DNA from: Actinacidiphila bryophytorum
GTDB lineage: Bacteria; Actinomycetota; Actinomycetes; Streptomycetales; Streptomycetaceae
Assembly (NCBI RefSeq): GCF_016916835.1
Contig: NZ_JAFFIX010000002.1
Location: 186,001 to 250,000 of the forward strand
Reading direction: 5' to 3'
Length of the DNA: 64,000 nt
The notes beneath the pieces are model-generated. The model was not told where the DNA came from, searched no databases, and saw nothing but the letters and a program-made list of their open reading frames with translations. This document shows, piece by piece, positions 1 through 64,000 of the stretch; the stretch's first letter is position 1; each line of letters starts with the position of its first letter. A program made the translations under genes and the position numbers.

Positions 1-2
1 CG

Positions 3-98
3 GGCACGTGCCGTACGTGTCGCCCGCTGGCCAAGCTCTACCAGGAGGCGGGGGACCGCAGAGATCTCTACTGCCAACACGGAGGTTACGGATCATGA
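3..98 (+). CDS. C-terminal end of a Cys-rich (zinc-ribbon-like) protein, partial
   Basis: The frame is open from the window edge to TGA at 96-98 and encodes the last 31 residues of a protein that starts outside the window. The fragment has a CRTC (CxxC) motif near residue 3 and a later YCQH, so four Cys/His ligands could form a small zinc site. The stop overlaps the next start as ATGA, which supports both reading frames and suggests translational coupling. The family is not recognised. The call rests on the overlap and on the cysteine pattern only. Confidence 0.5.
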   Translation, partial: GTCRTCRPLAKLYQEAGDRRDLYCQHGGYGS

Positions 99-307
99 CA
101 CCACCAACCGCTGCCCTGGCTCCGCCGCGTCAGCCCGTGCCGGTCATCATCGGCTCGCGCCCGCCCGCCGAGGGGGCCGGCATCCTGCCGGTACCGCTGA
201 CCGTCGCTCCGATCGGGGACGACGAGTTCCAGATCGTCGCCGACCTGGACGAAGCCGCCGAGGGAGCCGAGTGCTCTTGCTCGGCAGGCGACGACCAGCC
301 GTACTAA
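95..307 (+). CDS. 70-residue peptide with Cys/Ser/Tyr C-terminal tail, possible RiPP precursor
   Basis: The ATG at 95 is preceded by GGAGG at 81-85 with 9-base spacing and overlaps the upstream stop as ATGA. The N-terminal half is Pro/Ala/Val-rich. The middle reads DDEFQIVADLDEAAEG and the last 12 residues are ECSCSAGDDQPY. An acidic leader-like segment followed by a short tail with two Cys, two Ser and a terminal Tyr is the layout of a ribosomally made, modified peptide precursor; it faintly recalls FxLD-type lanthipeptide leaders. An APH-fold kinase follows after a hairpin. No dehydratase, cyclase or radical SAM gene is in view, but the window edge cuts the upstream side. Function unproven; it could also be a small structural or regulatory protein. 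Confidence 0.6.
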   Translation: MTPPTAALAPPRQPVPVIIGSRPPAEGAGILPVPLTVAPIGDDEFQIVADLDEAAEGAECSCSAGDDQPY

Positions 308-326
308 CCCCGAGTGGGCGTGCCCA

Positions 327-361
327 GTGCCGCCCCGGTCGTAGTCTGGCCGGGGCGGCAC
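327..361 (+). terminator. Hairpin between peptide gene and kinase gene
   Basis: GTGCCGCCCCGG (327-338) pairs perfectly with CCGGGGCGGCAC (350-361) across an 11-base loop, starting 20 bases after the peptide stop. There is no T-run, as is usual for Streptomyces. It may terminate or attenuate read-through into the kinase gene. Confidence 0.6.
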
Positions 362-395
362 CCCCATTCCCCCAGCAGCCAAGGAACCGCGCGTC

Positions 396-1205
396 TTGTC
401 CATGTCCCGCATCCCCTTCGACCAGCTACCCGCCGAGGTCCGCCAGGCCATCGCCGACAAGACCGGCGCCGTGCACCAGGCGGTCACCACGCCCGGCGGC
501 ATGAACTCAGGCATCGCCTCCGTCCTCGACACGGACAGCGGCCCCGTCTTCGTCAAGGGCATCCCGACCGACCACCCCCAGGTGAGAGCCCAGCACCGTG
601 AGGCCGCGGTGGCCCCGCACCTGCCTGCCTCCTGCCCGCGCCTGTTCTGGCACCTGGAGCTCGACGGCTGGAGCCTCCTGGGCTACGAGGTGGTCGAGGG
701 CCGCCACGCGGATTACGCGCCCGGCTCTCCGGACCTGCCACTCGTGGAAGCGGCTCTCACCGAACTGCAAGGGATCGCCGCACCGGCGGATGTCGAGATC
801 AAGCAGGCCGTGGACCGGTGGGCGGAGTACACGCCGCCGGGCACGTTGCAGCACTTCGACGGTGACGCGCTACTGCACACGGACTTCGCCCCGGACAACG
901 TCCTGATCGCCGAAGGCCGGGCACGGCTCATCGACTGGGCCTGGCCGACACGCGGCGCCGCATGGATCGACCCCGGCGCCCTCGCGCTGCGCCTCATGGG
1001 CGCCGGCCACCCGGCCGAGGCCGCGATCGAATTCGCCAACCGCTTCCCGTCCTGGCGCGACGCAGCGCCCGAAGCCCTCGCGGCGTTCGGTGCGGCGACG
1101 GCGTCCCTGTGGAGGGAGATCGCCGAGCAGGACAAAGCACTGTGGAAGCGGGCGATGGCGGAGCAAGCGACCGACCTGGCACGCGCCCTCGACACGAGCT
1201 TTTAG
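396..1205 (+). CDS. APH/choline-kinase-fold phosphotransferase
   Basis: A 269-residue protein of the aminoglycoside phosphotransferase (APH) superfamily. The N-lobe has VFVKG with the ATP-binding lysine (about residue 53). The C-lobe has the catalytic-loop motif HTDFAPDN (Brenner HxDxxxxN, about residue 161) and the metal-binding LIDWAW about 13 residues later. The substrate cannot be read from sequence: resistance, small-molecule metabolism and peptide modification are all possible (LxmK-type kinases of class V lanthipeptides share this fold). AAGGAA at 381-386 is better spaced for the TTG at 396 than for the ATG at 402, so either start is possible. It lies downstream of the small peptide gene on the same strand with a hairpin between. 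Confidence 0.8.
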   Translation: MSMSRIPFDQLPAEVRQAIADKTGAVHQAVTTPGGMNSGIASVLDTDSGPVFVKGIPTDHPQVRAQHREAAVAPHLPASCPRLFWHLELDGWSLLGYEVVEGRHADYAPGSPDLPLVEAALTELQGIAAPADVEIKQAVDRWAEYTPPGTLQHFDGDALLHTDFAPDNVLIAEGRARLIDWAWPTRGAAWIDPGALALRLMGAGHPAEAAIEFANRFPSWRDAAPEALAAFGAATASLWREIAEQDKALWKRAMAEQATDLARALDTSF

Positions 1206-1605
1206 CCCCGGGCGACGCTGACCAGAGTCACGTCCCGGGAGAGCATCGGCATCACGCTGGACGGATCCCTTGTGCCCGCGGTCCGCGGCTGACACGCGGA
1301 CAGGCAGAGGCCGCGTCGTCTCCCCAGGCCCCGGGCGCCCTCGCTCGGTACTCGAGTCCCCGTCCCCCGGTGAGGCACATGCGCAAGACGGGCCGTAGGA
1401 CCGTCGCGCGCGACAACTTGCTCCGCTGGGGGCAAGGAGTCCTTACCCCACAACTTGCTCCTCCGGGGTAAGCGCTGCTTACCCCACAACTTGCTCGCCG
1501 CCGCCCGGCCTCGTTTACCACTCGCCTGGTCCGGCGTCTTTCACTGCCGTGGACTGCGACGTCGGCCGAGATCACGGGGACCTGTCCCACCCGTTGCGTT
1601 CCAGG
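1206..1605. other. Intergenic, no gene; contains tandem hairpin repeats
   Basis: This 400-base stretch between the kinase and the end of the replication gene has no frame with a good start and codon bias. Its only clear structure is the tandem repeat block at 1413-1496. Confidence 0.6.
1413..1496. repeat. Three-copy direct repeat of ACAACTTGCTC with intervening hairpins
   Basis: ACAACTTGCTC occurs at 1413, 1450 and 1486 (period 36-37). Between copies lie hairpins: GGGGTAAGC/GCTTACCCC with a 3-base loop (about 1465-1485), and a near-copy GGGGGCAAGG/CCTTACCCC with one mismatch (about 1429-1449). The block lies just outside the 3' end of the replication gene. It may be a regulatory or maintenance site of the element; three copies with no true spacers do not make a CRISPR array. 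Confidence 0.6.
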
Positions 1606-3090
1606 TCAGGCCAGGTACGGGTGGAATCCTGATGCGGGTCGACCCGTTGCGGGACAACCACCCGTCCCCGTGCTGACCTGCACGGGGACGGGTGGGGCGG
1701 GTGGATGCGGGTCAGCGCTCGCCGCCTGGGGCCGTCTCCAGCCGGGGCAGTAGCGAGCCCAGGCGTCGGCGAACTGGTGGCGGGCGAAGCCTCGGCGCTG
1801 GCTGCGGTCGGGGAAGCGGCGGTTGGCGGCACCGATGCCGAAGTCCTTCAGCAGCAGTTGCAGGCCCCGAGCGGTCAGGCCGTGGGAGCCGTGCTCGCGC
1901 CAGGGGGCCTCGCTGTCGGCGTGCAGCGCGGCGAGAAGCTGCTCGGTCGACAGCAGCGCCGGGTCGCCGCACGCGGCGAACACCGCGCGAATGTCGGCCA
2001 GTATGCGGATCGCGAGCGCGGCCTCCTGATCGTTGCCTTCCTCTTGCGCCGTCAGCACGCGGCACGCCTGCCGGGCGCGCTGCGGCCAACTGCCTCCAGC
2101 GAGGTCGGCGACCGCCACCAGCGGCTCCCAGGTGTCCGCCGCTCGGTCCTCGACCGGCATCACCGGCTCCATCGACGCCGCCCTGTCGGTCAGCGGCACC
2201 AGCCATCCCGCCAATCGGTCCCGCAAATTGTGCAACTGCGGAGTGTCTCGGCGGGAGCGGAAGGGCAGCACCTTCTCCCCTGGTGCGCGCCTCCGCATCC
2301 GGATCACCACCGCCCGATCCATGATCGTGTCCGGCAAGTCGCCTATCCCGGCCAGCGCCGCCATGGCGAAGGTGCGGAATTTGGTCGGCTTGTGCTCCGG
2401 GCCGACGACCCGGGTGGTGGGACGGTTTCGCTGGTGCCCGGAGTTGAGGAGTCCGCGCATCTCCTCGTTCTTCTCCGCGACCTTCACGCTGCCGAATATC
2501 GTGTCGGCCTCGTCCACCAGCAGCGTCGGCGGCTGCTCCGTGATCGACCGGAAGATCGCCGCCGGGGTCGAGTTGACCGTGATGAAGGGGTCGTGGACGG
2601 TGTCGTGCAGCACGTCCAGCAGCCGCGATTTCCCACATCGCTTCGCGGGGCCGACCACCGCCAGGCGCGGCGCGTGCTGCCACGCCGGTTGCAGATGAGT
2701 GGCCGCGACCCACAAGGTGACCGCGTCCAGGGCCTCGCCGCTCGGCATGACCACGTACCGGGCAACCGCTGACCGCAGCTCGGTCAGCAGGTCAGCGCCT
2801 TCCGAGAGCGCGTCGCCCGCTGGCGGACCGACCGGCCCGGTCGGCTGACCGACCGCGGTGACCGGCTCTCGGTCAGTGACCGCGGTCAGGCGACCGGGCG
2901 TTCCGGTCAGCCGGTCAGTGACCGGAGGAGGCCCGGTCACCGCAGCCGACCGGGCGGCGGACGGCTTCGGCTCAGCGGTCAGTTCCGCGAGCGGCTGCCG
3001 CGTTGTACGGTCCGGCTGACCGGGTACGGTGACCGGCGGCCAGGCCACCGCAGGGGGTGCGTCCCGGACAGCAGCTGTCATAGGCTGCAT
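1606..3090 (-). CDS. DUF3631-type replication ATPase of the integrative element
   Basis: This 494-residue protein has a Walker A motif GPAKRCGKS and a Walker B-like LLVDEADT (about residues 160-205), the signature of DUF3631 ATPases found in actinobacterial plasmids, integrative elements and phages, where they act in replication. Residues 1-110 are low-complexity, rich in VT, TG and PV steps, because the DNA there is an iteron-like GGTCA array. The start at 3090 is chosen for GAGGAG six bases upstream; the frame stays open further upstream without a better signal. The last 30 codons overlie a 16-bp inverted repeat. It lies downstream of the excisionase gene on the same strand. The ATPase family is fairly sure; the replication role is inferred from context. 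Confidence 0.75.
   Translation of the reverse strand: MQPMTAAVRDAPPAVAWPPVTVPGQPDRTTRQPLAELTAEPKPSAARSAAVTGPPPVTDRLTGTPGRLTAVTDREPVTAVGQPTGPVGPPAGDALSEGADLLTELRSAVARYVVMPSGEALDAVTLWVAATHLQPAWQHAPRLAVVGPAKRCGKSRLLDVLHDTVHDPFITVNSTPAAIFRSITEQPPTLLVDEADTIFGSVKVAEKNEEMRGLLNSGHQRNRPTTRVVGPEHKPTKFRTFAMAALAGIGDLPDTIMDRAVVIRMRRRAPGEKVLPFRSRRDTPQLHNLRDRLAGWLVPLTDRAASMEPVMPVEDRAADTWEPLVAVADLAGGSWPQRARQACRVLTAQEEGNDQEAALAIRILADIRAVFAACGDPALLSTEQLLAALHADSEAPWREHGSHGLTARGLQLLLKDFGIGAANRRFPDRSQRRGFARHQFADAWARYCPGWRRPQAASADPHPPAPPVPVQVSTGTGGCPATGRPASGFHPYLA
1658..1695. repeat. Perfect 16-bp inverted repeat inside the 3' end of the DUF3631 gene
   Basis: CCACCCGTCCCCGTGC (1658-1673) and GCACGGGGACGGGTGG (1680-1695) are perfect complements with a 6-base loop. 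The repeat lies within the coding frame about 20-30 codons before the stop. It could be a terminator read within the gene or a replication-related cruciform. GATGCGGGTC flanks it on both sides (1631, 1704). Confidence 0.65.
2770..3034. repeat. Iteron-like array of GGTCA/TGACC half-sites
   Basis: Fifteen GGTCA or TGACC pentamers occur in 265 bases: 2770, 2782, 2790, 2846, 2859, 2871, 2877, 2884, 2905, 2913, 2919, 2935, 2977, 3017 and 3030. Two are fused into an identical palindrome GGTCAGTGACC at 2871-2881 and 2913-2923. The array lies inside the 5' third of the replication gene. Origins inside rep genes are known for several plasmids and phages, so this may be the origin or a binding array for the Rep protein. 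Confidence 0.5.
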
Positions 3091-3318
3091 GCGTAGCTCC
3101 TCGACCGGTGGGTGCAGGCTGGCTGGCCCGCCCCACCTGGGTTGAACGTTTCTGGCGTACAGGGGAGTTGTGAGCCTCCGGCGTTGGCGCGTCGGGGGCT
3201 CGTTCGTTCTCGGCGATTGGCGCCGCGCGAGCGACCACGGACAGTACGACGAACGCCTGCCGCAGTCCACGGGATCTTTGACGGCGCCCAACGCGCGCGC
3301 GGACGAGAACCACGGACG

Positions 3319-3552
3319 TCATGCAGCGAGCCCGAGCAGGGCCTGCAGCTCGGCCGTCACCACGCGATATGAACTGCCCAACCGCAAGACGCGGCACGGG
3401 TACTGGCCTCGCTTGGCCAACTCGTAGCCCTTGCTCCGCCCCAGCCCCAGTGCCCGGTTCGCCGTCTCCAGGTCCACCGCCGTCGGCAGCGCCAGCAGCT
3501 CGTCCTTGGCCATCCCCTTGACCACCGGCCGGGTCGTGCGGCTCTCACGCAT
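3319..3552 (-). CDS. Excisionase / AlpA-MerR-like helix-turn-helix protein
   Basis: This is a 77-residue basic protein whose centre (LETANRALGLGRSKGYELAKRG) matches the winged-helix DNA-binding fold of small excisionases and AlpA-like regulators. The ATG at 3552 is preceded by GAGGAGG at ideal spacing; a longer frame to 3570 lacks a ribosome site. It sits between the XRE repressor, which is divergent, and the DUF3631 gene, which follows on the same strand 228 bases downstream. This order (rep, xis, repressor, int) is typical of actinobacterial integrative elements, so it probably controls excision. The possible substrate DNA site is not identified. Confidence 0.75.
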   Translation of the reverse strand: MRESRTTRPVVKGMAKDELLALPTAVDLETANRALGLGRSKGYELAKRGQYPCRVLRLGSSYRVVTAELQALLGLAA

Positions 3553-3636
3553 ACCTGCCTCCTCACACATACAGCTCTCGGCGAACGCGGTCTCGCATCC
3601 GTCTCCAAGCCCAGGTCAGGAGGGTGCAACAAGCTA

Positions 3637-3655
3637 TTGTGTCGTCATGACACAA
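3637..3655. promoter_or_regulatory. Operator palindrome over the XRE start codon, with -10 box
   Basis: TTGTGTC (3637-3643) and GACACAA (3649-3655) are perfect inverted arms around a 5-base centre that contains the start ATG at 3647. The hexamer TATTGT (3635-3640) is a -10 candidate that would place transcription start at the ATG itself. The XRE protein could therefore repress its own leaderless transcript. Confidence 0.55.
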
Positions 3656-4132
3656 CGCGGTGCTGATGCTGGGCGGAATGAAGACAACGCCCCCGAGTGG
3701 GCAGACCAGGTCACGGCGACGGTGGCTGCCGAGGTCCGTCGGCGCCGCAAGGAGCTGGGCATGAGCGGCGAGGACCTGGCCCGCGCCTGCGCCGATCTCG
3801 GGTACGCCATCCCGCGCAACGTCATCGCCAACATGGAATCCGGCCGCCGTGCCCAACTGCCCCTGGTCGAGGTCATGGTGCTCGCCAAGGCTCTGCACGT
3901 GGCGCCGATCTGCCTGATCTATCCCGTCGGCGTCGTGGACCGCGTGCAGGCCCTCCCCGACGAGGAACCGACCGACACCTTCACGGCACTCCAGTGGTTC
4001 ACCGGCGAGTCGTACGACTACGACGGCCCCAGCCCCCAACTGCGCGAGCGCAGAGCCGCACCGCGACGGACCTGGTCAATGGATGCCGAGGGCAACATCG
4101 TCTGGAAGGACGCCCCGGCAGACGGTCTCTGA
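3647..4132 (+). CDS. XRE-family helix-turn-helix repressor
   Basis: A 161-residue protein. Residues 22-85 form a Cro/cI-type helix-turn-helix (AAEVRRRRKELGMSGEDLAR, then IPRNVIANMESGRR); the rest is acidic and unassigned. AGGAGGG lies 22 bases upstream of the ATG at 3647, too far to act, and no closer site exists, which fits a leaderless transcript. A perfect palindrome spans the start codon. The integrase gene follows 19 bases downstream on the same strand, so the repressor probably controls itself and the integrase, and perhaps the divergent excisionase. Confidence 0.75.
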   Translation: MTQRGADAGRNEDNAPEWADQVTATVAAEVRRRRKELGMSGEDLARACADLGYAIPRNVIANMESGRRAQLPLVEVMVLAKALHVAPICLIYPVGVVDRVQALPDEEPTDTFTALQWFTGESYDYDGPSPQLRERRAAPRRTWSMDAEGNIVWKDAPADGL

Positions 4133-4151
4133 ACCTGCTGGGGGAAGCACC

Positions 4152-5696
4152 ATGAAGGGCTCGACGCACCGCCGCTTCTACTGCCGTGACACCGAAACCG
4201 GCCGACCGCTCGGCAGCAACTGCCCCAAGCTCGCGAACCGCAAGCACGGCTCCTACTCCGTGCGCCAGGAACTCCCGCCCCGCGAGGACGGCACCCGCCG
4301 CTCCTTCAGCCGCGCCGGGTACGACAGCCTCAAGGCGGCCCAGGCGGACCTGGACCACGTCCGCACCCTCCTCGGCCTCGCCGACACCGACGACCAGGAC
4401 AGCGTCGAGCGAGTCGCGGCCCTGCTGGAACGCATTGTCGAGGAGAAGGCGCCGCTCCCCGACGTGGAGGAGATCCGCCGGCGCCTCCGCTCCGGGCTCG
4501 ACCTACGCGGCGGCACGACGGTCGGCGAGTGGCTGGACCTCTGGTTCGCGTCCAAGAAGCGCCGCAAGACGACGCTCAACGGCTACGCATCGCACATCAA
4601 CGTCCACCTCAAGCCGCGCATCGGCCACGTGCGGCTCGACCGGCTCAACGTCGGCCACCTCGTGGAGATGTTCGACGCCATCGCCGACGCCAACGAGGTG
4701 ATCGCGGCCGAGAACGAGGCGCGTCGGGTACAGATCGCCCGTTGCAAGCCGAATGCGCCGGGACGGCCCGTAGTAGCCGAACGGGCGCGGCTGACCCCGG
4801 AACGGGCGAAGCTCGCCGAGATGCCGCCCTTCCGCAAGCTGACCGGTCCCTCCACCCAGCAGGCGATACGCCGGACCCTGCGCGCCGCGCTCAACTCCGC
4901 CATCGCGCAGCAGCTCATCACCTTCAACCCGGCCTCCCACGTAGAACTCGCCTCGGGCCGCAGGCCCAAGCCTCTGCTCTGGACGGACGAGCGCGTCCGG
5001 CGGTGGCGGCAGACCGGCGAGACACCCGGCCCGGTCATGGTCTGGACACCGCAGCAGTTCGGCATCTTCCTCGACGCAGCCCAGGACGACCGGCTGTACG
5101 CCCTCTTCCACCTCGTCGGCTTCCGCGGCCTGCGTCGGGGCGAGGCCGTGGGCCAGGACTGGAGCAACGTCGACCTCAAGGCCGGCCTCATCACCCCGGC
5201 CAAGGAGATCGTGGTCGACGGCTGGGATCCGTACGAGGCTGAGCCGAAGACGGACGGCAGCGCCAACACCATCGCCCTGGACAGCCTGACGATCGCCGCC
5301 CTCCGCGCCCACCGGAAGCGCCAGAAGAAGGACCGCAAGACGTGGGGCTCGGCCTGGAACGACACCGGCAAGGTCTTCACCCGCGAGGACGGCTCCTGGC
5401 TCCACCCGGAGATGGTCTCGGAAACCTTCCGCCGCATCCACGCAACGACCGACCTCCCCCCGATCACCTTCCGCGACCTCCGCCACGTCGCCGCGACCCT
5501 CACCCACGCGGGCGGCGGCGACATCCACACGGTGAAGGAGGTCCTGCGCCACTCGACAATCGCCCTGACCTCGGACACGTACACGAGCCTCCTCCCGGAG
5601 TTGGATCGCGAGGTCGCGGAAAAGGCCGCCGCCCTCGTTCCCCGCGGCCGCCCGGCAAAGGGCGGATCGAGCAGGGCCAGCGGTGGCACTCGCTGA
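4152..5696 (+). CDS. Tyrosine-type site-specific integrase
   Basis: A 514-residue tyrosine recombinase. The N-terminal part (about 30-75) is an AP2-like arm-binding domain, the SAM-like core-binding domain spans about 120-260, and the catalytic domain about 295-490. Catalytic residues visible are Arg328 in GLRRGE, Arg444 in RDLRH, His467 in LRHST and the nucleophile Tyr477 in SDTYTSL. The HxxR histidine is replaced by Arg441. The ATG at 4152 is chosen because GGGGGA lies upstream; the longer frame runs into the XRE gene. It is co-directional with the XRE gene. The nearest tRNA, Lys at 6707-6779, points its 3' end toward this gene and is a candidate attachment site, but no duplicated core was found in the window. 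Confidence 0.9.
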   Translation: MKGSTHRRFYCRDTETGRPLGSNCPKLANRKHGSYSVRQELPPREDGTRRSFSRAGYDSLKAAQADLDHVRTLLGLADTDDQDSVERVAALLERIVEEKAPLPDVEEIRRRLRSGLDLRGGTTVGEWLDLWFASKKRRKTTLNGYASHINVHLKPRIGHVRLDRLNVGHLVEMFDAIADANEVIAAENEARRVQIARCKPNAPGRPVVAERARLTPERAKLAEMPPFRKLTGPSTQQAIRRTLRAALNSAIAQQLITFNPASHVELASGRRPKPLLWTDERVRRWRQTGETPGPVMVWTPQQFGIFLDAAQDDRLYALFHLVGFRGLRRGEAVGQDWSNVDLKAGLITPAKEIVVDGWDPYEAEPKTDGSANTIALDSLTIAALRAHRKRQKKDRKTWGSAWNDTGKVFTREDGSWLHPEMVSETFRRIHATTDLPPITFRDLRHVAATLTHAGGGDIHTVKEVLRHSTIALTSDTYTSLLPELDREVAEKAAALVPRGRPAKGGSSRASGGTR

Positions 5697-5801
5697 CGGG
5701 TTCCGCACCCCGCGTAGCCCCGGCCTCTCGAATGACTGGAGCCCTGTCCTGGAGCCGGTGAAGCAACCCCCGGGGCGCTCTCCGCCACATCTAAAGGCCT
5801 C

Positions 5802-6455
5802 TTACCGCAGGGCGGAGCCAGCCGACGGTTCGGTCCGCGAAGGGCCGACCAGTACGGCGCCAGGGTAATCAGCCATCGTGGCGTGACGGTAGGCCGTGGT
5901 CAGCGCGGCTGGTTGAAGATTCAACGCCTCTGCGACGGCCCAATGCCGACTCTCGGCGAAGATCTGCTCGTCCTCGTCCAGGCCCTCGCCCCTGAGCAGC
6001 GCGCCGAGCCGGTCGAGGTCCACGTCCCCGCTGCCGAAGGGTGCGAACACCTCGGGGTCGGCGCCACGGGGACCACTCGGCAGCGAAGGGTCTTCAGCGT
6101 CGTAAAGTACGCCCCCCAACTCAACCTTCATCTCACCGTCGTCCTCGTAGGGAGTTCCCAGAAAGGCCGTTTCCGACTGGTACTCGTGAAGGCACTCCCC
6201 ACCTCGGTAGACGTACAAGCTCAGCAGGTCGGAGTCGTACAAACTGTGGACGAGCACGCTGAACCCGCAGACGCCGCTGAGGTACCGCCCCAGCTCGTCC
6301 ACATCCGCGACGTTGTACGCGCCCTCACGCGGCAGTATCGCGGTGCGCTCCGCCCCGACAGGTGCGACGATCGCCTTCACGTCGGCCCGGACCAGCGCCG
6401 TACGCACCGGCTCGACTCCGGCCACGACGAGTGCGCCCTCGTAGCTCGTTCCCAT
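5802..6455 (-). CDS. Conserved-type hypothetical protein, 217 residues
   Basis: The family is not recognised. The protein is acidic, has no signal peptide or membrane segment, and falls into an alpha/beta N-terminal region (residues 1-120) and a C-terminal segment DEDEQIFAESRHWAVAEALNLQPAALTTAYRH that looks helical. The start at 6455 is taken because the protein character begins there; the longer frame to 6668 crosses the hairpin at 6633-6666 and has poor composition. It lies between the integrase and tRNA-Lys, so it may belong to the host or may be cargo of the element. It could be an immunity-like protein, but nothing proves this. Confidence 0.65.
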   Translation of the reverse strand: MGTSYEGALVVAGVEPVRTALVRADVKAIVAPVGAERTAILPREGAYNVADVDELGRYLSGVCGFSVLVHSLYDSDLLSLYVYRGGECLHEYQSETAFLGTPYEDDGEMKVELGGVLYDAEDPSLPSGPRGADPEVFAPFGSGDVDLDRLGALLRGEGLDEDEQIFAESRHWAVAEALNLQPAALTTAYRHATMADYPGAVLVGPSRTEPSAGSALR

Positions 6456-6632
6456 GAATGACCCCCAAGTCACCTCACCCCGCTGCCAAGCACCATAAGG
6501 CGGCCCTCTGACAACGGACCGGCAGCAGCAACCCGCCCCTGACAAGCGCGGGAACCACCATCGGAGGTCGCGAGTTGCTCCGTCAGCCGCCCCGCCGCTC
6601 ACGCATCGCTCACGCACGGCCCCCGGCATGGC

Positions 6633-6666
6633 GGTGCCCCGGCCGCCCGAAGGCGACCGGGGCACC
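6633..6666 (-). terminator. Hairpin downstream of tRNA-Lys
   Basis: GGTGCCCCGG (6633-6642) and CCGGGGCACC (6657-6666) form a perfect 10-bp stem with a 14-base loop, 40 bases past the tRNA 3' end in its reading direction. It probably terminates the tRNA transcript. Confidence 0.65.
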
Positions 6667-6706
6667 ATACCCGCAGGTCAGAGGCGTACAACGACACCCG
6701 ACCCCG

Positions 6707-6779
6707 TAGGCCGTGTGGGACTCGAACCCACAACCAATGGATTAAAAGTCCACTGCTCTGCCAATTGAGCTAACGGCCC
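6707..6779 (-). tRNA. tRNA-Lys (anticodon TTT)
   Basis: The minus strand folds as a 73-base cloverleaf: acceptor GGGCCGT/ACGGCCT, D-arm TAGCTCAATTGGCAGAGC, anticodon loop CTTTTAA with anticodon TTT, T-arm GTGGG TTCGAGT CCCAC, discriminator A. CCA is not encoded. A TATGCT -10 candidate lies at 6793-6788, just upstream. The 3' end faces the integrase, the usual geometry for an integration target. Confidence 0.95.
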
Positions 6780-6787
6780 GCACCGAC

Positions 6788-6793
6788 AGCATA
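6788..6793 (-). promoter_or_regulatory. -10 box candidate of tRNA-Lys
   Basis: On the minus strand TATGCT lies 8-9 bases before the mature tRNA 5' end. The same hexamer precedes tRNA-Glu. The -35 region is weak. Confidence 0.4.
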
Positions 6794-6863
6794 ACCGGGT
6801 CGGTGGAGGGGCTCAGCAGGGTTGTGGGGTGTCGGGGCGGGAGGCCCGGGAGCAGGGCTCGGG

Positions 6864-9800
6864 TCAGAGGAGGGTGGTGTACATCTGCCAGCCGGCGCCG
6901 AGGCGGACGCGGGGGGTGAGGTAGCTGCCCTTGCCGTCGCCGTTGTAGCGCCACAGGACGCCGGCGGGGTCGCGGGCCAGGAGGTCGGGGCGGCCGTCGC
7001 GGGTGAGGTCGCCGGGGGCGGTGAGGGAGGTGTAGCCCTGCCAGCCGCCGCCGAGGCGGACGCGGTTGAGGAGGCCGCCCTTGCCGTCGGGGCTGTAGCG
7101 CCAGAGCACGCCCGCGGTGTCCCGGGCCAGCAGGCCGCCCGCGGGGTCGCCGATGAGCATGTTGTAGCCCTGCCAGCCGGCGCAGATGCGCACCCGGGAG
7201 GCGAGGGTGCCGGTGGCGGTGCCGTCGTAGCGCCACAGGACGCCCGCGGCGTCGCGGGCCACCAGGTCGGGGCGGCCGTCGCCGGTGAGGTCGCCGGGGG
7301 AGGTCAGGGCGTTGTAGATGTTCCAGCCGGCCCCGATGGTGATGTGCGGCCCGAACGTCGCGATGTTCGGGAAGTTGGTGGTGCCGTTGTAGCGGGTCAG
7401 AACGCCCGCAGGGGACCGGACCAGCAGGTCGTTGGAGCCGGTGCCGGCGAGGTCGCCGATGGCCACGTAGCGGGACCCGGTGGGCCACCTGCTGCTCTGC
7501 AGGCCGAGGGGGGCGGGGAGCACCGTGCCGCTGCCGTTGCCGGGCCGTACGTCGAGGCGGCCGGTGGGGGTCATGCCGAGCAGGTCGCCGATGCCGTCGT
7601 CGCTGTAGTCGTGCGGTAGGGCGAGCCCGTGGTGCACGTCGACCGTCCCGGTACGTACCAGGGCCGGCCCGATGCCGCTGGCCGGTGGGGCGGTCAGCGT
7701 CCAGGCGTACCGGCCGACGGGCAGGTAATGGCCTGCGCTGTCCCTGCCCGACCAGCCCGTCGCGATCTCGGAGCGCTCGGCCCCGCCGGTGGTCGTGCTG
7801 ACCGGTGCGCCGCCCGCCGCCGGGCGGAATTGGAGCTTCCAGGACGCGACCGGCCCGGACAGCATCAGCGAGATCTCCCAGTCCTGCATCATGCGGGCCT
7901 CGAAGGAGGTCGGCACGTCGAACTGGTCCTGCCCGGACAGTGCGGACGGCACGGTCCCGGACGGGATCAGGTGGATGGCGGCGTCGGGCGCGACGTACGC
8001 GATCTGGCCGCGGAATTTGTCCACGGTCCAGGTGACGCGGCGGTCACCACCGGCCAGCTCGGGTTCTGCGGGCAGTTGGGCCACCGTACGGGTCGCACCG
8101 GTCCTGCTGTCGGTGACCTGGAGTTCGCCGCCGGGGTGCCGCAGGACGAACCCGTCGCCGAGCAGCGCGGGTCCTGCGGGCACGGCGACCGACTTGCCGG
8201 CCGCACGGTCGTAGACGCCGGCCGGGCCGTTCGGGCCGCACGACCAGTACAGCCATGTGGCCAGCGCCTGCACCTCCTTGATCGCGCAGGGCGCGTCCGT
8301 GGTGACCGAGGCCCGTGCGACGGGGCCGGCGGTGGAGCGGCTGCGCAGGTCGGTCTGGTCGACGCGGCCCTTGGTCGCGGACGCGGTCCACAGCGTGTCG
8401 CCCCACAGGGCGGCCGGGGCGATCGGGCGGGTGAGGACCACGGACGCGAATGCGGGCGACAGCACGTACTGCTTGCCGTTCGAACCGCTGTCGTACACGA
8501 CGAAGTTCTCGGACGCGTCCACGACGTGGCCGCCGGTGGAGTCCAGCCGGATGCCGCCGAACTGCGCGTAGTCGTCCGCGTAGACGACGTCCTTGCCGTC
8601 CGCGCCAGGGCGCACATAGGCCGCCCCGCTGTTCAGTGACCCGACCACGGCGCCTGTCGTGCAGTGGTTCTGGGCGTCGCAGGTGCTGGGCGGATCCTGG
8701 ATCGGCACGCCTGCGTGCGGTGCACCGGCCGGCTGCGGGACAGCGCCGACGCCCTCGTCCTGGTAGCGGCGGGCCGTGGTGAGCCGGCCGGTGGAGTCCG
8801 GGGTGCCCTCCATGAAGCCCAACACGCCCTGGGTGAGGGAGAGTCCGTACCGTACCTGGGTCAACTTCCTGAGCGGGAAGAGCTCGGTGGGCGCCCCACC
8901 GCCCGGCGGGACGCGGTAGGCGGCCCAGCTCCCGCCGTCCGGACCGCCGTGTACGGTGGCGCCGCCGTCGTGGGACGCGCGCAGATCGCCTGCGTCCGGG
9001 AGGAGTTCGGTGGCCGGCCCGCCGGCCAGCGGGACGGAGTAGAGAGGGGCGCTCCGGCCGTCGTTCCAGCCCGAGCCGTAGGCGGACAAGGCGAGCACCG
9101 ACATGCCGGTCAGCGCGATCTGGTAGGAGTCGGTGCTGTCGGCGTGGAGTTCTGCCGGCAGGGTGACCGTCCGGGTCTCGGTACGCGGGTCGGCCGGCGA
9201 CATCAGGTGGAGGGTGCCCTCCTCGTACCAGCCGATCGCGTCGGGGGTCGTGATGAGCTGGTACCTGCGGCCGTTCGGGACGAAGCCCTGGACGGTGTCG
9301 GCCACGCCGGTGAGCGGGTCGAGCAGGATGAGGTCCCGCCGGCCGTCCGGAGCGTCGTGGACGACGAGCATCCGCCCGCCGGATTCCGCCGTCTGCGTCC
9401 AGCCGGTCGTGAGGCCCTGCGGAATGCCGGTCACCGGGGTGTCGGAGACGACGGTGGTGCCGTGCACGGCGAGCAGGCGGTACGTGTACACGTAGCCGGC
9501 CGCCTTGCTGCCCGTGACGATGACCGCCAGCATCGTCCACCCGTCGGGTGTCCCCGTGGCTGCCACGGGATGGTAGCCGCCGCCTGGCAGGGTGACGGCG
9601 ACGGACGCCCCGGAGGCGGCATCCACCAGCCGCATCGTGGTGTCGTTCTCGCGGGTGGCGAGCCACTCCGTGCCGTCTGGGCCGCGTATCCCGAACTGGG
9701 GGGCCACGGCGCTCTCCCTGGACGCACCGCCGTCGTAGGCGATCCAGCTGGCGGGGCTGCCGGGGGTGATCCGCTCGTAGCCGGTGGTTCCGGCGAATCC

Positions 9801-9992
9801 CACCCGCTCGTACAGGAGTTGCGGCGCGGCGCTGGGCGGCACCACCACGTCGTAGGCCGCGGGAGCGGTCTCGGCGCTCGCCGGGACCGCAGGGCCGAGG
9901 AAGGGGGCGGCGAGCGCGCAGGTCAGTGCCAGCGCCAGTCCGCCCCTGGTCGCAGAGCCCTTGCGCAGGGCGCGGGACGCCGAACGTGCCAC
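6864..9992 (-). CDS. Secreted FG-GAP/VCBS-repeat protein
   Basis: A 1042-residue exported protein. The GTG at 9992 has GGAGG seven bases upstream and opens a signal peptide (basic ARSASRALRKGS, hydrophobic core, cleavage near PASA-ET). Residues about 40-780 look like a beta-propeller sequence without recognised catalytic motifs. The last 260 residues hold FG-GAP-type repeats built on GDLTGDGRPDLVARD and GVLWRYDG, with Asp-rich calcium-binding loops. One repeat lacks the GDLTGDGRPD loop (MLIGDPAGGLLARD). Such proteins are common in Streptomyces secretomes; surface binding is the usual guess. It appears to be a single-gene transcript. A long open frame on the same strand (8044-10593) has no start signal and is not coding. 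Confidence 0.85.
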   Translation of the reverse strand: MARSASRALRKGSATRGGLALALTCALAAPFLGPAVPASAETAPAAYDVVVPPSAAPQLLYERVGFAGTTGYERITPGSPASWIAYDGGASRESAVAPQFGIRGPDGTEWLATRENDTTMRLVDAASGASVAVTLPGGGYHPVAATGTPDGWTMLAVIVTGSKAAGYVYTYRLLAVHGTTVVSDTPVTGIPQGLTTGWTQTAESGGRMLVVHDAPDGRRDLILLDPLTGVADTVQGFVPNGRRYQLITTPDAIGWYEEGTLHLMSPADPRTETRTVTLPAELHADSTDSYQIALTGMSVLALSAYGSGWNDGRSAPLYSVPLAGGPATELLPDAGDLRASHDGGATVHGGPDGGSWAAYRVPPGGGAPTELFPLRKLTQVRYGLSLTQGVLGFMEGTPDSTGRLTTARRYQDEGVGAVPQPAGAPHAGVPIQDPPSTCDAQNHCTTGAVVGSLNSGAAYVRPGADGKDVVYADDYAQFGGIRLDSTGGHVVDASENFVVYDSGSNGKQYVLSPAFASVVLTRPIAPAALWGDTLWTASATKGRVDQTDLRSRSTAGPVARASVTTDAPCAIKEVQALATWLYWSCGPNGPAGVYDRAAGKSVAVPAGPALLGDGFVLRHPGGELQVTDSRTGATRTVAQLPAEPELAGGDRRVTWTVDKFRGQIAYVAPDAAIHLIPSGTVPSALSGQDQFDVPTSFEARMMQDWEISLMLSGPVASWKLQFRPAAGGAPVSTTTGGAERSEIATGWSGRDSAGHYLPVGRYAWTLTAPPASGIGPALVRTGTVDVHHGLALPHDYSDDGIGDLLGMTPTGRLDVRPGNGSGTVLPAPLGLQSSRWPTGSRYVAIGDLAGTGSNDLLVRSPAGVLTRYNGTTNFPNIATFGPHITIGAGWNIYNALTSPGDLTGDGRPDLVARDAAGVLWRYDGTATGTLASRVRICAGWQGYNMLIGDPAGGLLARDTAGVLWRYSPDGKGGLLNRVRLGGGWQGYTSLTAPGDLTRDGRPDLLARDPAGVLWRYNGDGKGSYLTPRVRLGAGWQMYTTLL

Positions 9993-10303
9993 GAAAATGC
10001 CTCCGTTGCCGGTGCGGGAGAGCACCGGGCTTGCACAGGGCGTGCGCAGGACGGGCCGGCGCATGCACGGGACAGGCGCAGGAGTGGAGCGCGGCGGGAC
10101 GCGGGCAGCGTCGAAGAACGCCGCCAGGCGACGCGATGTGTGTGAGCCCCCCGGCCCCGACAACCCCCCGGCGGTCTCCGGCCTCACGGCCGTCCGCCTC
10201 CTGCGAGTCGCCGCACTCTAGCAGCAGCGGGGCGGACAGCGGAACGGGTCCCGCCGTCTGCGAACTCGCAGGCGGGGGACCCGTTTCGACAGAGGTGCGG
10301 CGG
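9993..10303. other. Intergenic between helicase 3' end and FG-GAP gene 5' end
   Basis: Both neighbours read leftward. The stretch holds the helicase terminator (10243-10285) and, below it, the promoter region of the FG-GAP gene. No gene is supported. Confidence 0.5.
10243..10285 (-). terminator. Terminator of the DEAD-box helicase gene
   Basis: AACGGGTCCC pairs with GGGACCCGTT, and an inner stem CTGCG/CGCAG extends the hairpin. It begins 18 bases past the helicase stop codon. Confidence 0.75.
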
Positions 10304-12331
10304 TCAGCCGTTGCGCTTCCAGCGCGGCTTGCGGTCGTTGTACGACGACGGGCCGTTGCTGTCGCGGGTGTACGACGGGCGGCTGTCGCGGTCGTCGCGG
10401 TTGCCGTAGGAGGGGCGGGAGTCGCGGCGGTCGTAGGAGGACGGGCGGCGGTCGTCGCGGTCCGAGCGGTTGCCGTACGAGGGACGGGAGTCGGAGCGGT
10501 TCCCGTACGACGGACGCGAGTCGCGGCGGTCGTAGGAGGGACGCGAGTCCGAACGGCCCCCGTACGAGGACGAGGACGGGCGGCGGTCGTCACGGTCCCG
10601 GTTGCCGTACGAGGGACGGGAGTCGGACCGGTTCCCGTACGACGGACGCGAGTCGCGGCGGTCGTAGGAGGGACGCGAGTCCGAACGGCCCCCGTAGGGA
10701 CGGGAGTCGCGGGAGTCCCTGGAGTCGCGGCGGTCGTCCCGGTCCGAGCGGTTGCCGTACGACGGACGCGAGTCGCGGCGGTCGAAGTTCCCGCGGTCGT
10801 CGCGGCGCTGGTAGGAGGACTCCTCGCGCGGCTCCGGCACGGACACCACGGCGGCGGCTGCGGCCGCGGCCTCCGCCGCCTTGGCGGCGATCGCCTCGTC
10901 CGGGTCCTCGCCGCGCTCGCGGGCCGAGCGGGCGGTGAGGCGGTCGGCCTCCTCGCGCAGCTCGGTGGCGCGGCGCTGGACGCGCTCCAGCTGCCGGGTG
11001 AGGTCGGCGACCTCGCGCTCGGCCTGGGCGGCGGCGTTCTGGACCGCGTCGGCCTGGACGTCGGTGAGGGAGCGGGCGCCGGTGATCTGGGCGACGTCCT
11101 CGTCGAAGACGCCGGCGCCGCCGATGATGTGGCGCGAGGCGTCCACGCCCGCGTCCTCCATCAACCGGAAGATCTGCTTGCGCTGGTGCGGCAGGGCCAG
11201 CGAGACGACCGTGCCGGACTTGCCGGCGCGGGCGGTGCGGCCGCTGCGGTGCAGGTAGTCCTTGTGGTCGCCGGCCGGGTCGACGTTGAGGACCAGGTCG
11301 ATGCCGTCGACGTGGATGCCGCGGGCGGCGACGTCGGTGGCGACCAGGACGTTGACCTGGCCGGCCTTGAAGTCCTCCAGGGTGCGGGTGCGGGCGCCCT
11401 GGGTCATGCCGCCGTGCAGCGCGTCGGCGCGCACGCCGGACTCGATGAGCTGCTCGGCGACGCGGTCGGCGCCCATCTGGGTGCGGACGAAGATGATGGT
11501 GCGGCCCTTGCGGGCGGCGATGGCGGCGGTGACCGGCGCCTTGTCCTTGGGCTTCACCACGAGCACGTGGTGGCTCATCGTGGTGACCGCGCCCTGGGCG
11601 GCGTCGACCTCGTGGGTGACCGGGCTGACCAGGTAGCGCTTGACGAGGCTGTCGATCTCGTTCTCCAGCGTGGCGGAGAACAGCAGCCGCTGGCCGCCGG
11701 CCGGGACGAGGTCGAGGATCTCGGTGACCTCGGGCAGGAAGCCCATGTCGGACATCTGGTCGGCCTCGTCCAGGACCGCGATCTGCACCTGGTCCAGGAC
11801 GGCGGCGCCCCGGTTGATCAGGTCGCGCAGCCGGCCGGGGGTGGCGACCAGGATGTCGACGCCGCGTTCGAGTGCGTAGATCTGGTTCTGCATGGACGTG
11901 CCGCCGCAGACGACCTTCATCTTCAGGCCGAGGACGTCACCGTACGGCTGGAGCGCGTCGGCGACCTGCATGGCCAGCTCGCGGGTCGGGGTGAGGATGA
12001 CACCGCGCGGGCGGCGCTTGTCGGTGTGGCCGCCGGACAGCTGGGTCAGCAGCGGCAGGCCGAAGGACAGCGTCTTGCCGGAGCCGGTGCGGCCGCGGCC
12101 CAGGATGTCGCGGCCGGACAGGGCGTCCGGGATGGTCGCGGCCTGGATCGGGAAGGGGGTGACCACGCCGTTCTGCGTCAGCTTGCGGACGATGGCCTCG
12201 GGCAGGCCGAGGTCGGCGAAGGTGACGGTGGGCTCGGCGGCGGTCTGGCCGTCGTTTTTCACGACGGTCTCGGTGGCGGCGTCGGCGGCGTTCTCGGGCA
12301 TGGCGGAACGGTCGGCACTGTCAATGGACAT
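10304..12331 (-). CDS. DEAD-box ATP-dependent RNA helicase with RDSRPSYGN-repeat tail
   Basis: A 675-residue RNA helicase. The Q motif is near FADLGLPEAIV, motif I is GRTGSGKT (about 80-87), Ia PTRELA, II DEAD, III SAT, and the second RecA domain has HGGM, VATDVAARG and HRSGRTARAG. Residues 1-430 are the helicase core and 445-510 an Ala/Glu-rich, probably helical linker. Residues about 525-675 are a disordered Arg/Asp/Ser/Tyr/Gly tail with repeats of RDSRPSYGN and related units, the sort of sequence that drives RNA binding and condensates in cold-shock helicases. The ATG at 12331 is used; ATG 12301 is an alternative. The leader, about 240 bases, may carry cold-shock control, though no element is recognised. 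A terminator follows. Confidence 0.95.
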   Translation of the reverse strand: MSIDSADRSAMPENAADAATETVVKNDGQTAAEPTVTFADLGLPEAIVRKLTQNGVVTPFPIQAATIPDALSGRDILGRGRTGSGKTLSFGLPLLTQLSGGHTDKRRPRGVILTPTRELAMQVADALQPYGDVLGLKMKVVCGGTSMQNQIYALERGVDILVATPGRLRDLINRGAAVLDQVQIAVLDEADQMSDMGFLPEVTEILDLVPAGGQRLLFSATLENEIDSLVKRYLVSPVTHEVDAAQGAVTTMSHHVLVVKPKDKAPVTAAIAARKGRTIIFVRTQMGADRVAEQLIESGVRADALHGGMTQGARTRTLEDFKAGQVNVLVATDVAARGIHVDGIDLVLNVDPAGDHKDYLHRSGRTARAGKSGTVVSLALPHQRKQIFRLMEDAGVDASRHIIGGAGVFDEDVAQITGARSLTDVQADAVQNAAAQAEREVADLTRQLERVQRRATELREEADRLTARSARERGEDPDEAIAAKAAEAAAAAAAVVSVPEPREESSYQRRDDRGNFDRRDSRPSYGNRSDRDDRRDSRDSRDSRPYGGRSDSRPSYDRRDSRPSYGNRSDSRPSYGNRDRDDRRPSSSSYGGRSDSRPSYDRRDSRPSYGNRSDSRPSYGNRSDRDDRRPSSYDRRDSRPSYGNRDDRDSRPSYTRDSNGPSSYNDRKPRWKRNG

Positions 12332-12573
12332 GCGGAAGCTAAACCTCTCGGAGACTTACGGCACGCGCCAGCTCCACAGGTTGCTTACAACCGCCTCGAT
12401 GCGGTCAGCCACAGGAGAAAAGGAACGCGCCACGCGGCGCGCAACGGATCAGGCGCCAGGCAAGTGGGATCAGGGGATCAAACGATCTACCAGCATACGC
12501 ATCAGCGGCCGCTTTAGCGAATCCCCCGGTGGGGGCGGGCTGACTGCCGGTGGTACGCCGTCCACCATACGCC

Positions 12574-13098
12574 CTACGGCCCCGTCGGCGGCTGGCCGTC
12601 GCCCGGCCCTGTGGGCGGCGCCGACGACGGGTCGTCCGGGGGCGCCGTCGTCGGGTCGGCGGTCGGCGGGGCCGTGGTCGTGGGCTCCGCGGTCGGCGGG
12701 GTGCCCGCGGTGGGCTGCGGCACGGAGGTGTCGCCGGCCGCGGTCGTTACGGCGCCGCTGCTGCGGGGGCGGCCGGGGGCCGTGGACCCGGACGGGCCGG
12801 GCGAGGCGGTGCCGCCGGGGGCGGCGGGCGGCGGCGACATCCCGTCCTTGCCGCTGCCGGGGCGCCCGGGGCCGGGGGCTGCGCGGCCGCCCTCGTCCGT
12901 CACGGCGACGCCCCCGCCGGCCGGGGCGGGGCGGCCGGTGTGACCCGTCTCACTGCCCGCGCTGACGCAGGACGCGACCCCGGCCGCCACCAGCGCGACC
13001 AGCACCGCGGCCCGCACCCCCGCACGCCGCCGCGGCTGCGGGCCTGGCGCGTCTCCCGCGGCGCCGGGGGACGGGGAAGGGGGCAGGGCTGAGGGCAT
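12574..13098 (-). CDS. Pro/Thr-rich putative lipoprotein
   Basis: A 174-residue protein starting at ATG 13098 (GAGG upstream). It has a basic N-terminus (PRRRAGVRA), a hydrophobic stretch and a lipobox-like GVASC, so it may be lipid-anchored outside the membrane. The rest is a Pro/Thr/Gly-rich disordered stalk (repeats of PTA, TTAPPT) with no domain. The function is unknown; such proteins are often cell-wall spacers. Codon positions are biased but the composition makes the call less certain. Confidence 0.55.
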   Translation of the reverse strand: MPSALPPSPSPGAAGDAPGPQPRRRAGVRAAVLVALVAAGVASCVSAGSETGHTGRPAPAGGGVAVTDEGGRAAPGPGRPGSGKDGMSPPPAAPGGTASPGPSGSTAPGRPRSSGAVTTAAGDTSVPQPTAGTPPTAEPTTTAPPTADPTTAPPDDPSSAPPTGPGDGQPPTGP

Positions 13099-13242
13099 CG
13101 GACGCGGACCTCGGGGGCTCGTGACGGAGCGCGGCGCACACTGCGGGCGTACGCCGCCGGGCGGTCTCTCGCCCTGTCCAACGGCCCGCACCCCGCCAGG
13201 ACACGCGCCCGCGCCCGTACGGCCCCCTCCGCCCCGGGGCGC

Positions 13243-13593
13243 TCAGCCGTAGCCGAGCGCGTGCAGCCGCTCGTCGTCGATGCCGAAGTGGTGGGCGATC
13301 TCGTGGACGACGGTGATCTCCGTCTCGGCGACGACGTCCTCCCGGGTGTCGCACATCCGCAGCGTCGGCCCGCGGTAGACGGTGATCCGGTCCGGGAGCA
13401 CCCCGGCATACCACTCGCCGCGCTCGGTCAGCGGCGTCCCCTCGTACAGCCCCAGCAGGTCCGGCTCCCCCGCGGGCGGCTCGTCCTCGACGAAGACGGC
13501 CACGTTGTCCATCAGGCGGGTCAGCTCGGGCGGGATCCGGTCGAGCGCTTCCCCGACCAGCTCCTCGAAGGCCTCGCGGCTCATCTCCAGCAC
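13243..13593 (-). CDS. Zinicin-like metallopeptidase family protein
   Basis: A 116-residue protein with the zinc-protease signature HEIAHHFGID (HExxHxxxxxD, about residues 97-106), the hallmark of the small actinobacterial metallopeptidase family (zincin-like). The conserved N-terminus LEMSREAFEELVGEALDRIP and the block LPDRITVYRGP also fit. It is cytoplasmic, with no signal peptide. The start is the GTG at 13593, matching the usual family N-terminus; ATG 13584 is an alternative. The substrate is unknown. It lies next to tRNA-Glu, in the opposite direction. Confidence 0.85.
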   Translation of the reverse strand: MLEMSREAFEELVGEALDRIPPELTRLMDNVAVFVEDEPPAGEPDLLGLYEGTPLTERGEWYAGVLPDRITVYRGPTLRMCDTREDVVAETEITVVHEIAHHFGIDDERLHALGYG

Positions 13594-13713
13594 ACCCCCA
13601 TTGTCCCGGTCCCCGCCTCCGCGCACACCGGACCTGCCCGCCCCGATCCCGCCCGGTCGAGCGGGGTGGGCCCGCCCAAGCGGACTTGGCCAAGCCCGCT
13701 TGGCCAAACGTGT

Positions 13714-13743
13714 TTGGTTTAGCCCCCGCGGATCCTCTATGCT
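13714..13743 (+). promoter_or_regulatory. Promoter of tRNA-Glu
   Basis: TTGGTT (13714-13719), an 18-base spacer and TATGCT (13738-13743) lie about 48 bases upstream of tRNA-Glu. The -10 matches that of tRNA-Lys. Confidence 0.5.
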
Positions 13744-13791
13744 CCTCACGTCCCCGAACTGCGTCGCAAGGCGCTGACGGCTGGCCGATTA

Positions 13792-13867
13792 GCCCTCATC
13801 GTCTAGTGGCCCAGGACGCCGCCCTTTCAAGGCGGTAGCACGGGTTCGAATCCCGTTGGGGGCACCA
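13792..13867 (+). tRNA. tRNA-Glu (anticodon TTC)
   Basis: The cloverleaf has acceptor GCCCTCA/TGGGGGC, anticodon stem CCGCC/GGCGG with loop CTTTCAA and anticodon TTC, and T-loop TTCGAAT. The discriminator A is at 13864 and an encoded CCA follows at 13865-13867. Confidence 0.95.
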
Positions 13868-13954
13868 CCGGTATCTGTGCGTCCGACGGGCCTCCGGGCC
13901 GAGCCCCGGGCAGGTCGTCGGCAAGGCCCGCCGCCGGACAGGGCGCACTCCCCC

Positions 13955-15124
13955 TCAGCCGATCCTGACGATCTCGCCCGCGGTCTCGTTGTCGGTGGTG
14001 CCGCTCGGCCCCAGCGTCGTCTTGTTGGCGACGTAGACAGAGCCGTCGGGTCCGGCCAGGAAGCCCGCGGGGGCGTACAGCTTGCCCGCTCCCAGCACGG
14101 TGCGCTCGCCGTCCCTGCCGATCTGGACGACCACACCGTCGGGGGGAAGCGACGACGGGAAGCCGGTGGTGTCCAGTTCGGTGACGTAGAAGTCGCCGTT
14201 GGCGCCGAAGCCGCAGCCGCTGATGGTGCTGAACCCGCTCTGCCACACCGTCAGCGCGCCGGTCTTCGGGGAGTACCGGTACACGTTGGCCGCGGTGGCC
14301 GAGTTGCCGAACCCGGTGAACTGGCCGACGTAGACGGCGCCGTCGGGGTCGACGGCCACGCAGGTCGGCACGGCGTCCGTGCCGAACGGGGTGCGCGGGA
14401 AGGTGGTGAGCACGGTGACGTGACCGTGCTGGTCGACCGAGTCCAGCGTGTTCGCGGCCGCGTCCACCGTGTAGAAGCCGCCGCCCGGCTTGGGCGTGAC
14501 CGAGTAGGAGTCGGCGAAGGGCACGGACGTCGTCTGGTCGGTGTGCGACATCATCCACCGGTAGTCGGTGTCACCGGGGTTGGCGACCACGGAGACGGAC
14601 CCGCCGGTGATCTTCAGCAGCGCTCCGTACTGCCTGGTGAGCGTCGCGGCCAGGTCCGCGGGCAGGCCGGCCGGTACCGACTGCGGCGACGCCGTCTCCA
14701 GCGCGTAGAGGGTGCCGTCGGCATAGGTCAGGCCGTTGGGACCTATCATTCCCTCGCTGAAGTAGAGCGAGGGAAGGCCGGTGCGGATCCGCACCGGCAC
14801 GCCGGAGGAGACGTCCGCGATCGACGCGGTCGCGCCGTAACAGACCTTGGTGGCCGGGTCCGTGCCGTCGCACGTGGCCGGGATGGTGCCCGCCTCCGAG
14901 ACCATGAGGTGGCCGTGGCGTCCCCAGGCGAGGCTGCGGGGTCCGTTGAGCCCGCCGGCGACGACGGTGACGGGTGCGTCGCTGGTGAGTTCGACCGGGT
15001 GGTGGGTGGCCGGGTGGCCACCGGTGGCTTCGGCCACCGGTCCTGTCGGACCGGCACTCAGGCCGGCGAGCGCTGCCGCCACGGCGGCAGCCGACAGCAT
15101 CCGCCGCACTGAAAGACGTCGCAT
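13955..15124 (-). CDS. Secreted ScyD/ScyE-type NHL/SMP-30 beta-propeller protein
   Basis: A 389-residue exported protein. ATG 15124 (AAGG five bases upstream) opens a signal peptide with RRLSVRRML and a long Ala-rich core, cleaved near EATG-GH. The body has propeller blades of the SMP-30/NHL type (NGPRSLAWGRHGHLMVSE, PNGLTYADGTLYALE, PTCVAVDPDGAVYVGQ, PAGFLAGPDGSVYVAN), the pattern annotated as ScyD/ScyE family in Streptomyces. No catalytic role is established for this family in actinomycetes. It is a single gene reading toward tRNA-Glu. Confidence 0.8.
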   Translation of the reverse strand: MRRLSVRRMLSAAAVAAALAGLSAGPTGPVAEATGGHPATHHPVELTSDAPVTVVAGGLNGPRSLAWGRHGHLMVSEAGTIPATCDGTDPATKVCYGATASIADVSSGVPVRIRTGLPSLYFSEGMIGPNGLTYADGTLYALETASPQSVPAGLPADLAATLTRQYGALLKITGGSVSVVANPGDTDYRWMMSHTDQTTSVPFADSYSVTPKPGGGFYTVDAAANTLDSVDQHGHVTVLTTFPRTPFGTDAVPTCVAVDPDGAVYVGQFTGFGNSATAANVYRYSPKTGALTVWQSGFSTISGCGFGANGDFYVTELDTTGFPSSLPPDGVVVQIGRDGERTVLGAGKLYAPAGFLAGPDGSVYVANKTTLGPSGTTDNETAGEIVRIG

Positions 15125-15306
15125 ATGCGCCTTGTCTCCTCCCGGTCGATGGGCTTCCGCGCACGCGCTTCCCCTGCCGCTGCGGACGCCCGCGAGAGCG
15201 GAAATATTGCCCATCGCCCTTGGCGCCGAATGGGCGTCGGCTTGGCGCACGCCCTGGAGGGGGTTTCCGCCGGGTCTTGGTGGAAGCACCGGGGCGGGGC
15301 GGCATC

Positions 15307-15346
15307 GAGCCCGGCCCCGGGCGCGCGTGGCGCCGGGGCCGGGCTC
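15307..15346 (-). terminator. Strong hairpin downstream of the 168-residue secreted protein gene
   Basis: GAGCCCGGCCCCGG (15307-15320) and CCGGGGCCGGGCTC (15333-15346) form a perfect 14-bp stem with a 12-base loop, 64 bases past the stop. Confidence 0.7.
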
Positions 15347-15356
15347 CGGATCGTAC

Positions 15357-15389
15357 GGGTCGGGAACGGGTCGGGAACGGGTCGGGAAC
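15357..15389. repeat. Three tandem copies of an 11-bp unit
   Basis: GGGTCGGGAAC is repeated at 15357, 15368 and 15379, flanked by related GGGTCCGTACC. It lies between a stop codon and its terminator hairpin. No function is evident. Confidence 0.6.
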
Positions 15390-15409
15390 GGGTCCGTACC
15401 GGAGGCGGA

Positions 15410-15916
15410 TCAGTACGGGTTGGTGAGGAGGTAGTCGTCGTCGTCGGTGACGAGGCTCTGGCCGTTGACGAAGGTGCCGCCGGTGAGCTGGACGTGGAAG
15501 TTGGCGAGGTCCGCCGCGTGGATGGTGCCGGTGAGGGTGGCCTCGGAGTTCCAGCACGGTGACGTCGCGCTCTGCCAGGGGGGCGTGCCGCTGCTGACGA
15601 CGGTCTGGCTCCAGGCGCCGGTGGACCAGTTCTGCGTCGCGTTGTAAGCGACCGTCACGTAGACGACGTAGGCGCTCTGCCGGCAGACGTCCAGGGAGTA
15701 GCGCGCGTCCTGGCCGCCGGAGTCGAACTGCACCCAGCCGTGGATGCTGCCGACCTGGTAGTTGCTGCCGCCGCCGGACACGTTGGCCACTTCCGTGAAG
15801 GGGAGCTGGCTACCCCAGGCTGCGTGCGCCTGTGTCGGGGTGACCAGCATCGCGCCGGATAACGCGGCGACCGCGGACACCGTACTGGCGAGACGTCGGC
15901 TGATCGCTTTGCTCAT
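15410..15916 (-). CDS. Small secreted protein, unknown function
   Basis: A 168-residue protein with a clear start (ATG 15916, GGAGG seven bases upstream) and signal peptide (MSKAISRRLAS, hydrophobic core, AHA-AW cleavage). The mature part of about 135 residues is Trp/Tyr/Ser/Thr-rich with two cysteines (LDVCRQ, SPCWNS) that may form a disulfide, and looks all-beta. The family is not recognised. It is followed by the GH10 gene in the same direction upstream, but a strong hairpin separates them, so it is transcribed alone. Confidence 0.75.
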   Translation of the reverse strand: MSKAISRRLASTVSAVAALSGAMLVTPTQAHAAWGSQLPFTEVANVSGGGSNYQVGSIHGWVQFDSGGQDARYSLDVCRQSAYVVYVTVAYNATQNWSTGAWSQTVVSSGTPPWQSATSPCWNSEATLTGTIHAADLANFHVQLTGGTFVNGQSLVTDDDDYLLTNPY

Positions 15917-16014
15917 CGACGTACCTCCGGTTCGTGTTTGTGGGGGATGTTTACGGTATCCGCCGTATAACTATGCGTCTACAGGATGTTCACCAGCGGT
16001 ACTGCTTTCCGGCC

Positions 16015-16057
16015 ACGTGGGGCCTGCCCGCCGCGGCCGGGCGGGCAGGCCCCACGT
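16015..16057 (-). terminator. Terminator of the xylanase gene
   Basis: ACGTGGGGCCTGCCCGCC (16015-16032) and its perfect complement (16040-16057) form an 18-bp stem with a 7-base loop, starting 18 bases past the xylanase stop. Confidence 0.8.
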
Positions 16058-16075
16058 CGTGCGTGCCTCAGCGGG

Positions 16076-17566
16076 TCAGCTGCATGCGGCTCCGTTGAGG
16101 GTGAAGGAGCTGGGCGAGGTGTCGTCGGACGCCCAGGTGCCCTGGAAGCCGAAGTCGACTGTGCCTCCTGGGGCGATGGTGGAGTCGTAGTCGACGTTGG
16201 CGGCCTTCACGGTGGTGCCGGACTGGGTGACGGTGGCGTTCCAGGCGTTGGTGACCTTCTGGTCGCCGGGGAAGGAGAAGCCGAGCGTCCAGCCGTTGAC
16301 GGGTGTGGTGCCGGTGTTGGCGACGACGACGTCGGCGGTGAATCCGCCGGTCCACTCGTTCTTGGTGTAGGTCACGTGGCAACTGCCGCCGGTGCCGCCG
16401 GTCGTGCTACCGGTCGTCCCGCCCGTGGTGGTGGTCCCGCCGGTGGTCGTCGTCCCGCCCGTGGTGGTCGTTCCGCCGGTGGTCGTTCCGCCGGTGGTGC
16501 TGCCGCCGGCGCTCAGGGCGTTGACCACGGCGTTGTACGCGGGCTTGGGCTGGTAGTTGCTGTCGTACATGGTGGCCGCGCCGTAGCCGGGGAAGGTGCC
16601 GGGGATCCAGGAGTGGCCGTCGTCCACGCCCCACTGGCTCACGCCCACGCAGCGCGAGACCGCCAGGCAGTCGTTGACCACGGTGCCGTAGTCGTTGGCC
16701 TGCTGCTGGAGGGTGGAGCTGCTGGTCGGCAGCTGGATGCGGTCGTCCAGTTCGGTGATCGCCACGTCCAGGCCGAGGTTGGCGAAGCGCTGCATGTTGG
16801 CCAGCATCGACGAGGGGACCTGGCCGTCGATGAAGTGCGCCTCCAGACCGATGCCGCCCAGGGGTACGCCCTGGGCGACCATGGTCTGCGCCACGCTGTA
16901 GAGGGCGTCGCTCTTGGCGTTCTCGCCCTCGATGTTGTAGTCGTTGATGTACAGCTTGGCGTCCGGGTCCGCAGCGTGGGCGGTGCGGATCGCGTCGGCC
17001 AGGTAGTCGGAGCCCATCGCCTGGTAGAACACGTCCTGGCGCAGGGTGCCGTTCTCGTTGAACGGCTCGTTGATGACGTCCCAGGCGTAGATCTTGCCCT
17101 TGTAGTGGTTGACCTCGGTGGTGATGTGGGACTCCATCACGCCCTTGACCTGGTTCAGCGGCAGGCTGCTGACCCAGCTGGGCAGTTGGGAGTGCCAGAC
17201 CAGGTTGTGGCCGCGCACGCGGGCGCTGTGCCCCTGCGCCCAGTTGACGATCTGGTCGCCGGGGCCGAAGTTGTACGAGCCGTTGGACCGCTCGGTGGTG
17301 TCCCACTTCATCTCGTTGCCGGGGGTCACCATGTCGAACTGCGTGTTCGCGATGGCCATCTCGCCGCTGACGTTCAGGTCGCCGTCGGTCAGCGCGGTGC
17401 CGAAGTACTTGCCCTTCCCCTCGGCCAGTGACCGCAGCGGGGAAGCGGCCTGGGCGGGCGTGGCCGACACGACGGCCAGGGCCGTCGCGGCGACCGCGGC
17501 CACCGTGGCAGTGAGAGCACCCAAGCGGCGGTGCGGTGTTCGGAGCATGCGTATGCCCGATGTCAT
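16076..17566 (-). CDS. Secreted endo-1,4-beta-xylanase, GH10 + CBM2
   Basis: A 496-residue enzyme that cuts xylan backbones outside the cell. The ATG at 17566 has GGAGG six bases upstream; the signal peptide is cleaved near AQA-AS (40). GH10 spans about 45-350, with the acid/base Glu167 in DVINEP and the nucleophile Glu272 in ITELDD, and WHSQLP as a further GH10 signature. A Gly/Thr linker (about 355-395, TTGG repeats) leads to a CBM2 domain at the C-terminus (CHVTYTKNEWTGGF, VNGWTLGFSFP) with Trp residues that bind cellulose. Single-gene transcript. No CebR-type operator is seen upstream. Confidence 0.97.
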   Translation of the reverse strand: MTSGIRMLRTPHRRLGALTATVAAVAATALAVVSATPAQAASPLRSLAEGKGKYFGTALTDGDLNVSGEMAIANTQFDMVTPGNEMKWDTTERSNGSYNFGPGDQIVNWAQGHSARVRGHNLVWHSQLPSWVSSLPLNQVKGVMESHITTEVNHYKGKIYAWDVINEPFNENGTLRQDVFYQAMGSDYLADAIRTAHAADPDAKLYINDYNIEGENAKSDALYSVAQTMVAQGVPLGGIGLEAHFIDGQVPSSMLANMQRFANLGLDVAITELDDRIQLPTSSSTLQQQANDYGTVVNDCLAVSRCVGVSQWGVDDGHSWIPGTFPGYGAATMYDSNYQPKPAYNAVVNALSAGGSTTGGTTTGGTTTTGGTTTTGGTTTTGGTTGSTTGGTGGSCHVTYTKNEWTGGFTADVVVANTGTTPVNGWTLGFSFPGDQKVTNAWNATVTQSGTTVKAANVDYDSTIAPGGTVDFGFQGTWASDDTSPSSFTLNGAACS

Positions 17567-18306
17567 GACGGACCTCCATGTCTTCGTTGCGGAAAGTGTT
17601 CGGGCACGGGTCCGCGCCCATGGGGGCGGGCACGGCGGTGCCTGACGGGGTGTCACACGGGTGCCGGTGGCGGACGAGGGCGCGCGAGGCGGACGGCAGG
17701 GGGCACGAGGCAGGGGGCAGGCTTCGCGCGGCGGCCCTACGGGGTCCCCGCAGGACGCCGCCTTCCCCTACGCAGTGGCCCTCGGGTCAGCGGTAGGCCC
17801 TGGCTGGACGCCTGGTCCCTGCGAGCTTCCGGGCGCAATGGATGAAGGCTGCATTGTTCTGTTCCTCGAATACGTGGGGGGACCAAGGTGACAGAGAGTG
17901 CGCGGCCGTTCGAGACCGACCGTCGGCTGGGACGCACCGCGGTTCGGGGCGTGGGGCACCCCTTCGGTGGGCTCTGGCCGCGAATCACGACCCAGCGACA
18001 TGGGATGAATGTATAGAGAGAACCGGGGCGCAGTCCATACCGGCGGACACCGGGAGGGGCTCAGGAGACTGGTGGGGTGGCCATGGCTGATGGGTGCCGC
18101 CCGGCGTGCCGCCGGTGGTCGACCGGGTTCGTTCGGATACCTCACAGGTGGGATGTCGTGATGGGGGCGAGCGCGAGTCCGGTCCGGACTCCGGTGGCTT
18201 TGCCAGGTCTTTGCAATCTGCTCCGCCGCTGCTCCGTCTTCCAGTCGATCCGTAACGCAGCCCGACGCGTGAGAGCGCGGTCGGACCGACGAAAGAGGGC
18301 GATTCC
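17567..18306. other. Divergent intergenic region, 740 bp, no gene
   Basis: Lies between the xylanase (minus) and the sortase-substrate gene (plus). Short open frames on both strands lack ribosome sites and Streptomyces third-position bias. It must hold both promoters; no CebR palindrome (TGGGAGCGCTCCCA) and no convincing repeat was seen. Confidence 0.5.
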
Positions 18307-18645
18307 ATGCGCCGAACCACCCTGAGCGCCTTGGCACTCGCGTGCACCGCCGTGCTGGCGAGCGCCGTGCCCGCACTGGCCGACGGGGCGTCCCCCACTC
18401 CCACGACGACCACGGCACCGCGCACATCGACCGCGGCTCCGGCGCCGACGCCCGCAACCGCCCGGCCGGCGAAGCCGGGCCAGGTCGTCGCCGTGCCGAG
18501 GGGCGCCGCCGACACCGGTGTGGCGCCGGTGGCGTCGCACTCCGGCACCGACGGCGGCCTGATCGGCGGGAGTGCCGCGCTGGTCCTGGCGATCGGCGGC
18601 GGCGCGGTGCTCGTCGTGCGGCGGAGGCGGGCGGCCGGGGCGTGA
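18307..18645 (+). CDS. Small surface protein, probable class F sortase substrate
   Basis: A 112-residue protein: signal peptide (MRRTTLSALALACTAVLASA, cleavage near ALA-DG), a Pro/Thr-rich stalk (35-60), a possible sorting signal AADTG near residue 68, a hydrophobic helix (GGSAALVLAIGGGAVLVV) and an Arg tail (RRRRAAGA). This is the layout of a sortase-anchored protein, although the motif is not a canonical LPxTG or LAxTG. AGAGG lies eight bases before the ATG. Its stop overlaps the sortase start as GTGA, so the two are translated together. Confidence 0.75.
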   Translation: MRRTTLSALALACTAVLASAVPALADGASPTPTTTTAPRTSTAAPAPTPATARPAKPGQVVAVPRGAADTGVAPVASHSGTDGGLIGGSAALVLAIGGGAVLVVRRRRAAGA

Positions 18646-19280
18646 CCTCGCTGTCCAGGCGGGCGTTCGCCACGGCTGCGACAGCCGCGGCGGCTGCGCT
18701 GCTCGCCGGCTGCGGCGGCCACCAGGCAGGCAATGCCGCGACCGTACGCCCCCGGAGCGCGTCACCGTCGGCTCGCCCTGCGGCGAAGACGGCGAAGGCG
18801 GCGAAGACGGTGCAGGCACTGGAGCGTTCGGTGCCGGTCCGGCTGCAGATCCCGGCGATCGGGGTCGACACCCCGGTCATGCAGCTGGGGTTGGCCGCGG
18901 ACGGCACCGTCGAGGTCCCGCCGATCACGGCGCACGACCGTGCCGGCTGGTACCGGAACTCGCCGACGCCGGGCCAGACCGGCCCGTCGGTGATCCTCGC
19001 CCACGTCACGGTCGGCCGTTACGGGGACGGGGTCTTCCGCGACCTCGCGCGGCTGCGCCAGGGCGACCGGATCACCGCGCGCCTGGAGGACGGCGCGGTC
19101 CCGGAGTTCACCGTCACCGCCGTACGCACCGTCGCCAAGTCGGACTTCCCGACGGACGCGGTATACGGCGACGTGGACCGTCCCGAACTGCGGCTGATCA
19201 CCTGCGGCGGCCCGCGCAAGGGCAGCGGCTACCTCGACAACGTGATCGTCTTCGCCGCACTGACCTCGACGAGTTCCTGA
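18642..19280 (+). CDS. Class F sortase with lipobox
   Basis: A 212-residue sortase. The GTG at 18642 overlaps the upstream stop. The N-terminus reads SRRAFATAATAAAAALLAGC, a lipoprotein-type signal with a lipobox Cys near residue 23, so the enzyme may be lipid-anchored rather than held by a transmembrane helix. The sortase core (about 60-210) has the His motif ILAHV and the active-site LRLITCGGPR (Cys about 191, Arg about 195). Class F sortases are an actinobacterial group with few known substrates; the coupled upstream gene is the obvious candidate. Confidence 0.88.
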   Translation: MTSLSRRAFATAATAAAAALLAGCGGHQAGNAATVRPRSASPSARPAAKTAKAAKTVQALERSVPVRLQIPAIGVDTPVMQLGLAADGTVEVPPITAHDRAGWYRNSPTPGQTGPSVILAHVTVGRYGDGVFRDLARLRQGDRITARLEDGAVPEFTVTAVRTVAKSDFPTDAVYGDVDRPELRLITCGGPRKGSGYLDNVIVFAALTSTSS

Positions 19281-19401
19281 CCCGCACCCCCGGGGATCCC
19301 TGGCCGCCTGCCCCTGCCGTACGCCGGCGGCCCGGGATCCCCTCCGCACGACGCACGAGGCACGCACCTGCTCGACCAGTGCCACCACGACATGGAGAGC
19401 G

Positions 19402-19893
19402 TTGAACCGGTCCCGCGAGACGGCAGCGTCCGAGCTGTACATCGCCTTCTACCCACGCCTCGCCGGCTGGTGCCGCCGCCTGGTCGACGATGACGAGACG
19501 GCCCACGAGATCGCCTCCGAGGCGTTCATGCGGCTCTGGGCGCGCTGGACGGCCGTGGCGGAGCCGCGCGGATTCCTCTACGTCACCGTGACCAATCTCG
19601 TCCGGGACCACTGGCGCAAGCTGGAACGCGAACGCCGGGCCGTCCACCGCGCCACCACGGAAGCCGCCGTCCGGCAGCCGGCGGAACAGGCTGACCCGTC
19701 CCTGCGCATGCTCGTGCAGTCGCTGCCTGAACGCCTGCGGGTGCCCATCCTGCTGCACTACTACGCTGACCTCCCGATCCGGGAGATATCCCTGCTCACC
19801 GGCCGCAGGGAAGGGACCGTGATGGCCGACCTCCACGCGGCCAGGGAACTGCTCCGCGCCCATCTGAGGAGAAGCCTTGATCACCCGGCCTGA
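19402..19893 (+). CDS. ECF-type RNA polymerase sigma factor
   Basis: A 163-residue sigma-70 family protein. Region 2 (about 10-75) includes SEAFMRLWARW; region 4 (about 100-160) includes LPERLRVPILLHYYADLPIREISLLTG, with the recognition helix near GTVMADLHAAR. The start is TTG at 19402 with GGAGAG close by; no other start is in frame nearby. Its 3' end overlaps the next gene by 17 bases, so a membrane partner is co-translated, the usual layout for sigma/anti-sigma pairs. Confidence 0.85.
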   Translation: MNRSRETAASELYIAFYPRLAGWCRRLVDDDETAHEIASEAFMRLWARWTAVAEPRGFLYVTVTNLVRDHWRKLERERRAVHRATTEAAVRQPAEQADPSLRMLVQSLPERLRVPILLHYYADLPIREISLLTGRREGTVMADLHAARELLRAHLRRSLDHPA

Positions 19894-20377
19894 CGACGGT
19901 CACGACTTCGACCCCGATGACCCCCTGACCGTTCTGCTGCGGCCCGACCCCGACTACCTCGCCCTGACACCCGGCCGCTACGAGCAGCTCCGCCGCGGTG
20001 CGGCCCGGCGCAGAATGCTCCGCGTCGCCGTCGGCGTCGGCCTGTCCGGCGTCGTCGCCGCCCTCGTCGCGCTGCCGCTGTACCTGGCAGAGCCCGGCTC
20101 ACCCGCCGCGCCGGTGACCCCGCTCGCCCCGCCCCCCGCCGGCAGGCCCTCGACCGGACCCACGTCGTCGCTGCCGACGCCCGCACCCGCCACGACCCGG
20201 CCCACGAAGGACGCCACGGCCCGTTCCACGACCCGCCCCACGGCCACGCCCGGCGCCCCGACCACCGCCGTACCGACCGCCGCGGCCCCGCCGCGGACGA
20301 CACCCACCCCCACGACGACCGCCCCTCCGCGCACGGGAGGAGCGCCGGCACCCCGCATGATGGACCCGAGGCGGTGA
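19877..20377 (+). CDS. Single-pass membrane protein, probable partner of the ECF sigma factor
   Basis: A 166-residue protein starting at TTG 19877 with AGGAGAAG two bases upstream. The N-terminal 45 residues are acidic then basic and cytoplasmic, one transmembrane helix follows (about 48-68, VAVGVGLSGVVAALVALPLYL), and the rest is a Pro/Thr-rich external stalk. No ZAS (HxxxCxxC) anti-sigma motif is present. The role as anti-sigma is inferred from position and topology only. Confidence 0.7.
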   Translation: MITRPDDGHDFDPDDPLTVLLRPDPDYLALTPGRYEQLRRGAARRRMLRVAVGVGLSGVVAALVALPLYLAEPGSPAAPVTPLAPPPAGRPSTGPTSSLPTPAPATTRPTKDATARSTTRPTATPGAPTTAVPTAAAPPRTTPTPTTTAPPRTGGAPAPRMMDPRR

Positions 20378-20509
20378 GGGACTTCGGCAGTCAGCAGCAG
20401 GCGCTGCAAGGTTTTCGCAAGGGTACGGACAGGGTTCCGTCCCGGCTGTCGGGCATCCCGACGCTGGGCGCCAGGTTGGTTGCCCGGAGCGAGGAACCTG
20501 GGGGATGCC

Positions 20510-21748
20510 GTGTCAGCCTTACGAGCGATCGGGCAGGTGCCGGGCGTGCAGCAGCGCCAGTATCTGACGGTTGTCGGTTGCAGGAAAGTGCTTGTGGTGG
20601 CGCACACCGTCACGTACGTGCAGCGGCTGCTGGACGTACTGGCGCTGCTGGAAGGGGACTTCCGGGTGCAGGTGGTCTTCACCGCGCCTCCGCACGTGTT
20701 CGGGGACGAGGTGCCCGCGCTGCTGGCGCGGCTGGGGTGCGCCGTGGTGCCGTGGGACGAGGCCGTACGGATGGAGTTCGACCTCGCGCTGGCCGCGGGG
20801 CGGTTGGGCGTCGAAAGGTTGCGGGCGCCGCTGGTCACGGTGCCGCACGGGGCGGCGTATCTGAAGCGGGTGGTCGGCACCGAGCACCCGGGGGTCGCCG
20901 GGTTGCGGCGGCTCGATCTGATGCCCGCGGGTCGGCTGCCCGCGGCCGTCGTGCTGCCGCACCGGGACGAGCTGCGCGAGCTGCGGCGCAGCTGCCCCGA
21001 GGCGGTGGCCTGCGCGGAGGTGGTCGGGGACCCGGTGCACGACCGGATCACCGCGAGTCTCCCGCTGCGCCCGGCCTTCCGGCGCGCGCTGGGGCTGGCG
21101 GAGGGCCAGACGCTGGTGGTCGCGGCCTCGACGTGGGGGCCGTGGTCGTCCTTCAGCCGTTTCGACGCGCTGCTGCCCCGGCTGATGGGTGAACTGCCGC
21201 GCGACACGCACCGGGTGGCCGTCCTCATGCACCCGAACGTGTACTCGGGGCACGGGGCGTGGCAGGTCCGTTCGTGGTTGGCGCGCTGCCGGCAGGCGGG
21301 CATCGCGCTCGTGCCGCCCGACGCGGACTGGCGGAGCATGCTGGTCGCCGCCGACGTGGTGATCGGTGACCACGGGTCGTCGTCCGTGTACGCGACGTTG
21401 ACGGAGGCGGCGCTTCTGCTGGCCGGGCCGCCGGCGCAGGAGGTCAACCCGGCGTCGCCGGCCGCGGCGCTCGCCCTCGCCGTTCCCGCGCTGTCGCCCG
21501 GGCACCCGCTGCTCGACCAGCTGGAGTACGCCGCCGCAGAGCACCGGGACGGCGAACGGCGGCGCGAGCGTGCGGCGGTGGCCGCGCGCATCACGTCGGA
21601 ACCCGGGCTCTTCGCACGGAAGATGCGCGCGCTGATGTACCGGGTGATGGGCCTGGGCAGCCCCGCGCACCCGGCGGTGACCAGGCTGCTGCCGGAGCCT
21701 CCCGGGTGGGAGGAACTGGTGTGGGGCACGCAGCGGGAGTCGGCGTGA
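20510..21748 (+). CDS. GT-B / CDP-glycerol glycerophosphotransferase-like protein with TTA codon
   Basis: A 412-residue cytoplasmic protein with GT-B character: an N-terminal Rossmann-like half (KVLVVAHTVTYVQRLLDVLALL), a middle VVGDPVHDRI and a C-terminal nucleotide-binding half with VLMHPNVYSGHG and ADVVIGDHGSSSVYA, the last resembling the motifs of CDP-glycerol or mannosyl/capsule transferases. The start at GTG 20510 follows GGGGGA. Codon 4 is TTA (20519-20521), so expression probably needs bldA tRNA. The stop overlaps the next start as GTGA. The substrate is unknown. Confidence 0.65.
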   Translation: MSALRAIGQVPGVQQRQYLTVVGCRKVLVVAHTVTYVQRLLDVLALLEGDFRVQVVFTAPPHVFGDEVPALLARLGCAVVPWDEAVRMEFDLALAAGRLGVERLRAPLVTVPHGAAYLKRVVGTEHPGVAGLRRLDLMPAGRLPAAVVLPHRDELRELRRSCPEAVACAEVVGDPVHDRITASLPLRPAFRRALGLAEGQTLVVAASTWGPWSSFSRFDALLPRLMGELPRDTHRVAVLMHPNVYSGHGAWQVRSWLARCRQAGIALVPPDADWRSMLVAADVVIGDHGSSSVYATLTEAALLLAGPPAQEVNPASPAAALALAVPALSPGHPLLDQLEYAAAEHRDGERRRERAAVAARITSEPGLFARKMRALMYRVMGLGSPAHPAVTRLLPEPPGWEELVWGTQRESA

Positions 21749-22398
21749 ACGGCTTCGTCGTCGTCACGCGCCGCACCGCCTGCCACGCCGGCGGGCCGGC
21801 GGGCGTGGACGTCACCTTGCGCTGGGGCCTGCGCGCCCTCGCCCTGACGGCCGCCCCGCACCGGGCCGCCGGGACGGCGCCGGCCGCGCACGTACTCGAC
21901 GAGCATGTCGCCGTGGACGCCGATACGTGCACGGACCGGCGGTTGGCCGCCTGCGCCGACGTGGTGACGGCGAACGTACCCCGGCCCGCGGGCCAGGCGT
22001 GGCGGGCGCTGGAAGCCCTCCGGGCCGGGCACCCGGGGGCCGCACTCACCGCGGTGGCGCTGGCGGGCGGCGGCTGGGCGGTGGCCTGTGCCCGCCACCC
22101 GGCCGCCTTCACCGCCGCCCGGGGCGCGGACCACCACCCGCTGGTCCCGTCCTGCCTGCACGCCTGCCTGGTGGCGGGCGTCCCGCCGGACCTGCTGGCG
22201 GGGGCGGACCTGGCCGTCAGGGCGCGTCCGGCGCCGCGTCCGCCCCTTCGTACGAGCCCGAGTCCGAGCCCGCATCCGTGCCCGAGCCAGCATCCGTGCC
22301 CGAGCCAGCATCCGAGTCCGACGCCGATTCCGATCCCGACCCCGACTCCCCTGCGCCGACCCGCTCCCGCACCCGGCGGGCATCCGCAGGGCTGGTGA
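21745..22398 (+). CDS. Unknown protein coupled to the GT-B-like gene; C-terminus overlaps the convergent gene
   Basis: A 217-residue protein starting at GTG 21745 in a GTGA overlap, which suggests co-translation with the GT-B-like gene. Residues 1-150 are Ala-rich alpha/beta without a recognised family. From about residue 165 it becomes a Pro/Ser low-complexity tail (PSPSPHPCPSQ repeats) because it runs through an 18-bp tandem repeat shared with the convergent STAND gene. About 180 bases of overlap between two convergent genes is unusual; the tail may be non-essential or one of the two genes may end earlier. Confidence 0.5.
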   Translation: MNGFVVVTRRTACHAGGPAGVDVTLRWGLRALALTAAPHRAAGTAPAAHVLDEHVAVDADTCTDRRLAACADVVTANVPRPAGQAWRALEALRAGHPGAALTAVALAGGGWAVACARHPAAFTAARGADHHPLVPSCLHACLVAGVPPDLLAGADLAVRARPAPRPPLRTSPSPSPHPCPSQHPCPSQHPSPTPIPIPTPTPLRRPAPAPGGHPQGW

Positions 22399-24463
22399 TC
22401 TCGTAGCAGGCCAGCGCCCGCGTCAGCAGGTCCGCCGCACCGCGGTGGTCACCGTGTTCGCGGGCGCTGTCGCCGAGCATCTCCAGGGCGCGGCCCTGCC
22501 AGTACGTCGCCCCCGAGGCGGTGAAGACGGCGAGCGCCTCCCGCAGCCGGGAGGTGCCGCCCTCGTGGTGGCCGCCGAGCACGAGTGCCCGGCCGAGGAA
22601 GGCGAGGGCGCGGGCGGCGTCGTGGGGGTCGTCGACTGCGGCGAGCGTCTGCTGCGCCTGCGAGAAGTAGCCCGCGGCCTGCTCAGGGCGGCCCGCCGCG
22701 AGGGCCGTCTCGCCCAGGACGGTACGGGCCAGCGCCGCGCCGCGCGGGTAACCGCAGGCCTCCCACACCGTGATGGCCCGGCGCAGATACGGTGCCGCGA
22801 CCGCGGGCCTGCCCGCCTCCCGGTGGCTGCGGCCGATACCGAGCAGCGCCTGGCCTTCGCCCCTGCTGTCGCCCGCGGCACGGGCGGCCTCAAGCGCCAG
22901 CGCGTACCGGGCGATGGCCGCGTCGTAACGCCCCACCACGTTGAGCCCGTTGGCACCGGACGTGAGCATCTGCCGCTCAGCGCGCGGGTTCGCGTCATTG
23001 CGGGCGGCGGCGAGCCCGATGTCGTGGGCCTCCAGCCACAGGTCGTAGTGGCGCAAACGGAGGAAGAACGGCCACATGGCGTCGGCAAGTTGCCAGGCGA
23101 GGGTGTGCCAGCCGCGGTCGGCGGCCGACTTCATGGCGGCCATGAGGTCGAGGTGGTGGGCGTCCAGCCACTGCAGGGCTGCGGTGTCGTCGGTGAACGG
23201 CACGGGCAGGCCCGGCGGGTAGCGGTAGTCGCGGGGCAGCACCCGGTGGGTCGGCGTCAGGCGCTCCTCCGCTGCGGTCGCGGTGTGCAGGAGCCAGTCG
23301 CAGAGCCGCCGCAGGGTCGCCTCGGGGCCGCCGTCGCTGCTGTCGGCGGCCCCCAGGGCCTGCGCGTGTAAGCGGACCAGGTCGTGGAAGCGGTACGTGC
23401 CCGGGCCGGTGGCCTCGACCAGGTTGGCCTCCACGAGGGCGTCGATGCGCTGTGCCGTCCAGCGCAGCGGCTTGGCGCAGGCGGCCGCCGCGGCGAGGGT
23501 GTCGAAGGCGGCAGGCAGCGGGAGTTGGCCGAGCCGCCGGTAGAGCAGGGCCGAGTCGGCGTCGAGGACGGCGTAGGACGCGTCCAGGGCCTTGTTCACG
23601 GTGACCTCCCCTTCGATGTCGAGTGCCGCCAGCCCGTCGGCGTCGGGGGCCAGAGCCTCGGCGAGCGCGGCGACGGGCTGCCCTGGCCGGGAGGCGAGGC
23701 GGGCGGAGGCCAGGCACACCGCGAGCGGCAGGCCCGCGCACAGGTCCACCACCCGGTGGGCGTCGGCGAGTTCGCCGGAGACCCGGTCCGCACCGATGCC
23801 GAGCGCGAGCAACTCGACGCCGTCGGCCGCGTCGAAGCCCTGGAGGCGGTGGAAGAGGGCGCCGTCCAGGCCCAGTCCGCTCAGCCGGCGGCGGCTGGTG
23901 ACCACGGCCAGGCTGCCGGGGCCGGCCGGCAGCAGGGGGCGTATCTGCGCTGCGGTGAAGGCGTTGTCGAGGACGACGGCGACCTTCAGGCCGGCCGACC
24001 GCGAACGCCACTCCGCCGTCTGCTCCGCGAGGTCGGCCGGCACCGAGGACGCGCCGAGCGAGCGCAGGAAGCGGCCCAGGACCTCGCCCGCGAGGGCCGG
24101 CCCCTCGTCGGTGTGGCCGCGCAGGTCGGCGTAGAGCACACCGCCGGGGAAGTCGGCCGTGCGGGCGCCGAGCCAGTAGGAGACCAGGGTGGTCTTGCCG
24201 ATGCCGGCCGGGCCGTTGACCACGATGAGCGGCAGCGCGGCGGCCGGGCCGCCGTGCCGTGCCAGCAGGTGGTCGAGGGCCGCCAGATCGGCCGTCCGGT
24301 TGATGAAGTGGCCGGGGACGGGCGGGAGTTGCCGGGGCACCGGTCTGGCCGGGGCGTGGATGTGGACGCCGCCTTGCACGTCCCTGGCCTGGATGGTGAC
24401 CCCGGTCAGCTGCGCGTCTCCCGCGATGCTGTTGCGGTGTCCGCCGTGCGGTGAACCGTCCAT
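22217..24463 (-). CDS. STAND-type NB-ARC ATPase with TPR repeats
   Basis: A 748-residue signal-transduction NTPase. The N-terminus (SIAGDAQLTGVTIQARDVQGGVHIH) is the small leader common to Streptomyces STAND proteins. The P-loop is NGPAGIGKT (83-91), with Walker B-like VAVVLDNA and VVTSRRR downstream. TPR-like helices fill about 480-700. The tail (about 705-748) is a Gly/Ser/Asp/Glu repeat (SGSGSESASDSDAG). No DNA-binding domain is seen, so it may act through protein contacts. Start at ATG 24463 (GGGGG upstream); ATG 24481 is an alternative. It has a TTA Leu codon at 23371-23369, so it is a bldA candidate. It is divergent from the AfsR-type regulator. Confidence 0.85.
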   Translation of the reverse strand: MDGSPHGGHRNSIAGDAQLTGVTIQARDVQGGVHIHAPARPVPRQLPPVPGHFINRTADLAALDHLLARHGGPAAALPLIVVNGPAGIGKTTLVSYWLGARTADFPGGVLYADLRGHTDEGPALAGEVLGRFLRSLGASSVPADLAEQTAEWRSRSAGLKVAVVLDNAFTAAQIRPLLPAGPGSLAVVTSRRRLSGLGLDGALFHRLQGFDAADGVELLALGIGADRVSGELADAHRVVDLCAGLPLAVCLASARLASRPGQPVAALAEALAPDADGLAALDIEGEVTVNKALDASYAVLDADSALLYRRLGQLPLPAAFDTLAAAAACAKPLRWTAQRIDALVEANLVEATGPGTYRFHDLVRLHAQALGAADSSDGGPEATLRRLCDWLLHTATAAEERLTPTHRVLPRDYRYPPGLPVPFTDDTAALQWLDAHHLDLMAAMKSAADRGWHTLAWQLADAMWPFFLRLRHYDLWLEAHDIGLAAARNDANPRAERQMLTSGANGLNVVGRYDAAIARYALALEAARAAGDSRGEGQALLGIGRSHREAGRPAVAAPYLRRAITVWEACGYPRGAALARTVLGETALAAGRPEQAAGYFSQAQQTLAAVDDPHDAARALAFLGRALVLGGHHEGGTSRLREALAVFTASGATYWQGRALEMLGDSAREHGDHRGAADLLTRALACYEITSPADARRVRERVGAGESGSGSESASDSDAGSGTDAGSGTDAGSDSGSYEGADAAPDAP
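22273..22308. repeat. 18-bp tandem repeat in overlapping 3' ends
   Basis: The unit CATCCGTGCCCGAGCCAG is repeated exactly at 22273-22290 and 22291-22308, with a degenerate third start at 22309. It encodes low-complexity tails on both strands. Confidence 0.7.
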
Positions 24464-24674
24464 CTGCGCCCCCTTGTCCATCCCGGGCACCGCACACACC
24501 GACCGGACACCGATCGCTATGCGCATATGCCGGAGTCATCTTCATGCGTGCCAAGCGCACATCCGCGCCGTGACGGCCGTAATCCGGCCAGGCCGTTCCC
24601 CCTCCCTGGTGACCGAGCACATGCACATGTCATGCTCATCATCAGGTACGGGGCCAGCGGGGAGGGGAGCGCTG

Positions 24675-27600
24675 GTGGAAATCCGGTTACTGGGGCCCGT
24701 GTCGTTACGGGTGGACGGCGAGCGCCTGGAACTCGGCTCGCTGAAGGAGCGGGCGGTCCTCGCCGCCCTCGCACTCGACGTGGGGCGACCCGTCGCCCTG
24801 CACGCGCTGCTGGCCCGGCTGTGGGACGGCGACCCGCCCCCGCACGCACGGGAGAACGCGCACACCTACATCTCCCGGCTGCGCGGCCGGCTGCGCAGGG
24901 CCGGCACCACACCGCACGCCCCGCAGATCACCAGCCGCGCCCACACCTACACCCTCGAAGCCGACCCCGACGCCGTCGACTGGCACCGCTACCAGCGCCT
25001 GGTCGGCGTCGCAGCCGCCACCGCCGAGGACGGCCACGCGGCCGAACTCTTCCGGCAGGCCGAGAAGTTGTGGGAGGGCGAGGCCCTCAGTGCCATCCCC
25101 GGCCTGTGGGCGGAGACCGCCCGCAGGACGCTCGCCGAGCGCCGCCTCGCGGCCACCGTCGCACGCACCGCCGTCGACCTGCGCCTCGGCCGCTTCCGCG
25201 AACTCGTCGCGGAACTCACCGCGTTGACCGCCCAACACCCCGACGACGAGACCCTGCTCGGCCACCTCACGCTCGCCTACTACGGCTGCGGCCGCTACAC
25301 CGAGGCGCTGCGGGTGTACGAGAAGGCGCGGCGGGTGCTGATGGCCGAGTACGGCGCGCGCCCGGGGCCGGCGCTGCAACGTATCCACCTCGGCGTGCTC
25401 AACCACGTGCAGGTGGCCGACCTCGTACGCACCGCCGCCGCTCCCCCCGCCCCGCAGCGGCCGGCAACCCCGGTGCGGGCCACCCGGATCGCCCGCCCCG
25501 AGCCCGCGAGGGAGCGCGCCCCGCGGAATCTGCCCAGCCAGCCGCCGCTGATCGGCCGCCACGAAGAACTGCGCCGCCTCACCGACTCCTTCGCCACCGC
25601 AGCGAACGGCCCGGTCATCGCCCTGGAGTCCGTCAGCGGCATGGGCGGCGTCGGCAAGACCGCCGTGGCGATCCACACCGCCGCCCAACTCGCCGAGCGC
25701 TACCCCGACTCCCAGCTCTACCTGGACCTTCGCGCCCACTCGGCCCTCCAGGAGCCGCTGAGCCCCGCCGAAGCCCTGACCGCCCTGCTGCGCGCGCTCG
25801 GCACCCCGTCCGACGGCATCCCCGTCGAGCTGGACGAATTGGCCGAATTATGGCGCTCGATGCTGGCCCGGCGCCGTGCCGTCATCGTCCTGGACGACGT
25901 CGTGGACGCCAACCAGGTGCGCCCGCTGCTCCCCCACGACACGTCGTCCCTGGTGCTGCTCACCAGCCGCCGCCACATCACCGGGCTGCCGACCGCCCGC
26001 CACGTCCGACTCGACGTGCTGCCGCAGCCGGACGCGATCGCGCTCTTCCGCCGGTTCGCCGGCGAGGAGCGCACCAGGGACCTCACGGCGGTCGGCCGCG
26101 TCGTCGACCTGCTCGACCGGCTCCCGCTGGCCCTGGAGTTGATCGCCAGCCGCTTCCAGGCCCACGGCCTGTGGACGCTCGCCACCCTCCAGGACCGCCT
26201 GGCCCGGCCCGGGCGCCTCAGCGAAATCCACGACACCGACGACCGTGACCTCACCCGTATCTTCGAACTCACCTATCGCACCCTCACCAAAACACAGCGT
26301 CAGGCATTCCGCAGACTCAGCCTCCACCCGGGTCCCGACATCACCGTCCCGGTCGCCGCGGCCGTTCTGGACGTCGCACCCGACGCGGCGGAACGTATTG
26401 TCGAAAACCTGCTGGCCAACCATCTTTTGCGCGAGCCGGCTCCCGACCGGGTGATTTTCCATGACCTCCTGCACGAATTCGCCCGCCACCTGACCGCCAC
26501 CGAGGACGGCGACGATCTCCGCGACCAGATCGCCCTGCGCCTGATCACTTTCTACGTCCAGGCCGTCGACCGCGCCGACCGCATCGCCTTCCCGCGGCGG
26601 CTGCGTGATCTTGATGGCCCCGCCAACTACCCTGCGGGCATTCCCACTTGGGCCGACGCGCAGGCCGCCGAAGCCTGGCTGACGAGCGAGCGCGAGAACA
26701 TCCTCGCCGTCGAACGCTTCGCCGTGGCCCAAGGCCACCCCGACCTCGCCGCCCGACTCGCCTTCAACGTCGCGGGCTTCCTCAACGCCGAGTGCTACTG
26801 GCAGCACACCGTGGACGTGCTGCAACGGGCCGTCGCCCGCTGGACAGAACACGGCCCGCACCCGGACCTCTGCGGCGCCCTGCTCGACCTGTCCGACGCG
26901 CTGGCCAACACCGGGCAGTACGAAGGCGCGGCCGACGCGGGCCGCCGCGCACTCGACCTCGCCCGCACGACGGGCGACCCCTCCGCCGAGGCGGAGGCCC
27001 TCCGCACGGTCGGCGCCCTCCAATGGCACCGCGGCGAGCACGCCGCCGCACTCGACCACTTCCAGCAGGCATTCACCCTGAAAGAGAGCACGGGCGACAT
27101 CTGGAGCCTGGCCAGGCTCCACAACAACATCGGGGTGTCTTTGCTCTATCTCGGCGACAACGAAAGATCCCAGGCGCATTTTCAGGAAGCCCGCGCCGGA
27201 TTCACCGCGACCGCCGACGAAAGGCGGGCCGCGGGGGCTCTGGTGAACATCGGTGACTGGCTGTGGCGGACCGGAAGGCTCACCGACGCGCGCGACGCTT
27301 TCGCAGAAGCGGCCACATTGCTGGGGAATTCGGGACACCGCCAGGAGCAGGCCATCGCACAGAGCAGCCTCGCCGACGTCCTGACCGAACTCGGGGAGAC
27401 GGAAACGTCTCTCGAATTGTGCCGGGCCGCGCTGGAGGTATTCCAGTCCCTCGCCGACCGCAAGAGCCAGGCGGACACCCTCATCAGCATGGGCCGGGCG
27501 CTCGGCAAGCGGGGCGGGCACGCGGAGGCGATCACCCGCTACTCCGAAGCCCTCCAGGTCGCGCAGGACATCGGCGCCGCCCACCAGGTCGCGGAGGCCC

Positions 27601-27878
27601 TGCGGGGCCTGGGCGGAGTCGAGTTCGCCGCGGGTCGTCTCGACGCCGCCGCCGAGTACCTGTCCGCCGCCGTGGCGACCGCCACCAGAATTCGCGACCT
27701 GGACGAAGTCGTGGAAGCGCAGATGCTTCTGGTGGAAGTCCATCTCGCGTCGGGTGCGCCGCGCACGGCATATGCCCTTCTGCGGCATGCATGGGAGGCG
27801 GCACAGTCCCAGGGTCACCGTGAGGCCGCGGCAATCCGGCGCCGCCTGGCGGAACTCAGGGACGGGTCGGCGGACTGA
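24675..27878 (+). CDS. AfsR-like SARP transcriptional regulator (DBD-BTAD-NB-ARC-TPR) with TTA codon
   Basis: A 1067-residue regulator. The start GTG 24675 follows GGAGGGGAG. The OmpR-type DNA-binding domain (1-95: EIRLLGPVSLRVDGERL, LKERAVLAALAL, HTYISRLRGRLR) leads into BTAD (about 100-245), then NB-ARC with P-loop GMGGVGKT (about residue 320) and a Walker B-like VIVLDDV, then TPR repeats (about 700-1060). This is the AfsR layout that links ATP binding to activation of antibiotic or developmental genes. Leu codon TTA at 25848-25850 predicts bldA dependence. A weak 6-bp hairpin follows the stop (27886-27905). It is divergent from the STAND ATPase and followed by a small secreted protein gene. 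Known targets cannot be read here. Confidence 0.93.
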   Translation: MEIRLLGPVSLRVDGERLELGSLKERAVLAALALDVGRPVALHALLARLWDGDPPPHARENAHTYISRLRGRLRRAGTTPHAPQITSRAHTYTLEADPDAVDWHRYQRLVGVAAATAEDGHAAELFRQAEKLWEGEALSAIPGLWAETARRTLAERRLAATVARTAVDLRLGRFRELVAELTALTAQHPDDETLLGHLTLAYYGCGRYTEALRVYEKARRVLMAEYGARPGPALQRIHLGVLNHVQVADLVRTAAAPPAPQRPATPVRATRIARPEPARERAPRNLPSQPPLIGRHEELRRLTDSFATAANGPVIALESVSGMGGVGKTAVAIHTAAQLAERYPDSQLYLDLRAHSALQEPLSPAEALTALLRALGTPSDGIPVELDELAELWRSMLARRRAVIVLDDVVDANQVRPLLPHDTSSLVLLTSRRHITGLPTARHVRLDVLPQPDAIALFRRFAGEERTRDLTAVGRVVDLLDRLPLALELIASRFQAHGLWTLATLQDRLARPGRLSEIHDTDDRDLTRIFELTYRTLTKTQRQAFRRLSLHPGPDITVPVAAAVLDVAPDAAERIVENLLANHLLREPAPDRVIFHDLLHEFARHLTATEDGDDLRDQIALRLITFYVQAVDRADRIAFPRRLRDLDGPANYPAGIPTWADAQAAEAWLTSERENILAVERFAVAQGHPDLAARLAFNVAGFLNAECYWQHTVDVLQRAVARWTEHGPHPDLCGALLDLSDALANTGQYEGAADAGRRALDLARTTGDPSAEAEALRTVGALQWHRGEHAAALDHFQQAFTLKESTGDIWSLARLHNNIGVSLLYLGDNERSQAHFQEARAGFTATADERRAAGALVNIGDWLWRTGRLTDARDAFAEAATLLGNSGHRQEQAIAQSSLADVLTELGETETSLELCRAALEVFQSLADRKSQADTLISMGRALGKRGGHAEAITRYSEALQVAQDIGAAHQVAEALRGLGGVEFAAGRLDAAAEYLSAAVATATRIRDLDEVVEAQMLLVEVHLASGAPRTAYALLRHAWEAAQSQGHREAAAIRRRLAELRDGSAD

Positions 27879-27953
27879 CTCCGCAGCTGCCAGGAACCCG
27901 GCAGCAGAACGGATTCGCCAGCTTATCGCAGCGTGGCAAGCAGGCACGACGAT

Positions 27954-27983
27954 TTGGCTCGACAGCGATCACACGCTTAAGCT
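27954..27983 (+). promoter_or_regulatory. Promoter of the 115-residue secreted protein
   Basis: TTGGCT (27954-27959), an 18-base spacer and TAAGCT (27978-27983) lie about 35 bases before the ATG at 28019. Spacing and hexamers fit a sigma-70-type (HrdB) promoter. Confidence 0.45.
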
Positions 27984-28018
27984 CGTGATCTTATCAGTCG
28001 CGCGCAAATTAGGCACTC

Positions 28019-28366
28019 ATGAACATTGCGGACAAGTGCATCAAGGCTGTCGTCGCAGCCGCGATATGCATCGCCTCACTGACCCTCGCCCACCCGGCAA
28101 CGGCCTCTGCGGCGGAGCCCGCGCCTCCCTCGGGCGCAACCATCTCGCACATGCCGTCAGATAGTCAAATGGCATATGCCACAAGCTCTGCCGCCACCCC
28201 GCAGGCGATCCAGACCCTCAGCGACTGGGTCCTGGCGAGCGTCGGGTCGCACGCAGCAATGCCCGCAAAATGCATCATTATGGACCACCCGGCCGGCCAG
28301 GCCTTCTTCGTCGAGGAGCCGCCCACCCGTCCGACCGGCAGGTCATATACCTTGACGGACATATAG
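28019..28366 (+). CDS. Small secreted protein, unknown, between SARP and ArsR genes
   Basis: A 115-residue protein with a signal peptide (MNIADKCIKAVVAAAICIASLTLAHPATASA, cleavage near ASA-AE). The mature part of about 85 residues has one Cys (AKCIIMDH) and no recognised fold. The DNA is lower in GC than its neighbours (CATATG, AGATAG words), which may mark transfer. A -35/-10 pair is placed upstream. It follows the SARP gene after 140 bases and precedes the ArsR gene by 22. Its function is unknown; being next to an activator it may be a target. Confidence 0.6.
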   Translation: MNIADKCIKAVVAAAICIASLTLAHPATASAAEPAPPSGATISHMPSDSQMAYATSSAATPQAIQTLSDWVLASVGSHAAMPAKCIIMDHPAGQAFFVEEPPTRPTGRSYTLTDI

Positions 28367-28381
28367 CCGGAGAGGCATATT
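28352..28381 (+). promoter_or_regulatory. Promoter candidate of the ArsR operon
   Basis: TTGACG (28352-28357), an 18-base spacer and CATATT (28376-28381) would start transcription near the ATG at 28389, giving a leaderless transcript. Confidence 0.4.
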
Positions 28382-28388
28382 GGTGGGC

Positions 28389-28715
28389 ATGAGCACTCCG
28401 GCGGCAGCAGACGACCTCATCGCGGTGCTCGCCGAGCCGAGCAGGCGGCGGATACTCGACCTGCTCAAGGACGGTGAGCGGGCGGTCGGGGAGCTGGTCG
28501 AGGAGCTGGGGATGAGCCAGCCGGCCGTCTCCAAGCAGTTGCGCGCCCTGCGGGACGCGGGGCTGGTGAGCGTCAGGGTCGACGCGCAGCGGCGGCTGTA
28601 CCGGATACGGGCGGAGCCGCTGGCCGCGCTCGACGCGTGGCTGGCGCCGTACCGGAGGCTCTGGGAGGCGAGCCTTGACCGGCTCGAACGCCACTTGGAG
28701 GAAGGACCGTCATGA
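28389..28715 (+). CDS. ArsR-family transcriptional regulator
   Basis: A 108-residue winged-helix protein: LAEPSRRRILDLL, VGELVEELGMSQPAVSKQLRALRDAGLV and the wing VDAQRRLYRI are the ArsR signature. No Cys metal ligand is visible, so it is likely of the metal-independent type that pairs with SRPBCC proteins. ATG 28389 fits the family N-terminus; GTG 28383 has GGAGAGG at better spacing. The stop overlaps the SRPBCC start as ATGA. Confidence 0.92.
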   Translation: MSTPAAADDLIAVLAEPSRRRILDLLKDGERAVGELVEELGMSQPAVSKQLRALRDAGLVSVRVDAQRRLYRIRAEPLAALDAWLAPYRRLWEASLDRLERHLEEGPS

Positions 28716-29221
28716 ACGAGGCCACCAACGGCGGCGAGGCGACCGTCAGTACGCAGGGGCGCCGGCCGGTCGTGCGGCTGGAGAGGGTGCTGGCGCGGCC
28801 GCCGGAAGCGGTGTGGCGGGCGATCACCGACCCCGAGGAGCTGAAGGCGTGGTTCCCCTGCGGGGTCATCGCGGACTCGTGGAAGCCGGGGGCCGCGATC
28901 AGCTTCCCGTTCGCCGGCGGGCCGACCCTGACCGGGGTCGTGCTGGAGGTCGACGAGCCGCACGTGCTGGCGTACACCTGGGGCGAGGAAACGTTGCGCT
29001 TCACGCTGACGCCCGAGCCCGACGGGCGTACGCGGCTGGTGCTCACCGACGAGCTGGACTCGCCCTTCGCCGCCCGCAATGCGGCCGGCTGGCAGGTCTG
29101 CCTGGCCCGGCTGACCGGGGACGCGACGGCCGGTGACGCCTGGCAGGAGCACTTCGCCCGCTACACCGCGGCCTTCGAACCGGCCCTCGGGCCGCAGGAA
29201 GGCCCGCCCGCCGGGCATTGA
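28712..29221 (+). CDS. SRPBCC / AHSA1-like domain protein
   Basis: A 169-residue protein of the AHSA1 (START-like) group: RVLARPPEAVWRAITDPEELKAWF at the N-terminus and the strand pattern VLEVDEPHVLAYTWG, RTRLVLTDEL. These small hydrophobic-cavity proteins bind unknown ligands. It is translated with the ArsR regulator through an ATGA overlap (GGAGGAAGGACC upstream), a very common pair in actinobacteria in which ArsR controls the operon. Confidence 0.9.
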   Translation: MNEATNGGEATVSTQGRRPVVRLERVLARPPEAVWRAITDPEELKAWFPCGVIADSWKPGAAISFPFAGGPTLTGVVLEVDEPHVLAYTWGEETLRFTLTPEPDGRTRLVLTDELDSPFAARNAAGWQVCLARLTGDATAGDAWQEHFARYTAAFEPALGPQEGPPAGH

Positions 29222-29285
29222 GCGTTCCCGCCCGCGGGCGGCCCGTGGCAGACTCGGCGGCGGAAGTCCTACAGGGCTGTAGACG

Positions 29286-30068
29286 GTGGCGCCGGCAGCG
29301 GTGCCGGGACGGAGCCGGGCGCGGGTGAGTGCGTGGGTGCTGTTCGCGACGGTGTTCGTGGCCTGCGCGGTGGAGGCCGTCGAGGCGCTGACCATCGTGC
29401 TGGCCGCGGGGACCAGCCGCCGCTGGGGGTCGGCGCTGCAGGGCACGGGCGCCGCGCTGGTGGCGCTCGCCGCGACCGTCGGGGCGCTGGGGCCGGCCAT
29501 CGGGCTGATCCCGCTGGGGGGGCTGCGGCTGGCGGTCGGCGGGCTGCTGCTGGTCTTCGGGCTGCAGTGGCTGCGCAAGGCGGTGCTGCGGGCCTCGGGG
29601 CACAAGGCGCTGCACGACGAGGAGGCCCGTTACGCCCGGCAGGTCGCGGCCGCCGAGGCCGCAGGCCACGGCGGGCGCGGGGTCGTACACGACTGGTACG
29701 CCTTCACGCTGTCCTTCAAGGGGGTCTTCCTCGAAGGCCTCGAAGTCGCCTTCATCGTCGTCACGTTCGGCACCAACCAGGGTGACGTGCCGGTCGCGGT
29801 GCTGGGCGCGGTCGCGGCGGTCGCGGTGGTCGCGGGCGTCGGCTTCGCGGTGCGCGCGCCGCTGGCGAAGGTGCCGGAGAACACCATGAAGTTCGCCGTC
29901 GGCACGATGCTGACCGCCTTCGGCCTGTTCTGGTCGACCGAGGGCACGGGCGCGGACTGGCCCGGCGGTGACGTGGCGCTGCTGGTCATCGTCCCGGCCG
30001 TCGCGGCACTGGCGTCGGGCTACGCGGCCCTGCTGCGGCGCGGCGGTACGGCGGGGGCGGCGGCGTGA
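29286..30068 (+). CDS. COG4280-type integral membrane protein
   Basis: A 260-residue membrane protein with about 6-7 helices. Two related segments VEAVEALTIVLAAG (near residue 20) and FLEGLEVAFIVVTFG (near 150) resemble the REGLE-type motif of iron permeases, and the family is grouped as predicted membrane transporter COG4280. The substrate is unproven. GTG 29286 is used; ribosome-binding bases are weak and a small inverted repeat CTACA/TGTAG (29269-29282) sits just before it. The stop overlaps the next GTG start. Confidence 0.75.
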   Translation: MAPAAVPGRSRARVSAWVLFATVFVACAVEAVEALTIVLAAGTSRRWGSALQGTGAALVALAATVGALGPAIGLIPLGGLRLAVGGLLLVFGLQWLRKAVLRASGHKALHDEEARYARQVAAAEAAGHGGRGVVHDWYAFTLSFKGVFLEGLEVAFIVVTFGTNQGDVPVAVLGAVAAVAVVAGVGFAVRAPLAKVPENTMKFAVGTMLTAFGLFWSTEGTGADWPGGDVALLVIVPAVAALASGYAALLRRGGTAGAAA

Positions 30069-30310
30069 AGCGGCGCGGTGCGGATACGGATGCGGGTACC
30101 GGCGCGGGGCTGATGCGGCGGCTGCGGGGCTTCGGCGCCTTCTGGTACGACTTCGTCGTCGGCGACGACTGGCGGATCGCCCTCGGTGTGGTCCTCGCGC
30201 TCGGCACGACCGCCGCACTGGTGGCCGGGGGCGTCGACGCCTGGTGGCTGCCGCCGGCCGCGGTGGTCGTGCTGCTCGCCCTGTCGCTGCACCGCGCCGT
30301 CCGGCGCTGA
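30065..30310 (+). CDS. Small two-helix membrane protein coupled to the COG4280 gene
   Basis: An 81-residue protein starting at GTG 30065, overlapping the preceding stop as GTGA. After a basic N-terminus and FGAFWYDFVVGDDWR come two short hydrophobic helices (IALGVVLALGTTAALVAGG; LPPAAVVVLLALSL) and a basic end. Probably a subunit or accessory of the membrane protein upstream. Confidence 0.75.
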   Translation: MKRRGADTDAGTGAGLMRRLRGFGAFWYDFVVGDDWRIALGVVLALGTTAALVAGGVDAWWLPPAAVVVLLALSLHRAVRR

Positions 30311-30319
30311 GCGCGCGGT

Positions 30320-30348
30320 GTCCTCCCCGCTCCGGCGGCGGGGAGGAC
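30320..30348. terminator. Bidirectional terminator
   Basis: GTCCTCCCCG (30320-30329) and CGGGGAGGAC (30339-30348) form a perfect 10-bp stem between the convergent COG4280 operon and methyltransferase gene. Confidence 0.75.
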
Positions 30349-30356
30349 GTACGGCG

Positions 30357-31193
30357 TCAGGGCTTGCGGGCCACGCCCGCGTACATGGCCACTTCCGAGT
30401 CGTCCACCAGGCCCTCGGTGCCGGGCTCGGGGCGCCAGCGGTGGATCAGGGTGACCCCGGGATCCACCAACTCCAGCCCCTCGAAGAAGGGTTCGACGTC
30501 GGCGAGGGTGCTGTCGCGCACCGGCAGGCCGCGCTTGGTGTACTCGGCGGTCACCGTGCCCGCGCGCACCGGGGACGTCTCCGAGGTGACCGTCGTGATC
30601 GTCAGCATGCTGCCCGGGGCGAGCCGGTCCAGGTAGCTGCGCACCAGGTCGTACGCCGCCTTCGCGTCCAGCACGAACTGCAGCACCGCGATGACCGAAA
30701 GACCGACCGGGCGGGACAGGTCGAGGGTGCCGGTCACCTCGGGGGAGCCCAGGATGGCGTCCGGGTCGCCCATGTCCGCCAGCAGGTAGGAGATCCGGCC
30801 CTCGGGGGTGCCGGTCAGACGGGCGGCGGCGTGCGCGAAGACGATCGGGTCCTTGTCGACGTAGACCACCCGGGCCGAAGGCGTCACCGCCTGCACGATC
30901 TCGTGCAGGTTCGGCGACGTCGGGATGCCGGTGCCGATGTCGATGAACTGGTCGAGGCCCTGCTCGGCGGCGTAACGGGCCGCCCGGTGCATGAACTTGC
31001 GGTTCTCCTGCATCGACGTGCGCAGCTGCGGCCAGCCGTTGAGCATCTGCTCGGCCGCCTCGCGGTCCACGGGGTAGTTGTCCTTGCCTCCCAGGACGTA
31101 GTCGTAGACCCGGGCGGAATGGGCGATGCTCGTGTCGATCACCGGCGGTTCGCCGTCCCGCTGCTCGTACGGCCGGATCAGTTCGTCGGACAT
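30357..31193 (-). CDS. SAM-dependent methyltransferase, DUF574/Methyltransf_19 family
   Basis: A 278-residue protein with the SAM-binding motif I FIDIGTGIPTSPNLHE (about 83-98), an acidic VYVDKDPIVFAHA (motif II) and VGLSVIAVLQFV. The conserved N-terminal IDTSIAHSARVYDYVLGGKDNYPVDR is the signature of the streptomycete DUF574 family, which is highly amplified in these genomes and often lies near regulators. The substrate is unknown. ATG 31193 has GAAGGGA seven bases upstream. It is divergent from the second SARP gene across 266 bases. Confidence 0.92.
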   Translation of the reverse strand: MSDELIRPYEQRDGEPPVIDTSIAHSARVYDYVLGGKDNYPVDREAAEQMLNGWPQLRTSMQENRKFMHRAARYAAEQGLDQFIDIGTGIPTSPNLHEIVQAVTPSARVVYVDKDPIVFAHAAARLTGTPEGRISYLLADMGDPDAILGSPEVTGTLDLSRPVGLSVIAVLQFVLDAKAAYDLVRSYLDRLAPGSMLTITTVTSETSPVRAGTVTAEYTKRGLPVRDSTLADVEPFFEGLELVDPGVTLIHRWRPEPGTEGLVDDSEVAMYAGVARKP

Positions 31194-31459
31194 CCGCGCA
31201 TCCCTTCGTCGGTTCTGCCACCGCGTCAGAACAGCCTCACGGTACGCGCGTCGGGGGCGCCGCGAGGGGCCGTTTGCGTACAGCCGTACGAGCGGCGCCG
31301 CGACGGCCGGGGCCGAAGGTCCGCATACCGTGACAGGGGGACGAACAAGCGGGGCATACCTGGGGATTCGGCTGGCGGGTGACCGCGCGGCTGCCTACAG
31401 TGAACACTGATTCTTCACATCCTCTCCGCCCTGGCCCGGGCGCGGGAAGGAGCGCACGC

Positions 31460-33232
31460 GTGACTCACCGAAGACCAGCGTCGAGCCCCGGCTCGTTACC
31501 GGCCCCGCCCCCCGAGGTGCGGGGCCGAGTCGTCGCACACCTCGCGGGAGTACAAGCCGCGCCGCTGGCCCTCCTCGTGGCCCCGGCCGGATACGGCAAG
31601 TCGATACTGCTCTCCCAGCACGCCGCCGCCTTCACCGGCCAGGTTCTCACCTGGCGCCCGCACCGGGGCGCCCACGAACCCGCGTCCCTCCTCAACCGCG
31701 TCACCCGCCAACTCCTCGGCACCGGGCCGGGCCTCGGCCCCGAGGTCGGCCCGTGGGAGAGCGCCGAGCCCGCCACCGTCGAATCCGTGCTCGCCGCGAT
31801 CGAGCAGCGGCCCAACCCGGTACTGCTCATCGTGGACGACGCGCACCTCATCCACGGCAGCCCCGTGGAAGCCGCGTTGGAGGAGATGGCCCTCCTCGCA
31901 CCCGCCAACCTGCGCATCGTCCTCGCCGGGCGGCGCCGCCCCGCCATCAACCTCGCCCGGCACGAACTGTCCGGCGCAGTCGTCCTCACCCCGCGTGAAC
32001 TCGCCCTGGACGCCGCCGAGATCCAGGAGGTGCTGCGCGCCTCCGCGCCCGACGGCTCAGAACGCGCCGCCGGCGGCGAGGCCGGGCGGGCGGAAGCGCT
32101 CGTCCGGCTCACCGAAGGGTGGCCCGTCGCGCTGCGGCTGTGCGCCCAGTCGCCGCGCCGCACCGGGCGCAGCGTCGCCGCACTCGCCGACAGCACGCTC
32201 GCGGTCGCCGCCGTACGCGGCTACCTCGACCGGGAAGTCCTCGGCGTCCTCCCCGCCGCGCTCGCCCGCGACTTCGAACGCATCTGCCGCGCCTCGCCCG
32301 GGCGTTGGCTGCACGACGACGGCAGCGGTGTGCTCGACGAACTCGACACCGCGTACGGGCTCGTACGCCGCCGCGCCGACGGGCGCTACGACTGCGTGCC
32401 GCTGCTGCGCGAACACGTACGGCGGCGGGCCGCGCCCGTACCCGCCGTCGCCCCGGGGCCGACCCTGCTCCCGCCCGACAGCGGGCCGCCGCCCGCACTG
32501 CACCTGCGGTGCTTCCGGCGCTTCGAAGCGGCCTTCGGGGAACAGGAGCTGGACTGGAGCGTCACCCGGCCGCGGGTACGGGCGCTCGCCCGGCTGCTCG
32601 CCGTGCACGCCGGGCAACCCGTCCACCGGGAACGGCTCATGGCCGCGCTGTGGCCCGAGAGCCCGGAACGCACCGCCTCCCGCGGCCTCCAGGTTGCCCT
32701 GTCCGCCCTGCGCACCTTCCTCGAACCCGGCGCCGACCGGGGGCGCACCCGGCTCCTCATCCGCTCGGGCGAGGCCTACATGATCGCGCTGCCGCCCGGG
32801 GGCAGTTGCGACGTGCAGCGCTTCGAAGCCGCCGTCACCACGGGCCTGCGGGCCGCCGCGCACGGCGCCGGGGGCGCCGAGCAGGCCGCCGAGTCGCTCG
32901 GGCTCGCACTGCGGCTCTACACCGGGGAGTTACTGCCCGAGGACGGGCCCGCCGAGTGGGTCGTGCCACTGCGCGAGCACTACCGCTCGCAGGCGGTGCG
33001 GGCGGCGCACACCCTCGCCGAGGTCGAACTCGACCGCGGGCGGCCCGCGGCGGCCGCCGCCGCGGCCAGGGCCGGCCTGGCCGTCGACCCCTTCCAGGAC
33101 GCGGTCTGGCGCCTCCTGGTCACGGCGCATCGCGCCGCCGGCGATCCGGCGGCAGCGCATCAGGCATCGATGCGGCACGCCCGAGTCCTCGCGGCCTTGG
33201 ACGTCCCACCCCGCGGCCTGACCGAGGTCTGA
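31460..33232 (+). CDS. SARP-type regulator with N-terminal ATPase and C-terminal BTAD; two TTA codons
   Basis: A 590-residue regulator with an N-terminal P-loop APAGYGKSILL (about residue 37) and LLIVDDAHLI (Walker B), as in MalT/LuxR ATPases. The C-terminal part has the SARP winged-helix (about 355-450: LHLRCFRRFEAAFGEQEL, RVRALARLLAVHAGQPVHRERLMAALWP) and BTAD (about 470-585). The order is the reverse of AfsR, where the DNA-binding domain comes first. The start is GTG 31460 after AAGGAG. Two Leu codons are TTA (31496-31498 and 32930-32932), a strong sign of bldA control. It is a single gene facing a MITE and the eCIS locus. Confidence 0.85.
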   Translation: MTHRRPASSPGSLPAPPPEVRGRVVAHLAGVQAAPLALLVAPAGYGKSILLSQHAAAFTGQVLTWRPHRGAHEPASLLNRVTRQLLGTGPGLGPEVGPWESAEPATVESVLAAIEQRPNPVLLIVDDAHLIHGSPVEAALEEMALLAPANLRIVLAGRRRPAINLARHELSGAVVLTPRELALDAAEIQEVLRASAPDGSERAAGGEAGRAEALVRLTEGWPVALRLCAQSPRRTGRSVAALADSTLAVAAVRGYLDREVLGVLPAALARDFERICRASPGRWLHDDGSGVLDELDTAYGLVRRRADGRYDCVPLLREHVRRRAAPVPAVAPGPTLLPPDSGPPPALHLRCFRRFEAAFGEQELDWSVTRPRVRALARLLAVHAGQPVHRERLMAALWPESPERTASRGLQVALSALRTFLEPGADRGRTRLLIRSGEAYMIALPPGGSCDVQRFEAAVTTGLRAAAHGAGGAEQAAESLGLALRLYTGELLPEDGPAEWVVPLREHYRSQAVRAAHTLAEVELDRGRPAAAAAAARAGLAVDPFQDAVWRLLVTAHRAAGDPAAAHQASMRHARVLAALDVPPRGLTEV

Positions 33233-33248
33233 CCCCCGCCACCCCCTA

Positions 33249-33306
33249 GGCCGTGTTTTGGAAGTCCCGCCTGCCCCGCGACGCCTGGCACGTCCAAAAC
33301 ACGGCC
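33249..33306. mobile_element. Short MITE-like element, 58 bp
   Basis: The ends GGCCGTGTTTTGGA and TCCAAAACACGGCC are perfect inverted repeats, flanked by TA within CTAG-like sequence. Its first 44 bases are identical to the left end of the 175-bp element at 55093, after which the interior is deleted. It also forms a strong hairpin and may terminate the SARP transcript. Confidence 0.7.
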
Positions 33307-33460
33307 TAGCCCTTGCCCCTTGCGGTGGGCGATCGCCTTCCCCCGGCGATGGGCCGGTCGCGCCGTTCCGCCCCCAGAGCTCCGCCTGGGGGTACCCCCA
33401 GCGCCTCCTGAGGTGGGTGCCACTTGCTGTGGCGTTGCTTTCCTCCGGCCCGCCCGGGCC

Positions 33461-33483
33461 GGGCGCGCAGTTCCCCGCGCCCC
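33461..33483. repeat. Dispersed intergenic repeat, copy 1
   Basis: The core GGGCGCGCAGTTCCCCGCGC recurs at 48136, 55012 and 61820, always between genes. The flanks 33377-33412 and 33420-33440 (CCACTTGCTGTGGCG) are also shared, in inverted orientation, with 48230-48410. Confidence 0.7.
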
Positions 33484-33639
33484 GCCAGGCCCCGCCCCAC
33501 GCGGTGCATTGCCTACCTGCGGCGCCGTCGTGGCTGGTCGCGGGCAACGCCACGGCACGTGGCAATCGCCCGGGGGCTCGGGGGGCTGAGAGACCGGTCA
33601 GGGGCTGAGGTCGGGGGGGAAGGGGACCCTCGGGGAGGG

Positions 33640-34668
33640 TTAGCGCTTGAAGAACTCGAGCTCGGCTATCGCCACGTGGCGGGTCGGGGAGGGGGCGTAG
33701 GCGGACTGGAGGGTGACGCGGATGCGGGTCACGTTGCTCACCGCCAGGTGGAAGGTCTGGGGGCCGGGGGTGTCGGCGAGGTGGATGACGTGGGGGGCGG
33801 ATCTACCCGCGGAGTCCGTGGTCGTGACGACCACGGACTCGGGCCGGGCCTGCTTGAGGAACTGCTCCTCGACCGGTGAGGCCCCGGGATGGATCACGAC
33901 GTCGAGCAGCCGGAAGGGCTGGTCGAAGCGCGCGTCGAGGTATTGCCCGGCGGCCGCGCCGCCGGGGGCCGGCGCCCAGTAGCGGTCGGTGGTGCCGTCG
34001 ACGGCGAGCCCGGCCGCGTGCCCGGGGGCGGCACTGGACGCGGTGACGCTGACCGCGTGGATCTGGGACCCCTTCGCGACCCGGTCGCGGACCTTGTCCG
34101 TGGCCCCCCCGATCTGCCCGCGCAAGCCGAACGCGGCGAGCCCGAGCACCACCACGACGGTGGGGACGAGCAGCCGGGGGCGGCGCAGGCGGCGCCACCT
34201 GCTGGGGGCGGGGCGGGTGCCCGCGGCGGGGGCGGGGCGGGGGGTGCGGGTGGTGAGGCGGCGCCACCAGGACAGCTGGGGGGCGGCGGGCGCGTCGGCG
34301 AGTGACGTACCGCAGCGGCGGCAGAAGCGCCGGGTGGGGACGTTGCCCGCACCGCACTGGCCGCAGACGAGTTCGCCGGGTGCGGGCGGCGGCTCGTCGG
34401 GCGGCCGGGGGACGGTACGCGGCGGGGGCGGGGCGGCGGGTCCTGCCTGCGGTTGTACGGGCGCGGCGACCGGCTCCGGCGAAGGTGCGGGGGCGGGCGC
34501 GGGCGCGGCCTCGGCCGTGACCGGGGCGGCAACCGGGGGCGGCGCCACCGGGGCCGCGGCAGGCGCCGGGGGCGTGGCCTCGGCCGACCAGTCGAGGTAC
34601 GCCCCGCAGGACCCGCAGAACTGCTCGCCGCGCTCGCAGCGCTGCCCGCACGCCGTGCATTCGACCAC
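33640..34668 (-). CDS. cisA: Zinc-ribbon, single-pass membrane protein with external discoidin-like domain; CisA-like eCIS anchor
   Basis: A 342-residue protein. Two zinc ribbons flank a Pro/Ala-rich disordered stretch: CTACGQRC...CGSCG (residues 3-21) and CGQCGAGN...CRRCG (about 97-116). A transmembrane helix LLVPTVVVVLGLAAFGL lies near 162-178, and the external part (195-342) resembles a discoidin/NADase-type glycan-binding domain (TTDRYWAPAPGG, FDQPFRLLDVVIHPG, RIRVTLQSAY). The start GTG 34668 has AAGGGG seven bases upstream. As the last gene on the eCIS strand, with cytoplasmic N-terminus and outside C-terminus, it matches what is known of CisA, the Streptomyces membrane protein needed to attach the injection system to the membrane. 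Assignment to CisA is inferred from layout and position, not from an alignment. Confidence 0.65.
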   Translation of the reverse strand: MVECTACGQRCERGEQFCGSCGAYLDWSAEATPPAPAAAPVAPPPVAAPVTAEAAPAPAPAPSPEPVAAPVQPQAGPAAPPPPRTVPRPPDEPPPAPGELVCGQCGAGNVPTRRFCRRCGTSLADAPAAPQLSWWRRLTTRTPRPAPAAGTRPAPSRWRRLRRPRLLVPTVVVVLGLAAFGLRGQIGGATDKVRDRVAKGSQIHAVSVTASSAAPGHAAGLAVDGTTDRYWAPAPGGAAAGQYLDARFDQPFRLLDVVIHPGASPVEEQFLKQARPESVVVTTTDSAGRSAPHVIHLADTPGPQTFHLAVSNVTRIRVTLQSAYAPSPTRHVAIAELEFFKR

Positions 34669-34787
34669 TGGTACGCCCCTTCCCCCACCCGCGCATGCCG
34701 CGCCCATCGTCGCGACCGCCCGGGCCGCGCTGCCAGTCACGCCGGGGCAGCCCCCGGGCCACGGCGGGTGCCCTTTCGGGCGGCCGG

Positions 34788-35330
34788 TCAGCGGGGTCCG
34801 AGGACTTCCACGGTGAAGGGCACGTGGGCCGGGCGGTTGCGGGCGACGAGGGCGGTGAGCGCCCGGGCGTCGAGGGCGTCGGGGTCGCCGGTGCGTACCC
34901 GTACGGCCAGGTGGGGCGCGGTGTCCTGCGGGAGCGGGGTGAGCGCGGTGGTGGACGCCAGCGCGCTGACGCCGTCGTCCACTTCCGCGGTGACCCCGAA
35001 GGCGAGCCGGATCTGTTCGGCGAGCCCGGCGCAGGTGCCGCGGACGGCGTGGCTGCCGGCGGCCCCGGCGACGGCGTCGCGGCCCGCGTCCGCCTCCGCG
35101 TCGGCGCCGACCCATGCGGCGAGCAGGGCGACGAAGTCGGCGGGGGCGAGGGCCGGGTCGAGGTAGGCGGGGAGGTTGTCCAGCGTGCACAGCACGGGCG
35201 CGAGGACATCGTCCAGGCCCTGGGTGATGCCCTGGACGACGGCGTCGGCCGCGTAGACGGCCGGGAGTTGGCGCCCGAGGGGGTGCCGGGTGGCCAGGCC
35301 CGGCAGCAACCGCCGCCCCGCAGCGGTCAT
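34788..35330 (-). CDS. cis12: eCIS baseplate wedge protein, phage tail gpI-like
   Basis: A 180-residue protein with the gpI-like N-terminus LPAVYAADAVVQGITQGLDDVLAPV and the conserved LPAYLDPALAPADFVALLAAWVG. It caps the distal end of the baseplate wedge in Afp/PVC-like systems (Afp12 position). ATG 35330 overlaps the stop of the baseplate J gene as ATGA, so the two are co-translated. It is much shorter than the 900-residue Afp12, which is normal for the Streptomyces version. The downstream gap of 119 bases to the membrane-protein gene has no clear terminator. Confidence 0.85.
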   Translation of the reverse strand: MTAAGRRLLPGLATRHPLGRQLPAVYAADAVVQGITQGLDDVLAPVLCTLDNLPAYLDPALAPADFVALLAAWVGADAEADAGRDAVAGAAGSHAVRGTCAGLAEQIRLAFGVTAEVDDGVSALASTTALTPLPQDTAPHLAVRVRTGDPDALDARALTALVARNRPAHVPFTVEVLGPR

Positions 35331-37294
35331 GAGGGGTTCACCCGTACCTGGTGGTCGTAGGAGAAGGCGAGGGCGCCCGCCGGCAGGTCGATGCGGTCGA
35401 CGGGGTCGCCGCGCCTGCCGGTGGCGGGGTCGGCGGGGAAGAGCCGTACGCTCTCGACGAGTTCGACGCCGGGGACCTGCTGGAGGACGGCGAAGACCTC
35501 GCCGGCCTGGACGGCGCGGCCGAAGGGCCAGCCGGTGCCGTCGGCGGCGCCGGTGAGCGGGTTGAGGTGTCGGTAGAGGGCGGTGGCGGCGGCCTGCTGG
35601 ACGAGGGCGGGTGCGGTCGCGGCGGTGGAGCGCAGCGTGGTGACGACGGTGACGCCCTGGTAGAAGGGCGGTTCGACGACCAGCCGGGTACCGATGACGC
35701 GCTGCCGGTCGAGCCGGTCGCGCACTCGCTGCACCAGCTCCTCTGAGCACGCGAGCTGTTCGAAGGCCAGCCGCCCGGCTCCGTCGTCCTCGGCCCAGGG
35801 CACCAGCAGCACCCGGACGGCGCCGGCTTCCGGTCCCGACTCGGCGGCGACGCAGCGCACCCGGGCGATCTCCGGGGCGGCCTGCCCGGCGAGGTATTCG
35901 AAGTCCTCCGCGGTGACGGCCCGTTGCCGGGTGCGCAGGGCGAGTGCCCCGCGCAGCCTGGCGTTGGCGACGTCCTCGCCGTCGACGCCGCCGGTTGCGG
36001 CACGGCGGTTGGCGGGCGGGCCGAGGTAGGGGATGGAGCTGCGCAGCACCTTGAGGGCGCCGGGGGCGACGTTGCCGCGCCTGCCGCCGCCGGTGAGGTA
36101 GGGCAGGACCCGTACGACGGCGCCTTGCGCCGGCACGGCGCCGTACTGCCGCAGGGTGCCGTCGCTCTGCCGGACGGCGGGGCCGAAGGCGACCTCGCCG
36201 GTGCTGCGGTCGAGCCGGAAGTGCCGGTCGTCGGGGCCTGATCCGCCGAAGTGCTCGATCTCGGCCCATGTGGTGACGCCCTGCGGCTCCGACGTCTCGA
36301 CGGTGAAGGGTTCGCCGCCGGTGACGACGGGTGCGCGGGTGACGGTGAAGGTCTGCCCCGGCACTCCCTCGGAGCGCCCGACGACCTCGGCTGCGGCGCT
36401 CTCCGCGTGGGCGGCCGGTGCGGTGCCGCCGATGGTGAAGGCGGTCGCGGCCTGCAGTTGCGGTGTGCCGGAGTAGGGGCGCCGCACACCGTCGGGCGGC
36501 AGGACGCCGACCCGCAGCCACCCGGCCCTGCGGCCGCCTTCCGCGGCCTCGATGTGGGTGTCGGGCACGTGGACGAGGATGTCGCCGGGGCGGTTGAAGC
36601 CGCCGGTGCCGTCGGACTCGACCTCGCAGGGCGTCCAGCCCTCGGCGGTACGCGCCTCCCACACCAGCGGCGGGTGGTCGGGGTCCACGCCGTGACCCTT
36701 GACGGGGAAGTGCAGCCGCAGCGCGACCAGGCAGGACGGCACGGCGGCCGACAGCCCGAACAGCAGGCTGTCGCCGGGCTGCGGCACCTCGGAGAAGCAC
36801 GGCACACCGCGCCCGCCGGCGAGTTCCGCGGTACGGTCCACGGCCGGCCCGTCCTTGCCCCCGGCGGCGCCGCCTGCGCGTACCGCGAGTGCGTCCAACT
36901 GGCACGGAACGATGAGCAGTTCGCGGGTGGTGGAGAAGACCACCGCCTCCTCGGTCGCGGTGCGCCCGGTCGACACCTCGGTGCCCTCGCGCACCGGCAC
37001 CACCGTGGTCTGCGGCGCCGACAGCCGGAAGGTGATGTCGGTGCGGGCCGCGACCGGCGGGAAGAGCCGCAGCCCGATGAGTTCGAGCAGCGCCACATGG
37101 TGCTTGTCCGGCACCCGGTTGAGCCGGTAGATGAGCTGGTCGACCATGTGCGCGAAGGCCTCGATGAGGGTGACGCCCGGGTCGGAGACGTTGTGGTCGG
37201 TCCAGGCGGGGTTGCGCTGCTGGACCATCCGCTTGGCTTCGTCCACAAGGTCCTGGAAGCGCCGGTCGTCCAGGTTCGGCTGCGGAAGTGCCAT
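35327..37294 (-). CDS. cis11: eCIS baseplate wedge protein, gpJ-like
   Basis: A 655-residue baseplate J family protein. The N-terminus RNPAWTDHNVSDPGVTLIEAFAHMVDQLIYRLNRVPD is the eCIS-type J signature (wedge assembly, Afp11 position). A central beta-rich insertion (about 180-330) and the C-terminal GTRLVVEPPFYQGVTVVTTL follow. It should form the six-fold baseplate ring with gp25. It overlaps gp25 by one base (TGATG) and gpI by four. Confidence 0.92.
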   Translation of the reverse strand: MALPQPNLDDRRFQDLVDEAKRMVQQRNPAWTDHNVSDPGVTLIEAFAHMVDQLIYRLNRVPDKHHVALLELIGLRLFPPVAARTDITFRLSAPQTTVVPVREGTEVSTGRTATEEAVVFSTTRELLIVPCQLDALAVRAGGAAGGKDGPAVDRTAELAGGRGVPCFSEVPQPGDSLLFGLSAAVPSCLVALRLHFPVKGHGVDPDHPPLVWEARTAEGWTPCEVESDGTGGFNRPGDILVHVPDTHIEAAEGGRRAGWLRVGVLPPDGVRRPYSGTPQLQAATAFTIGGTAPAAHAESAAAEVVGRSEGVPGQTFTVTRAPVVTGGEPFTVETSEPQGVTTWAEIEHFGGSGPDDRHFRLDRSTGEVAFGPAVRQSDGTLRQYGAVPAQGAVVRVLPYLTGGGRRGNVAPGALKVLRSSIPYLGPPANRRAATGGVDGEDVANARLRGALALRTRQRAVTAEDFEYLAGQAAPEIARVRCVAAESGPEAGAVRVLLVPWAEDDGAGRLAFEQLACSEELVQRVRDRLDRQRVIGTRLVVEPPFYQGVTVVTTLRSTAATAPALVQQAAATALYRHLNPLTGAADGTGWPFGRAVQAGEVFAVLQQVPGVELVESVRLFPADPATGRRGDPVDRIDLPAGALAFSYDHQVRVNPS

Positions 37295-37743
37295 CAGTGC
37301 TCACCGCGTTCCTGGTACGGGCCGCCGCCGGCGTCCGCGTCCTGGTCCTCGTGGGAGGGGATCACGTAGAAGGGGAAGACAAGGTTGCGCGGGTCGTTGG
37401 TGCCGCGCACCGAGTAGCGGATGTCGATGTAGAGCTTGCCGAGGTCGCCGGTGTCGAAGCTCACCGCGACCTCGGCGAGTTCGATGCGCGGCTCCCAGCG
37501 CTCCAGCGACATCCGCACCTCGTAGGCGAGTTGGCCCGCGGTGGCGGCGTCGGCGGGCGCGAAGACGTAGTCGTGGATGGCGCAGCCGAACAGCGGGCGC
37601 ATGGGGCGCTCGCCGGGTGCGGTGGCCAGGATGAGCCGGATGCTCTCCTCGATCTCGCGCCGCCCGGTGACCAGTGCGACCGCGCCGGTCTGGTCGGTGC
37701 GCGCGGGGAACGCCCAGCCCGCGCCGATGAACTCCGCTCCCAC
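37294..37743 (-). CDS. cis9: eCIS baseplate wedge protein, gp25-like
   Basis: A 149-residue GPW/gp25 family protein. The conserved core is EESIRLILATAPGERPMRPLFG with the EPR-type strand WEPRIELAEV, typical of the wedge component that initiates sheath assembly (Afp9). GTG 37743 with GAGG five bases upstream; the PAAR stop lies eight bases before. The C-terminus ends in an acidic, low-complexity tail. Confidence 0.93.
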   Translation of the reverse strand: MGAEFIGAGWAFPARTDQTGAVALVTGRREIEESIRLILATAPGERPMRPLFGCAIHDYVFAPADAATAGQLAYEVRMSLERWEPRIELAEVAVSFDTGDLGKLYIDIRYSVRGTNDPRNLVFPFYVIPSHEDQDADAGGGPYQERGEH

Positions 37744-37750
37744 CGCCGCC

Positions 37751-38032
37751 TCACCCGCCGATCAGCACGGTCGGGGCGCCCGCCAGGATCGGGGCGCCGC
37801 ACACGGTGATGTCGCCCATCCGGGCGGCGGGCATGCCGCCGATCAGCACCGTCGGACACCCGGGCGGCGCCACGGCGTTGGGCGGGTGCACGGCGGGCGG
37901 CGGGAAGGAGCAGATGTGCGTGGTGCCGACCACGGCCGCGGGCATGCCGCCGATCAGCACGGTCGGTACACCGGGCGGCGCGAGCACACCGGGGTGCCCG
38001 GTCGGGTCGCTGACTCTCGCTGCTGGGGGCAT
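37751..38032 (-). CDS. cis10: eCIS spike tip, PAAR protein
   Basis: A 93-residue PAAR-repeat protein: the repeated PTVLIGGMPAA and three GGMPAAR/GAP units, with histidines and a Cys (GTTHICSF, GDITVCGAP) that can bind the tip metal. It sharpens the VgrG-like spike. Gaps of 18 and 16 bases separate it from gp25 and the spike gene. Confidence 0.93.
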   Translation of the reverse strand: MPPAARVSDPTGHPGVLAPPGVPTVLIGGMPAAVVGTTHICSFPPPAVHPPNAVAPPGCPTVLIGGMPAARMGDITVCGAPILAGAPTVLIGG

Positions 38033-38048
38033 CGTCTCCCACCGCTCC

Positions 38049-39926
38049 TTAGTTGATCTTCACGAGGGCCGCGCTGATCGAGCAGGTCGCACCGCCCTTG
38101 ATCTCGGTGCTGGCACTGCCCTCGACGCCCACGCTGACGCCCTTGACGGCGACCTGCCCCTGCGTCTGCAGCTGCAGCGCGCCCGATCCGCCGTCGACCT
38201 GGACACCGCTGCGGGCCGAGACCTTGACCGAGTCGCCGGTCAACTCCAGCTTCCCGCTGCCCGCGTCGACGCTGACGCCCTGCTCGGCCTTCACCGTGAC
38301 CTTCTGCTTGGCCTCGACCTCCACGGAACCGTCGCTGTTCAGCACGACCTTGGTGGCCGTACGGTCCAGGTGCAGGGTGACCTTGCCGTCGCCTGTGGAC
38401 AGCCGTACGCCCTGCGGGCCGCCGCCCGCCGCGTCGAGCAGCTCCAGCCGGTCGCCCGAACGGTCCACCAGGCTGCGGCGGTTGACCGCGCCGGTGGTGG
38501 AGTCGACGAGCGGGACGTCGTGCGGGGAGGGCCGGTCGACGCCGTTGTAGAGGCTGCCGAGCACGTACGGCTGGTCCACCCGGCCCTGTTCGAAGCCGAC
38601 CAGCACCTCGTCGCCGACCTCGGGGATGAAGACGCCGCCGCCGCCCTTGCCGCCGAGCCCCGCCGTGCGCGCCCAGTCGCTGACGTAGTCGTCCGACAGC
38701 CACGGGAAGGCCAGCCGGACCCTCCCGCGGTCCTCCGGGTCGCGGGTGTCGGTCACCGTGGCGTTGACCAGCCCGCCGACCCGGTCGGCGGCACCCGGAC
38801 CACCGGAGCCGCCGCCGTCGCGCCCGCCGCCGGAGGCCAGCCCGTACAGCGAGCGGTTGGAGCGCCCGCTGACCGTGACCCACGTCTGATAGCCGACGTC
38901 GGGGTCGAAGACGTGCCGGCTCGAACTGATCGTGTATTTCCCCTCGAAGGGCGGCCCGACGTTGGCCAGCGTCACCGCGGTGCCCGCGCGCAGCTTCGGG
39001 ATGCCCATCGCGACCGCGTCCAACTCCGCGAGCGAGCCCGCCAGGTCGCCGGCCAGCGACTGCGCGGCCTGGTCGGCCGCGGCCTGCGTGCCGTACGCGG
39101 TGTCGGTGGCCAGGAAGACCGCATCGCCGAACGGCTGCGCCGCCTGCCCGGGGCTGATGCCCAGCGCCAGCCGGTCACTTGAGCCCGCGGACGTCCGCGA
39201 CACGACCGCGGCCTTCGCCGTGACGTCCCAGCCGCGCACCTCGACCTGCGCGACCTGGTCGGCCGCGGTCACCGCGACCTGGCAGCGCAGCAGGTTCCGC
39301 CCGAACTCCAGGACGTACGGGCTCGCTTCCGGCCGCGTCGCCGTGCTCGGCGCCTTCGCCGCCCTTGCCGGGTCGCGGAAGCAGAAGGTGCCGTCGGCCA
39401 CCGACACCTCGGCGCCCGCCAGGTCGGCCAGCCGGTGCAGGAACTCCCAGTCGCTGACACCGGGTTGCGCCAGGTGCTCGTAGACGGTGCTCGTCGCGTC
39501 GACCGTGCCGACCGGCAGCCCCGCCCGGTGCGCGACCTGTACGGCCACGTCGGACGCCGTCATCTGCCGGTATCCGGCGACCCTGCGGCCGCGCAGGAAG
39601 CGGTGCGAGTGGTCGAGGCCGCGCACCACCGTGAATGTGCCGGTGGCGTCCAGGTCCACTTCGAGTGCGGTGACCTCGCCGGAGACCAGCAGCTCGCGCT
39701 GCGGGTCGTCGCCCGCGGTCGCGTAGATCTTCAGCGGCGAGCCGATGGTCAGCCCGGTCCTGGCGAGCACCTGGTGGTTGGGGTCGCGGAAGCGCAGCAC
39801 GAACAGGTCGGGCAGCTGCACGCTGTCGTCCACGAACCCGGAGACCAGCAGTGCCGCGATGTCCGGCGGCAGCGGCTGCCCGGCCGCCTCCACCGTGAGC
39901 ACGTTCGCGAAGGTCTCCCCCGCCAT
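38049..39926 (-). CDS. cis8: eCIS central spike, VgrG-like
   Basis: A 625-residue spike protein. The gp27-like part (1-370) has FRDPNHQVLARTGLTIGSPLKIYA and the phage D-type HRAGLPVGTVDATS; the gp5-like OB fold (about 385-455) reads RVRLAFPWLSDDYVSDWARTAGLGGKGGGGVFIPEVGDEVLVGFEQG. The C-terminal 150 residues form the repeated beta-helix (VKVSARSGVQVDGGSG, GSASTEIKG). GGAGGGA lies five bases before the ATG. No toxin fused at the C-terminus. Confidence 0.95.
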   Translation of the reverse strand: MAGETFANVLTVEAAGQPLPPDIAALLVSGFVDDSVQLPDLFVLRFRDPNHQVLARTGLTIGSPLKIYATAGDDPQRELLVSGEVTALEVDLDATGTFTVVRGLDHSHRFLRGRRVAGYRQMTASDVAVQVAHRAGLPVGTVDATSTVYEHLAQPGVSDWEFLHRLADLAGAEVSVADGTFCFRDPARAAKAPSTATRPEASPYVLEFGRNLLRCQVAVTAADQVAQVEVRGWDVTAKAAVVSRTSAGSSDRLALGISPGQAAQPFGDAVFLATDTAYGTQAAADQAAQSLAGDLAGSLAELDAVAMGIPKLRAGTAVTLANVGPPFEGKYTISSSRHVFDPDVGYQTWVTVSGRSNRSLYGLASGGGRDGGGSGGPGAADRVGGLVNATVTDTRDPEDRGRVRLAFPWLSDDYVSDWARTAGLGGKGGGGVFIPEVGDEVLVGFEQGRVDQPYVLGSLYNGVDRPSPHDVPLVDSTTGAVNRRSLVDRSGDRLELLDAAGGGPQGVRLSTGDGKVTLHLDRTATKVVLNSDGSVEVEAKQKVTVKAEQGVSVDAGSGKLELTGDSVKVSARSGVQVDGGSGALQLQTQGQVAVKGVSVGVEGSASTEIKGGATCSISAALVKIN

Positions 39927-39980
39927 CGTCGTCCCTCCTCGTTCTCGTTCTCGTACGCGTTCTCGGTCTTGCAGTGGGTC

Positions 39981-40745
39981 TCAGGTGGTGATCTCGTCGG
40001 CGCCGGGCAGCAGCAGGGAGCGGCCCGGCGTCAGGCGCATCGGGTCGTCGATGCCGTTCGCCTCGGCGATGTCCCGCCACGCGGCCGGGTCGCCGTACTC
40101 GCGGAAGGCCAGCATCGGCAGGGTGTCGCCGTCCACCAGCCGGTGCACCCGGCGTGCGGTGAGCGCGCCCGACGTCGGGTTCTGGCCCGGCAGTTGGGAC
40201 GCCAGCTCCTCGATGGTCACCTGGCACACCGCCCTGATCGGCAGCCCGCCCGCGGTGAACAGCGTGTATTTGGCCTGCACTTGGCTGATGTAGCCGACGA
40301 AGCCGGTCAGCCCGCCCCAGTGGAAGATCACGAAGGGCGGGGTGCCCTTCTTCTTGTCCTGCGTCTGGTCGGTCGGCACGCAGCAGGAGAAGAGCTGCTC
40401 GACGGTCTTGACGACCTTGTCGCTCTGCGCGTCGGTCGCGTCGAAGAACATCTCCAGGGTGAGCTTGGAGGGTTCGGGACCCGTGTACTCGGCGGGACCC
40501 GCCCGGCTCGCCCCGCGGGCGGTCTTGCGCTCCCACTTCGCCGACTTCGCGAGCGTCAGTTCCTTGGGGTTGAACTGGAAGTCCACCCGGCCCAGTTGCG
40601 GCCCCGGCGTCCCGGTGCCGCCGTCGGGCGGCGGCTGGCGCAGCTCCAGGTACGCCCGCTCCAGCTTGGGCCGCGCCCCTGCGGCCGAACCCGCAGCGGG
40701 CGGGGCGGCGGCCGAGAAGGCGACAGGTGAGGACGGTGGCGGCAT
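39981..40745 (-). CDS. cis7: eCIS LysM baseplate hub protein
   Basis: A 254-residue protein. The N-terminal core FQFNPKELTLAKSAKW with LEMFFDATDA and FHWGGLTGFVGYISQV matches the contractile injection hub family (Afp7). The C-terminal 55 residues are a LysM domain (YGDPAAWRDIAEANGIDDPMRLTPGRSLLLP), which in phages binds peptidoglycan or the hub. ATG 40745 has GAAGGAG eight bases upstream. Confidence 0.93.
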   Translation of the reverse strand: MPPPSSPVAFSAAAPPAAGSAAGARPKLERAYLELRQPPPDGGTGTPGPQLGRVDFQFNPKELTLAKSAKWERKTARGASRAGPAEYTGPEPSKLTLEMFFDATDAQSDKVVKTVEQLFSCCVPTDQTQDKKKGTPPFVIFHWGGLTGFVGYISQVQAKYTLFTAGGLPIRAVCQVTIEELASQLPGQNPTSGALTARRVHRLVDGDTLPMLAFREYGDPAAWRDIAEANGIDDPMRLTPGRSLLLPGADEITT

Positions 40746-40809
40746 CGGGCGGACTCCTTCGCGGGTGCGGTGGCGTGGGTTGCGGGGTTGACGGGGCTAC
40801 GGGAACGGG

Positions 40810-41250
40810 TCAGTCGGCGGCGAGGAAGCCGTGGTGGGCGATCTCCAGGGTCTCGGTGGCCACCTTCGGGGTGTCCACGCTCAGCGACGGCCCCTGCCAG
40901 CGCACCGGCACGACGTCCATCAGGCTCCAGCGGGCGACGACCGTCCCGTCCACCGTCATCGCGCTGATGTGCCCGGTCTTGCGGGTCACCCCCGCCACCA
41001 TGCTGGCGATCCACCTGGTCACCTTCTCGGTGTCCTTGGTGATCGGCCGAGTGAGCTTGATGTTCGAGAACTTGATACGGGACGGCAGTTGCCACACGTA
41101 GCCGTTGTTGCCGCCCTCCTCGCGCTGCTCCAGCACGACCTCGCACCCCAGGCCCTCACAGCTGTTGAACGCGCCCAGGTCGAAGTCGTCGATCTCGACG
41201 ACGAAGCAGACGCTGACCGCCGGGTCGGCGGCGGCTGCGGGGGAGGCCAT
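40810..41250 (-). CDS. cis1b: eCIS second tail tube / tube initiator protein
   Basis: A 146-residue protein of the T4-like tail tube fold: VSVCFVVEIDDFDLGAFNSCEGLGCEVVLEQREEGG is the tube-family N-terminus, followed by KLTRPITKDTEKVTRWIASM. It is clearly a paralogue of the tube gene at 44975 but sits next to the LysM hub, the usual place of the tube initiator (Afp5/Afp6 role). GAGGAG lies six bases before the ATG. Confidence 0.88.
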   Translation of the reverse strand: MASPAAAADPAVSVCFVVEIDDFDLGAFNSCEGLGCEVVLEQREEGGNNGYVWQLPSRIKFSNIKLTRPITKDTEKVTRWIASMVAGVTRKTGHISAMTVDGTVVARWSLMDVVPVRWQGPSLSVDTPKVATETLEIAHHGFLAAD

Positions 41251-41305
41251 GGGCTGCTCCTCTTCCGGTACGGGGCGATGGTCGGCGGTCGGCGGTTTCG
41301 GCGGC

Positions 41306-44300
41306 TCAGTGGCGTGAGTCGAGGCGCATGCCCGCGCGTTCGCGGTCGAGCCGCAACTCGGCTCTCAACAGCCGCGTGAGCGGGGCGAGGAGGCGGCGCA
41401 CCAGCTCGTCAGTGCTCTCGCCTGCCGCGGCGGGCGGTGGTGCGGCGGCCGGCGGCGCCCCCGGTGACGCTGCCGGCTGCGCCGCGGGCCCGGGCTCACC
41501 CCCCGGGGCGGGCGCCGGTGCCGGTGCGTCGGGCTCGCGCTGGACGGTCGCGGGCGGTGCGAAGACGATCGAGCCGTCGGGCTCCCGGGTGCCGATCCCG
41601 GCGCCGACGGCGAGGTCGCCGGCGTCCCGGGCGGCCACCGCCGTTCCCGACCGCCGCCCCGCGCCGGGCAGTTCGAGCCGCTGGACCGGCAACCCTGCTG
41701 CGTACGGCCCGGGCTCGCCCCCCGGGGCGCCGGGCCCGTCCATCGGCGGCCCCGCCCGGTGCGGCGACGCGGACACCCCCAGCTGCGCGCTCGCGCCGAG
41801 ACGCTGCACGGGGAGTCCGGCCGCATACGGTCCCTGCGCGCCCGCGGCGCCGAGTCCGGACGTCGGCGACCCCGCCGGGTACGGGGACGCGGACCCGCGC
41901 GACTGCGCACTCGCGTTGCCGTCGTCCGGCGCCGACAGCGCCCGGCCCGCGCCGGGGAACCCGAGGCGCTGTACCGGGAGTCCGGCCGCGGACGGTCGCC
42001 GCGTACCCGGATCGCCGAGTCCCGGCACGGCTGTCCCCGCCGCGTGCGAAGCGGCCGAGGTCCCCGGCTGCGGCGGTGTTCCGTGCTCTGCGAGCCGCTG
42101 CACCGACGGCTGTGCGGGCCGCGTCCACACAACGGGTACGACCGCCGTCGCCGCAGACTGCGTCTCCGGCTCCTGCGGAGTGGCCGCCGCCCGCAGTCCG
42201 AGCCCCCGGTCACCGACCAGCGCGACCCGCTGCACGTCCCGGGCCGCCCCGGCCACGGCGGACAGCTCCTGGCGCACGGCGGGTATGCGTACGGGTACGC
42301 CCTCGTCCAGCCGCTGCACGGCCCCGGCGCCGCGCCCGGGCGGATCGGCAGCCGGCTGCCGCTGTACGACCGGCAGCGCGTCCCCTGCCGGGGGCGCCCC
42401 CGCGGCACCGGGGCCAGGCGCCCCCGCCACCTGCCGCTGCACCAGCGGCAATGCGTCACCCACCAGCGGCGCGACCGAAGCGTCGGGGAGGCTTACGGCG
42501 GGCGTCGAGTCCGGGCCGCCCGGCCCGGGAGGCACCGCATCCCCTCCTGAGGGCGCAACCAGGGCATCGAGGCCAGGCCCCTGCGGCATCTCCCGCTGGA
42601 CCAGCGGCACCGCATCACCCACCAGCGGCGCAACCGGAGCGTCGGGGACGCTCACGGGCGGCGTCGAGTCCGGGCCGCCCGGCCCGGCAAGGCCCGGCGC
42701 CGACGTCTGGCGTTGCACCGGCCGAGCCACCGGCCCACCGGGCTCGGCAGAGCGCTGGAGCGGACCGGGCGGGACCACCCCTTCCAGGGGCAGCCCCGGG
42801 ACGCCGGGACCTGGCGCGTCCAGCGGCCCGTCCACCGCCGACGCACGCTGGACCAGCGGCACGGCGTCGCCCGCGAGGGGCGCGACCGGGGTGCTGTGCC
42901 CGGGTGGGTCAGCCGCGTGCCGCTGGACCGGCAGCTGCTCGGCCCCGGCCCGAGGCGGCCCCGAGATGTCGGAACCACGTCCCGGCAGCGGCCCGTCCAG
43001 TGCAGGCTCGCGCTGGACCAGTGGCACCGCGTCACCCGCCGACCGCTCGGACGAGCCGCCCGGCCCGGCGGAGAAGCCGCCATCCCAGCCGGGCGCGGGC
43101 GCGGCCGACGGGGGCAGGGCGGACAGGGGCTCGCCGACGTACCCGGGTCGAGGGCGCCCGCCCTCGACCCGTTGGCGCTGGACCACCGGCGGCACTGCCG
43201 GTAGGGGCGCCCCCAGCCCGAGCGGCCGGGCGGGCGCGGGGAGCCCGGGGGCAGGCGCGGGCTCTGTCGTGGCCTCGGGCGGGGACGCAAGCGCCTGCCC
43301 CACCAGGGGTACGGTCCGCTGGACCGGCGCCGTTGCCGAAGCCGGGGGCGTGAGCGCCGCGGAGGCCGCCGCCGGCTCAGAGAGCGAGGCCCCCTCAGGA
43401 CGCGAGGACGCGGAGGGCGCGGCAGGCGCGAACACCTCGGATGGCGGCACCGCGAATGACAGCGGTACCGGCGCCAGCGGCCGTACCGGCAGGTCGAGGT
43501 CGACCGACCGGGAAGCGGTGAGCCGCGGTTGCGGCGGGGCAGGCCGGACAGGCATCGCGTACGACGATGCGGCGACGCCGGGCGCCGCCACGCCGCCCTC
43601 GCCGCCTCCCCCGACCAGCGGCTGGAAGGCCGACCCGGCATCGGGTCCGGCGACCCCGGGCCGATCGCGTACCGCCCGTGCGTCAGGCGTCACCCCGGGC
43701 AGGTCACCCGCGGCCACGGACCGCTGAAGCACCGACCCGTCGTCCGGCACGCCCACCGGCAGGTCACCCGCAGCCACCGACCGCTGAGCCACCGGCCAAG
43801 CGTTGGGCACGACCACCGGCAGATCACCCGCCAGGGACGGCTGGCCCACGGACCCGGCATCGCCCGCCGCCACGGACCCCTGACCCACCGACCCGGCGTC
43901 GCCCGCCGCCTGCGTCCGCTGTACTGGCAGCCCGGCGCCCGGCGCACCCGGCGCCCCCGGTGGAAGCTCCGACGCAGCACCAGGCGCGGCCAACTCGTCC
44001 ACCTGCACCACCTCGGCCACGTCCGAGATGAGCCCCGAGGGGGCCGTCGGGGTCACCGCGTGGCCCAACTCCCCTCCCAGGGAAGGGTTCTGCCACGCGC
44101 CGAGGCCCGCCGCGAAGGCGTCGGGGGTCGAGACCAGCGAGGGAGCCCCGAAGGTCAGCCGCTGCGCGGCGAGTTGGCGCCACTCCCCCCGCGGGGGCGC
44201 GGGCGCGACCGCCGGAGCGGGCACCGCACCAGACGCGACAGGCCCACCGGACACGGCCGCCGCGGCAGCGGCAGGTGCGGGCGGCGACGGCGGTGCCGTG

Positions 44301-44335
44301 CCGCCACGGCGCCCCTTCCCCCGGCGTCCGAACAC
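41306..44335 (-). CDS. 1009-residue disordered protein with repeated VQR motifs, in the eCIS operon
   Basis: A very long Pro/Ala/Gly/Val-rich protein with no folded domain over residues 30-960. The tripeptide VQR occurs 17 times (LPVQR, PLVQR, VVQR; three further VAQR, VLQR, PLQR variants) with spacers of about 20-70 residues, and longer units such as GDAVPLVQRE and PYAAGLPVQRL repeat. The N-terminus (MFGRRGKGRRGG) is basic. The last 36 residues (ESTDELVRRLLAPLTRLLRAELRLDRERAG) are a probable amphipathic helix, likely the only structured part. It lies between the 51-residue gene and the second tube gene in one operon. VQR also appears in the DUF4157 protein (RVVQRE). Tape measure, cargo adapter or a cargo itself are all possible. 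GTG start at 44335, four bases after the upstream stop. Confidence 0.8.
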   Translation of the reverse strand: MFGRRGKGRRGGTAPPSPPAPAAAAAAVSGGPVASGAVPAPAVAPAPPRGEWRQLAAQRLTFGAPSLVSTPDAFAAGLGAWQNPSLGGELGHAVTPTAPSGLISDVAEVVQVDELAAPGAASELPPGAPGAPGAGLPVQRTQAAGDAGSVGQGSVAAGDAGSVGQPSLAGDLPVVVPNAWPVAQRSVAAGDLPVGVPDDGSVLQRSVAAGDLPGVTPDARAVRDRPGVAGPDAGSAFQPLVGGGGEGGVAAPGVAASSYAMPVRPAPPQPRLTASRSVDLDLPVRPLAPVPLSFAVPPSEVFAPAAPSASSRPEGASLSEPAAASAALTPPASATAPVQRTVPLVGQALASPPEATTEPAPAPGLPAPARPLGLGAPLPAVPPVVQRQRVEGGRPRPGYVGEPLSALPPSAAPAPGWDGGFSAGPGGSSERSAGDAVPLVQREPALDGPLPGRGSDISGPPRAGAEQLPVQRHAADPPGHSTPVAPLAGDAVPLVQRASAVDGPLDAPGPGVPGLPLEGVVPPGPLQRSAEPGGPVARPVQRQTSAPGLAGPGGPDSTPPVSVPDAPVAPLVGDAVPLVQREMPQGPGLDALVAPSGGDAVPPGPGGPDSTPAVSLPDASVAPLVGDALPLVQRQVAGAPGPGAAGAPPAGDALPVVQRQPAADPPGRGAGAVQRLDEGVPVRIPAVRQELSAVAGAARDVQRVALVGDRGLGLRAAATPQEPETQSAATAVVPVVWTRPAQPSVQRLAEHGTPPQPGTSAASHAAGTAVPGLGDPGTRRPSAAGLPVQRLGFPGAGRALSAPDDGNASAQSRGSASPYPAGSPTSGLGAAGAQGPYAAGLPVQRLGASAQLGVSASPHRAGPPMDGPGAPGGEPGPYAAGLPVQRLELPGAGRRSGTAVAARDAGDLAVGAGIGTREPDGSIVFAPPATVQREPDAPAPAPAPGGEPGPAAQPAASPGAPPAAAPPPAAAGESTDELVRRLLAPLTRLLRAELRLDRERAGMRLDSRH

Positions 44336-44338
44336 CGC

Positions 44339-44494
44339 TCACCGCCCCCCGGCCAGCTGGTTGAGGCGGGCGATCTGGGCGACGTAGCGGCGGCGTTCGG
44401 CGTGTTCGAGGTCGAGGATCGTGTCGAGCGGCCAGTGGAAGTGGTAGGCGACGTACGCGACGTCCTCGTAGAGCCGGTCGGCCGCGTACGTCAC
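44339..44494 (-). CDS. 51-residue eCIS protein, DUF6760-like
   Basis: A short gene that a length filter misses. GTG 44494 overlaps the upstream stop as GTGA. The protein reads TYAADRLYEDVAYVAYHFHW, then LDTILDLEHAERRRYVAQ, ending in NQLAGGR. The Tyr/His-rich start and the LDLEHAERRR helix match the small DUF6760 proteins coded in Streptomyces eCIS loci. A role in assembly or chaperoning is inferred from its conserved position between the CxxC protein and the VQR protein; the family name is from memory. Confidence 0.8.
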   Translation of the reverse strand: MTYAADRLYEDVAYVAYHFHWPLDTILDLEHAERRRYVAQIARLNQLAGGR

Positions 44495-44967
44495 GATTCC
44501 CCCAGGCGCTCACCCGCCAGGTCGACCGCGAAGGCGGTGGCGCAGGCGGGGCAGGTCACCTCGGCCCGGGTGTGGCCCTCGGCGTTGATGCGGCGGTAGA
44601 AGTCCTGGAGGAAGGCCAGGTCGGAGGCGAACATGTCCTCGATGACGCCCGCGTGGACCTCGCGCAGGGTGCCGAGCCGCACCACGACCCGGCCGAGCAG
44701 CACCACCGACAGGTACGCGGGGTTCTCGCGCACGCGGTCGTCCCGCAGCGGGACGAGTTCGTCGCGTGCGGTGGACAGCCGCATCACGCCGTCGCGGTGG
44801 ACCTGCCCGGACTCGTCGACGTATCCGCGGGGCAGCCGGAAGCCGAACTCGGTCCGCATGACCTCGGCTTCGCCGCCCGCGTCCGCGCGCGCGGACACCT
44901 CCGGCTCCGCAGCCGGCGACGGAGCCGGTGCCGCGGCCTCCGGCTGCGCGATGATCTGGCGCCGCAT
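44491..44967 (-). CDS. eCIS conserved protein with CxxC pair
   Basis: A 158-residue protein. After a Pro/Ala/Glu linker, the core reads FRLPRGYVDESGQVHRDGVMRL, ELVPLRDDRVRENPAYLSVVLLGRVV and FLQDFYRRINAEGH, followed by a C-terminal CPAC zinc-like pair with DLAG. This resembles phage tail assembly chaperone-like proteins found just after the tube gene in eCIS loci. The start is ATG 44967 (GAGGC upstream); TTG 44982 overlaps the tube stop and is an alternative. The stop overlaps the next GTG. Confidence 0.75.
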   Translation of the reverse strand: MRRQIIAQPEAAAPAPSPAAEPEVSARADAGGEAEVMRTEFGFRLPRGYVDESGQVHRDGVMRLSTARDELVPLRDDRVRENPAYLSVVLLGRVVVRLGTLREVHAGVIEDMFASDLAFLQDFYRRINAEGHTRAEVTCPACATAFAVDLAGERLGES

Positions 44968-44974
44968 CAGTGCC

Positions 44975-45418
44975 TCACGCAACGTCCATCGACTCGTAGG
45001 TCAGTACGACCTTCTCCGTGAGCACACTGGTGTCGCCCGCCTTGAGCGAGCCGATCTCCAGGCTCTTGGGCCACGCGTTCACCAGCGTGTAGCGCTTGAT
45101 CGCGTTGCCCTCGTAGTCGAAGACGATGATCGCGCCGCCCTTGCGGGAGTCGCCCATCTTGCCGAACCGCGAGTCCTTGATCCACTTCTCGAAGCTCTGG
45201 TCGGCGGTGAGGCCGCGGGTCAGGGTGACCTCGCCCGCCTTGGGGCGGCCCGGCAGCTTCTTGATGACGTACTTGCCGTCGCTGGTGTTCTGCTTCAGCT
45301 CGATGACGTCCTGCTCCATCTTCAGGCCGGTCACCTCGGTGATCTGCTTGATCACGACGCCGTCGAACTCCAGGCCGAAGGAGTGCCCTACCGAGGTGTC
45401 GAGGTCGGGGAGTGCCAT
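44975..45418 (-). CDS. cis1a: eCIS inner tube protein
   Basis: A 147-residue tail tube protein: GHSFGLEFDGVVIKQITEVTGLKMEQDVIELKQNTSDGKYVIKKLPGRPKAGEVTLTRGLT is a textbook T4 gp19/Hcp-like sequence, with KWIKDSRFG and a conserved C-terminal strand. Hexamer rings of this protein stack to make the inner tube. It follows the sheath gene by 35 bases in the same operon, as in all eCIS loci. Confidence 0.96.
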   Translation of the reverse strand: MALPDLDTSVGHSFGLEFDGVVIKQITEVTGLKMEQDVIELKQNTSDGKYVIKKLPGRPKAGEVTLTRGLTADQSFEKWIKDSRFGKMGDSRKGGAIIVFDYEGNAIKRYTLVNAWPKSLEIGSLKAGDTSVLTEKVVLTYESMDVA

Positions 45419-45453
45419 GAACGACTACCTGCCTTCTGTGGGAAAGGGTTGCG

Positions 45454-47028
<1,575 letters not shown>

Positions 47029-47169
47029 CCTCGGTCCTCCCCTGGGACAGCGCTGGCCCGCCCAAGCGTGCCGCCCGCCTCCCGCGGGGGGCACGGCCGC
47101 CAGGACGGCCCCGGGGGAATGCCCTGCTGCCCCTTCGGGCAGTTGCCCCGCCGCTGGTCGCGCACCGGG

Positions 47170-47349
47170 TCAGCCGGCCTCCAGCCGCTGTGCGGTGACC
47201 ATACGGGCCACCGCCGCGTTCCCCGCCTGCGTCTGGAGGCGCTGGAGGGCTCCAACGCCTCGTGCTGTCCTGGGAGTCGCGCTGCGCGCGCGTACGGCCG
47301 GCTGCTCCGCGGCCTTCCTGGGCGGGGCCGGGCGGCCCACCCCGGTCAT
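47170..47349 (-). CDS. 59-residue leader-like peptide with LQR...GNAAVA motif
   Basis: ATG 47349 overlaps the DUF4157 stop as ATGA; the frame ends with TGA at 47170. The protein is a basic N-terminal stretch followed by ALQRLQTQAGNAAVARMVTAQR. The motif LQR(x6)GNAAVARM is the same one found at the N-terminus of the neighbouring DUF4157 protein (LQRTLGNGAVAAM) and in the leaders of eCIS cargo proteins. Here it stands almost alone, without a cargo domain. It may be a solo leader, a competitor or the remnant of a cargo gene. Confidence 0.65.
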   Translation of the reverse strand: MTGVGRPAPPRKAAEQPAVRARSATPRTARGVGALQRLQTQAGNAAVARMVTAQRLEAG

Positions 47350-47954
47350 TCCGCCGGGGCCTCTTCCTCGACCGGCTCCTCCTCGCGCTGCACCACCCGT
47401 GCCGCCGTCGCCGCCGCCTCCTGCTCGAAACGGTCCGACGGGTCGCTCACCCGCACCCCGCCGCCCGCCTCCGTCCCCTCCACGGGGCCGCTGCGCTGCT
47501 GCACCACATGCGTCAGCTCGTGCGCCAGCGTCGTACGGCCCTGGTGGGAGCCGGGGTCGTACGCGTCCCGCTGGAAGACGACATGCGAACCCACCGTGTA
47601 CGCGTGGGCGTTCACCGCCTGCGCCGACTCGTGGGCCGCCGCGTCCGTATGGACCCGCACATCGCCGAAGTCCGCGCCCAGGCGCGCTTCCATGTCGCCG
47701 CGGACCTCGGGCTCCAGGGGGCTCCCGCCCCCGCCGACCACCGCGTGCACCGGGGACTCCTCCTCGGCCATCGCGGCCACCGCGCCGTTGCCCAGCGTGC
47801 GCTGCAGGCGCAGCCAGCCGGCTGAGCCCAGCACGTCCGCGCGGCCGCTTGCGGCCGCCTTCGCCAGCAACGCGTCCGGGGCCGCGCCCCTTTCCGCCTG
47901 CCGTAGAGCCGACGGCTCGCCGTCGGCACCCTGCTCGTGCTCGTGCCCGCGCAT
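47346..47954 (-). CDS. eCIS core DUF4157 protein (HELTHVVQQ)
   Basis: A 202-residue protein. The leader region has LQRTLGNGAVAAM (about 50-63). The DUF4157 domain (about 78-160) reads MEARLGADFGDVRVHTD, AAHESAQAVNAHAYTVGSHVVF and HELTHVVQQRSG, in which HExxH suggests a metal-peptidase-like fold. The tail holds RVVQREEEPVEEEAPAE, an acidic end with one VQR. DUF4157 domains are typical of eCIS loci, alone or fused to toxins; here it is short and has no toxin domain. ATG 47954 with GGAGG upstream. Confidence 0.88.
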   Translation of the reverse strand: MRGHEHEQGADGEPSALRQAERGAAPDALLAKAAASGRADVLGSAGWLRLQRTLGNGAVAAMAEEESPVHAVVGGGGSPLEPEVRGDMEARLGADFGDVRVHTDAAAHESAQAVNAHAYTVGSHVVFQRDAYDPGSHQGRTTLAHELTHVVQQRSGPVEGTEAGGGVRVSDPSDRFEQEAAATAARVVQREEEPVEEEAPAE

Positions 47955-48431
47955 ATCCCCGCCTCCCGCCAACGCGACGACGCCCCGCGTCCTCCCACGT
48001 TCCCACCCCGCCCCCACCCCCGCCCACCCCACCGGGGGCACCCCTCCCCTCCCTTTAGGGCAACCACCCCCTCCGGGGAAGACCCCCGAATTTCCCCCCT
48101 TGCGGTGCGCGGTCGACCTCAGCGCCGTCCGGGCTGGGCGCGCAGTTCCCCGCGCCCCTGAAAACGCTCGCCCTCGGCGGCAGACGGCGCCGCCCGACAG
48201 CACCCGCCTCTGCAACAGAGGGCACCCCTCAGGAGGCGCTGGGGGTACCCCAGGCGAAGCTCTGGGGAGGCGGAACTGCGCGGCCAACCCCCGCCGGGGG
48301 AAAGGCGACCGCCCACCGCAAGGGGCAGGGCCTGAAGGGGCTCGGGGAAACTGCGAGACAAGCCACCCACCGGCGGAGAGGCGCGCGGGCCACCGCAAGT
48401 GGCACCACCCCCCCGGCCGGCCGGAAGGCGC
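47955..48431. other. Intergenic within the eCIS locus, with dispersed repeat, no gene
   Basis: A 477-base gap between the ATPase and DUF4157 genes, both on the minus strand. It contains the inverted copy of the dispersed repeat (about 48100-48410, including the core at 48136-48158). It likely splits the locus into two transcription units and should contain the DUF4157 promoter. Confidence 0.6.
48136..48158. repeat. Dispersed intergenic repeat, copy 2
   Basis: The same hairpin core as copy 1. The flank 48160-48175 reads AAAACGCTCGCCCTC; its complement GAGGGCGAGCGTTTT recurs in variant form at 61702 and 61899. The stretch 48230-48410 mirrors 33309-33440. Confidence 0.7.
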
Positions 48432-50567
48432 CTACGTCCCCCCGCCCGGGGGGAGGGCGAAGGACATGTACGGGCCGAACTCGTTCGGGAGGCACAAGCG
48501 CCCGAGTTTGCGGTATTCACGGGCCACGGCCGCAACGAGTTGCGGCATCCCGATGCCGCCCCCACCCTCGGCGGCAAGGTAAGCCGCGGTCACCGCGGCA
48601 GAGCGTATGTCGCCGCCGGCGAGCTCGAACGCCCGCCCGCAGAAGCCGAGGTCGAGATCGGGACCGCGCGGAACCGCGCGGCCCAGGCACCGGTCCCACA
48701 GCGCGATCCGCTGCTCCGCTTCTGGCAGCGGGAAGTCCACGACGAGGTCGAGCCGCCTGGTGAAGGCCTCGTCGAGGTTGGCGCGGAGGTTGGTGGCGAG
48801 GACGGCGAGGCCGTCGAAGGACTCCATCCGCTGCAACAGATACGCGGATTCGACGTTCGCGTACCGGTCGTGCGCGTCCTTGACCTCCGACCGCTTCCCG
48901 AAGACGGCGTCGGCTTCGTCGAAGAGGAGGACGGCGTTGACGCCGGCGGCTTCGGTGAAGATGCGTTCGAGGTTCTTCTCGGTCTCGCCGACGTATTTGT
49001 CGACCACGGTGGCGAGGTCGACGGTGTAGAGGTCGAGTCCGAGCGCGCCGGCGATGACTTCCGCGGACATGGTCTTGCCGGTGCCGGAGTCGCCGGCGAA
49101 GAGGGCCATGACGCCGCGGCCTCGGCCGCCGCCCGGCCGCATGTTCCAGTCGCCGAGGACACGGTCGCGGTGCCTGGCGCGGGCGGCGAGTTCGTGGAGG
49201 CGGGCGAGGACGGCCGGGGGGAGGACGAGGTCGTCCCAGCCGACGGCGGGTTCGATGCGGCGGGCGAGGCGTTCGAGGCCCGAGGTGTTCTGGGCGCGGG
49301 CGCCGTGCAGGAGGTGGGCGTCGGTGAGGGGGCCGCCGGAGAGCAGGGCTTGCTGGTGGGCGGTGCGGGCGGCGCGTTCGACCTGTTCCGGGGAGAGCAG
49401 GAAGACGGCGGCGGCGTCCTGCCGTACGGTGTCGAGCCCGGTGGCGCCTTCGGGGGCGGTGGCGGCGAGTGCGGTGCGCCACAGGGCGGACCGCTGGTCG
49501 GCTCCGATGCGGGCGGCTTCGGCGAGCAGTGGTACGCGGTCGGCCCATGCGGGGTCCCAGGAGGCGCGTCCTGCGAGGACGACGGGGACGGGCAGGGCGG
49601 CCAACTCGCGCAGCAGCGCAGGGTGTTCTGCGAGGGCCTCGACGGGTGCGGCGACCAGCCCGGCCCCGGTGAGTGCGGCTTCGCGTCCTGCGGCGGCGAC
49701 GGCGTCCGCGGGGTCGGTGCGGGCGGCGAGCCGGGTGAGGTCGAGGGCGTGGGCGGTGAGTCCTGCGGCGGCCAGGGCTTGCGCGCCGAGCGATCGGGCG
49801 GCGCCGCCGGGGGTTTCGCGCAGGTAGACGGGGCCGATGCCGCGCCGGATGACGGCGGCGAGGTGCCGTGCCGCGTCGTCGTGGGCGGGTGGTGCGGTGG
49901 CGGGGTGCAGCGGGGTGAGCAGGTCGAGCAGCCCTGGGTCGGGGGTGTCGTCGCCGAGGAGGTGTGCGCTGACCCGGTCGGGTACGCGCAAGGCCCGGCT
50001 GAGCAGCGGGCGTTCCGGGTCCTCGACGACGAGGAGGCCGCGGGCGGTGAGGGGTGCGGCGGGGGAGAGCCGGGCGCGGGCGCCGGCGGAGGCCGGGGGG
50101 ATGCCGCACAGGCCGAGTGCGAGGCCGACGGTGGGGCGGCGGCGGGTGACGTCGTCGTTGAGGTAGCCGTAGAACTGCTCGTAGCGGCGGTCGAGGTCGG
50201 GTGCGAGGCACACCAGGAGGAGTTCGGTGTCGAGCGGTTGCAGCCCGAAGTCCCGTTCCAGTGCGGGCAGTCGCAGGGCGGGGTGGGCGAGGGCGGTCAG
50301 TTCCGCGTCCCGGTCCGGGTCGATCGCGTCGGGTTCCGGTACGGCTGCGGGGTCGTCCAGCAGCCGCTGGACGGCGTCGTCGGTGAGGTAGATGCCGCGG
50401 AAGGGGTCGTCGGGTTCGGGGTCGCCGGCCCTGCGGGCCTGTACGGCTCTGCGGACGCGTTCCTCGACGCGGGCGAGCCGGGCCATGAGGTAGTGCAGTC
50501 CCGGGTCGCCGTCGCCGGGGAGTTCGCCGCCGGCCGGGCTGTCCGCGGCGGTCACCGCCTCGGTCAC
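48432..50567 (-). CDS. cis15: eCIS AAA+ ATPase
   Basis: A 711-residue AAA+ protein. The N-terminal half (1-420) is the variable ATPase-lid/substrate region of the family, including LPALERDFGLQPLDTELLLVCLAPDLDRRYEQFYGYLNDD. The active AAA module (about 470-690) has Walker A GDSGTGKT, Walker B AVLLFDEADAVFGKR and the arginine stretch TRRLDLVVDFPLP. It probably remodels tube or sheath during assembly. GTG 50567 overlaps the DUF4255 stop as GTGA; another GTG is at 50555. Confidence 0.93.
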   Translation of the reverse strand: MTEAVTAADSPAGGELPGDGDPGLHYLMARLARVEERVRRAVQARRAGDPEPDDPFRGIYLTDDAVQRLLDDPAAVPEPDAIDPDRDAELTALAHPALRLPALERDFGLQPLDTELLLVCLAPDLDRRYEQFYGYLNDDVTRRRPTVGLALGLCGIPPASAGARARLSPAAPLTARGLLVVEDPERPLLSRALRVPDRVSAHLLGDDTPDPGLLDLLTPLHPATAPPAHDDAARHLAAVIRRGIGPVYLRETPGGAARSLGAQALAAAGLTAHALDLTRLAARTDPADAVAAAGREAALTGAGLVAAPVEALAEHPALLRELAALPVPVVLAGRASWDPAWADRVPLLAEAARIGADQRSALWRTALAATAPEGATGLDTVRQDAAAVFLLSPEQVERAARTAHQQALLSGGPLTDAHLLHGARAQNTSGLERLARRIEPAVGWDDLVLPPAVLARLHELAARARHRDRVLGDWNMRPGGGRGRGVMALFAGDSGTGKTMSAEVIAGALGLDLYTVDLATVVDKYVGETEKNLERIFTEAAGVNAVLLFDEADAVFGKRSEVKDAHDRYANVESAYLLQRMESFDGLAVLATNLRANLDEAFTRRLDLVVDFPLPEAEQRIALWDRCLGRAVPRGPDLDLGFCGRAFELAGGDIRSAAVTAAYLAAEGGGGIGMPQLVAAVAREYRKLGRLCLPNEFGPYMSFALPPGGGT

Positions 50568-51202
50568 CGCTTGCGCCGTCGCACGGAACCGGCGGTGCTG
50601 CCGGGCTCGGGGCGGGCCGCCGGGGGTGCGGGGTCGTCGCCGATGCGCAGGTCCAGGCCGTCCTCGGAGACGGGCGGGCCCGCGTCGTAGACGGGTGCCG
50701 CGGTGACGGGCGCGCTGACGACGAGGTCGAGCGAGGGCTTCAACTCGCCGCCGAGCGCGGTCCACACGTCGGCGAAGGCACGGTCCTCGGGGGGCGGGAG
50801 GGCGACGGTGACGGGCACCGGCAGCCCGGTGGCGGACAGTTCGGGGCCGAGGCCGTCGCCCGGGAGGGCCTCGTGCCGCAGGAAGCAGCTCAGCAGGGAG
50901 GACAGCAGCCGGTGTTCGTCCTCGGGGCGCTGCGTCCAGGCGCTGATGAGGTAGGAGAGCTTGAAGTAGCGGGGCGGCAGGGTGCGGGAGACGACGGTGC
51001 CGTGCTCGTCGTAGACGTTGTGCCGGCCCCGGGAGCGGCGCCGCAGGTCCTCGCGGATGTCGTAGAGGTAGAGGTTGACGGTGGGGGCGTTGCGCCGGGC
51101 GGCCCAGTCGCGGGTGGGCGCGTCGAAGACGACCTCGATGTCGGGGCTGCCCAGTTCGGCTCTGACCAGGTCGCGCAGGGAGTCGTCCACCTCGTGGATC
51201 AT
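50564..51202 (-). CDS. cis16: eCIS tail terminator/cap, DUF4255 protein
   Basis: A 212-residue protein. The DUF4255 signature is IHEVDDSLRDLVRAELGSPDIEVVFDAPTRDWAARRNAPTVNLYLYDIREDLRRR and YFKLSYLISAWT. DUF4255 proteins cap the tube-sheath end in Afp/PVC (Afp16). The C-terminal 45 residues are a basic/acidic linker ending in RRRKR. It is co-translated with the propeller protein through ATGA at 51199-51202, and with the ATPase through GTGA. Confidence 0.92.
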   Translation of the reverse strand: MIHEVDDSLRDLVRAELGSPDIEVVFDAPTRDWAARRNAPTVNLYLYDIREDLRRRSRGRHNVYDEHGTVVSRTLPPRYFKLSYLISAWTQRPEDEHRLLSSLLSCFLRHEALPGDGLGPELSATGLPVPVTVALPPPEDRAFADVWTALGGELKPSLDLVVSAPVTAAPVYDAGPPVSEDGLDLRIGDDPAPPAARPEPGSTAGSVRRRKR

Positions 51203-54200
51203 CGGCGCCACTTGTAGCCGGACGGCTGCAGCACACCCGGTACGACGAGGTAGTCGGCCCGTACCTCGCCGAAGCGCGGCACCGCGGCCCGGTCGGTGAC
51301 CAGCAACTGGCGCAGCCCCAGGGTGTCCTGGACCAGCACCAGGACGGGCGCGGTGAAGGTGCCGTCGGCGCGGACCCGTACGGGTGCGGCGGCGACGGTG
51401 ACGCCCTGGCTCCACCGCAGTTGCAGCAGCGCGCCCGGCGGGAAGTCGTGGCCGAGTGCCTGCGTGACGGCGCCGGGCGGGCCGACGGCGGGGCTCAGGA
51501 CGACCGCCGGTGCCCGCACGGTGAGCGCGGCGGACGCGGTGTCGTTGCGGGTGTCGGTGTCGCTGCCCGTGGTGCTGAGGTTGGCGGTCACGGTGCCGGT
51601 GAGGGCGCCGGGGGTGGCGAGCGCGACGGTCACGGTGGTGGCGGCGCCCGGGTCGAGGTCCGCGACGGGGCAGCCGGCCGCCGTCGCGCACGTGGAGGGC
51701 GCGTCGGGGATCACTCCCGGCGGCACGGTCAGCGCCAGGGTCAGCCCGGTGGCCCGGCCCTTGCCGAGGTTGCGGACGGTGACACGGGCGGTGGTGCCGG
51801 TGCCGCCGGTGTACGCGGTCGGCGGCGCCAGGGCCAGGCTGACCGCGGGGTCGGCGGGCCTGCGGGGCGGTGCACTGGTCGGCGGTGCCGTCGGCGGGGT
51901 CGTGGGCGGGGTGGTGGGCGGCTCCGTCACCACGACCCGTTCGCGTACGGTCAGCGGCGCGGTCGCGGTGTTGTCGCCGGGGTCCGCGTCGGGCGACGTG
52001 GAGCTGACGGTGCCGACGGCGTTGCCGCTGAGGGGTGTTGCCGAGGTGACGACCCGGGTGACGGTGGCGCTCGCGCCGGGTGCCAGGTCGCCGAGGGCGC
52101 ATGTCGGGTCCGGGCAGCCGGGGTTGGCGCTGGTGACGGTCACGCCGGGCGGCAGCGACAGGGTCAGTTCGACGCCGGTGGCCGGGCCGTCGCCGTGGTT
52201 GGTGACGGTGTAGACGACGGTGGCGGGGTCGCCGGTGAGCACGCTCGGCGGGGTGACGCTCACGGTGACCGCCGGGTCGGACTTCAGCGGGTCGGCCGCG
52301 ACGATGTCCACGGAGGCCGAGTTGTCCTGCGGGAAGCGGTCGAGCAGGCTACCGGCCGCGGCCCCGGTGACGGTGTGGGTGCCGGCGGTGGTGGCCCGTA
52401 CCGTCACCTTGACGTCGACGGTCTCGCCGACGGCGATCTCCTCCAGGTCGCAGTGCAGCGCGCTGCAGGTGCCCTGCGTCGGCACCGGGTCGCCGACCGC
52501 GGTCAGCCCCGCGGGCAGGGTGAAGTCGGCGGTGGCGGCGGGCTCATGGGCGATGCCGTTGTTCGTGACGTGCAGCGTGATGTCGGTCGTCTCACCGGTG
52601 ACCAGCGGCGCGGTCGGCCCGGCGACGGTCACCCCCAGGTCGGCGCTGGCCTGCCAGCTGGGCCGGAACTGGTCGTTGTAGAGCTGGCTCGGCAGCACCT
52701 CGCCGGTTCCGGTGGCCGGGTCGACCACGGCGATCCGCACGCCGTAGCCGTCGCCCTGCCCGACGGCCGCGTCGACGGCCAGCCGGTCGCCGGTCGGTGA
52801 CCAGGCCGCATCGTCGGCGTTGTAGAAGTCCGCGTCGGGGTCGGGACGGGACGGCGAAAGCGGGCAGCCGGCCGTCGCGGGCACCAGGCCGTGGCAGCCG
52901 GCGCCGTCGGTGCGGACCATCAGGACCATGCTGTCGGGGTATCCGAGGGCCGCGGCCTTCGGTGTGACCGGTGCCGCCGTCGCGAGCGGCTGCCGCTTGA
53001 CGACGACACCGCCGCCCGACGGTGAGGGCGAAGGGGACGACGAGGTGGGCGGGTTGGCGTCGCCGCGCCGGGTGAAGGCCACACCGCTGCCGTCGGGCCG
53101 GTAGGCGGGGCGCACGTCCTGCACGCTGCACTCGGAGCCGCAGGCGGCGGCCGTCAGGTCGAACAGATAGTTCCCGCGGTCGGACGCGACCGTCCAGATG
53201 TGCCGGGTCTCCCGGTCGATCGCGAACATCGGCGCGACCGCGGCCGACGTCGTACGAGCCGTTGGACTCCCCGGCTCCGCAGGGGCGATGTTGAGGATCG
53301 ACGAGCAGTGGTGGTAGCGGGAGAAGGCGATCCTGCCGCCGTCGGGCGACCACGCGGGGTCGCGGTCGTCGGTCGTGCACTCGTAGCCGGGACCCATGTC
53401 GGGCGGCCACGGCACCGTGTAGAGCAGCCGGGCCGCCGCGGCGCCGCCGGACACGTCGAAGACGGATATCGCCGACGGTGCGATCCCGCCGTCCGGCAGG
53501 GCTGCTTCGTGCGCGACCGCGAGCTTCGTGCCGTCCGGCGACCAGGCCGCCCTGCCGTACCGGCTCACCGGGTCGAACCCGGTGTTCACCACGACCGCGT
53601 CGTTCAGCCGGTCGGCCGGGCCGAGCATCAGGTACGACTCGTCCCGGGTGCTCTGGCCTGCCGCGGCCCGCGTGGCGGTGAAGACCATCTGGTGCCCGTC
53701 GGGCGAGTACGCGGGCTCGTCCACGTCGTACTCCGCGCCGATCGTGGGCCGCAGCAGCAGCCGGTCGACCGGGGCGTGCGCGCGCACGCCCTCGATCGCG
53801 ATCGTCTCCTGGTCCAACCGGCTGAGCAGCACGGCCGGTTGGCTGCCCGCCGCCGTGTACCAGGTCAGGTCCTCGAACGTCTCGCCCTTGTCCACGCTGT
53901 CCGGCAGCAGCCGGTTGCTCTCGCAGCTGCTGCCGCAGCCGCCCGCCGGGTCGACGAGGTAGGCGTAACCGGACAGGAAGGCCAGCTTCTTGCCGTCGGG
54001 CGACCAGGCGACATCCCGGTCCGCGCCCTGCCAGGCGCCCTGCGCGAGCACCGTGTCCCCACCGCCGCCCGCCGCGGGCGCGACCGCCAGCCGCTGCTGG
54101 TGGTCGGTGGGGTCCACCGTGACGTACGCGATACGGCCGCCGTCCGGCGACCACGCCGGGGTGAAGACGTCGCCGTCCTCGGGCGGCGAGATGCGGTTCG

Positions 54201-54840
54201 GGTGGTCGCTGCCGCTCCCGTCGGCGGGGGCCGTGTACGCCACCCCGCCGTCGACGTACGCCAGATGACTGCCGTCGGGCGACCACGACGGCGAACCGCC
54301 GTGCGGGGCGACCTCCTTGAGCCCGCTGCCGTCGGTGCGCACCACCCACAAGGAGATCCCCTCCTCGTCGATGTCCTCGCCCTTGCACAGGTCGTTGACG
54401 CCGAAGCGGTCCTCGTACGAGCCGAACGCCACCCACTGCCCGTCCGGCGACAACTCCGGCTCCACCAGGCGCCAGCCGGGGCGCAGCAGCACGGTGGCGA
54501 CCGGGCCGGTGCCCGTTCGCAGGTAGATGCCCTCGCCGTCGCCGCCGCGGTCGCTCACCCACACGGCGTCGGCGCCGCGCGCCGAGGCCTCGCAGTCGTT
54601 GCCCGCCAGGCCCTGCGGGAGGTACGGGCTCAGGTCCCTGTTCGGGCCGGCCACCTGGAGCGAGCGGTGTTCGCCGTACGCCACGTACGCCAGCCGGCCG
54701 GGGTCCGGCTGGCCCGGGGCCGGGGCCGGGTCGGCCGAGGCCGTGCGCGATCCGCCGAGCGCTGCGAGCGTCGTCGCGGCGATCAGCCCGGCGACTGGCA
54801 GAAGTGCCGCCAGCCGCGGCGCTGTTGCTCGTCCCACCAC
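51199..54840 (-). CDS. Secreted PD40 beta-propeller + DUF11 repeat protein at the head of the eCIS operon
   Basis: A 1213-residue exported protein. GTG 54840 (AAGGG seven bases upstream) opens a signal peptide (AALLPVAGLIAATTLAALGG, cleavage near TASA-DP). Residues about 60-800 carry many WSPDG/YSPDG blocks (SWSPDGSHLAYV, AWSPDGGRIAYVT, AWSPDGTKLAVA), a TolB/PD40 propeller. Three DUF11/CARDB-like Ig repeats follow (about 815-1110; TLHVTNNG, YTVTNHGDG, VTVRNLGKG), then a further beta domain. Its stop overlaps the cap gene start, so an exported protein is translated with intracellular assembly genes. A role at the cell surface or in contact with the injection system is inferred. Confidence 0.85.
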   Translation of the reverse strand: MVGRATAPRLAALLPVAGLIAATTLAALGGSRTASADPAPAPGQPDPGRLAYVAYGEHRSLQVAGPNRDLSPYLPQGLAGNDCEASARGADAVWVSDRGGDGEGIYLRTGTGPVATVLLRPGWRLVEPELSPDGQWVAFGSYEDRFGVNDLCKGEDIDEEGISLWVVRTDGSGLKEVAPHGGSPSWSPDGSHLAYVDGGVAYTAPADGSGSDHPNRISPPEDGDVFTPAWSPDGGRIAYVTVDPTDHQQRLAVAPAAGGGGDTVLAQGAWQGADRDVAWSPDGKKLAFLSGYAYLVDPAGGCGSSCESNRLLPDSVDKGETFEDLTWYTAAGSQPAVLLSRLDQETIAIEGVRAHAPVDRLLLRPTIGAEYDVDEPAYSPDGHQMVFTATRAAAGQSTRDESYLMLGPADRLNDAVVVNTGFDPVSRYGRAAWSPDGTKLAVAHEAALPDGGIAPSAISVFDVSGGAAAARLLYTVPWPPDMGPGYECTTDDRDPAWSPDGGRIAFSRYHHCSSILNIAPAEPGSPTARTTSAAVAPMFAIDRETRHIWTVASDRGNYLFDLTAAACGSECSVQDVRPAYRPDGSGVAFTRRGDANPPTSSSPSPSPSGGGVVVKRQPLATAAPVTPKAAALGYPDSMVLMVRTDGAGCHGLVPATAGCPLSPSRPDPDADFYNADDAAWSPTGDRLAVDAAVGQGDGYGVRIAVVDPATGTGEVLPSQLYNDQFRPSWQASADLGVTVAGPTAPLVTGETTDITLHVTNNGIAHEPAATADFTLPAGLTAVGDPVPTQGTCSALHCDLEEIAVGETVDVKVTVRATTAGTHTVTGAAAGSLLDRFPQDNSASVDIVAADPLKSDPAVTVSVTPPSVLTGDPATVVYTVTNHGDGPATGVELTLSLPPGVTVTSANPGCPDPTCALGDLAPGASATVTRVVTSATPLSGNAVGTVSSTSPDADPGDNTATAPLTVRERVVVTEPPTTPPTTPPTAPPTSAPPRRPADPAVSLALAPPTAYTGGTGTTARVTVRNLGKGRATGLTLALTVPPGVIPDAPSTCATAAGCPVADLDPGAATTVTVALATPGALTGTVTANLSTTGSDTDTRNDTASAALTVRAPAVVLSPAVGPPGAVTQALGHDFPPGALLQLRWSQGVTVAAAPVRVRADGTFTAPVLVLVQDTLGLRQLLVTDRAAVPRFGEVRADYLVVPGVLQPSGYKWRR

Positions 54841-55011
54841 CGCGCCACCCTTTCCCCCAACGGTCCCCTTACCCTCGCCCTCCCCCCGCCCCCTCACCAC
54901 CCCGACCCGGGGCACCCCTCGGGGTACGACCTCCTGCCCTTCCGGGCAACCGGGTGACACGCGGGTGCTTGCCACTTGCCGTGACGTGGCTTCTCTCCCC
55001 CGACGGGGGCT

Positions 55012-55036
55012 GGGCGCGCAGTTCCCTGCGCGACAA
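55012..55036. repeat. Dispersed intergenic repeat, copy 3
   Basis: A diverged copy of the hairpin core (GGGCGCGCAGTTCCCTGCGCG), with the flank CCACTTGCCGTGACGTGG at 54972 matching 33419. Confidence 0.65.
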
Positions 55037-55092
55037 GCCCACCACCGTCCGGTGGTCCGGTGGCGGCCTGTGCGCGGCAGATGGTGCGGCTA

Positions 55093-55267
55093 GGCCGTGT
55101 TTTGGAAGTCCCGCCTGCCCCGCGACGCCTGGCACGCACGCTCGCTGCGTTGTCGGAGTCGTCCGAGTAGGCCCACTACGAGGACGACCCTCCGCCTTGC
55201 GATCGCACGCACCAGACGCCGCGGGGCCCGCCCTGTGGGCGGACGGCGCTACTTCCAAAACACGGCC
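55093..55267. mobile_element. MITE-like element, 175 bp, inserted at a stop codon
   Basis: The 17-bp terminal inverted repeats GGCCGTGTTTTGGAAGT and ACTTCCAAAACACGGCC bound an internally non-coding 175-bp element. It is flanked by a 3-bp repeat CTA (55090-55092, 55268-55270), the target size of IS5-group elements. The right CTA is the TAG stop codon of the LuxR gene read on the minus strand. The first 44 bases equal those of the element at 33249. No transposase is present, so mobility would need a related IS elsewhere. Confidence 0.8.
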
Positions 55268-55924
55268 CTAGATGAAACCCATGCGCATCGCATAAGCCAC
55301 CGCATGGGACCGGTTGCGCAGCTGCAGCCTCGTCGTCACGTCGTGAAGGATGTTCTTCACCGTCCGCTCCGAAAAGGCCAGCGTCCTGGCGATCTCCGCC
55401 GTGTCCTTGCCGTCGGCGACGAGCCGCAGGACGTCGATCTCACGGGGCGACAGCCCGGTGAAGGCGAGCCCGCGCGGGTCGAGAACCTGGCGCTGGAGGC
55501 GCCCGACCTGGTCGAGGAGCCGCCCGAGGAGGTCCGCGGGCACACTGCCTTCCCCGCGCGCCACCGCGGTGATCGTGTCGGCGAGCCGCTGCGCCGACGC
55601 GTCGGCTCGGCGCACGACGCCGACGACGCCGCATTCGACGGCGGCGACGAGCCCGCTGTCGTCCAACTCCGTGGCGACCAGCACGGTTCGGCCCTCGCCG
55701 CCGCGCTGCAGCCGCCGCAGGACCTGGAGTTCGCCCTCCGCGACCCGGTCCGCGGCGAAGACGGCGACGACGCCGTCGAGCCCTTCGTCGGACTCCCCGT
55801 CGGCGAGGAGCCGCAGTTCGTGGCGGGTTCTGAGCTGGCCGGCCAGCCCCGCCTGGGTGATCGGGTCCTGTGCGGTCAGGCGTACGGGTATCCGTACCGC
55901 ACCGCTTCCCCCCTGGAATTGCAT
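55268..55924 (-). CDS. LuxR-family regulator with degenerate receiver domain
   Basis: A 218-residue protein. The C-terminal helix-turn-helix (LSPREIDVLRLVADGKDTAEIARTLAFSERTVKNILHDVTTRL, about 150-205) is LuxR/GerE type. The N-terminal half looks like a receiver but lacks the usual acidic pair (QDPITQAGL in place of DDxxLxR) and an obvious phosphorylation Asp, so it may not be phosphorylated. ATG 55924 follows AAGGGGG. It sits directly upstream of the eCIS operon on the same strand, and divergent from the membrane Ig-like gene, so it may control the locus. Its stop codon is the duplicated CTA of the MITE. Confidence 0.88.
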   Translation of the reverse strand: MQFQGGSGAVRIPVRLTAQDPITQAGLAGQLRTRHELRLLADGESDEGLDGVVAVFAADRVAEGELQVLRRLQRGGEGRTVLVATELDDSGLVAAVECGVVGVVRRADASAQRLADTITAVARGEGSVPADLLGRLLDQVGRLQRQVLDPRGLAFTGLSPREIDVLRLVADGKDTAEIARTLAFSERTVKNILHDVTTRLQLRNRSHAVAYAMRMGFI

Positions 55925-56117
55925 GTGTCGTCCCCCTTGCCCCCACGGCCGGTCAAGCCGGGCAACCGGGGAGCCCCTTCGCGCCCCGGTTCGCGCACCA
56001 GTGAACACCGGGGCAGTCAGCAGGCACTTCACATGGACTCAACGGGCAGCGCAGCCTGCCCCCGAGGGTGTCCCTCCGGTGCCGGTCAGCGGTCGGCGCT
56101 GTCTCTACCGTCCTGCC

Positions 56118-57404
56118 ATGACCACATCCGCTCATCTGGACGCGGCCGCCGTCCCGGTGCTTCCGGGCGAGCAGGCCAGGGTCGTCCTGGAGGTGCGCAA
56201 CAGCGGCACCATCGTCGAGGCGTACACCTTCGAGGTGCTGGGCGCGCCGGCCGCGTGGACGGTGGTCGAGCCGGCCGGGCTGTCGCTGTACCCGAATACC
56301 ACGGGCCAGGTGACGCTGGTGGCGAGCCCGCCGCGGGACACCACCGTACCGCCGGGTGACATGCCGCTGGCCGTAAGGGTGCTGCCGCAGGAGCGGCCGG
56401 AGACGGCGACGGTGCCCGAGGGCACGCTGCAGGTGCTGCCCTACGCCGAGGTCACCGCGGAGCTGACACCGCAGATGACGCAGGCGCGCGGCCGGGCGCG
56501 TTTCCGGGTCGCCGTGGACAACCGGGGCAACCACCCGGTGGCGGTGGGCTTCAAGGGCGCGGACCGCTCGCAGGCGCTGGACTTCAAACTGCCGTCGGCG
56601 GCGACGGAAGTCGCCCCGGGGCGGGCGGCGTTCGTGCAGGTTCCGGTACGGGCGAAGCGCCGGCTGTGGCGCGGGGTCGCGGTGCCGCACGCCTTCCAGC
56701 TGACGGTGACGCCTGCCTCGCAGCAGGCGGTCGTGGAGCCGGTGGTGCTGGACGGCACGTATGTGCAGCAGCCGGTGCTCAGCAGCGCGCTGCTGCGGGC
56801 GGTGGTCGCGGTGGTGGCGCTCGCCGGGATCCTGCTGGGGATCTGGTACGGGCTGCTGCGCCCGGCGGTGCGCAGTGCCGCCAAGGAGGCGGTGAAGGAC
56901 CCGGTGGCGACGGCCGCGACGCAGGCGGCGAGCGCCAACCAGAAGGCGGACGACGCCAAGAACGCGGCGAAGGGTGCCGAGCAGGCCGCCAAGTCGGTGG
57001 GTGCGACGCCGTCGCCGCTGGCCCCCGGGCAGGGTCCTGAGGCCCCGGCGAACGCCGAGTTGTTCTCCACCCGCCTCACCGCCGGTGCAGCGGGCGGCGG
57101 TTCGGGCACCGGTACCTACCCGGTGCCGCCGGGCAAGACACTGCGGCTGACCGACCTGGTGCTGGAGAACCCGCAGGGCGACTCGGGCACGGTGACGATC
57201 GCGGTCGGCGGCAAGACGCTGCTGGCCCCCGCGCTGGAGAACTTCCGCGAGCAGGACTTCCACTGGGCGTCGGCGATCCTGGCCACCGAGGGCCAGAAGG
57301 TGACGATCACCGTCTCCTGCCACCAGCCCGGCACCCCCGCAGGCGGCGGCCCGGCCCCCACCCAGTGCGCGGCGGCGGCCCTGATCAGCGGCACCCTGGA
57401 GTAG
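56118..57404 (+). CDS. Single-pass membrane protein with Ig-like domains (COG1470-like) next to the eCIS locus
   Basis: A 428-residue protein. Residues 1-225 hold two CARDB/COG1470-type Ig-like repeats (VLPGEQARVVLEVRNSGTIVEAYTFEVLG, ARFRVAVDNRGNHPVAVGFKG) with no signal peptide. One transmembrane helix (AVVAVVALAGILLGIWYGLL, about 235-254) is followed by an Ala/Lys helical stretch and a C-terminal beta domain of about 110 residues. By the positive-inside rule the Ig part would be cytoplasmic. COG1470-like proteins of this kind occur in Streptomyces eCIS loci, so it may belong to the system. No clear ribosome site precedes ATG 56118; a TACCGT -10 candidate six bases upstream fits a leaderless transcript. 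Confidence 0.75.
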   Translation: MTTSAHLDAAAVPVLPGEQARVVLEVRNSGTIVEAYTFEVLGAPAAWTVVEPAGLSLYPNTTGQVTLVASPPRDTTVPPGDMPLAVRVLPQERPETATVPEGTLQVLPYAEVTAELTPQMTQARGRARFRVAVDNRGNHPVAVGFKGADRSQALDFKLPSAATEVAPGRAAFVQVPVRAKRRLWRGVAVPHAFQLTVTPASQQAVVEPVVLDGTYVQQPVLSSALLRAVVAVVALAGILLGIWYGLLRPAVRSAAKEAVKDPVATAATQAASANQKADDAKNAAKGAEQAAKSVGATPSPLAPGQGPEAPANAELFSTRLTAGAAGGGSGTGTYPVPPGKTLRLTDLVLENPQGDSGTVTIAVGGKTLLAPALENFREQDFHWASAILATEGQKVTITVSCHQPGTPAGGGPAPTQCAAAALISGTLE

Positions 57405-57457
57405 CGCGGGTCCGACCGCCGGGTGGCGGCGGGCGTAGGGCTGGGTGATGGCGGGGC

Positions 57458-57489
57458 GTTACGTCGTGTTCACGTCACGTCCAGCGGGT
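57458..57489 (+). promoter_or_regulatory. PHO box candidate
   Basis: GTTACG (57458), GTTCACGTCAC (57468) and GTCCAGCGGGT (57479) form imperfect 10-11-base direct repeats resembling the PhoP-binding GTTCACC repeats of Streptomyces. It lies 70-100 bases before a secreted phosphoesterase gene, a natural PhoP target. Confidence 0.4.
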
Positions 57490-57556
57490 GCCATGATGCT
57501 GACGCACGTCTCATTACCAGCCGGTAGGACGACCGACCGCGTCAGGAGAACTCGGC

Positions 57557-59299
57557 ATGCCCTCTTACAGCAGGCGGCAGTTCGTCGCAGGAGCCGCCGC
57601 AGTCGCCGCGGGACTGACCCTCGCCGACAGCCCGTACGCCTCGGCCGCGGCCCGCGACCGGGCGCTGGCCACCACGGCGGCCCGTGCCGTGCGGGTGGCG
57701 GGTACCACCCTCGAACAGGTCGCCACCCCGACGGGACCCGGGCCGTACGTGCGGCTGCAGGCGGGACCGGGATGGCCGCTGGTGGTGCGCACCGAGCTGG
57801 CCGCGGGCGCCGCGGGGCGCGACGACCGGCGCACCGCGCTCGCGTCGTTCGTGCAGTTCACCGACCTGCACCTGGCCGACACCGAGTCGCCGGTGCGCTT
57901 CGAATACCTGGCCCGCTACATCGACTCCGCCCACCGCCCGCACGAGGCGCTGACCGTACGCGGCGCCGCCTCGCTGGTGGAGCGGGTCAACTCCCTTCCC
58001 GGCGGCCCCTACACGGGCGCCCCCTTCTCGCTGGTGATGGCGACCGGCGACAACACCGACAACCACGAGCTGGTCGAACTCGACTGGTACCTCTCGGTGA
58101 TGAGCGGCGGCGCGATCACCCCGTCCACCGGCGACCTGACCCGCTACGAGGGTGTGCAGAACTCCGGCTCCGCCGACTACTGGAACCCCGAGTCGCCCTT
58201 CCAGGACAGCTACAAAGCCGCGGGCTTCCCGCAGGTCCCCGGCTTCCTGTCGGCGGCGGTCCGCCCCTTCACCGCGACCGGCCTGCGCACCCCCTGGTAC
58301 ACCACCGTCGGCAACCACGACGACAGCATCGAGGGCACCCTGCCCGACCTCGGCCTGCTGAACTCCCTCTACACCGGCGACAGCAAGATCGAGGGCGTCG
58401 ACTCGGCGACCGCCGCGCAGCTCGCGGACGCCATCCAGCACGACCCCGCCACCGCGGTGCTGCTGCTCGGCAAGCTGCTGACCGGCGGCGGCCCGGTCCG
58501 CCACGTCACGCCCGACCCGCGCCGCGCCCCCTTCACGCCCGAGCAGTTCGCCGCCGCGCACCTCAACCCGTCCTACACCGGCGCCGGTCCGTACGGGCAC
58601 GGCTTCACGCAGGCCGCGGCCTCCAGCGGCAAGCTCTACTACACCTTCCCGGTCGCCGAAGGCGTCCTCGGCATCAGCCTGGACACCACCAACCGGGCGG
58701 GCTGGGCCGACGGTTCGATCGGCACGGCGCAGCTGAAGTGGCTGGAGTCGGTGCTGCAGACGTACAGCACCCACTGGTACGACACCGCTGGCAACGTCGT
58801 ACGCCGCGGTTCCCAGGACCAGTACGTGCTGATCTTCAGCCACCACACCAGCACCACCATGGGCAACACGCTCCCCGACCCCTACCACCTGTTCGAGGCC
58901 CGGCACACCGGCGGCGAACTGGTGTCCCTGCTGCAGCGCTACCCCAACGTGCTGGCCTGGGTGAACGGCCACACCCACGCCAACCGGATCACCCCGCACG
59001 CGCACGCCGTCGCCGAGCGCTCCTTCTGGGAGATCAACACCGCCTCCCACGTGGACTTCCCGCAGCACGCGCGGATCATCGAGGTGGCCGACAACGCCGA
59101 CGGCACCCTGTCGCTGTTCACCACCCTCATCGAGTCCTCCGCCCCCTACGCCACCGACCCGGCCGACACCTCCGAGCGCGGACTGGCCGCCCTCTACCGG
59201 GAGTTGTCCTACAACGACCCGTACGCCACCCCCGCCGCCAAGCTCGGCGGCTCGCCCGACCACAACACCGAACTGCTGCTGACCCGCCCCGGCAGCTGA
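57557..59299 (+). CDS. Tat-exported metallophosphoesterase (TIGR03767-type)
   Basis: A 580-residue secreted phosphoesterase. The N-terminus SRRQFVAGAAAVAAGLTLA is a twin-arginine signal. Calcineurin-type metal motifs are visible: FTDLHLAD (DxH), MATGDNTDN (GDxxD), VGNHDDS (GNHD), FSHHTS and NGHTHAN (GHxH), spread over about residues 95-475. The spacing and the ATGDNTDNHE block fit the long PPA1498 family (TIGR03767). The substrate is unknown; phosphate scavenging is suggested by a possible PHO box. ATG 57557 has CAGGAG upstream. A terminator follows. Confidence 0.92.
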   Translation: MPSYSRRQFVAGAAAVAAGLTLADSPYASAAARDRALATTAARAVRVAGTTLEQVATPTGPGPYVRLQAGPGWPLVVRTELAAGAAGRDDRRTALASFVQFTDLHLADTESPVRFEYLARYIDSAHRPHEALTVRGAASLVERVNSLPGGPYTGAPFSLVMATGDNTDNHELVELDWYLSVMSGGAITPSTGDLTRYEGVQNSGSADYWNPESPFQDSYKAAGFPQVPGFLSAAVRPFTATGLRTPWYTTVGNHDDSIEGTLPDLGLLNSLYTGDSKIEGVDSATAAQLADAIQHDPATAVLLLGKLLTGGGPVRHVTPDPRRAPFTPEQFAAAHLNPSYTGAGPYGHGFTQAAASSGKLYYTFPVAEGVLGISLDTTNRAGWADGSIGTAQLKWLESVLQTYSTHWYDTAGNVVRRGSQDQYVLIFSHHTSTTMGNTLPDPYHLFEARHTGGELVSLLQRYPNVLAWVNGHTHANRITPHAHAVAERSFWEINTASHVDFPQHARIIEVADNADGTLSLFTTLIESSAPYATDPADTSERGLAALYRELSYNDPYATPAAKLGGSPDHNTELLLTRPGS

Positions 59300-59321
59300 C
59301 CCCACCCGGTACGCACCCCGG

Positions 59322-59346
59322 CCGTGGGCGGTAAGGTCGCCCACGG
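59322..59346 (+). terminator. Terminator of the phosphoesterase gene
   Basis: CCGTGGGCG (59322-59330) and CGCCCACGG (59338-59346) form a 9-bp stem with a 7-base loop, 22 bases past the stop and before the next start at 59360. Confidence 0.65.
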
Positions 59347-59359
59347 CTGGGGAGCTGGC

Positions 59360-61681
59360 GTGGACAGGTGTGTGTTCGTGACGATGCTGCCTACCTCCCC
59401 CTTCTGGTACGACCGGCCCGCCCACCGCTGGTCCGACGGCATGCCCCTCGGCAACGGGCGCCTCGGCGCGATGGTCTGGGGGCCGCCGCACGAGCAGCGC
59501 TTCTCCCTCAACGAGGACACCTTCTGGTCCGGGCCGCCGACCTCCGCACCCCCCGCCGTGCCCGCCGTCCTGCTCGACGGCGTACGCGCACACCTGCGGG
59601 CCGGACGGCACGTGGCAGCGGGCGACCTGCTCACGTCCGCGCAGGGGCGCGGAGCCGAGGCCTTCCAGCCCGTCGGCGACCTCGTGCTGCGCACCGCGGA
59701 GCCCGGCGGCGGGCTGGTCCGCGAACTGGACCTGCGCGCCGGCGTCGCCCGCCAGTCCGCGGGCGGCCTGCGGCAGGAGGCCGTCGCCGACACCGCGACC
59801 GGGCTGCTGCTGATCGCCCTGCACGCCGAACGGCCCGGCGGGCTCGACGCGGAGCTGTGCTGGCGTACGCCCCAACTGCGGCACCAAATACGCTCCTTCG
59901 GCGCCGACGGGCTCGCGCTTCTGCTCACCGCGCCCTCCCACGTCGGCGACGACGCCGACCGCAGGCCCGTCGTCCAGCACGGCGACGGCGCCATGGCCGC
60001 CGCCGCGCTCCTCCGCGTCCGCGCCGCCGACGGCGACGTCACCCTGGACGGGAGCCGGTTGCTGCTCCGCGGGGTAACGGCGTGCACCCTGCTCGTCGAC
60101 GTACGCACCGGCTACGCGGGATACGGCCGCGCACCTGGCAGCGACCCCGAACAGTGCCTGGCGCAGGCCGCGGCCTCCATCCAGGCCGCCTGGACGCGGA
60201 GTTGGGCCGATCTGCTCGCGGCGCACACCGCCGAGCACACCGCGCTCATGGACCGGGTGCGGCTGCGCCTCGACGGGCCGCCCGCGGCCGACCGCCGCCC
60301 GCTCGACATACGGCTGCACGCCTCCGCGGTCTGCGAAGAGCAGCGCGACGAGCAACTCGCCCCGCTGCTCTTCGACTTCGGCCGCTACCTGCTGCTCGCC
60401 TGCTCACGCCCCGGCACCCAGGCCGCCCACCTCCAGGGCCTGTGGAACGACTCCGTCACCCCGCCCTGGCACTGCGACTACACCGTCAACATCAACACCC
60501 AGATGAACTACTGGCCCGCCGAGAGCACCGCGCTGCCCGAATGCCACCAGCCGCTGCTCGACCTCGTCGCCGAACTCGCCGACGCCGGGCGGTCCGTCGC
60601 GCGCGACCTCTACGGCAGCGGCGGGTGGACCTGCCACCACAACACCGACCTGTGGCGCGCCACCTGGCCCGTCGGCGACGGCAACGACGACCCCATGTGG
60701 TCGCACTGGCCCCTCGCCGGGGCGTGGCTGTCCCTGCACCTGGCCGAGCACTGGCGCTACGGGCGCGACGCGGACTTCCTGCGCGAACGGGCCTGGCCCG
60801 TCGCGGCCGGGGCCGCGCGCTTCCTGCTCGGCATCCTCACCGAGGACGCCGAAGGCCACCTCGTCACCGGGCCCGCCACATCGCCCGAGAACCGCTTCTC
60901 GACCGCGGAAGGACCCGCCTCCGTGGACCTGTCCACGGCCATGGACCTCACGCTGGTCCGGGAACTCTTCGGCTTCCTCACCGAATCCGCGGACGCGGCC
61001 GGCGCGGTGGCGGACCCCCGGCTGCTCGCCGACATCGCCGCCGCACTGCCGCGGCTGCGGCCGCTCGGGATCGGCAGCCGCGGAGAACTCCTCGAATGGC
61101 ACATCGAGCGGCCCGAGACCGAGCCGCACCACCGGCACCTGTCCCATCTCGTCGGCCTCTACCCCGGCGCCGCCCTCACCGACCCGCGGCTGCGGGCCGC
61201 CGCCAAACGCAGCCTTGAGCTGCGCGGCGACGAAGGGACCGGCTGGTCCACGGCGTGGAAGATCGGGCTGTGGGCGCGGCTGCGCGACGGGGCCGCCGCG
61301 CACCGCCTGCTCGGCGTGATGCTCCGCCCCGCCACTGCCGGGGGCGGCGGCGTCTACCCCTCGCTGCTGTGCGCGCACCCGCCCTTCCAGATCGACGGCA
61401 ACTTCGGGGCGACGGCTGGCATCGCCGAGATGCTCGTCCAATCCCACGGCGACACCCTCGACCTCCTGCCCGCGCTCCCCCCGGCCTGGCCGGCCGGCTC
61501 GGCCGGCGGGCTGCGCGCCCGGGGCGGTGTGACCGTCGAGCACCTCACGTGGTCGTCCTCCACGCTGCGCTCCGCGCGTCTCCGCGCGGAGCGCCCCACG
61601 ACAGTCCGCGTCACATCCCCGACGTCCACCCCCCGCACCCTCCGCCTTCCCCCCGGCCGCCCCTACGACCTCACCCCGTGA
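59360..61681 (+). CDS. Glycoside hydrolase family 95 (alpha-L-fucosidase type)
   Basis: A 773-residue enzyme of GH95. The N-terminal beta domain starts [27 protein letters not shown], the family signature. The (alpha/alpha)6 barrel has the [13 protein letters not shown] motif with the two catalytic-site Asn residues, [19 protein letters not shown], and the C-terminal [19 protein letters not shown]. Known members cleave 1,2-alpha-L-fucosides, and some act on 1,2-alpha-L-galactosides of plant polymers. No signal peptide is seen, so it may act on imported oligosaccharides. GTG 59360 with GGAG five bases upstream is preferred. Confidence 0.93.
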
Positions 61682-61687
61682 CGGGGC

Positions 61688-61708
61688 CACCCTCAAACCG
61701 CGAGGGTG
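61688..61708 (+). terminator. Terminator of the GH95 gene
   Basis: CACCCTC (61688-61694) and GAGGGTG (61702-61708) form a 7-bp stem with a 7-base loop, beginning seven bases past the stop. Confidence 0.5.
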
Positions 61709-61819
61709 AGCGTTTCTGGGGGCGCGCGGAACCGCGCGAGCAACCCTCCCCCAGGGCTTCGCCTGGGGGGGCCGAACAGCCCCTTTCGGCCGGAGACGAC
61801 CCGCGCCCCGGTGGGGGCT

Positions 61820-61843
61820 TGGCGCGCAGTTCTCCGCGCCCCT
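61820..61843. repeat. Dispersed intergenic repeat, copy 4
   Basis: TGGCGCGCAGTTCTCCGCGC, a diverged form of the hairpin core, between convergent genes. Confidence 0.65.
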
Positions 61844-62043
61844 GATGGCTTGCCCCCTGCCGCAGAGGCGGACGCTGCCAGGGGCACCCTCCGCCCGCGA
61901 GGGTGACCGTTTTCCAGGGGGGCGGGGCTGCATCCGATCTGCGGCCGGCGCCGCGCGGGTGCGGCCGGCCCACCACCCGCCGGTGGTCCGGCACGCACCG
62001 AACTGCCCCTTTGCGTCGGAGACGGCCAGCGGGCAGCGGATGT

Positions 62044-64000
62044 TCAGGGGAGGAAGGTGAAGGTGTGGAGGCGGTGGGCGCCGTGGAGGGTGATGTGGAG
62101 GTCGGGGGTGCCCGGCGGGGGCGGGGGGACGGGGGTGGTGACCGTGGTCCAGGCGTACGGGTCGCCGGTGGAAGGAACCGGGATCGAGGCCAGCAGCATC
62201 GATCCCGCCCGCACTTCGATGCGCGCGGCCCCCGCCCCCTCCCGGGAGACCTCCGCCGAGAAGGCCCGCGCCCCGTCGAGCGCGACGGCCCGGTACAGCA
62301 GTGTGCCGTGGGCACCCCCGTCGCCCACGGCCACCGCCTCCCCCGCCGTCGGCGTGAAGTCGACCAGCGTGACCCCCTCGTAGTCGTCGAAGTCGACCGC
62401 GCGGACGCGCCGCCCGACGACTCGCCGCGGCTCGGGAGCCGCACCGTCCACCGTGAGGTCCGCGCCCAGCGGGAGGTCGGCGGCCGAACGCCCCACCAGC
62501 ACCTGGTACTTCCCGGCCTCGACGGCGAAGTCGCCTTCGGCCACCGACCAGTGGGCCAGCGCCTCGCCCGCGGCGAGCGGGAAGGAGACGCGGGCGGACG
62601 CGCCCGCCGCGAGCCGCACCTTGCGGTAGCCGGCGAGTGTGAGGCGCGGCGCCTGGTAGGAAGCCGCGTCCACCGCCCGTACGTACAGCTGCACCGTCTC
62701 GACCCCGTCGCGCGCCCCGGAGTTGGTGACGGTCACCGACGCCGTCAGCTCGCCGTCCTGTGCGATGCGGGTGCGGTCGAGGGCGAGGCCGGTGAGGGTG
62801 AAGTCGGTGTAGGACAGGCCGTGTCCGAAGGCGTAGAGCGGCGCGGCCCGGTGGTACTGGTAGGTCCAGCCGGCCTTGATGATGTCGTAGTCGAGCCGCC
62901 CGGGCAGTTCGTCGTCGCCGCGGTACCACGTCTGCGGCAGCCGCCCGGTCGCGTCGGCTTCGCCGAGGAGTACGGCGGCGAGCGCCCTGCCGGTCTCCTG
63001 GCCGCCGTGCGAGGTCCACAGCACGGCGGGCACGTGGGCGTCGGCCCAGTCGACGGCGTAGGGGTAGCTGCTCATGACGACGAGCACCGTCTCGGGGCGG
63101 GCGGCGACGACGTCGCGCAGCAGCCGCTCCTGTGCGGGCGCTAGGGCGATGCCTGCCCGGTCCTGGGTCTCGCGGCCGTTGATGAGCGGGTCGTTGCCGA
63201 GGACGAGGACGACGGCGTCGGCGTCCGTGGCCGCCGCGACGGCTTCGGCGACCCCGTCCCTGACGACGGTACGCGTGAAGTGCTCGGCGTCCGCGGCCCG
63301 TTCGGCGGTGACGGCGACGGCGCCGCTGTCCGCGTCCACGACCGCGTACCGCCCGCTGTACACCGAGCGGAGGGCCTCGGTGCCGTCGCCGAGCGGTTCG
63401 AGCCGGAAGGTCTCGTGCACGTCCCAGCCCGCGGGCTGTACGCGGTCGGCGGCGAGCGACTGGTCGGCGTCGACGAGCCCGGCGTACCGGCCGGTGCGGG
63501 CGTTGCGCAGGGTGAGGACGCCGAGGTCCCAGTCGAAGAGGTCGAACTGTGCGGCGTCGTCGCCGGCTTGGGTGTCGGTGACGACGAGGCAGGCGTCCTC
63601 CCCCGCCGCGGTGAGCAGCCCCCCGGTGGAGGCGGCGCGCAGCGTGATGCGGTCGACGCCCTCGACCACGACGGTCGAGCCGCCGCGCGCACCGACGGCC
63701 GTACGCAGCCCGTCGGCGGCGGTGATCCGGTAGGGCATGGTGCCGCTGTACCAGTCCTCGGAGAGGCTGTCGGCGAGCGGCCCGACGACGGCGACCCGCC
63801 GCCCTCCGACGGCCAGCGGCAGCAGCCCGGCAGCGTTTCCGGTGCCGTCGGAGGAGCCACCGGAGGCACCACCGGAGGCACCGCCGGCAGCCCCCGAAGC
63901 CCTGTCACCGACCGCCGAGTTCTTCAGCAGCACGATCGACTCCGTCGCCGCCCGCAGTGCCAGCGCCCGGTGTTCCGGCGAGTCGACCACGTCCCAGCCG
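62044..64000 (-). CDS. Glycoside hydrolase family 3, C-terminal part (N-terminus beyond window)
   Basis: The frame is open to the window edge and continues upstream: the first residues read GWDVVDSPEHRALALRAATESIVLLKN, which is the middle of GH3 after the N-terminal barrel, so the catalytic Asp nucleophile is not in view. The GH3 C-terminal domain follows (VVVMSSYPYAVDW, HGGQETGRALAAVLLGEADATGRLPQTWY), with an inserted fascin-like region (residues about 120-220, TLRNARTGRYAGLVDADQ), a fibronectin-III-like domain (VTVTNSGARDGVETVQLYV) and a C-terminal CBM6-like beta domain. It fits beta-glucosidase or beta-xylosidase activity. At least 652 residues are in the window. Confidence 0.9.
   Translation of the reverse strand, partial: GWDVVDSPEHRALALRAATESIVLLKNSAVGDRASGAAGGASGGASGGSSDGTGNAAGLLPLAVGGRRVAVVGPLADSLSEDWYSGTMPYRITAADGLRTAVGARGGSTVVVEGVDRITLRAASTGGLLTAAGEDACLVVTDTQAGDDAAQFDLFDWDLGVLTLRNARTGRYAGLVDADQSLAADRVQPAGWDVHETFRLEPLGDGTEALRSVYSGRYAVVDADSGAVAVTAERAADAEHFTRTVVRDGVAEAVAAATDADAVVLVLGNDPLINGRETQDRAGIALAPAQERLLRDVVAARPETVLVVMSSYPYAVDWADAHVPAVLWTSHGGQETGRALAAVLLGEADATGRLPQTWYRGDDELPGRLDYDIIKAGWTYQYHRAAPLYAFGHGLSYTDFTLTGLALDRTRIAQDGELTASVTVTNSGARDGVETVQLYVRAVDAASYQAPRLTLAGYRKVRLAAGASARVSFPLAAGEALAHWSVAEGDFAVEAGKYQVLVGRSAADLPLGADLTVDGAAPEPRRVVGRRVRAVDFDDYEGVTLVDFTPTAGEAVAVGDGGAHGTLLYRAVALDGARAFSAEVSREGAGAARIEVRAGSMLLASIPVPSTGDPYAWTTVTTPVPPPPPGTPDLHITLHGAHRLHTFTFLP

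What the first reader, a model, noticed from the sequence alone, without database searches (positions are those of the whole stretch)
41306..44335. 1009-residue disordered VQR-repeat protein in the eCIS operon
It carries 17 VQR tripeptides embedded in longer repeats, with no folded core except a C-terminal helix of about 36 residues. The same VQR word occurs in the DUF4157 protein and LQR in the 59-residue peptide, so it may be a recurring binding motif. No other gene here looks like a tape measure; its length and position make it a candidate tape measure, cargo adapter or tube-loaded substrate.
Basis: partly seen in the sequence, partly recalled or inferred. Interest (0 to 1): 0.75.

Follow-up and report, generated by a model that had tools for sequence, protein, structure and literature searches.

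The report
Disordered candidate tape-measure and cargo backbone
In soil bacteria that build syringe-like particles inside their cells, the gene slot where related viruses keep their length-ruler protein holds a long floppy protein studded with the three-residue word VQR, a word that also marks the particle's cargo proteins, so it is a candidate for the ruler that these particles were thought to lack.

Summary
In detail: a 1009-codon ORF on the minus strand with 17 VQR (shuffles average 0.28) and a C-terminal helix. It lies between chaperone-like/DUF6760 genes and the tube-initiator gene, where tailed phages keep the tape measure. It has counterparts in 20 of 20 related CIS loci and in all 54 of 80 named loci whose contig spans the slot (45 intact). 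Both ends are conserved; the middle is unalignable A/P/G-rich sequence. In 62 intact proteins VQR occurs 801 times against 10.3 expected. [VI]QR also marks cargo: 41 of 50 cargo-type leaders have it, and in DUF4157 proteins it recurs 15-16 residues before the domain. Papers say Streptomyces CIS lack a tape-measure gene although S. coelicolor particles are uniform (268 nm); near relatives' slot proteins (1300-1357 aa) give about 2 A per residue. Best reading: a tape-measure-like lumen protein, hub-anchored by its C-terminal helix, doubling as cargo-docking rod. Against: length control untested, indels not compensated, published mass spectrometry silent, S. davawensis particles (~200 nm) do not fit this ratio with Tme as ruler, and a few CIS loci lack a counterpart.

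The parts
41306..44335 (-). slot protein: VQR-rich disordered candidate tape measure, 1009 aa
   Evidence: relatives
44006..44188 (-). conserved N-terminal segment (W..L...QR....F...L..WQNPS....LGHAV...AP.GLI)
   Evidence: invariant F74, L78, W81, P84, V94; nearly invariant W52, N83, S85 among 23 sequences; AlphaFold2 low confidence
41530..43925 (-). disordered A/P/G-rich body carrying the 17 VQR motifs
41312..41413 (-). C-terminal conserved helix, proposed hub anchor
44339..44494 (-). DUF6760 small protein, 51 aa (start overlaps the stop of the upstream gene)
   Evidence: Pfam PF20546 7.9e-12, weak Phage_P2_GpE 0.12
44491..44982 (-). tail-assembly-chaperone-like protein, 163 aa
   Evidence: phrog_508 tail assembly chaperone E 0.0012; some plasmid homologues are annotated 'phage tail assembly protein'
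44975..45418 (-). inner tube protein 1 (gp19 family)
   Evidence: Pfam 3.9e-30
45454..47094 (-). contractile sheath
   Evidence: Pfam Phage_sheath_1 and 1C
47170..47349 (-). 59-aa orphan cargo-type leader with LQRLQTQAGNAAVARMV
47346..47954 (-). small DUF4157/eCIS_core protein (202 aa from the likely ATG), C-terminal VVQREEEP tail; Sle2-like by size and place
   Evidence: Pfam PF13699 1.9e-32
40810..41250 (-). tube initiator (second gp19-family protein), best PDB match 9gtp chain a
39981..40745 (-). CIS_tube/LysM spike-hub adaptor (Cis7-like)
38049..39926 (-). VgrG-like spike (Cis8-like)
   Evidence: read from sequence; not run against a profile library
37751..38032 (-). PAAR-like spike tip, 93 aa
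   Evidence: read from sequence
48432..51236 (-). AAA ATPase (Cis15-like); open frame longer than the gene
   Evidence: Pfam AAA 4.7e-22
50564..51202 (-). cap/terminator (Cis16-like, DUF4255 type), 212 aa
   Evidence: read from sequence

Best explanation
The protein occupies the tape-measure position of a cytoplasmic (subtype IId-like) contractile injection system and probably works as a tape-measure-like lumen protein. Proposed steps: its C-terminal helix packs in the cavity of the C3 spike hub and helps nucleate the particle (inferred, by analogy with the Alg6 plug and phage tape-measure C-termini); the chaperone-like neighbour holds the chain (inferred from gene order); tube rings polymerise around the extended disordered body (inferred); the conserved N-terminal segment meets the cap and stops growth (inferred). 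The [VI]QR motifs along the body are docking sites for the partner that cargo also uses, most likely the DUF4157 domain, so the rod also strings cargo along the tube (inferred). Shown here: position, conserved ends around an unalignable middle (569-1486 aa in all), a C-terminal helix found once per locus, extreme motif enrichment, and sharing of the motif with cargo. Not shown: location in the particle, length control, binding.
For: Gene order sheath-tube1-chaperone-DUF6760-slot-tube initiator-LysM-VgrG matches phage order with the tape measure after the chaperone genes (phage order recalled). Counterparts in 20 of 20 related loci and 54 of 54 uncut named loci. A profile of the C-terminal helix hits 20 of 20, 79 of 80 (the miss, L111, starts about 200 nt before the tube initiator) and 26 of 39 further loci, never more than one ORF per locus, always within 6 residues of the ORF end (the profile was built from many of these proteins). 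VQR 801 observed, 10.3 expected from composition, in 62 of 62 related proteins; LQR 3.6-fold, VRR 2.2-fold, most other single changes near or below expectation; spacing more even than random (CV 0.49 against 0.89). Cargo share the motif. S. coelicolor particles are reported identical in length, 268 nm, 60 tube layers, with no tape-measure gene recognised (PMC12237407, section read; PMC10066040, passages). Slot proteins of the three uncut loci with tube initiators at least 99% identical to S. coelicolor's are 1300-1357 aa: about 0.20 nm and 22 residues per ring, between an alpha helix (0.15 nm) and full extension. Sle2 (DUF4157) bound the N-terminal region of cargo Sle1 and, as a potential interaction, the tube initiator in S. 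lividans (PMC13277306, passages); an ORF in L058 that looks like Sle1 by place and coiled coil (not aligned to it) has four [VIL]QR in its leader.
Against: Published mass spectrometry of S. coelicolor particles names sco4242, sco4256 and sco4251 among unknown proteins, not a product that fits the slot gene (PMC10020575, passages; supplements not seen), and the protein is not in the cryo-EM model. TEM in the same paper gives a mean of 295 nm, so the ratio is uncertain. In S. davawensis, where Tme (2247 aa) holds the comparable place, particles of the Gln2006-stop mutant are about 200 nm (PMC11126660, passages): about 0.1 nm per residue, so the ratio is not general if Tme is that system's ruler. 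Indels between close relatives are not length-compensated (mean |net|/sqrt(sum of squares) 0.96, random about 0.80; 20 pairs, none differing by more than 250 aa by selection); L057 and L058, both 99-100% identical to S. coelicolor's tube initiator, differ by 57 aa. Neither end matches a solved structure. 13 of 39 further loci have no C-terminal-helix match: 3 are cut (L143, L155, L173), five have a long ORF after the tube initiator (L151, L153, L154, L156, L157), two a shorter one there (L161, L168), two are unresolved (L164, L172) and L152 has none between DUF6760 and VgrG. [VI]QR is absent or rare in some slot proteins (S. cadmiisoli 0, L159 0, L179 0, L182 1, L181 2).
Confidence: 0.5

Rival explanations
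1. Cargo adapter only: the protein is a multivalent scaffold that loads DUF4157 cargo through [VI]QR but does not set length; length is set by tube, sheath and cap.
For: Motif shared with cargo; no length compensation; the mismatch of the S. davawensis ratio; one of the two genomes without DUF4157 among 38 searched (G040) has a slot protein with a single [VI]QR.
Against: The other genome without DUF4157 (G347) has 4 [VI]QR in a 759-codon ORF; conserved ends and chaperone-like neighbours fit a structural role; slot proteins with few or no [VI]QR (L142, L179, L181, L182) keep the C-terminal helix.
Confidence: 0.23
2. [VI]QR is a protease cleavage site, not a docking motif: the DUF4157 zincin or another protease cuts there, freeing effector domains from their leaders and chopping the rod during maturation or after firing.
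For: [VIL]QR lies exactly 15 or 16 residues before the DUF4157 domain 36 times over 58 proteins, and 45 of the 58 have one after HExxH, in large proteins often just before the variable part; A or S often follows the R; a role in toxin loading, release or maturation has been suggested for DUF4157 (PMC8213781, passages).
Against: V/I and Q are as strict as R, more than a simple protease needs; [quoted passage not shown] many sites in one rod have no obvious use.
Confidence: 0.16
3. It is an injected effector (Tme-like without a nuclease) that acts on the cell after firing.
For: Comparable gene position to Tme of S. davawensis, a protein with about 70% predicted disorder (PMC11126660, passages).
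Against: No domain found; present in nearly every related locus; the C-terminus, where effector domains usually sit, is the conserved helix.
Confidence: 0.07
4. A spurious or non-expressed ORF produced by G+C-rich repeats.
For: Skewed codon-position G+C and a long opposing ORF; absent from some gene tables (PLSDB table known to be incomplete).
Against: Protein-level conservation of both ends and of VQR in 62 of 62 intact relatives whose middles are largely unalignable.
Confidence: 0.02

Closest known systems
Phage tail tape-measure proteins (lambda gpH, P2 gpT, TP901-1 TMP; recalled)
   Same: Position after tail-assembly-chaperone genes and before hub genes; long single protein; conserved ends and tolerant middle; uniform particle length
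   Different: Classical ones are largely alpha-helical or coiled coil; this one is disordered, Pro/Ala/Gly-rich and carries a repeated word; no profile match found
Tme, tapemeasure-related endonuclease effector of Streptomyces davawensis CIS (PMC11126660, passages)
   Same: Comparable place upstream of the baseplate genes; largest ORF; about 70% predicted disorder
   Different: Tme has an N-terminal DUF4157, transmembrane helices and a C-terminal nuclease; this protein has none and ends in the conserved helix
Sle1/Sle2 cargo pair of Streptomyces lividans SLP (PMC13277306, passages)
   Same: The window has a small DUF4157 protein like Sle2; a Sle1-like leader in L058 shares [VIL]QR
   Different: Sle1 is a coiled-coil membrane-targeted effector encoded upstream of the sheath; the slot protein is a separate gene downstream of tube 1
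Alg6/Afp6 plug of AlgoCIS and related CIS (PMC8894135, passages)
   Same: C-terminal helix proposed to sit in the spike cavity facing the tube; the plug is needed for assembly
   Different: Alg6 is a small separate trimeric protein; the slot C-terminus matches no PDB chain by profile
Afp14/Cis14 tape measure of other eCIS
   Same: Proposed function (length control)
   Different: Different gene position (recalled); reported absent from Streptomyces clusters (PMC10066040, PMC12237407, PMC10286715)

Membership tests
Tail tape-measure proteins | Gene position after tail-assembly-chaperone genes and before tube-initiator/hub genes | tested here: met
   (chaperone match weak, E 0.0012)
Tail tape-measure proteins | Polypeptide length proportional to tail length | tested here: inconclusive
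   One usable point: S. coelicolor 268 nm with near relatives of 1300-1357 aa. S. davawensis Tme (2247 aa, about 200 nm) does not fit the same ratio. D. aquatilis (365 nm) is represented only by congeners with open frames of 1535-1999 codons
Tail tape-measure proteins | Conserved ends, tolerant middle | tested here: met
   binding of the ends untested
Tail tape-measure proteins | Coiled-coil/alpha-helical body | tested here: not met
   A/P/G-rich body, Pro 10.9-21.3% in the 21 proteins
Tail tape-measure proteins | Profile match to a known tape-measure family | tested here: not met
   no Pfam or PHROGs match for the window protein
Tail tape-measure proteins | Presence inside the tube lumen | not testable with these tools
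   not in the published model, nor named in the mass-spectrometry passage seen
Tme-type effectors | N-terminal DUF4157 | tested here: not met
Tme-type effectors | Position in the CIS cluster upstream of the baseplate genes | tested here: met
   Tme position from PMC11126660
DUF4157 effectors | eCIS_core domain with HExxH | tested here: not met

The most novel reading that the evidence does not exclude
[VI]QR is a sequence-level cargo code of actinobacterial cytoplasmic CIS, read by the DUF4157 domain, and the slot protein is an unrecognised ruler made of that code: a disordered rod that sets particle length and on which DUF4157 cargo is threaded inside the tube, so that length and payload capacity are fixed by one gene.
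Probability: 0.28. Interest if true: 0.88.

Novelty: new variant of a known kind. Interest (0 to 1): 0.7.

Why it matters
Papers on the S. coelicolor and S. lividans CIS state that the tape-measure gene is missing, and S. coelicolor particles are reported identical in length; this names a specific, conserved candidate gene and gives length predictions for three other species with measured particles. [quoted passage not shown] here a strict three-residue word marks 41 of 50 cargo-type leaders of this lineage and is repeated along the candidate ruler, which gives a direct handle on loading and on DUF4157, whose role is not settled.

Tried and rejected
Length-compensation test: no stabilising signal; counted against a strict ruler. 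Ring-like spacing of VQR: more even than random but without a fixed period, so one motif per ring is not supported. DUF4157 as the only partner: 36 of 38 genomes searched have DUF4157 proteins; of the two without, one slot protein has 1 [VI]QR, the other 4: inconclusive. Profile searches of both ends in the PDB: none for the C-terminus, two chance-level hits (E 4.6 and 6.3) for the N-terminus. AlphaFold2 of the N-terminal 130 residues: pTM 0.19, not interpreted. Viral-contig scans for a Roseiflexus sheath segment and for tube 1 found no relative.

Rows dropped before counts: of the 21 proteins of the first set (20 loci and the window) 4 were left out of the 62 (L045, L048, L049, L050; frame breaks or N runs); of the 80 named loci 26 are cut by contig ends, 2 have no usable start and 7 are partial, leaving 45. 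The 62 proteins are related, so 801 VQR are not independent events. One search labelled only 9 ORFs as slot because of a composition filter, and its 'other' class holds some effectors; slot density is taken (median 12.3 per 1000 aa). One search left out seven plasmid loci and searched ORFs of 150 codons or more by a pattern, so a few of its 50 leaders may be chance. One search left out the five Deinococcus loci and DUF4157 matches that start late in the profile. In one search some DUF4157 matches are partial, so its before/after counts are lower bounds. L162 is a 100-base placeholder and is not counted among the 39 further loci, 20 of which come mostly from the same family.

Full report
What is there. 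The ORF lies on the minus strand at 41306-44335 and encodes 1009 residues with 17 VQR. Shuffling its composition gives 0.28 VQR on average and at most 4. It has no Pfam or PHROGs match. The locus looks like a complete contractile injection system (CIS) read on the minus strand: cap, AAA ATPase, small DUF4157 protein, a 59-residue orphan leader, sheath, tube 1, a 163-residue protein, DUF6760, the VQR protein, tube initiator, CIS_tube/LysM hub adaptor, VgrG-like spike, PAAR, gp25-like and gp6-like baseplate proteins, a Cis12-like protein and a CisA-like membrane protein (cap, spike, PAAR and the last four were read from sequence, not from a profile). Reading the ORFs showed no other tape-measure candidate.

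Position. The 163-residue protein matches a tail-assembly-chaperone family (phrog_508, E 0.0012), and some plasmid homologues are annotated 'phage tail assembly protein'. DUF6760 has a weak match to P2 gpE (E 0.12). In phages the tape-measure gene follows the chaperone genes (recalled). I call the place between DUF6760 and the tube initiator the slot.

Relatives. All 20 of the first set have a slot protein that matches at least one end of the window's. In the second set 26 of 80 are cut before DUF6760; the other 54 all have the C-terminal end of a slot protein, 45 of them intact and 9 partial, broken by N runs or without a usable start. Intact proteins, 62 in all with 17 of 21 from the first set and the window, are 569-1486 aa long.

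Architecture. The N-terminus (often MGxLDRLRGR, then W..LPPIQR....F...L.TWQNPSF...L.HAV) and the C-terminal helix (DEL..RL...LTRLLRTELR.DRER.GRLRD) are conserved; the middle aligns only between close relatives. AlphaFold2 gives a confident helix at the C-terminus and nothing confident at the N-terminus. A profile of the C-terminal helix, searched against the ORFs of the loci held, hits 20 of 20, 79 of 80 (the miss, L111, begins about 200 nt before the tube initiator), 3 of 9 plasmid loci and 26 of 39 further loci, always one ORF per locus and always at the end of that ORF.

Where it is missing or different. Of the 13 further loci without the profile match, 3 are cut (L143, L155, L173), five have a long ORF after the tube initiator (L151, L153, L154, L156, L157), two a shorter one there (L161, L168), two were not resolved (L164, L172), and L152 has nothing between DUF6760 and VgrG, though its contig starts just upstream. 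Two loci (L147, L179) carry DUF4157 inside the slot protein and keep the helix. In the Deinococcus plasmid loci L134, L139 and L141 the long Pro/Ala-rich protein follows an annotated second tail protein and carries DUF4157 towards its C-terminus; L138 looks alike, but the ORF before it is unannotated. D. grandis L135 is one ORF with an N-terminal tube domain and DUF4157 further on, directly after the sheath. The last residues of these five look like the helix by eye, but only L141 is in the profile list, at E 0.009. In the cyanobacterial plasmid loci L136 and L140 I found no counterpart.

The word. In the bodies of the 62 proteins VQR occurs 801 times against 10.3 expected from composition, IQR 62 against 1.0; all 62 have VQR. 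LQR is 3.6-fold and VRR 2.2-fold; MQR and VQH are 5.5- and 4.7-fold on 3 and 7 copies; most other single changes are near or below expectation. P is favoured before and A or S after. Spacing has a median of 58 residues and is more even than random placement (CV 0.49 against 0.89, lower in 98% of 57 proteins), without a fixed period; the number of [VIL]QR rises with length (Spearman 0.49, n 62). The proteins are related, so these are not independent events. Outside this set counts fall to 0-4 in several slot proteins (S. cadmiisoli 0, L159 0, L179 0, L182 1, L181 2).

The word in cargo. In gene-like ORFs of the loci [VI]QR occurs at 0.43 per 1000 aa in the class 'other', which still holds some effectors, and 4.3 in ORFs classed as DUF4157. 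Of 50 distinct leaders with a pattern for LQxxAGNxAV, 41 have at least one [VI]QR in the next 200 residues, 79 in all against 3.6 in shuffles. Of 20 DUF4157 ORFs taken from places that lie at least about 30 kb from a CIS locus or on another contig, 16 have [VI]QR in the stretch counted, 37 in all against 3.5 expected; other ORFs of the same stretches, all frames, have 0.41 per 1000 aa. Over 58 distinct DUF4157 proteins, 36 [VIL]QR occurrences fall at exactly -16 or -15 from the domain start; 31 of 43 large and 6 of 15 small proteins have one at -20 to -13, and 36 of 43 and 9 of 15 have one after HExxH. The L058 ORF that looks like Sle1 has four [VIL]QR in its leader; related ORFs in the neighbouring loci mostly have one. 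In S. lividans, Sle2 (DUF4157) bound the N-terminal region of Sle1 and, as a potential interaction, the tube initiator (PMC13277306, passages). This makes DUF4157 my first candidate for the partner; the tube lumen, the chaperone-like protein, the ATPase and a protease remain open. Of 38 genomes searched, 36 have DUF4157; the two without have slot proteins with 1 and 4 [VI]QR, which does not decide it.

Length. S. coelicolor particles are 268 nm, identical in length, with 60 tube layers, and the authors note that the tape-measure gene is absent (PMC12237407, section read); two other papers say that a tape-measure gene is absent from Streptomyces clusters (PMC10066040; PMC10286715; passages). 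TEM in another paper gives a mean of 295 nm (PMC10020575, passages). Five loci have tube initiators at least 99% identical to S. coelicolor's; the three uncut ones have slot proteins of 1300, 1356 and 1357 aa (L058, L060, L057), that is 0.198-0.206 nm per residue and about 22 residues per ring at 268 nm. S. coelicolor's own gene was not among the loci returned. With that ratio the window's particle would be about 199-208 nm, and R. castenholzii (217 nm), C. chliarophilus (238 nm) and D. aquatilis (365 nm) particles (PMC12998442, passages) would need 1053-1099, 1154-1205 and 1771-1848 residues. Deinococcus congeners have open frames of 1535-1999 codons, compatible but no test.

Against. Published mass spectrometry names sco4242, sco4256 and sco4251 among unknown proteins and no product that fits the slot gene, which by gene order should be SCO4249 or SCO4250 (inferred; PMC10020575, passages; supplements not seen). 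Particles of an S. davawensis strain with Tme truncated at residue 2006 are about 200 nm (PMC11126660, passages), about 0.1 nm per residue, so no common ratio holds if Tme is the ruler there. Indels between close relatives are not compensated. Some CIS loci have no counterpart (above).

What is known in print. In the held library no paper joins contractile injection with a VQR motif (one unrelated hit) or with DUF6760 (none). The search for contractile injection system, tape measure protein and disordered listed 10 papers, of which passages of two were read. The claim of novelty is limited to these searches. Tme of S. davawensis is the nearest precedent for the position.

Verdict. The protein works like a tape measure by position and anatomy in my best reading; membership is unproven, because the body is not helical, no profile links it to a known family, and length control is untested.

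Noticed in passing
window 47170-47349 (-): A 59-residue ORF is a cargo-type leader (LQRLQTQAGNAAVARMV) without a cargo body, between the DUF4157 gene and the sheath; in the relative L035 a 1421-codon open frame with the same kind of leader lies at the comparable place.
   Followed up: partly
L135:15738-19517: D. grandis pDEGR-1 has one ORF with an N-terminal tail-tube domain, a long Pro/Ala-rich stretch and a DUF4157 domain, directly after the sheath.
   Followed up: partly
L137:14786-18934; L139:17856-23852: The slot ORF of S. clavuligerus pSCL4 is missing from the PLSDB gene table, and the D. aquaticus long ORF is listed only as its last 591 codons; that table is known to be incomplete.
   Followed up: partly
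window 47346-47954 (-); L034, L035, L143-L145, L149, L158, L178: 9 of 15 small DUF4157 proteins carry VQR after the domain, mostly with an acidic tail (for example VVQREEEPVEEE), and 9 of 15 lack the motif near -16 seen in most large ones.
   Followed up: partly
L170, L173 (second CIS loci of G026 and G015): Two relatives carry a further CIS locus with a slot protein (L173 is cut by the contig end).
   Followed up: no
window 33640-34668 (-): Zinc-ribbon, transmembrane and C-terminal domain protein that looks like CisA, after the Cis12-like gene (read from sequence).
   Followed up: no
L161, L168: Two sheath-type ORFs in a row in each of these loci.
   Followed up: no
L152: A CIS locus in which DUF6760, tube initiator, LysM adaptor and VgrG follow each other with no slot protein.
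   Followed up: no
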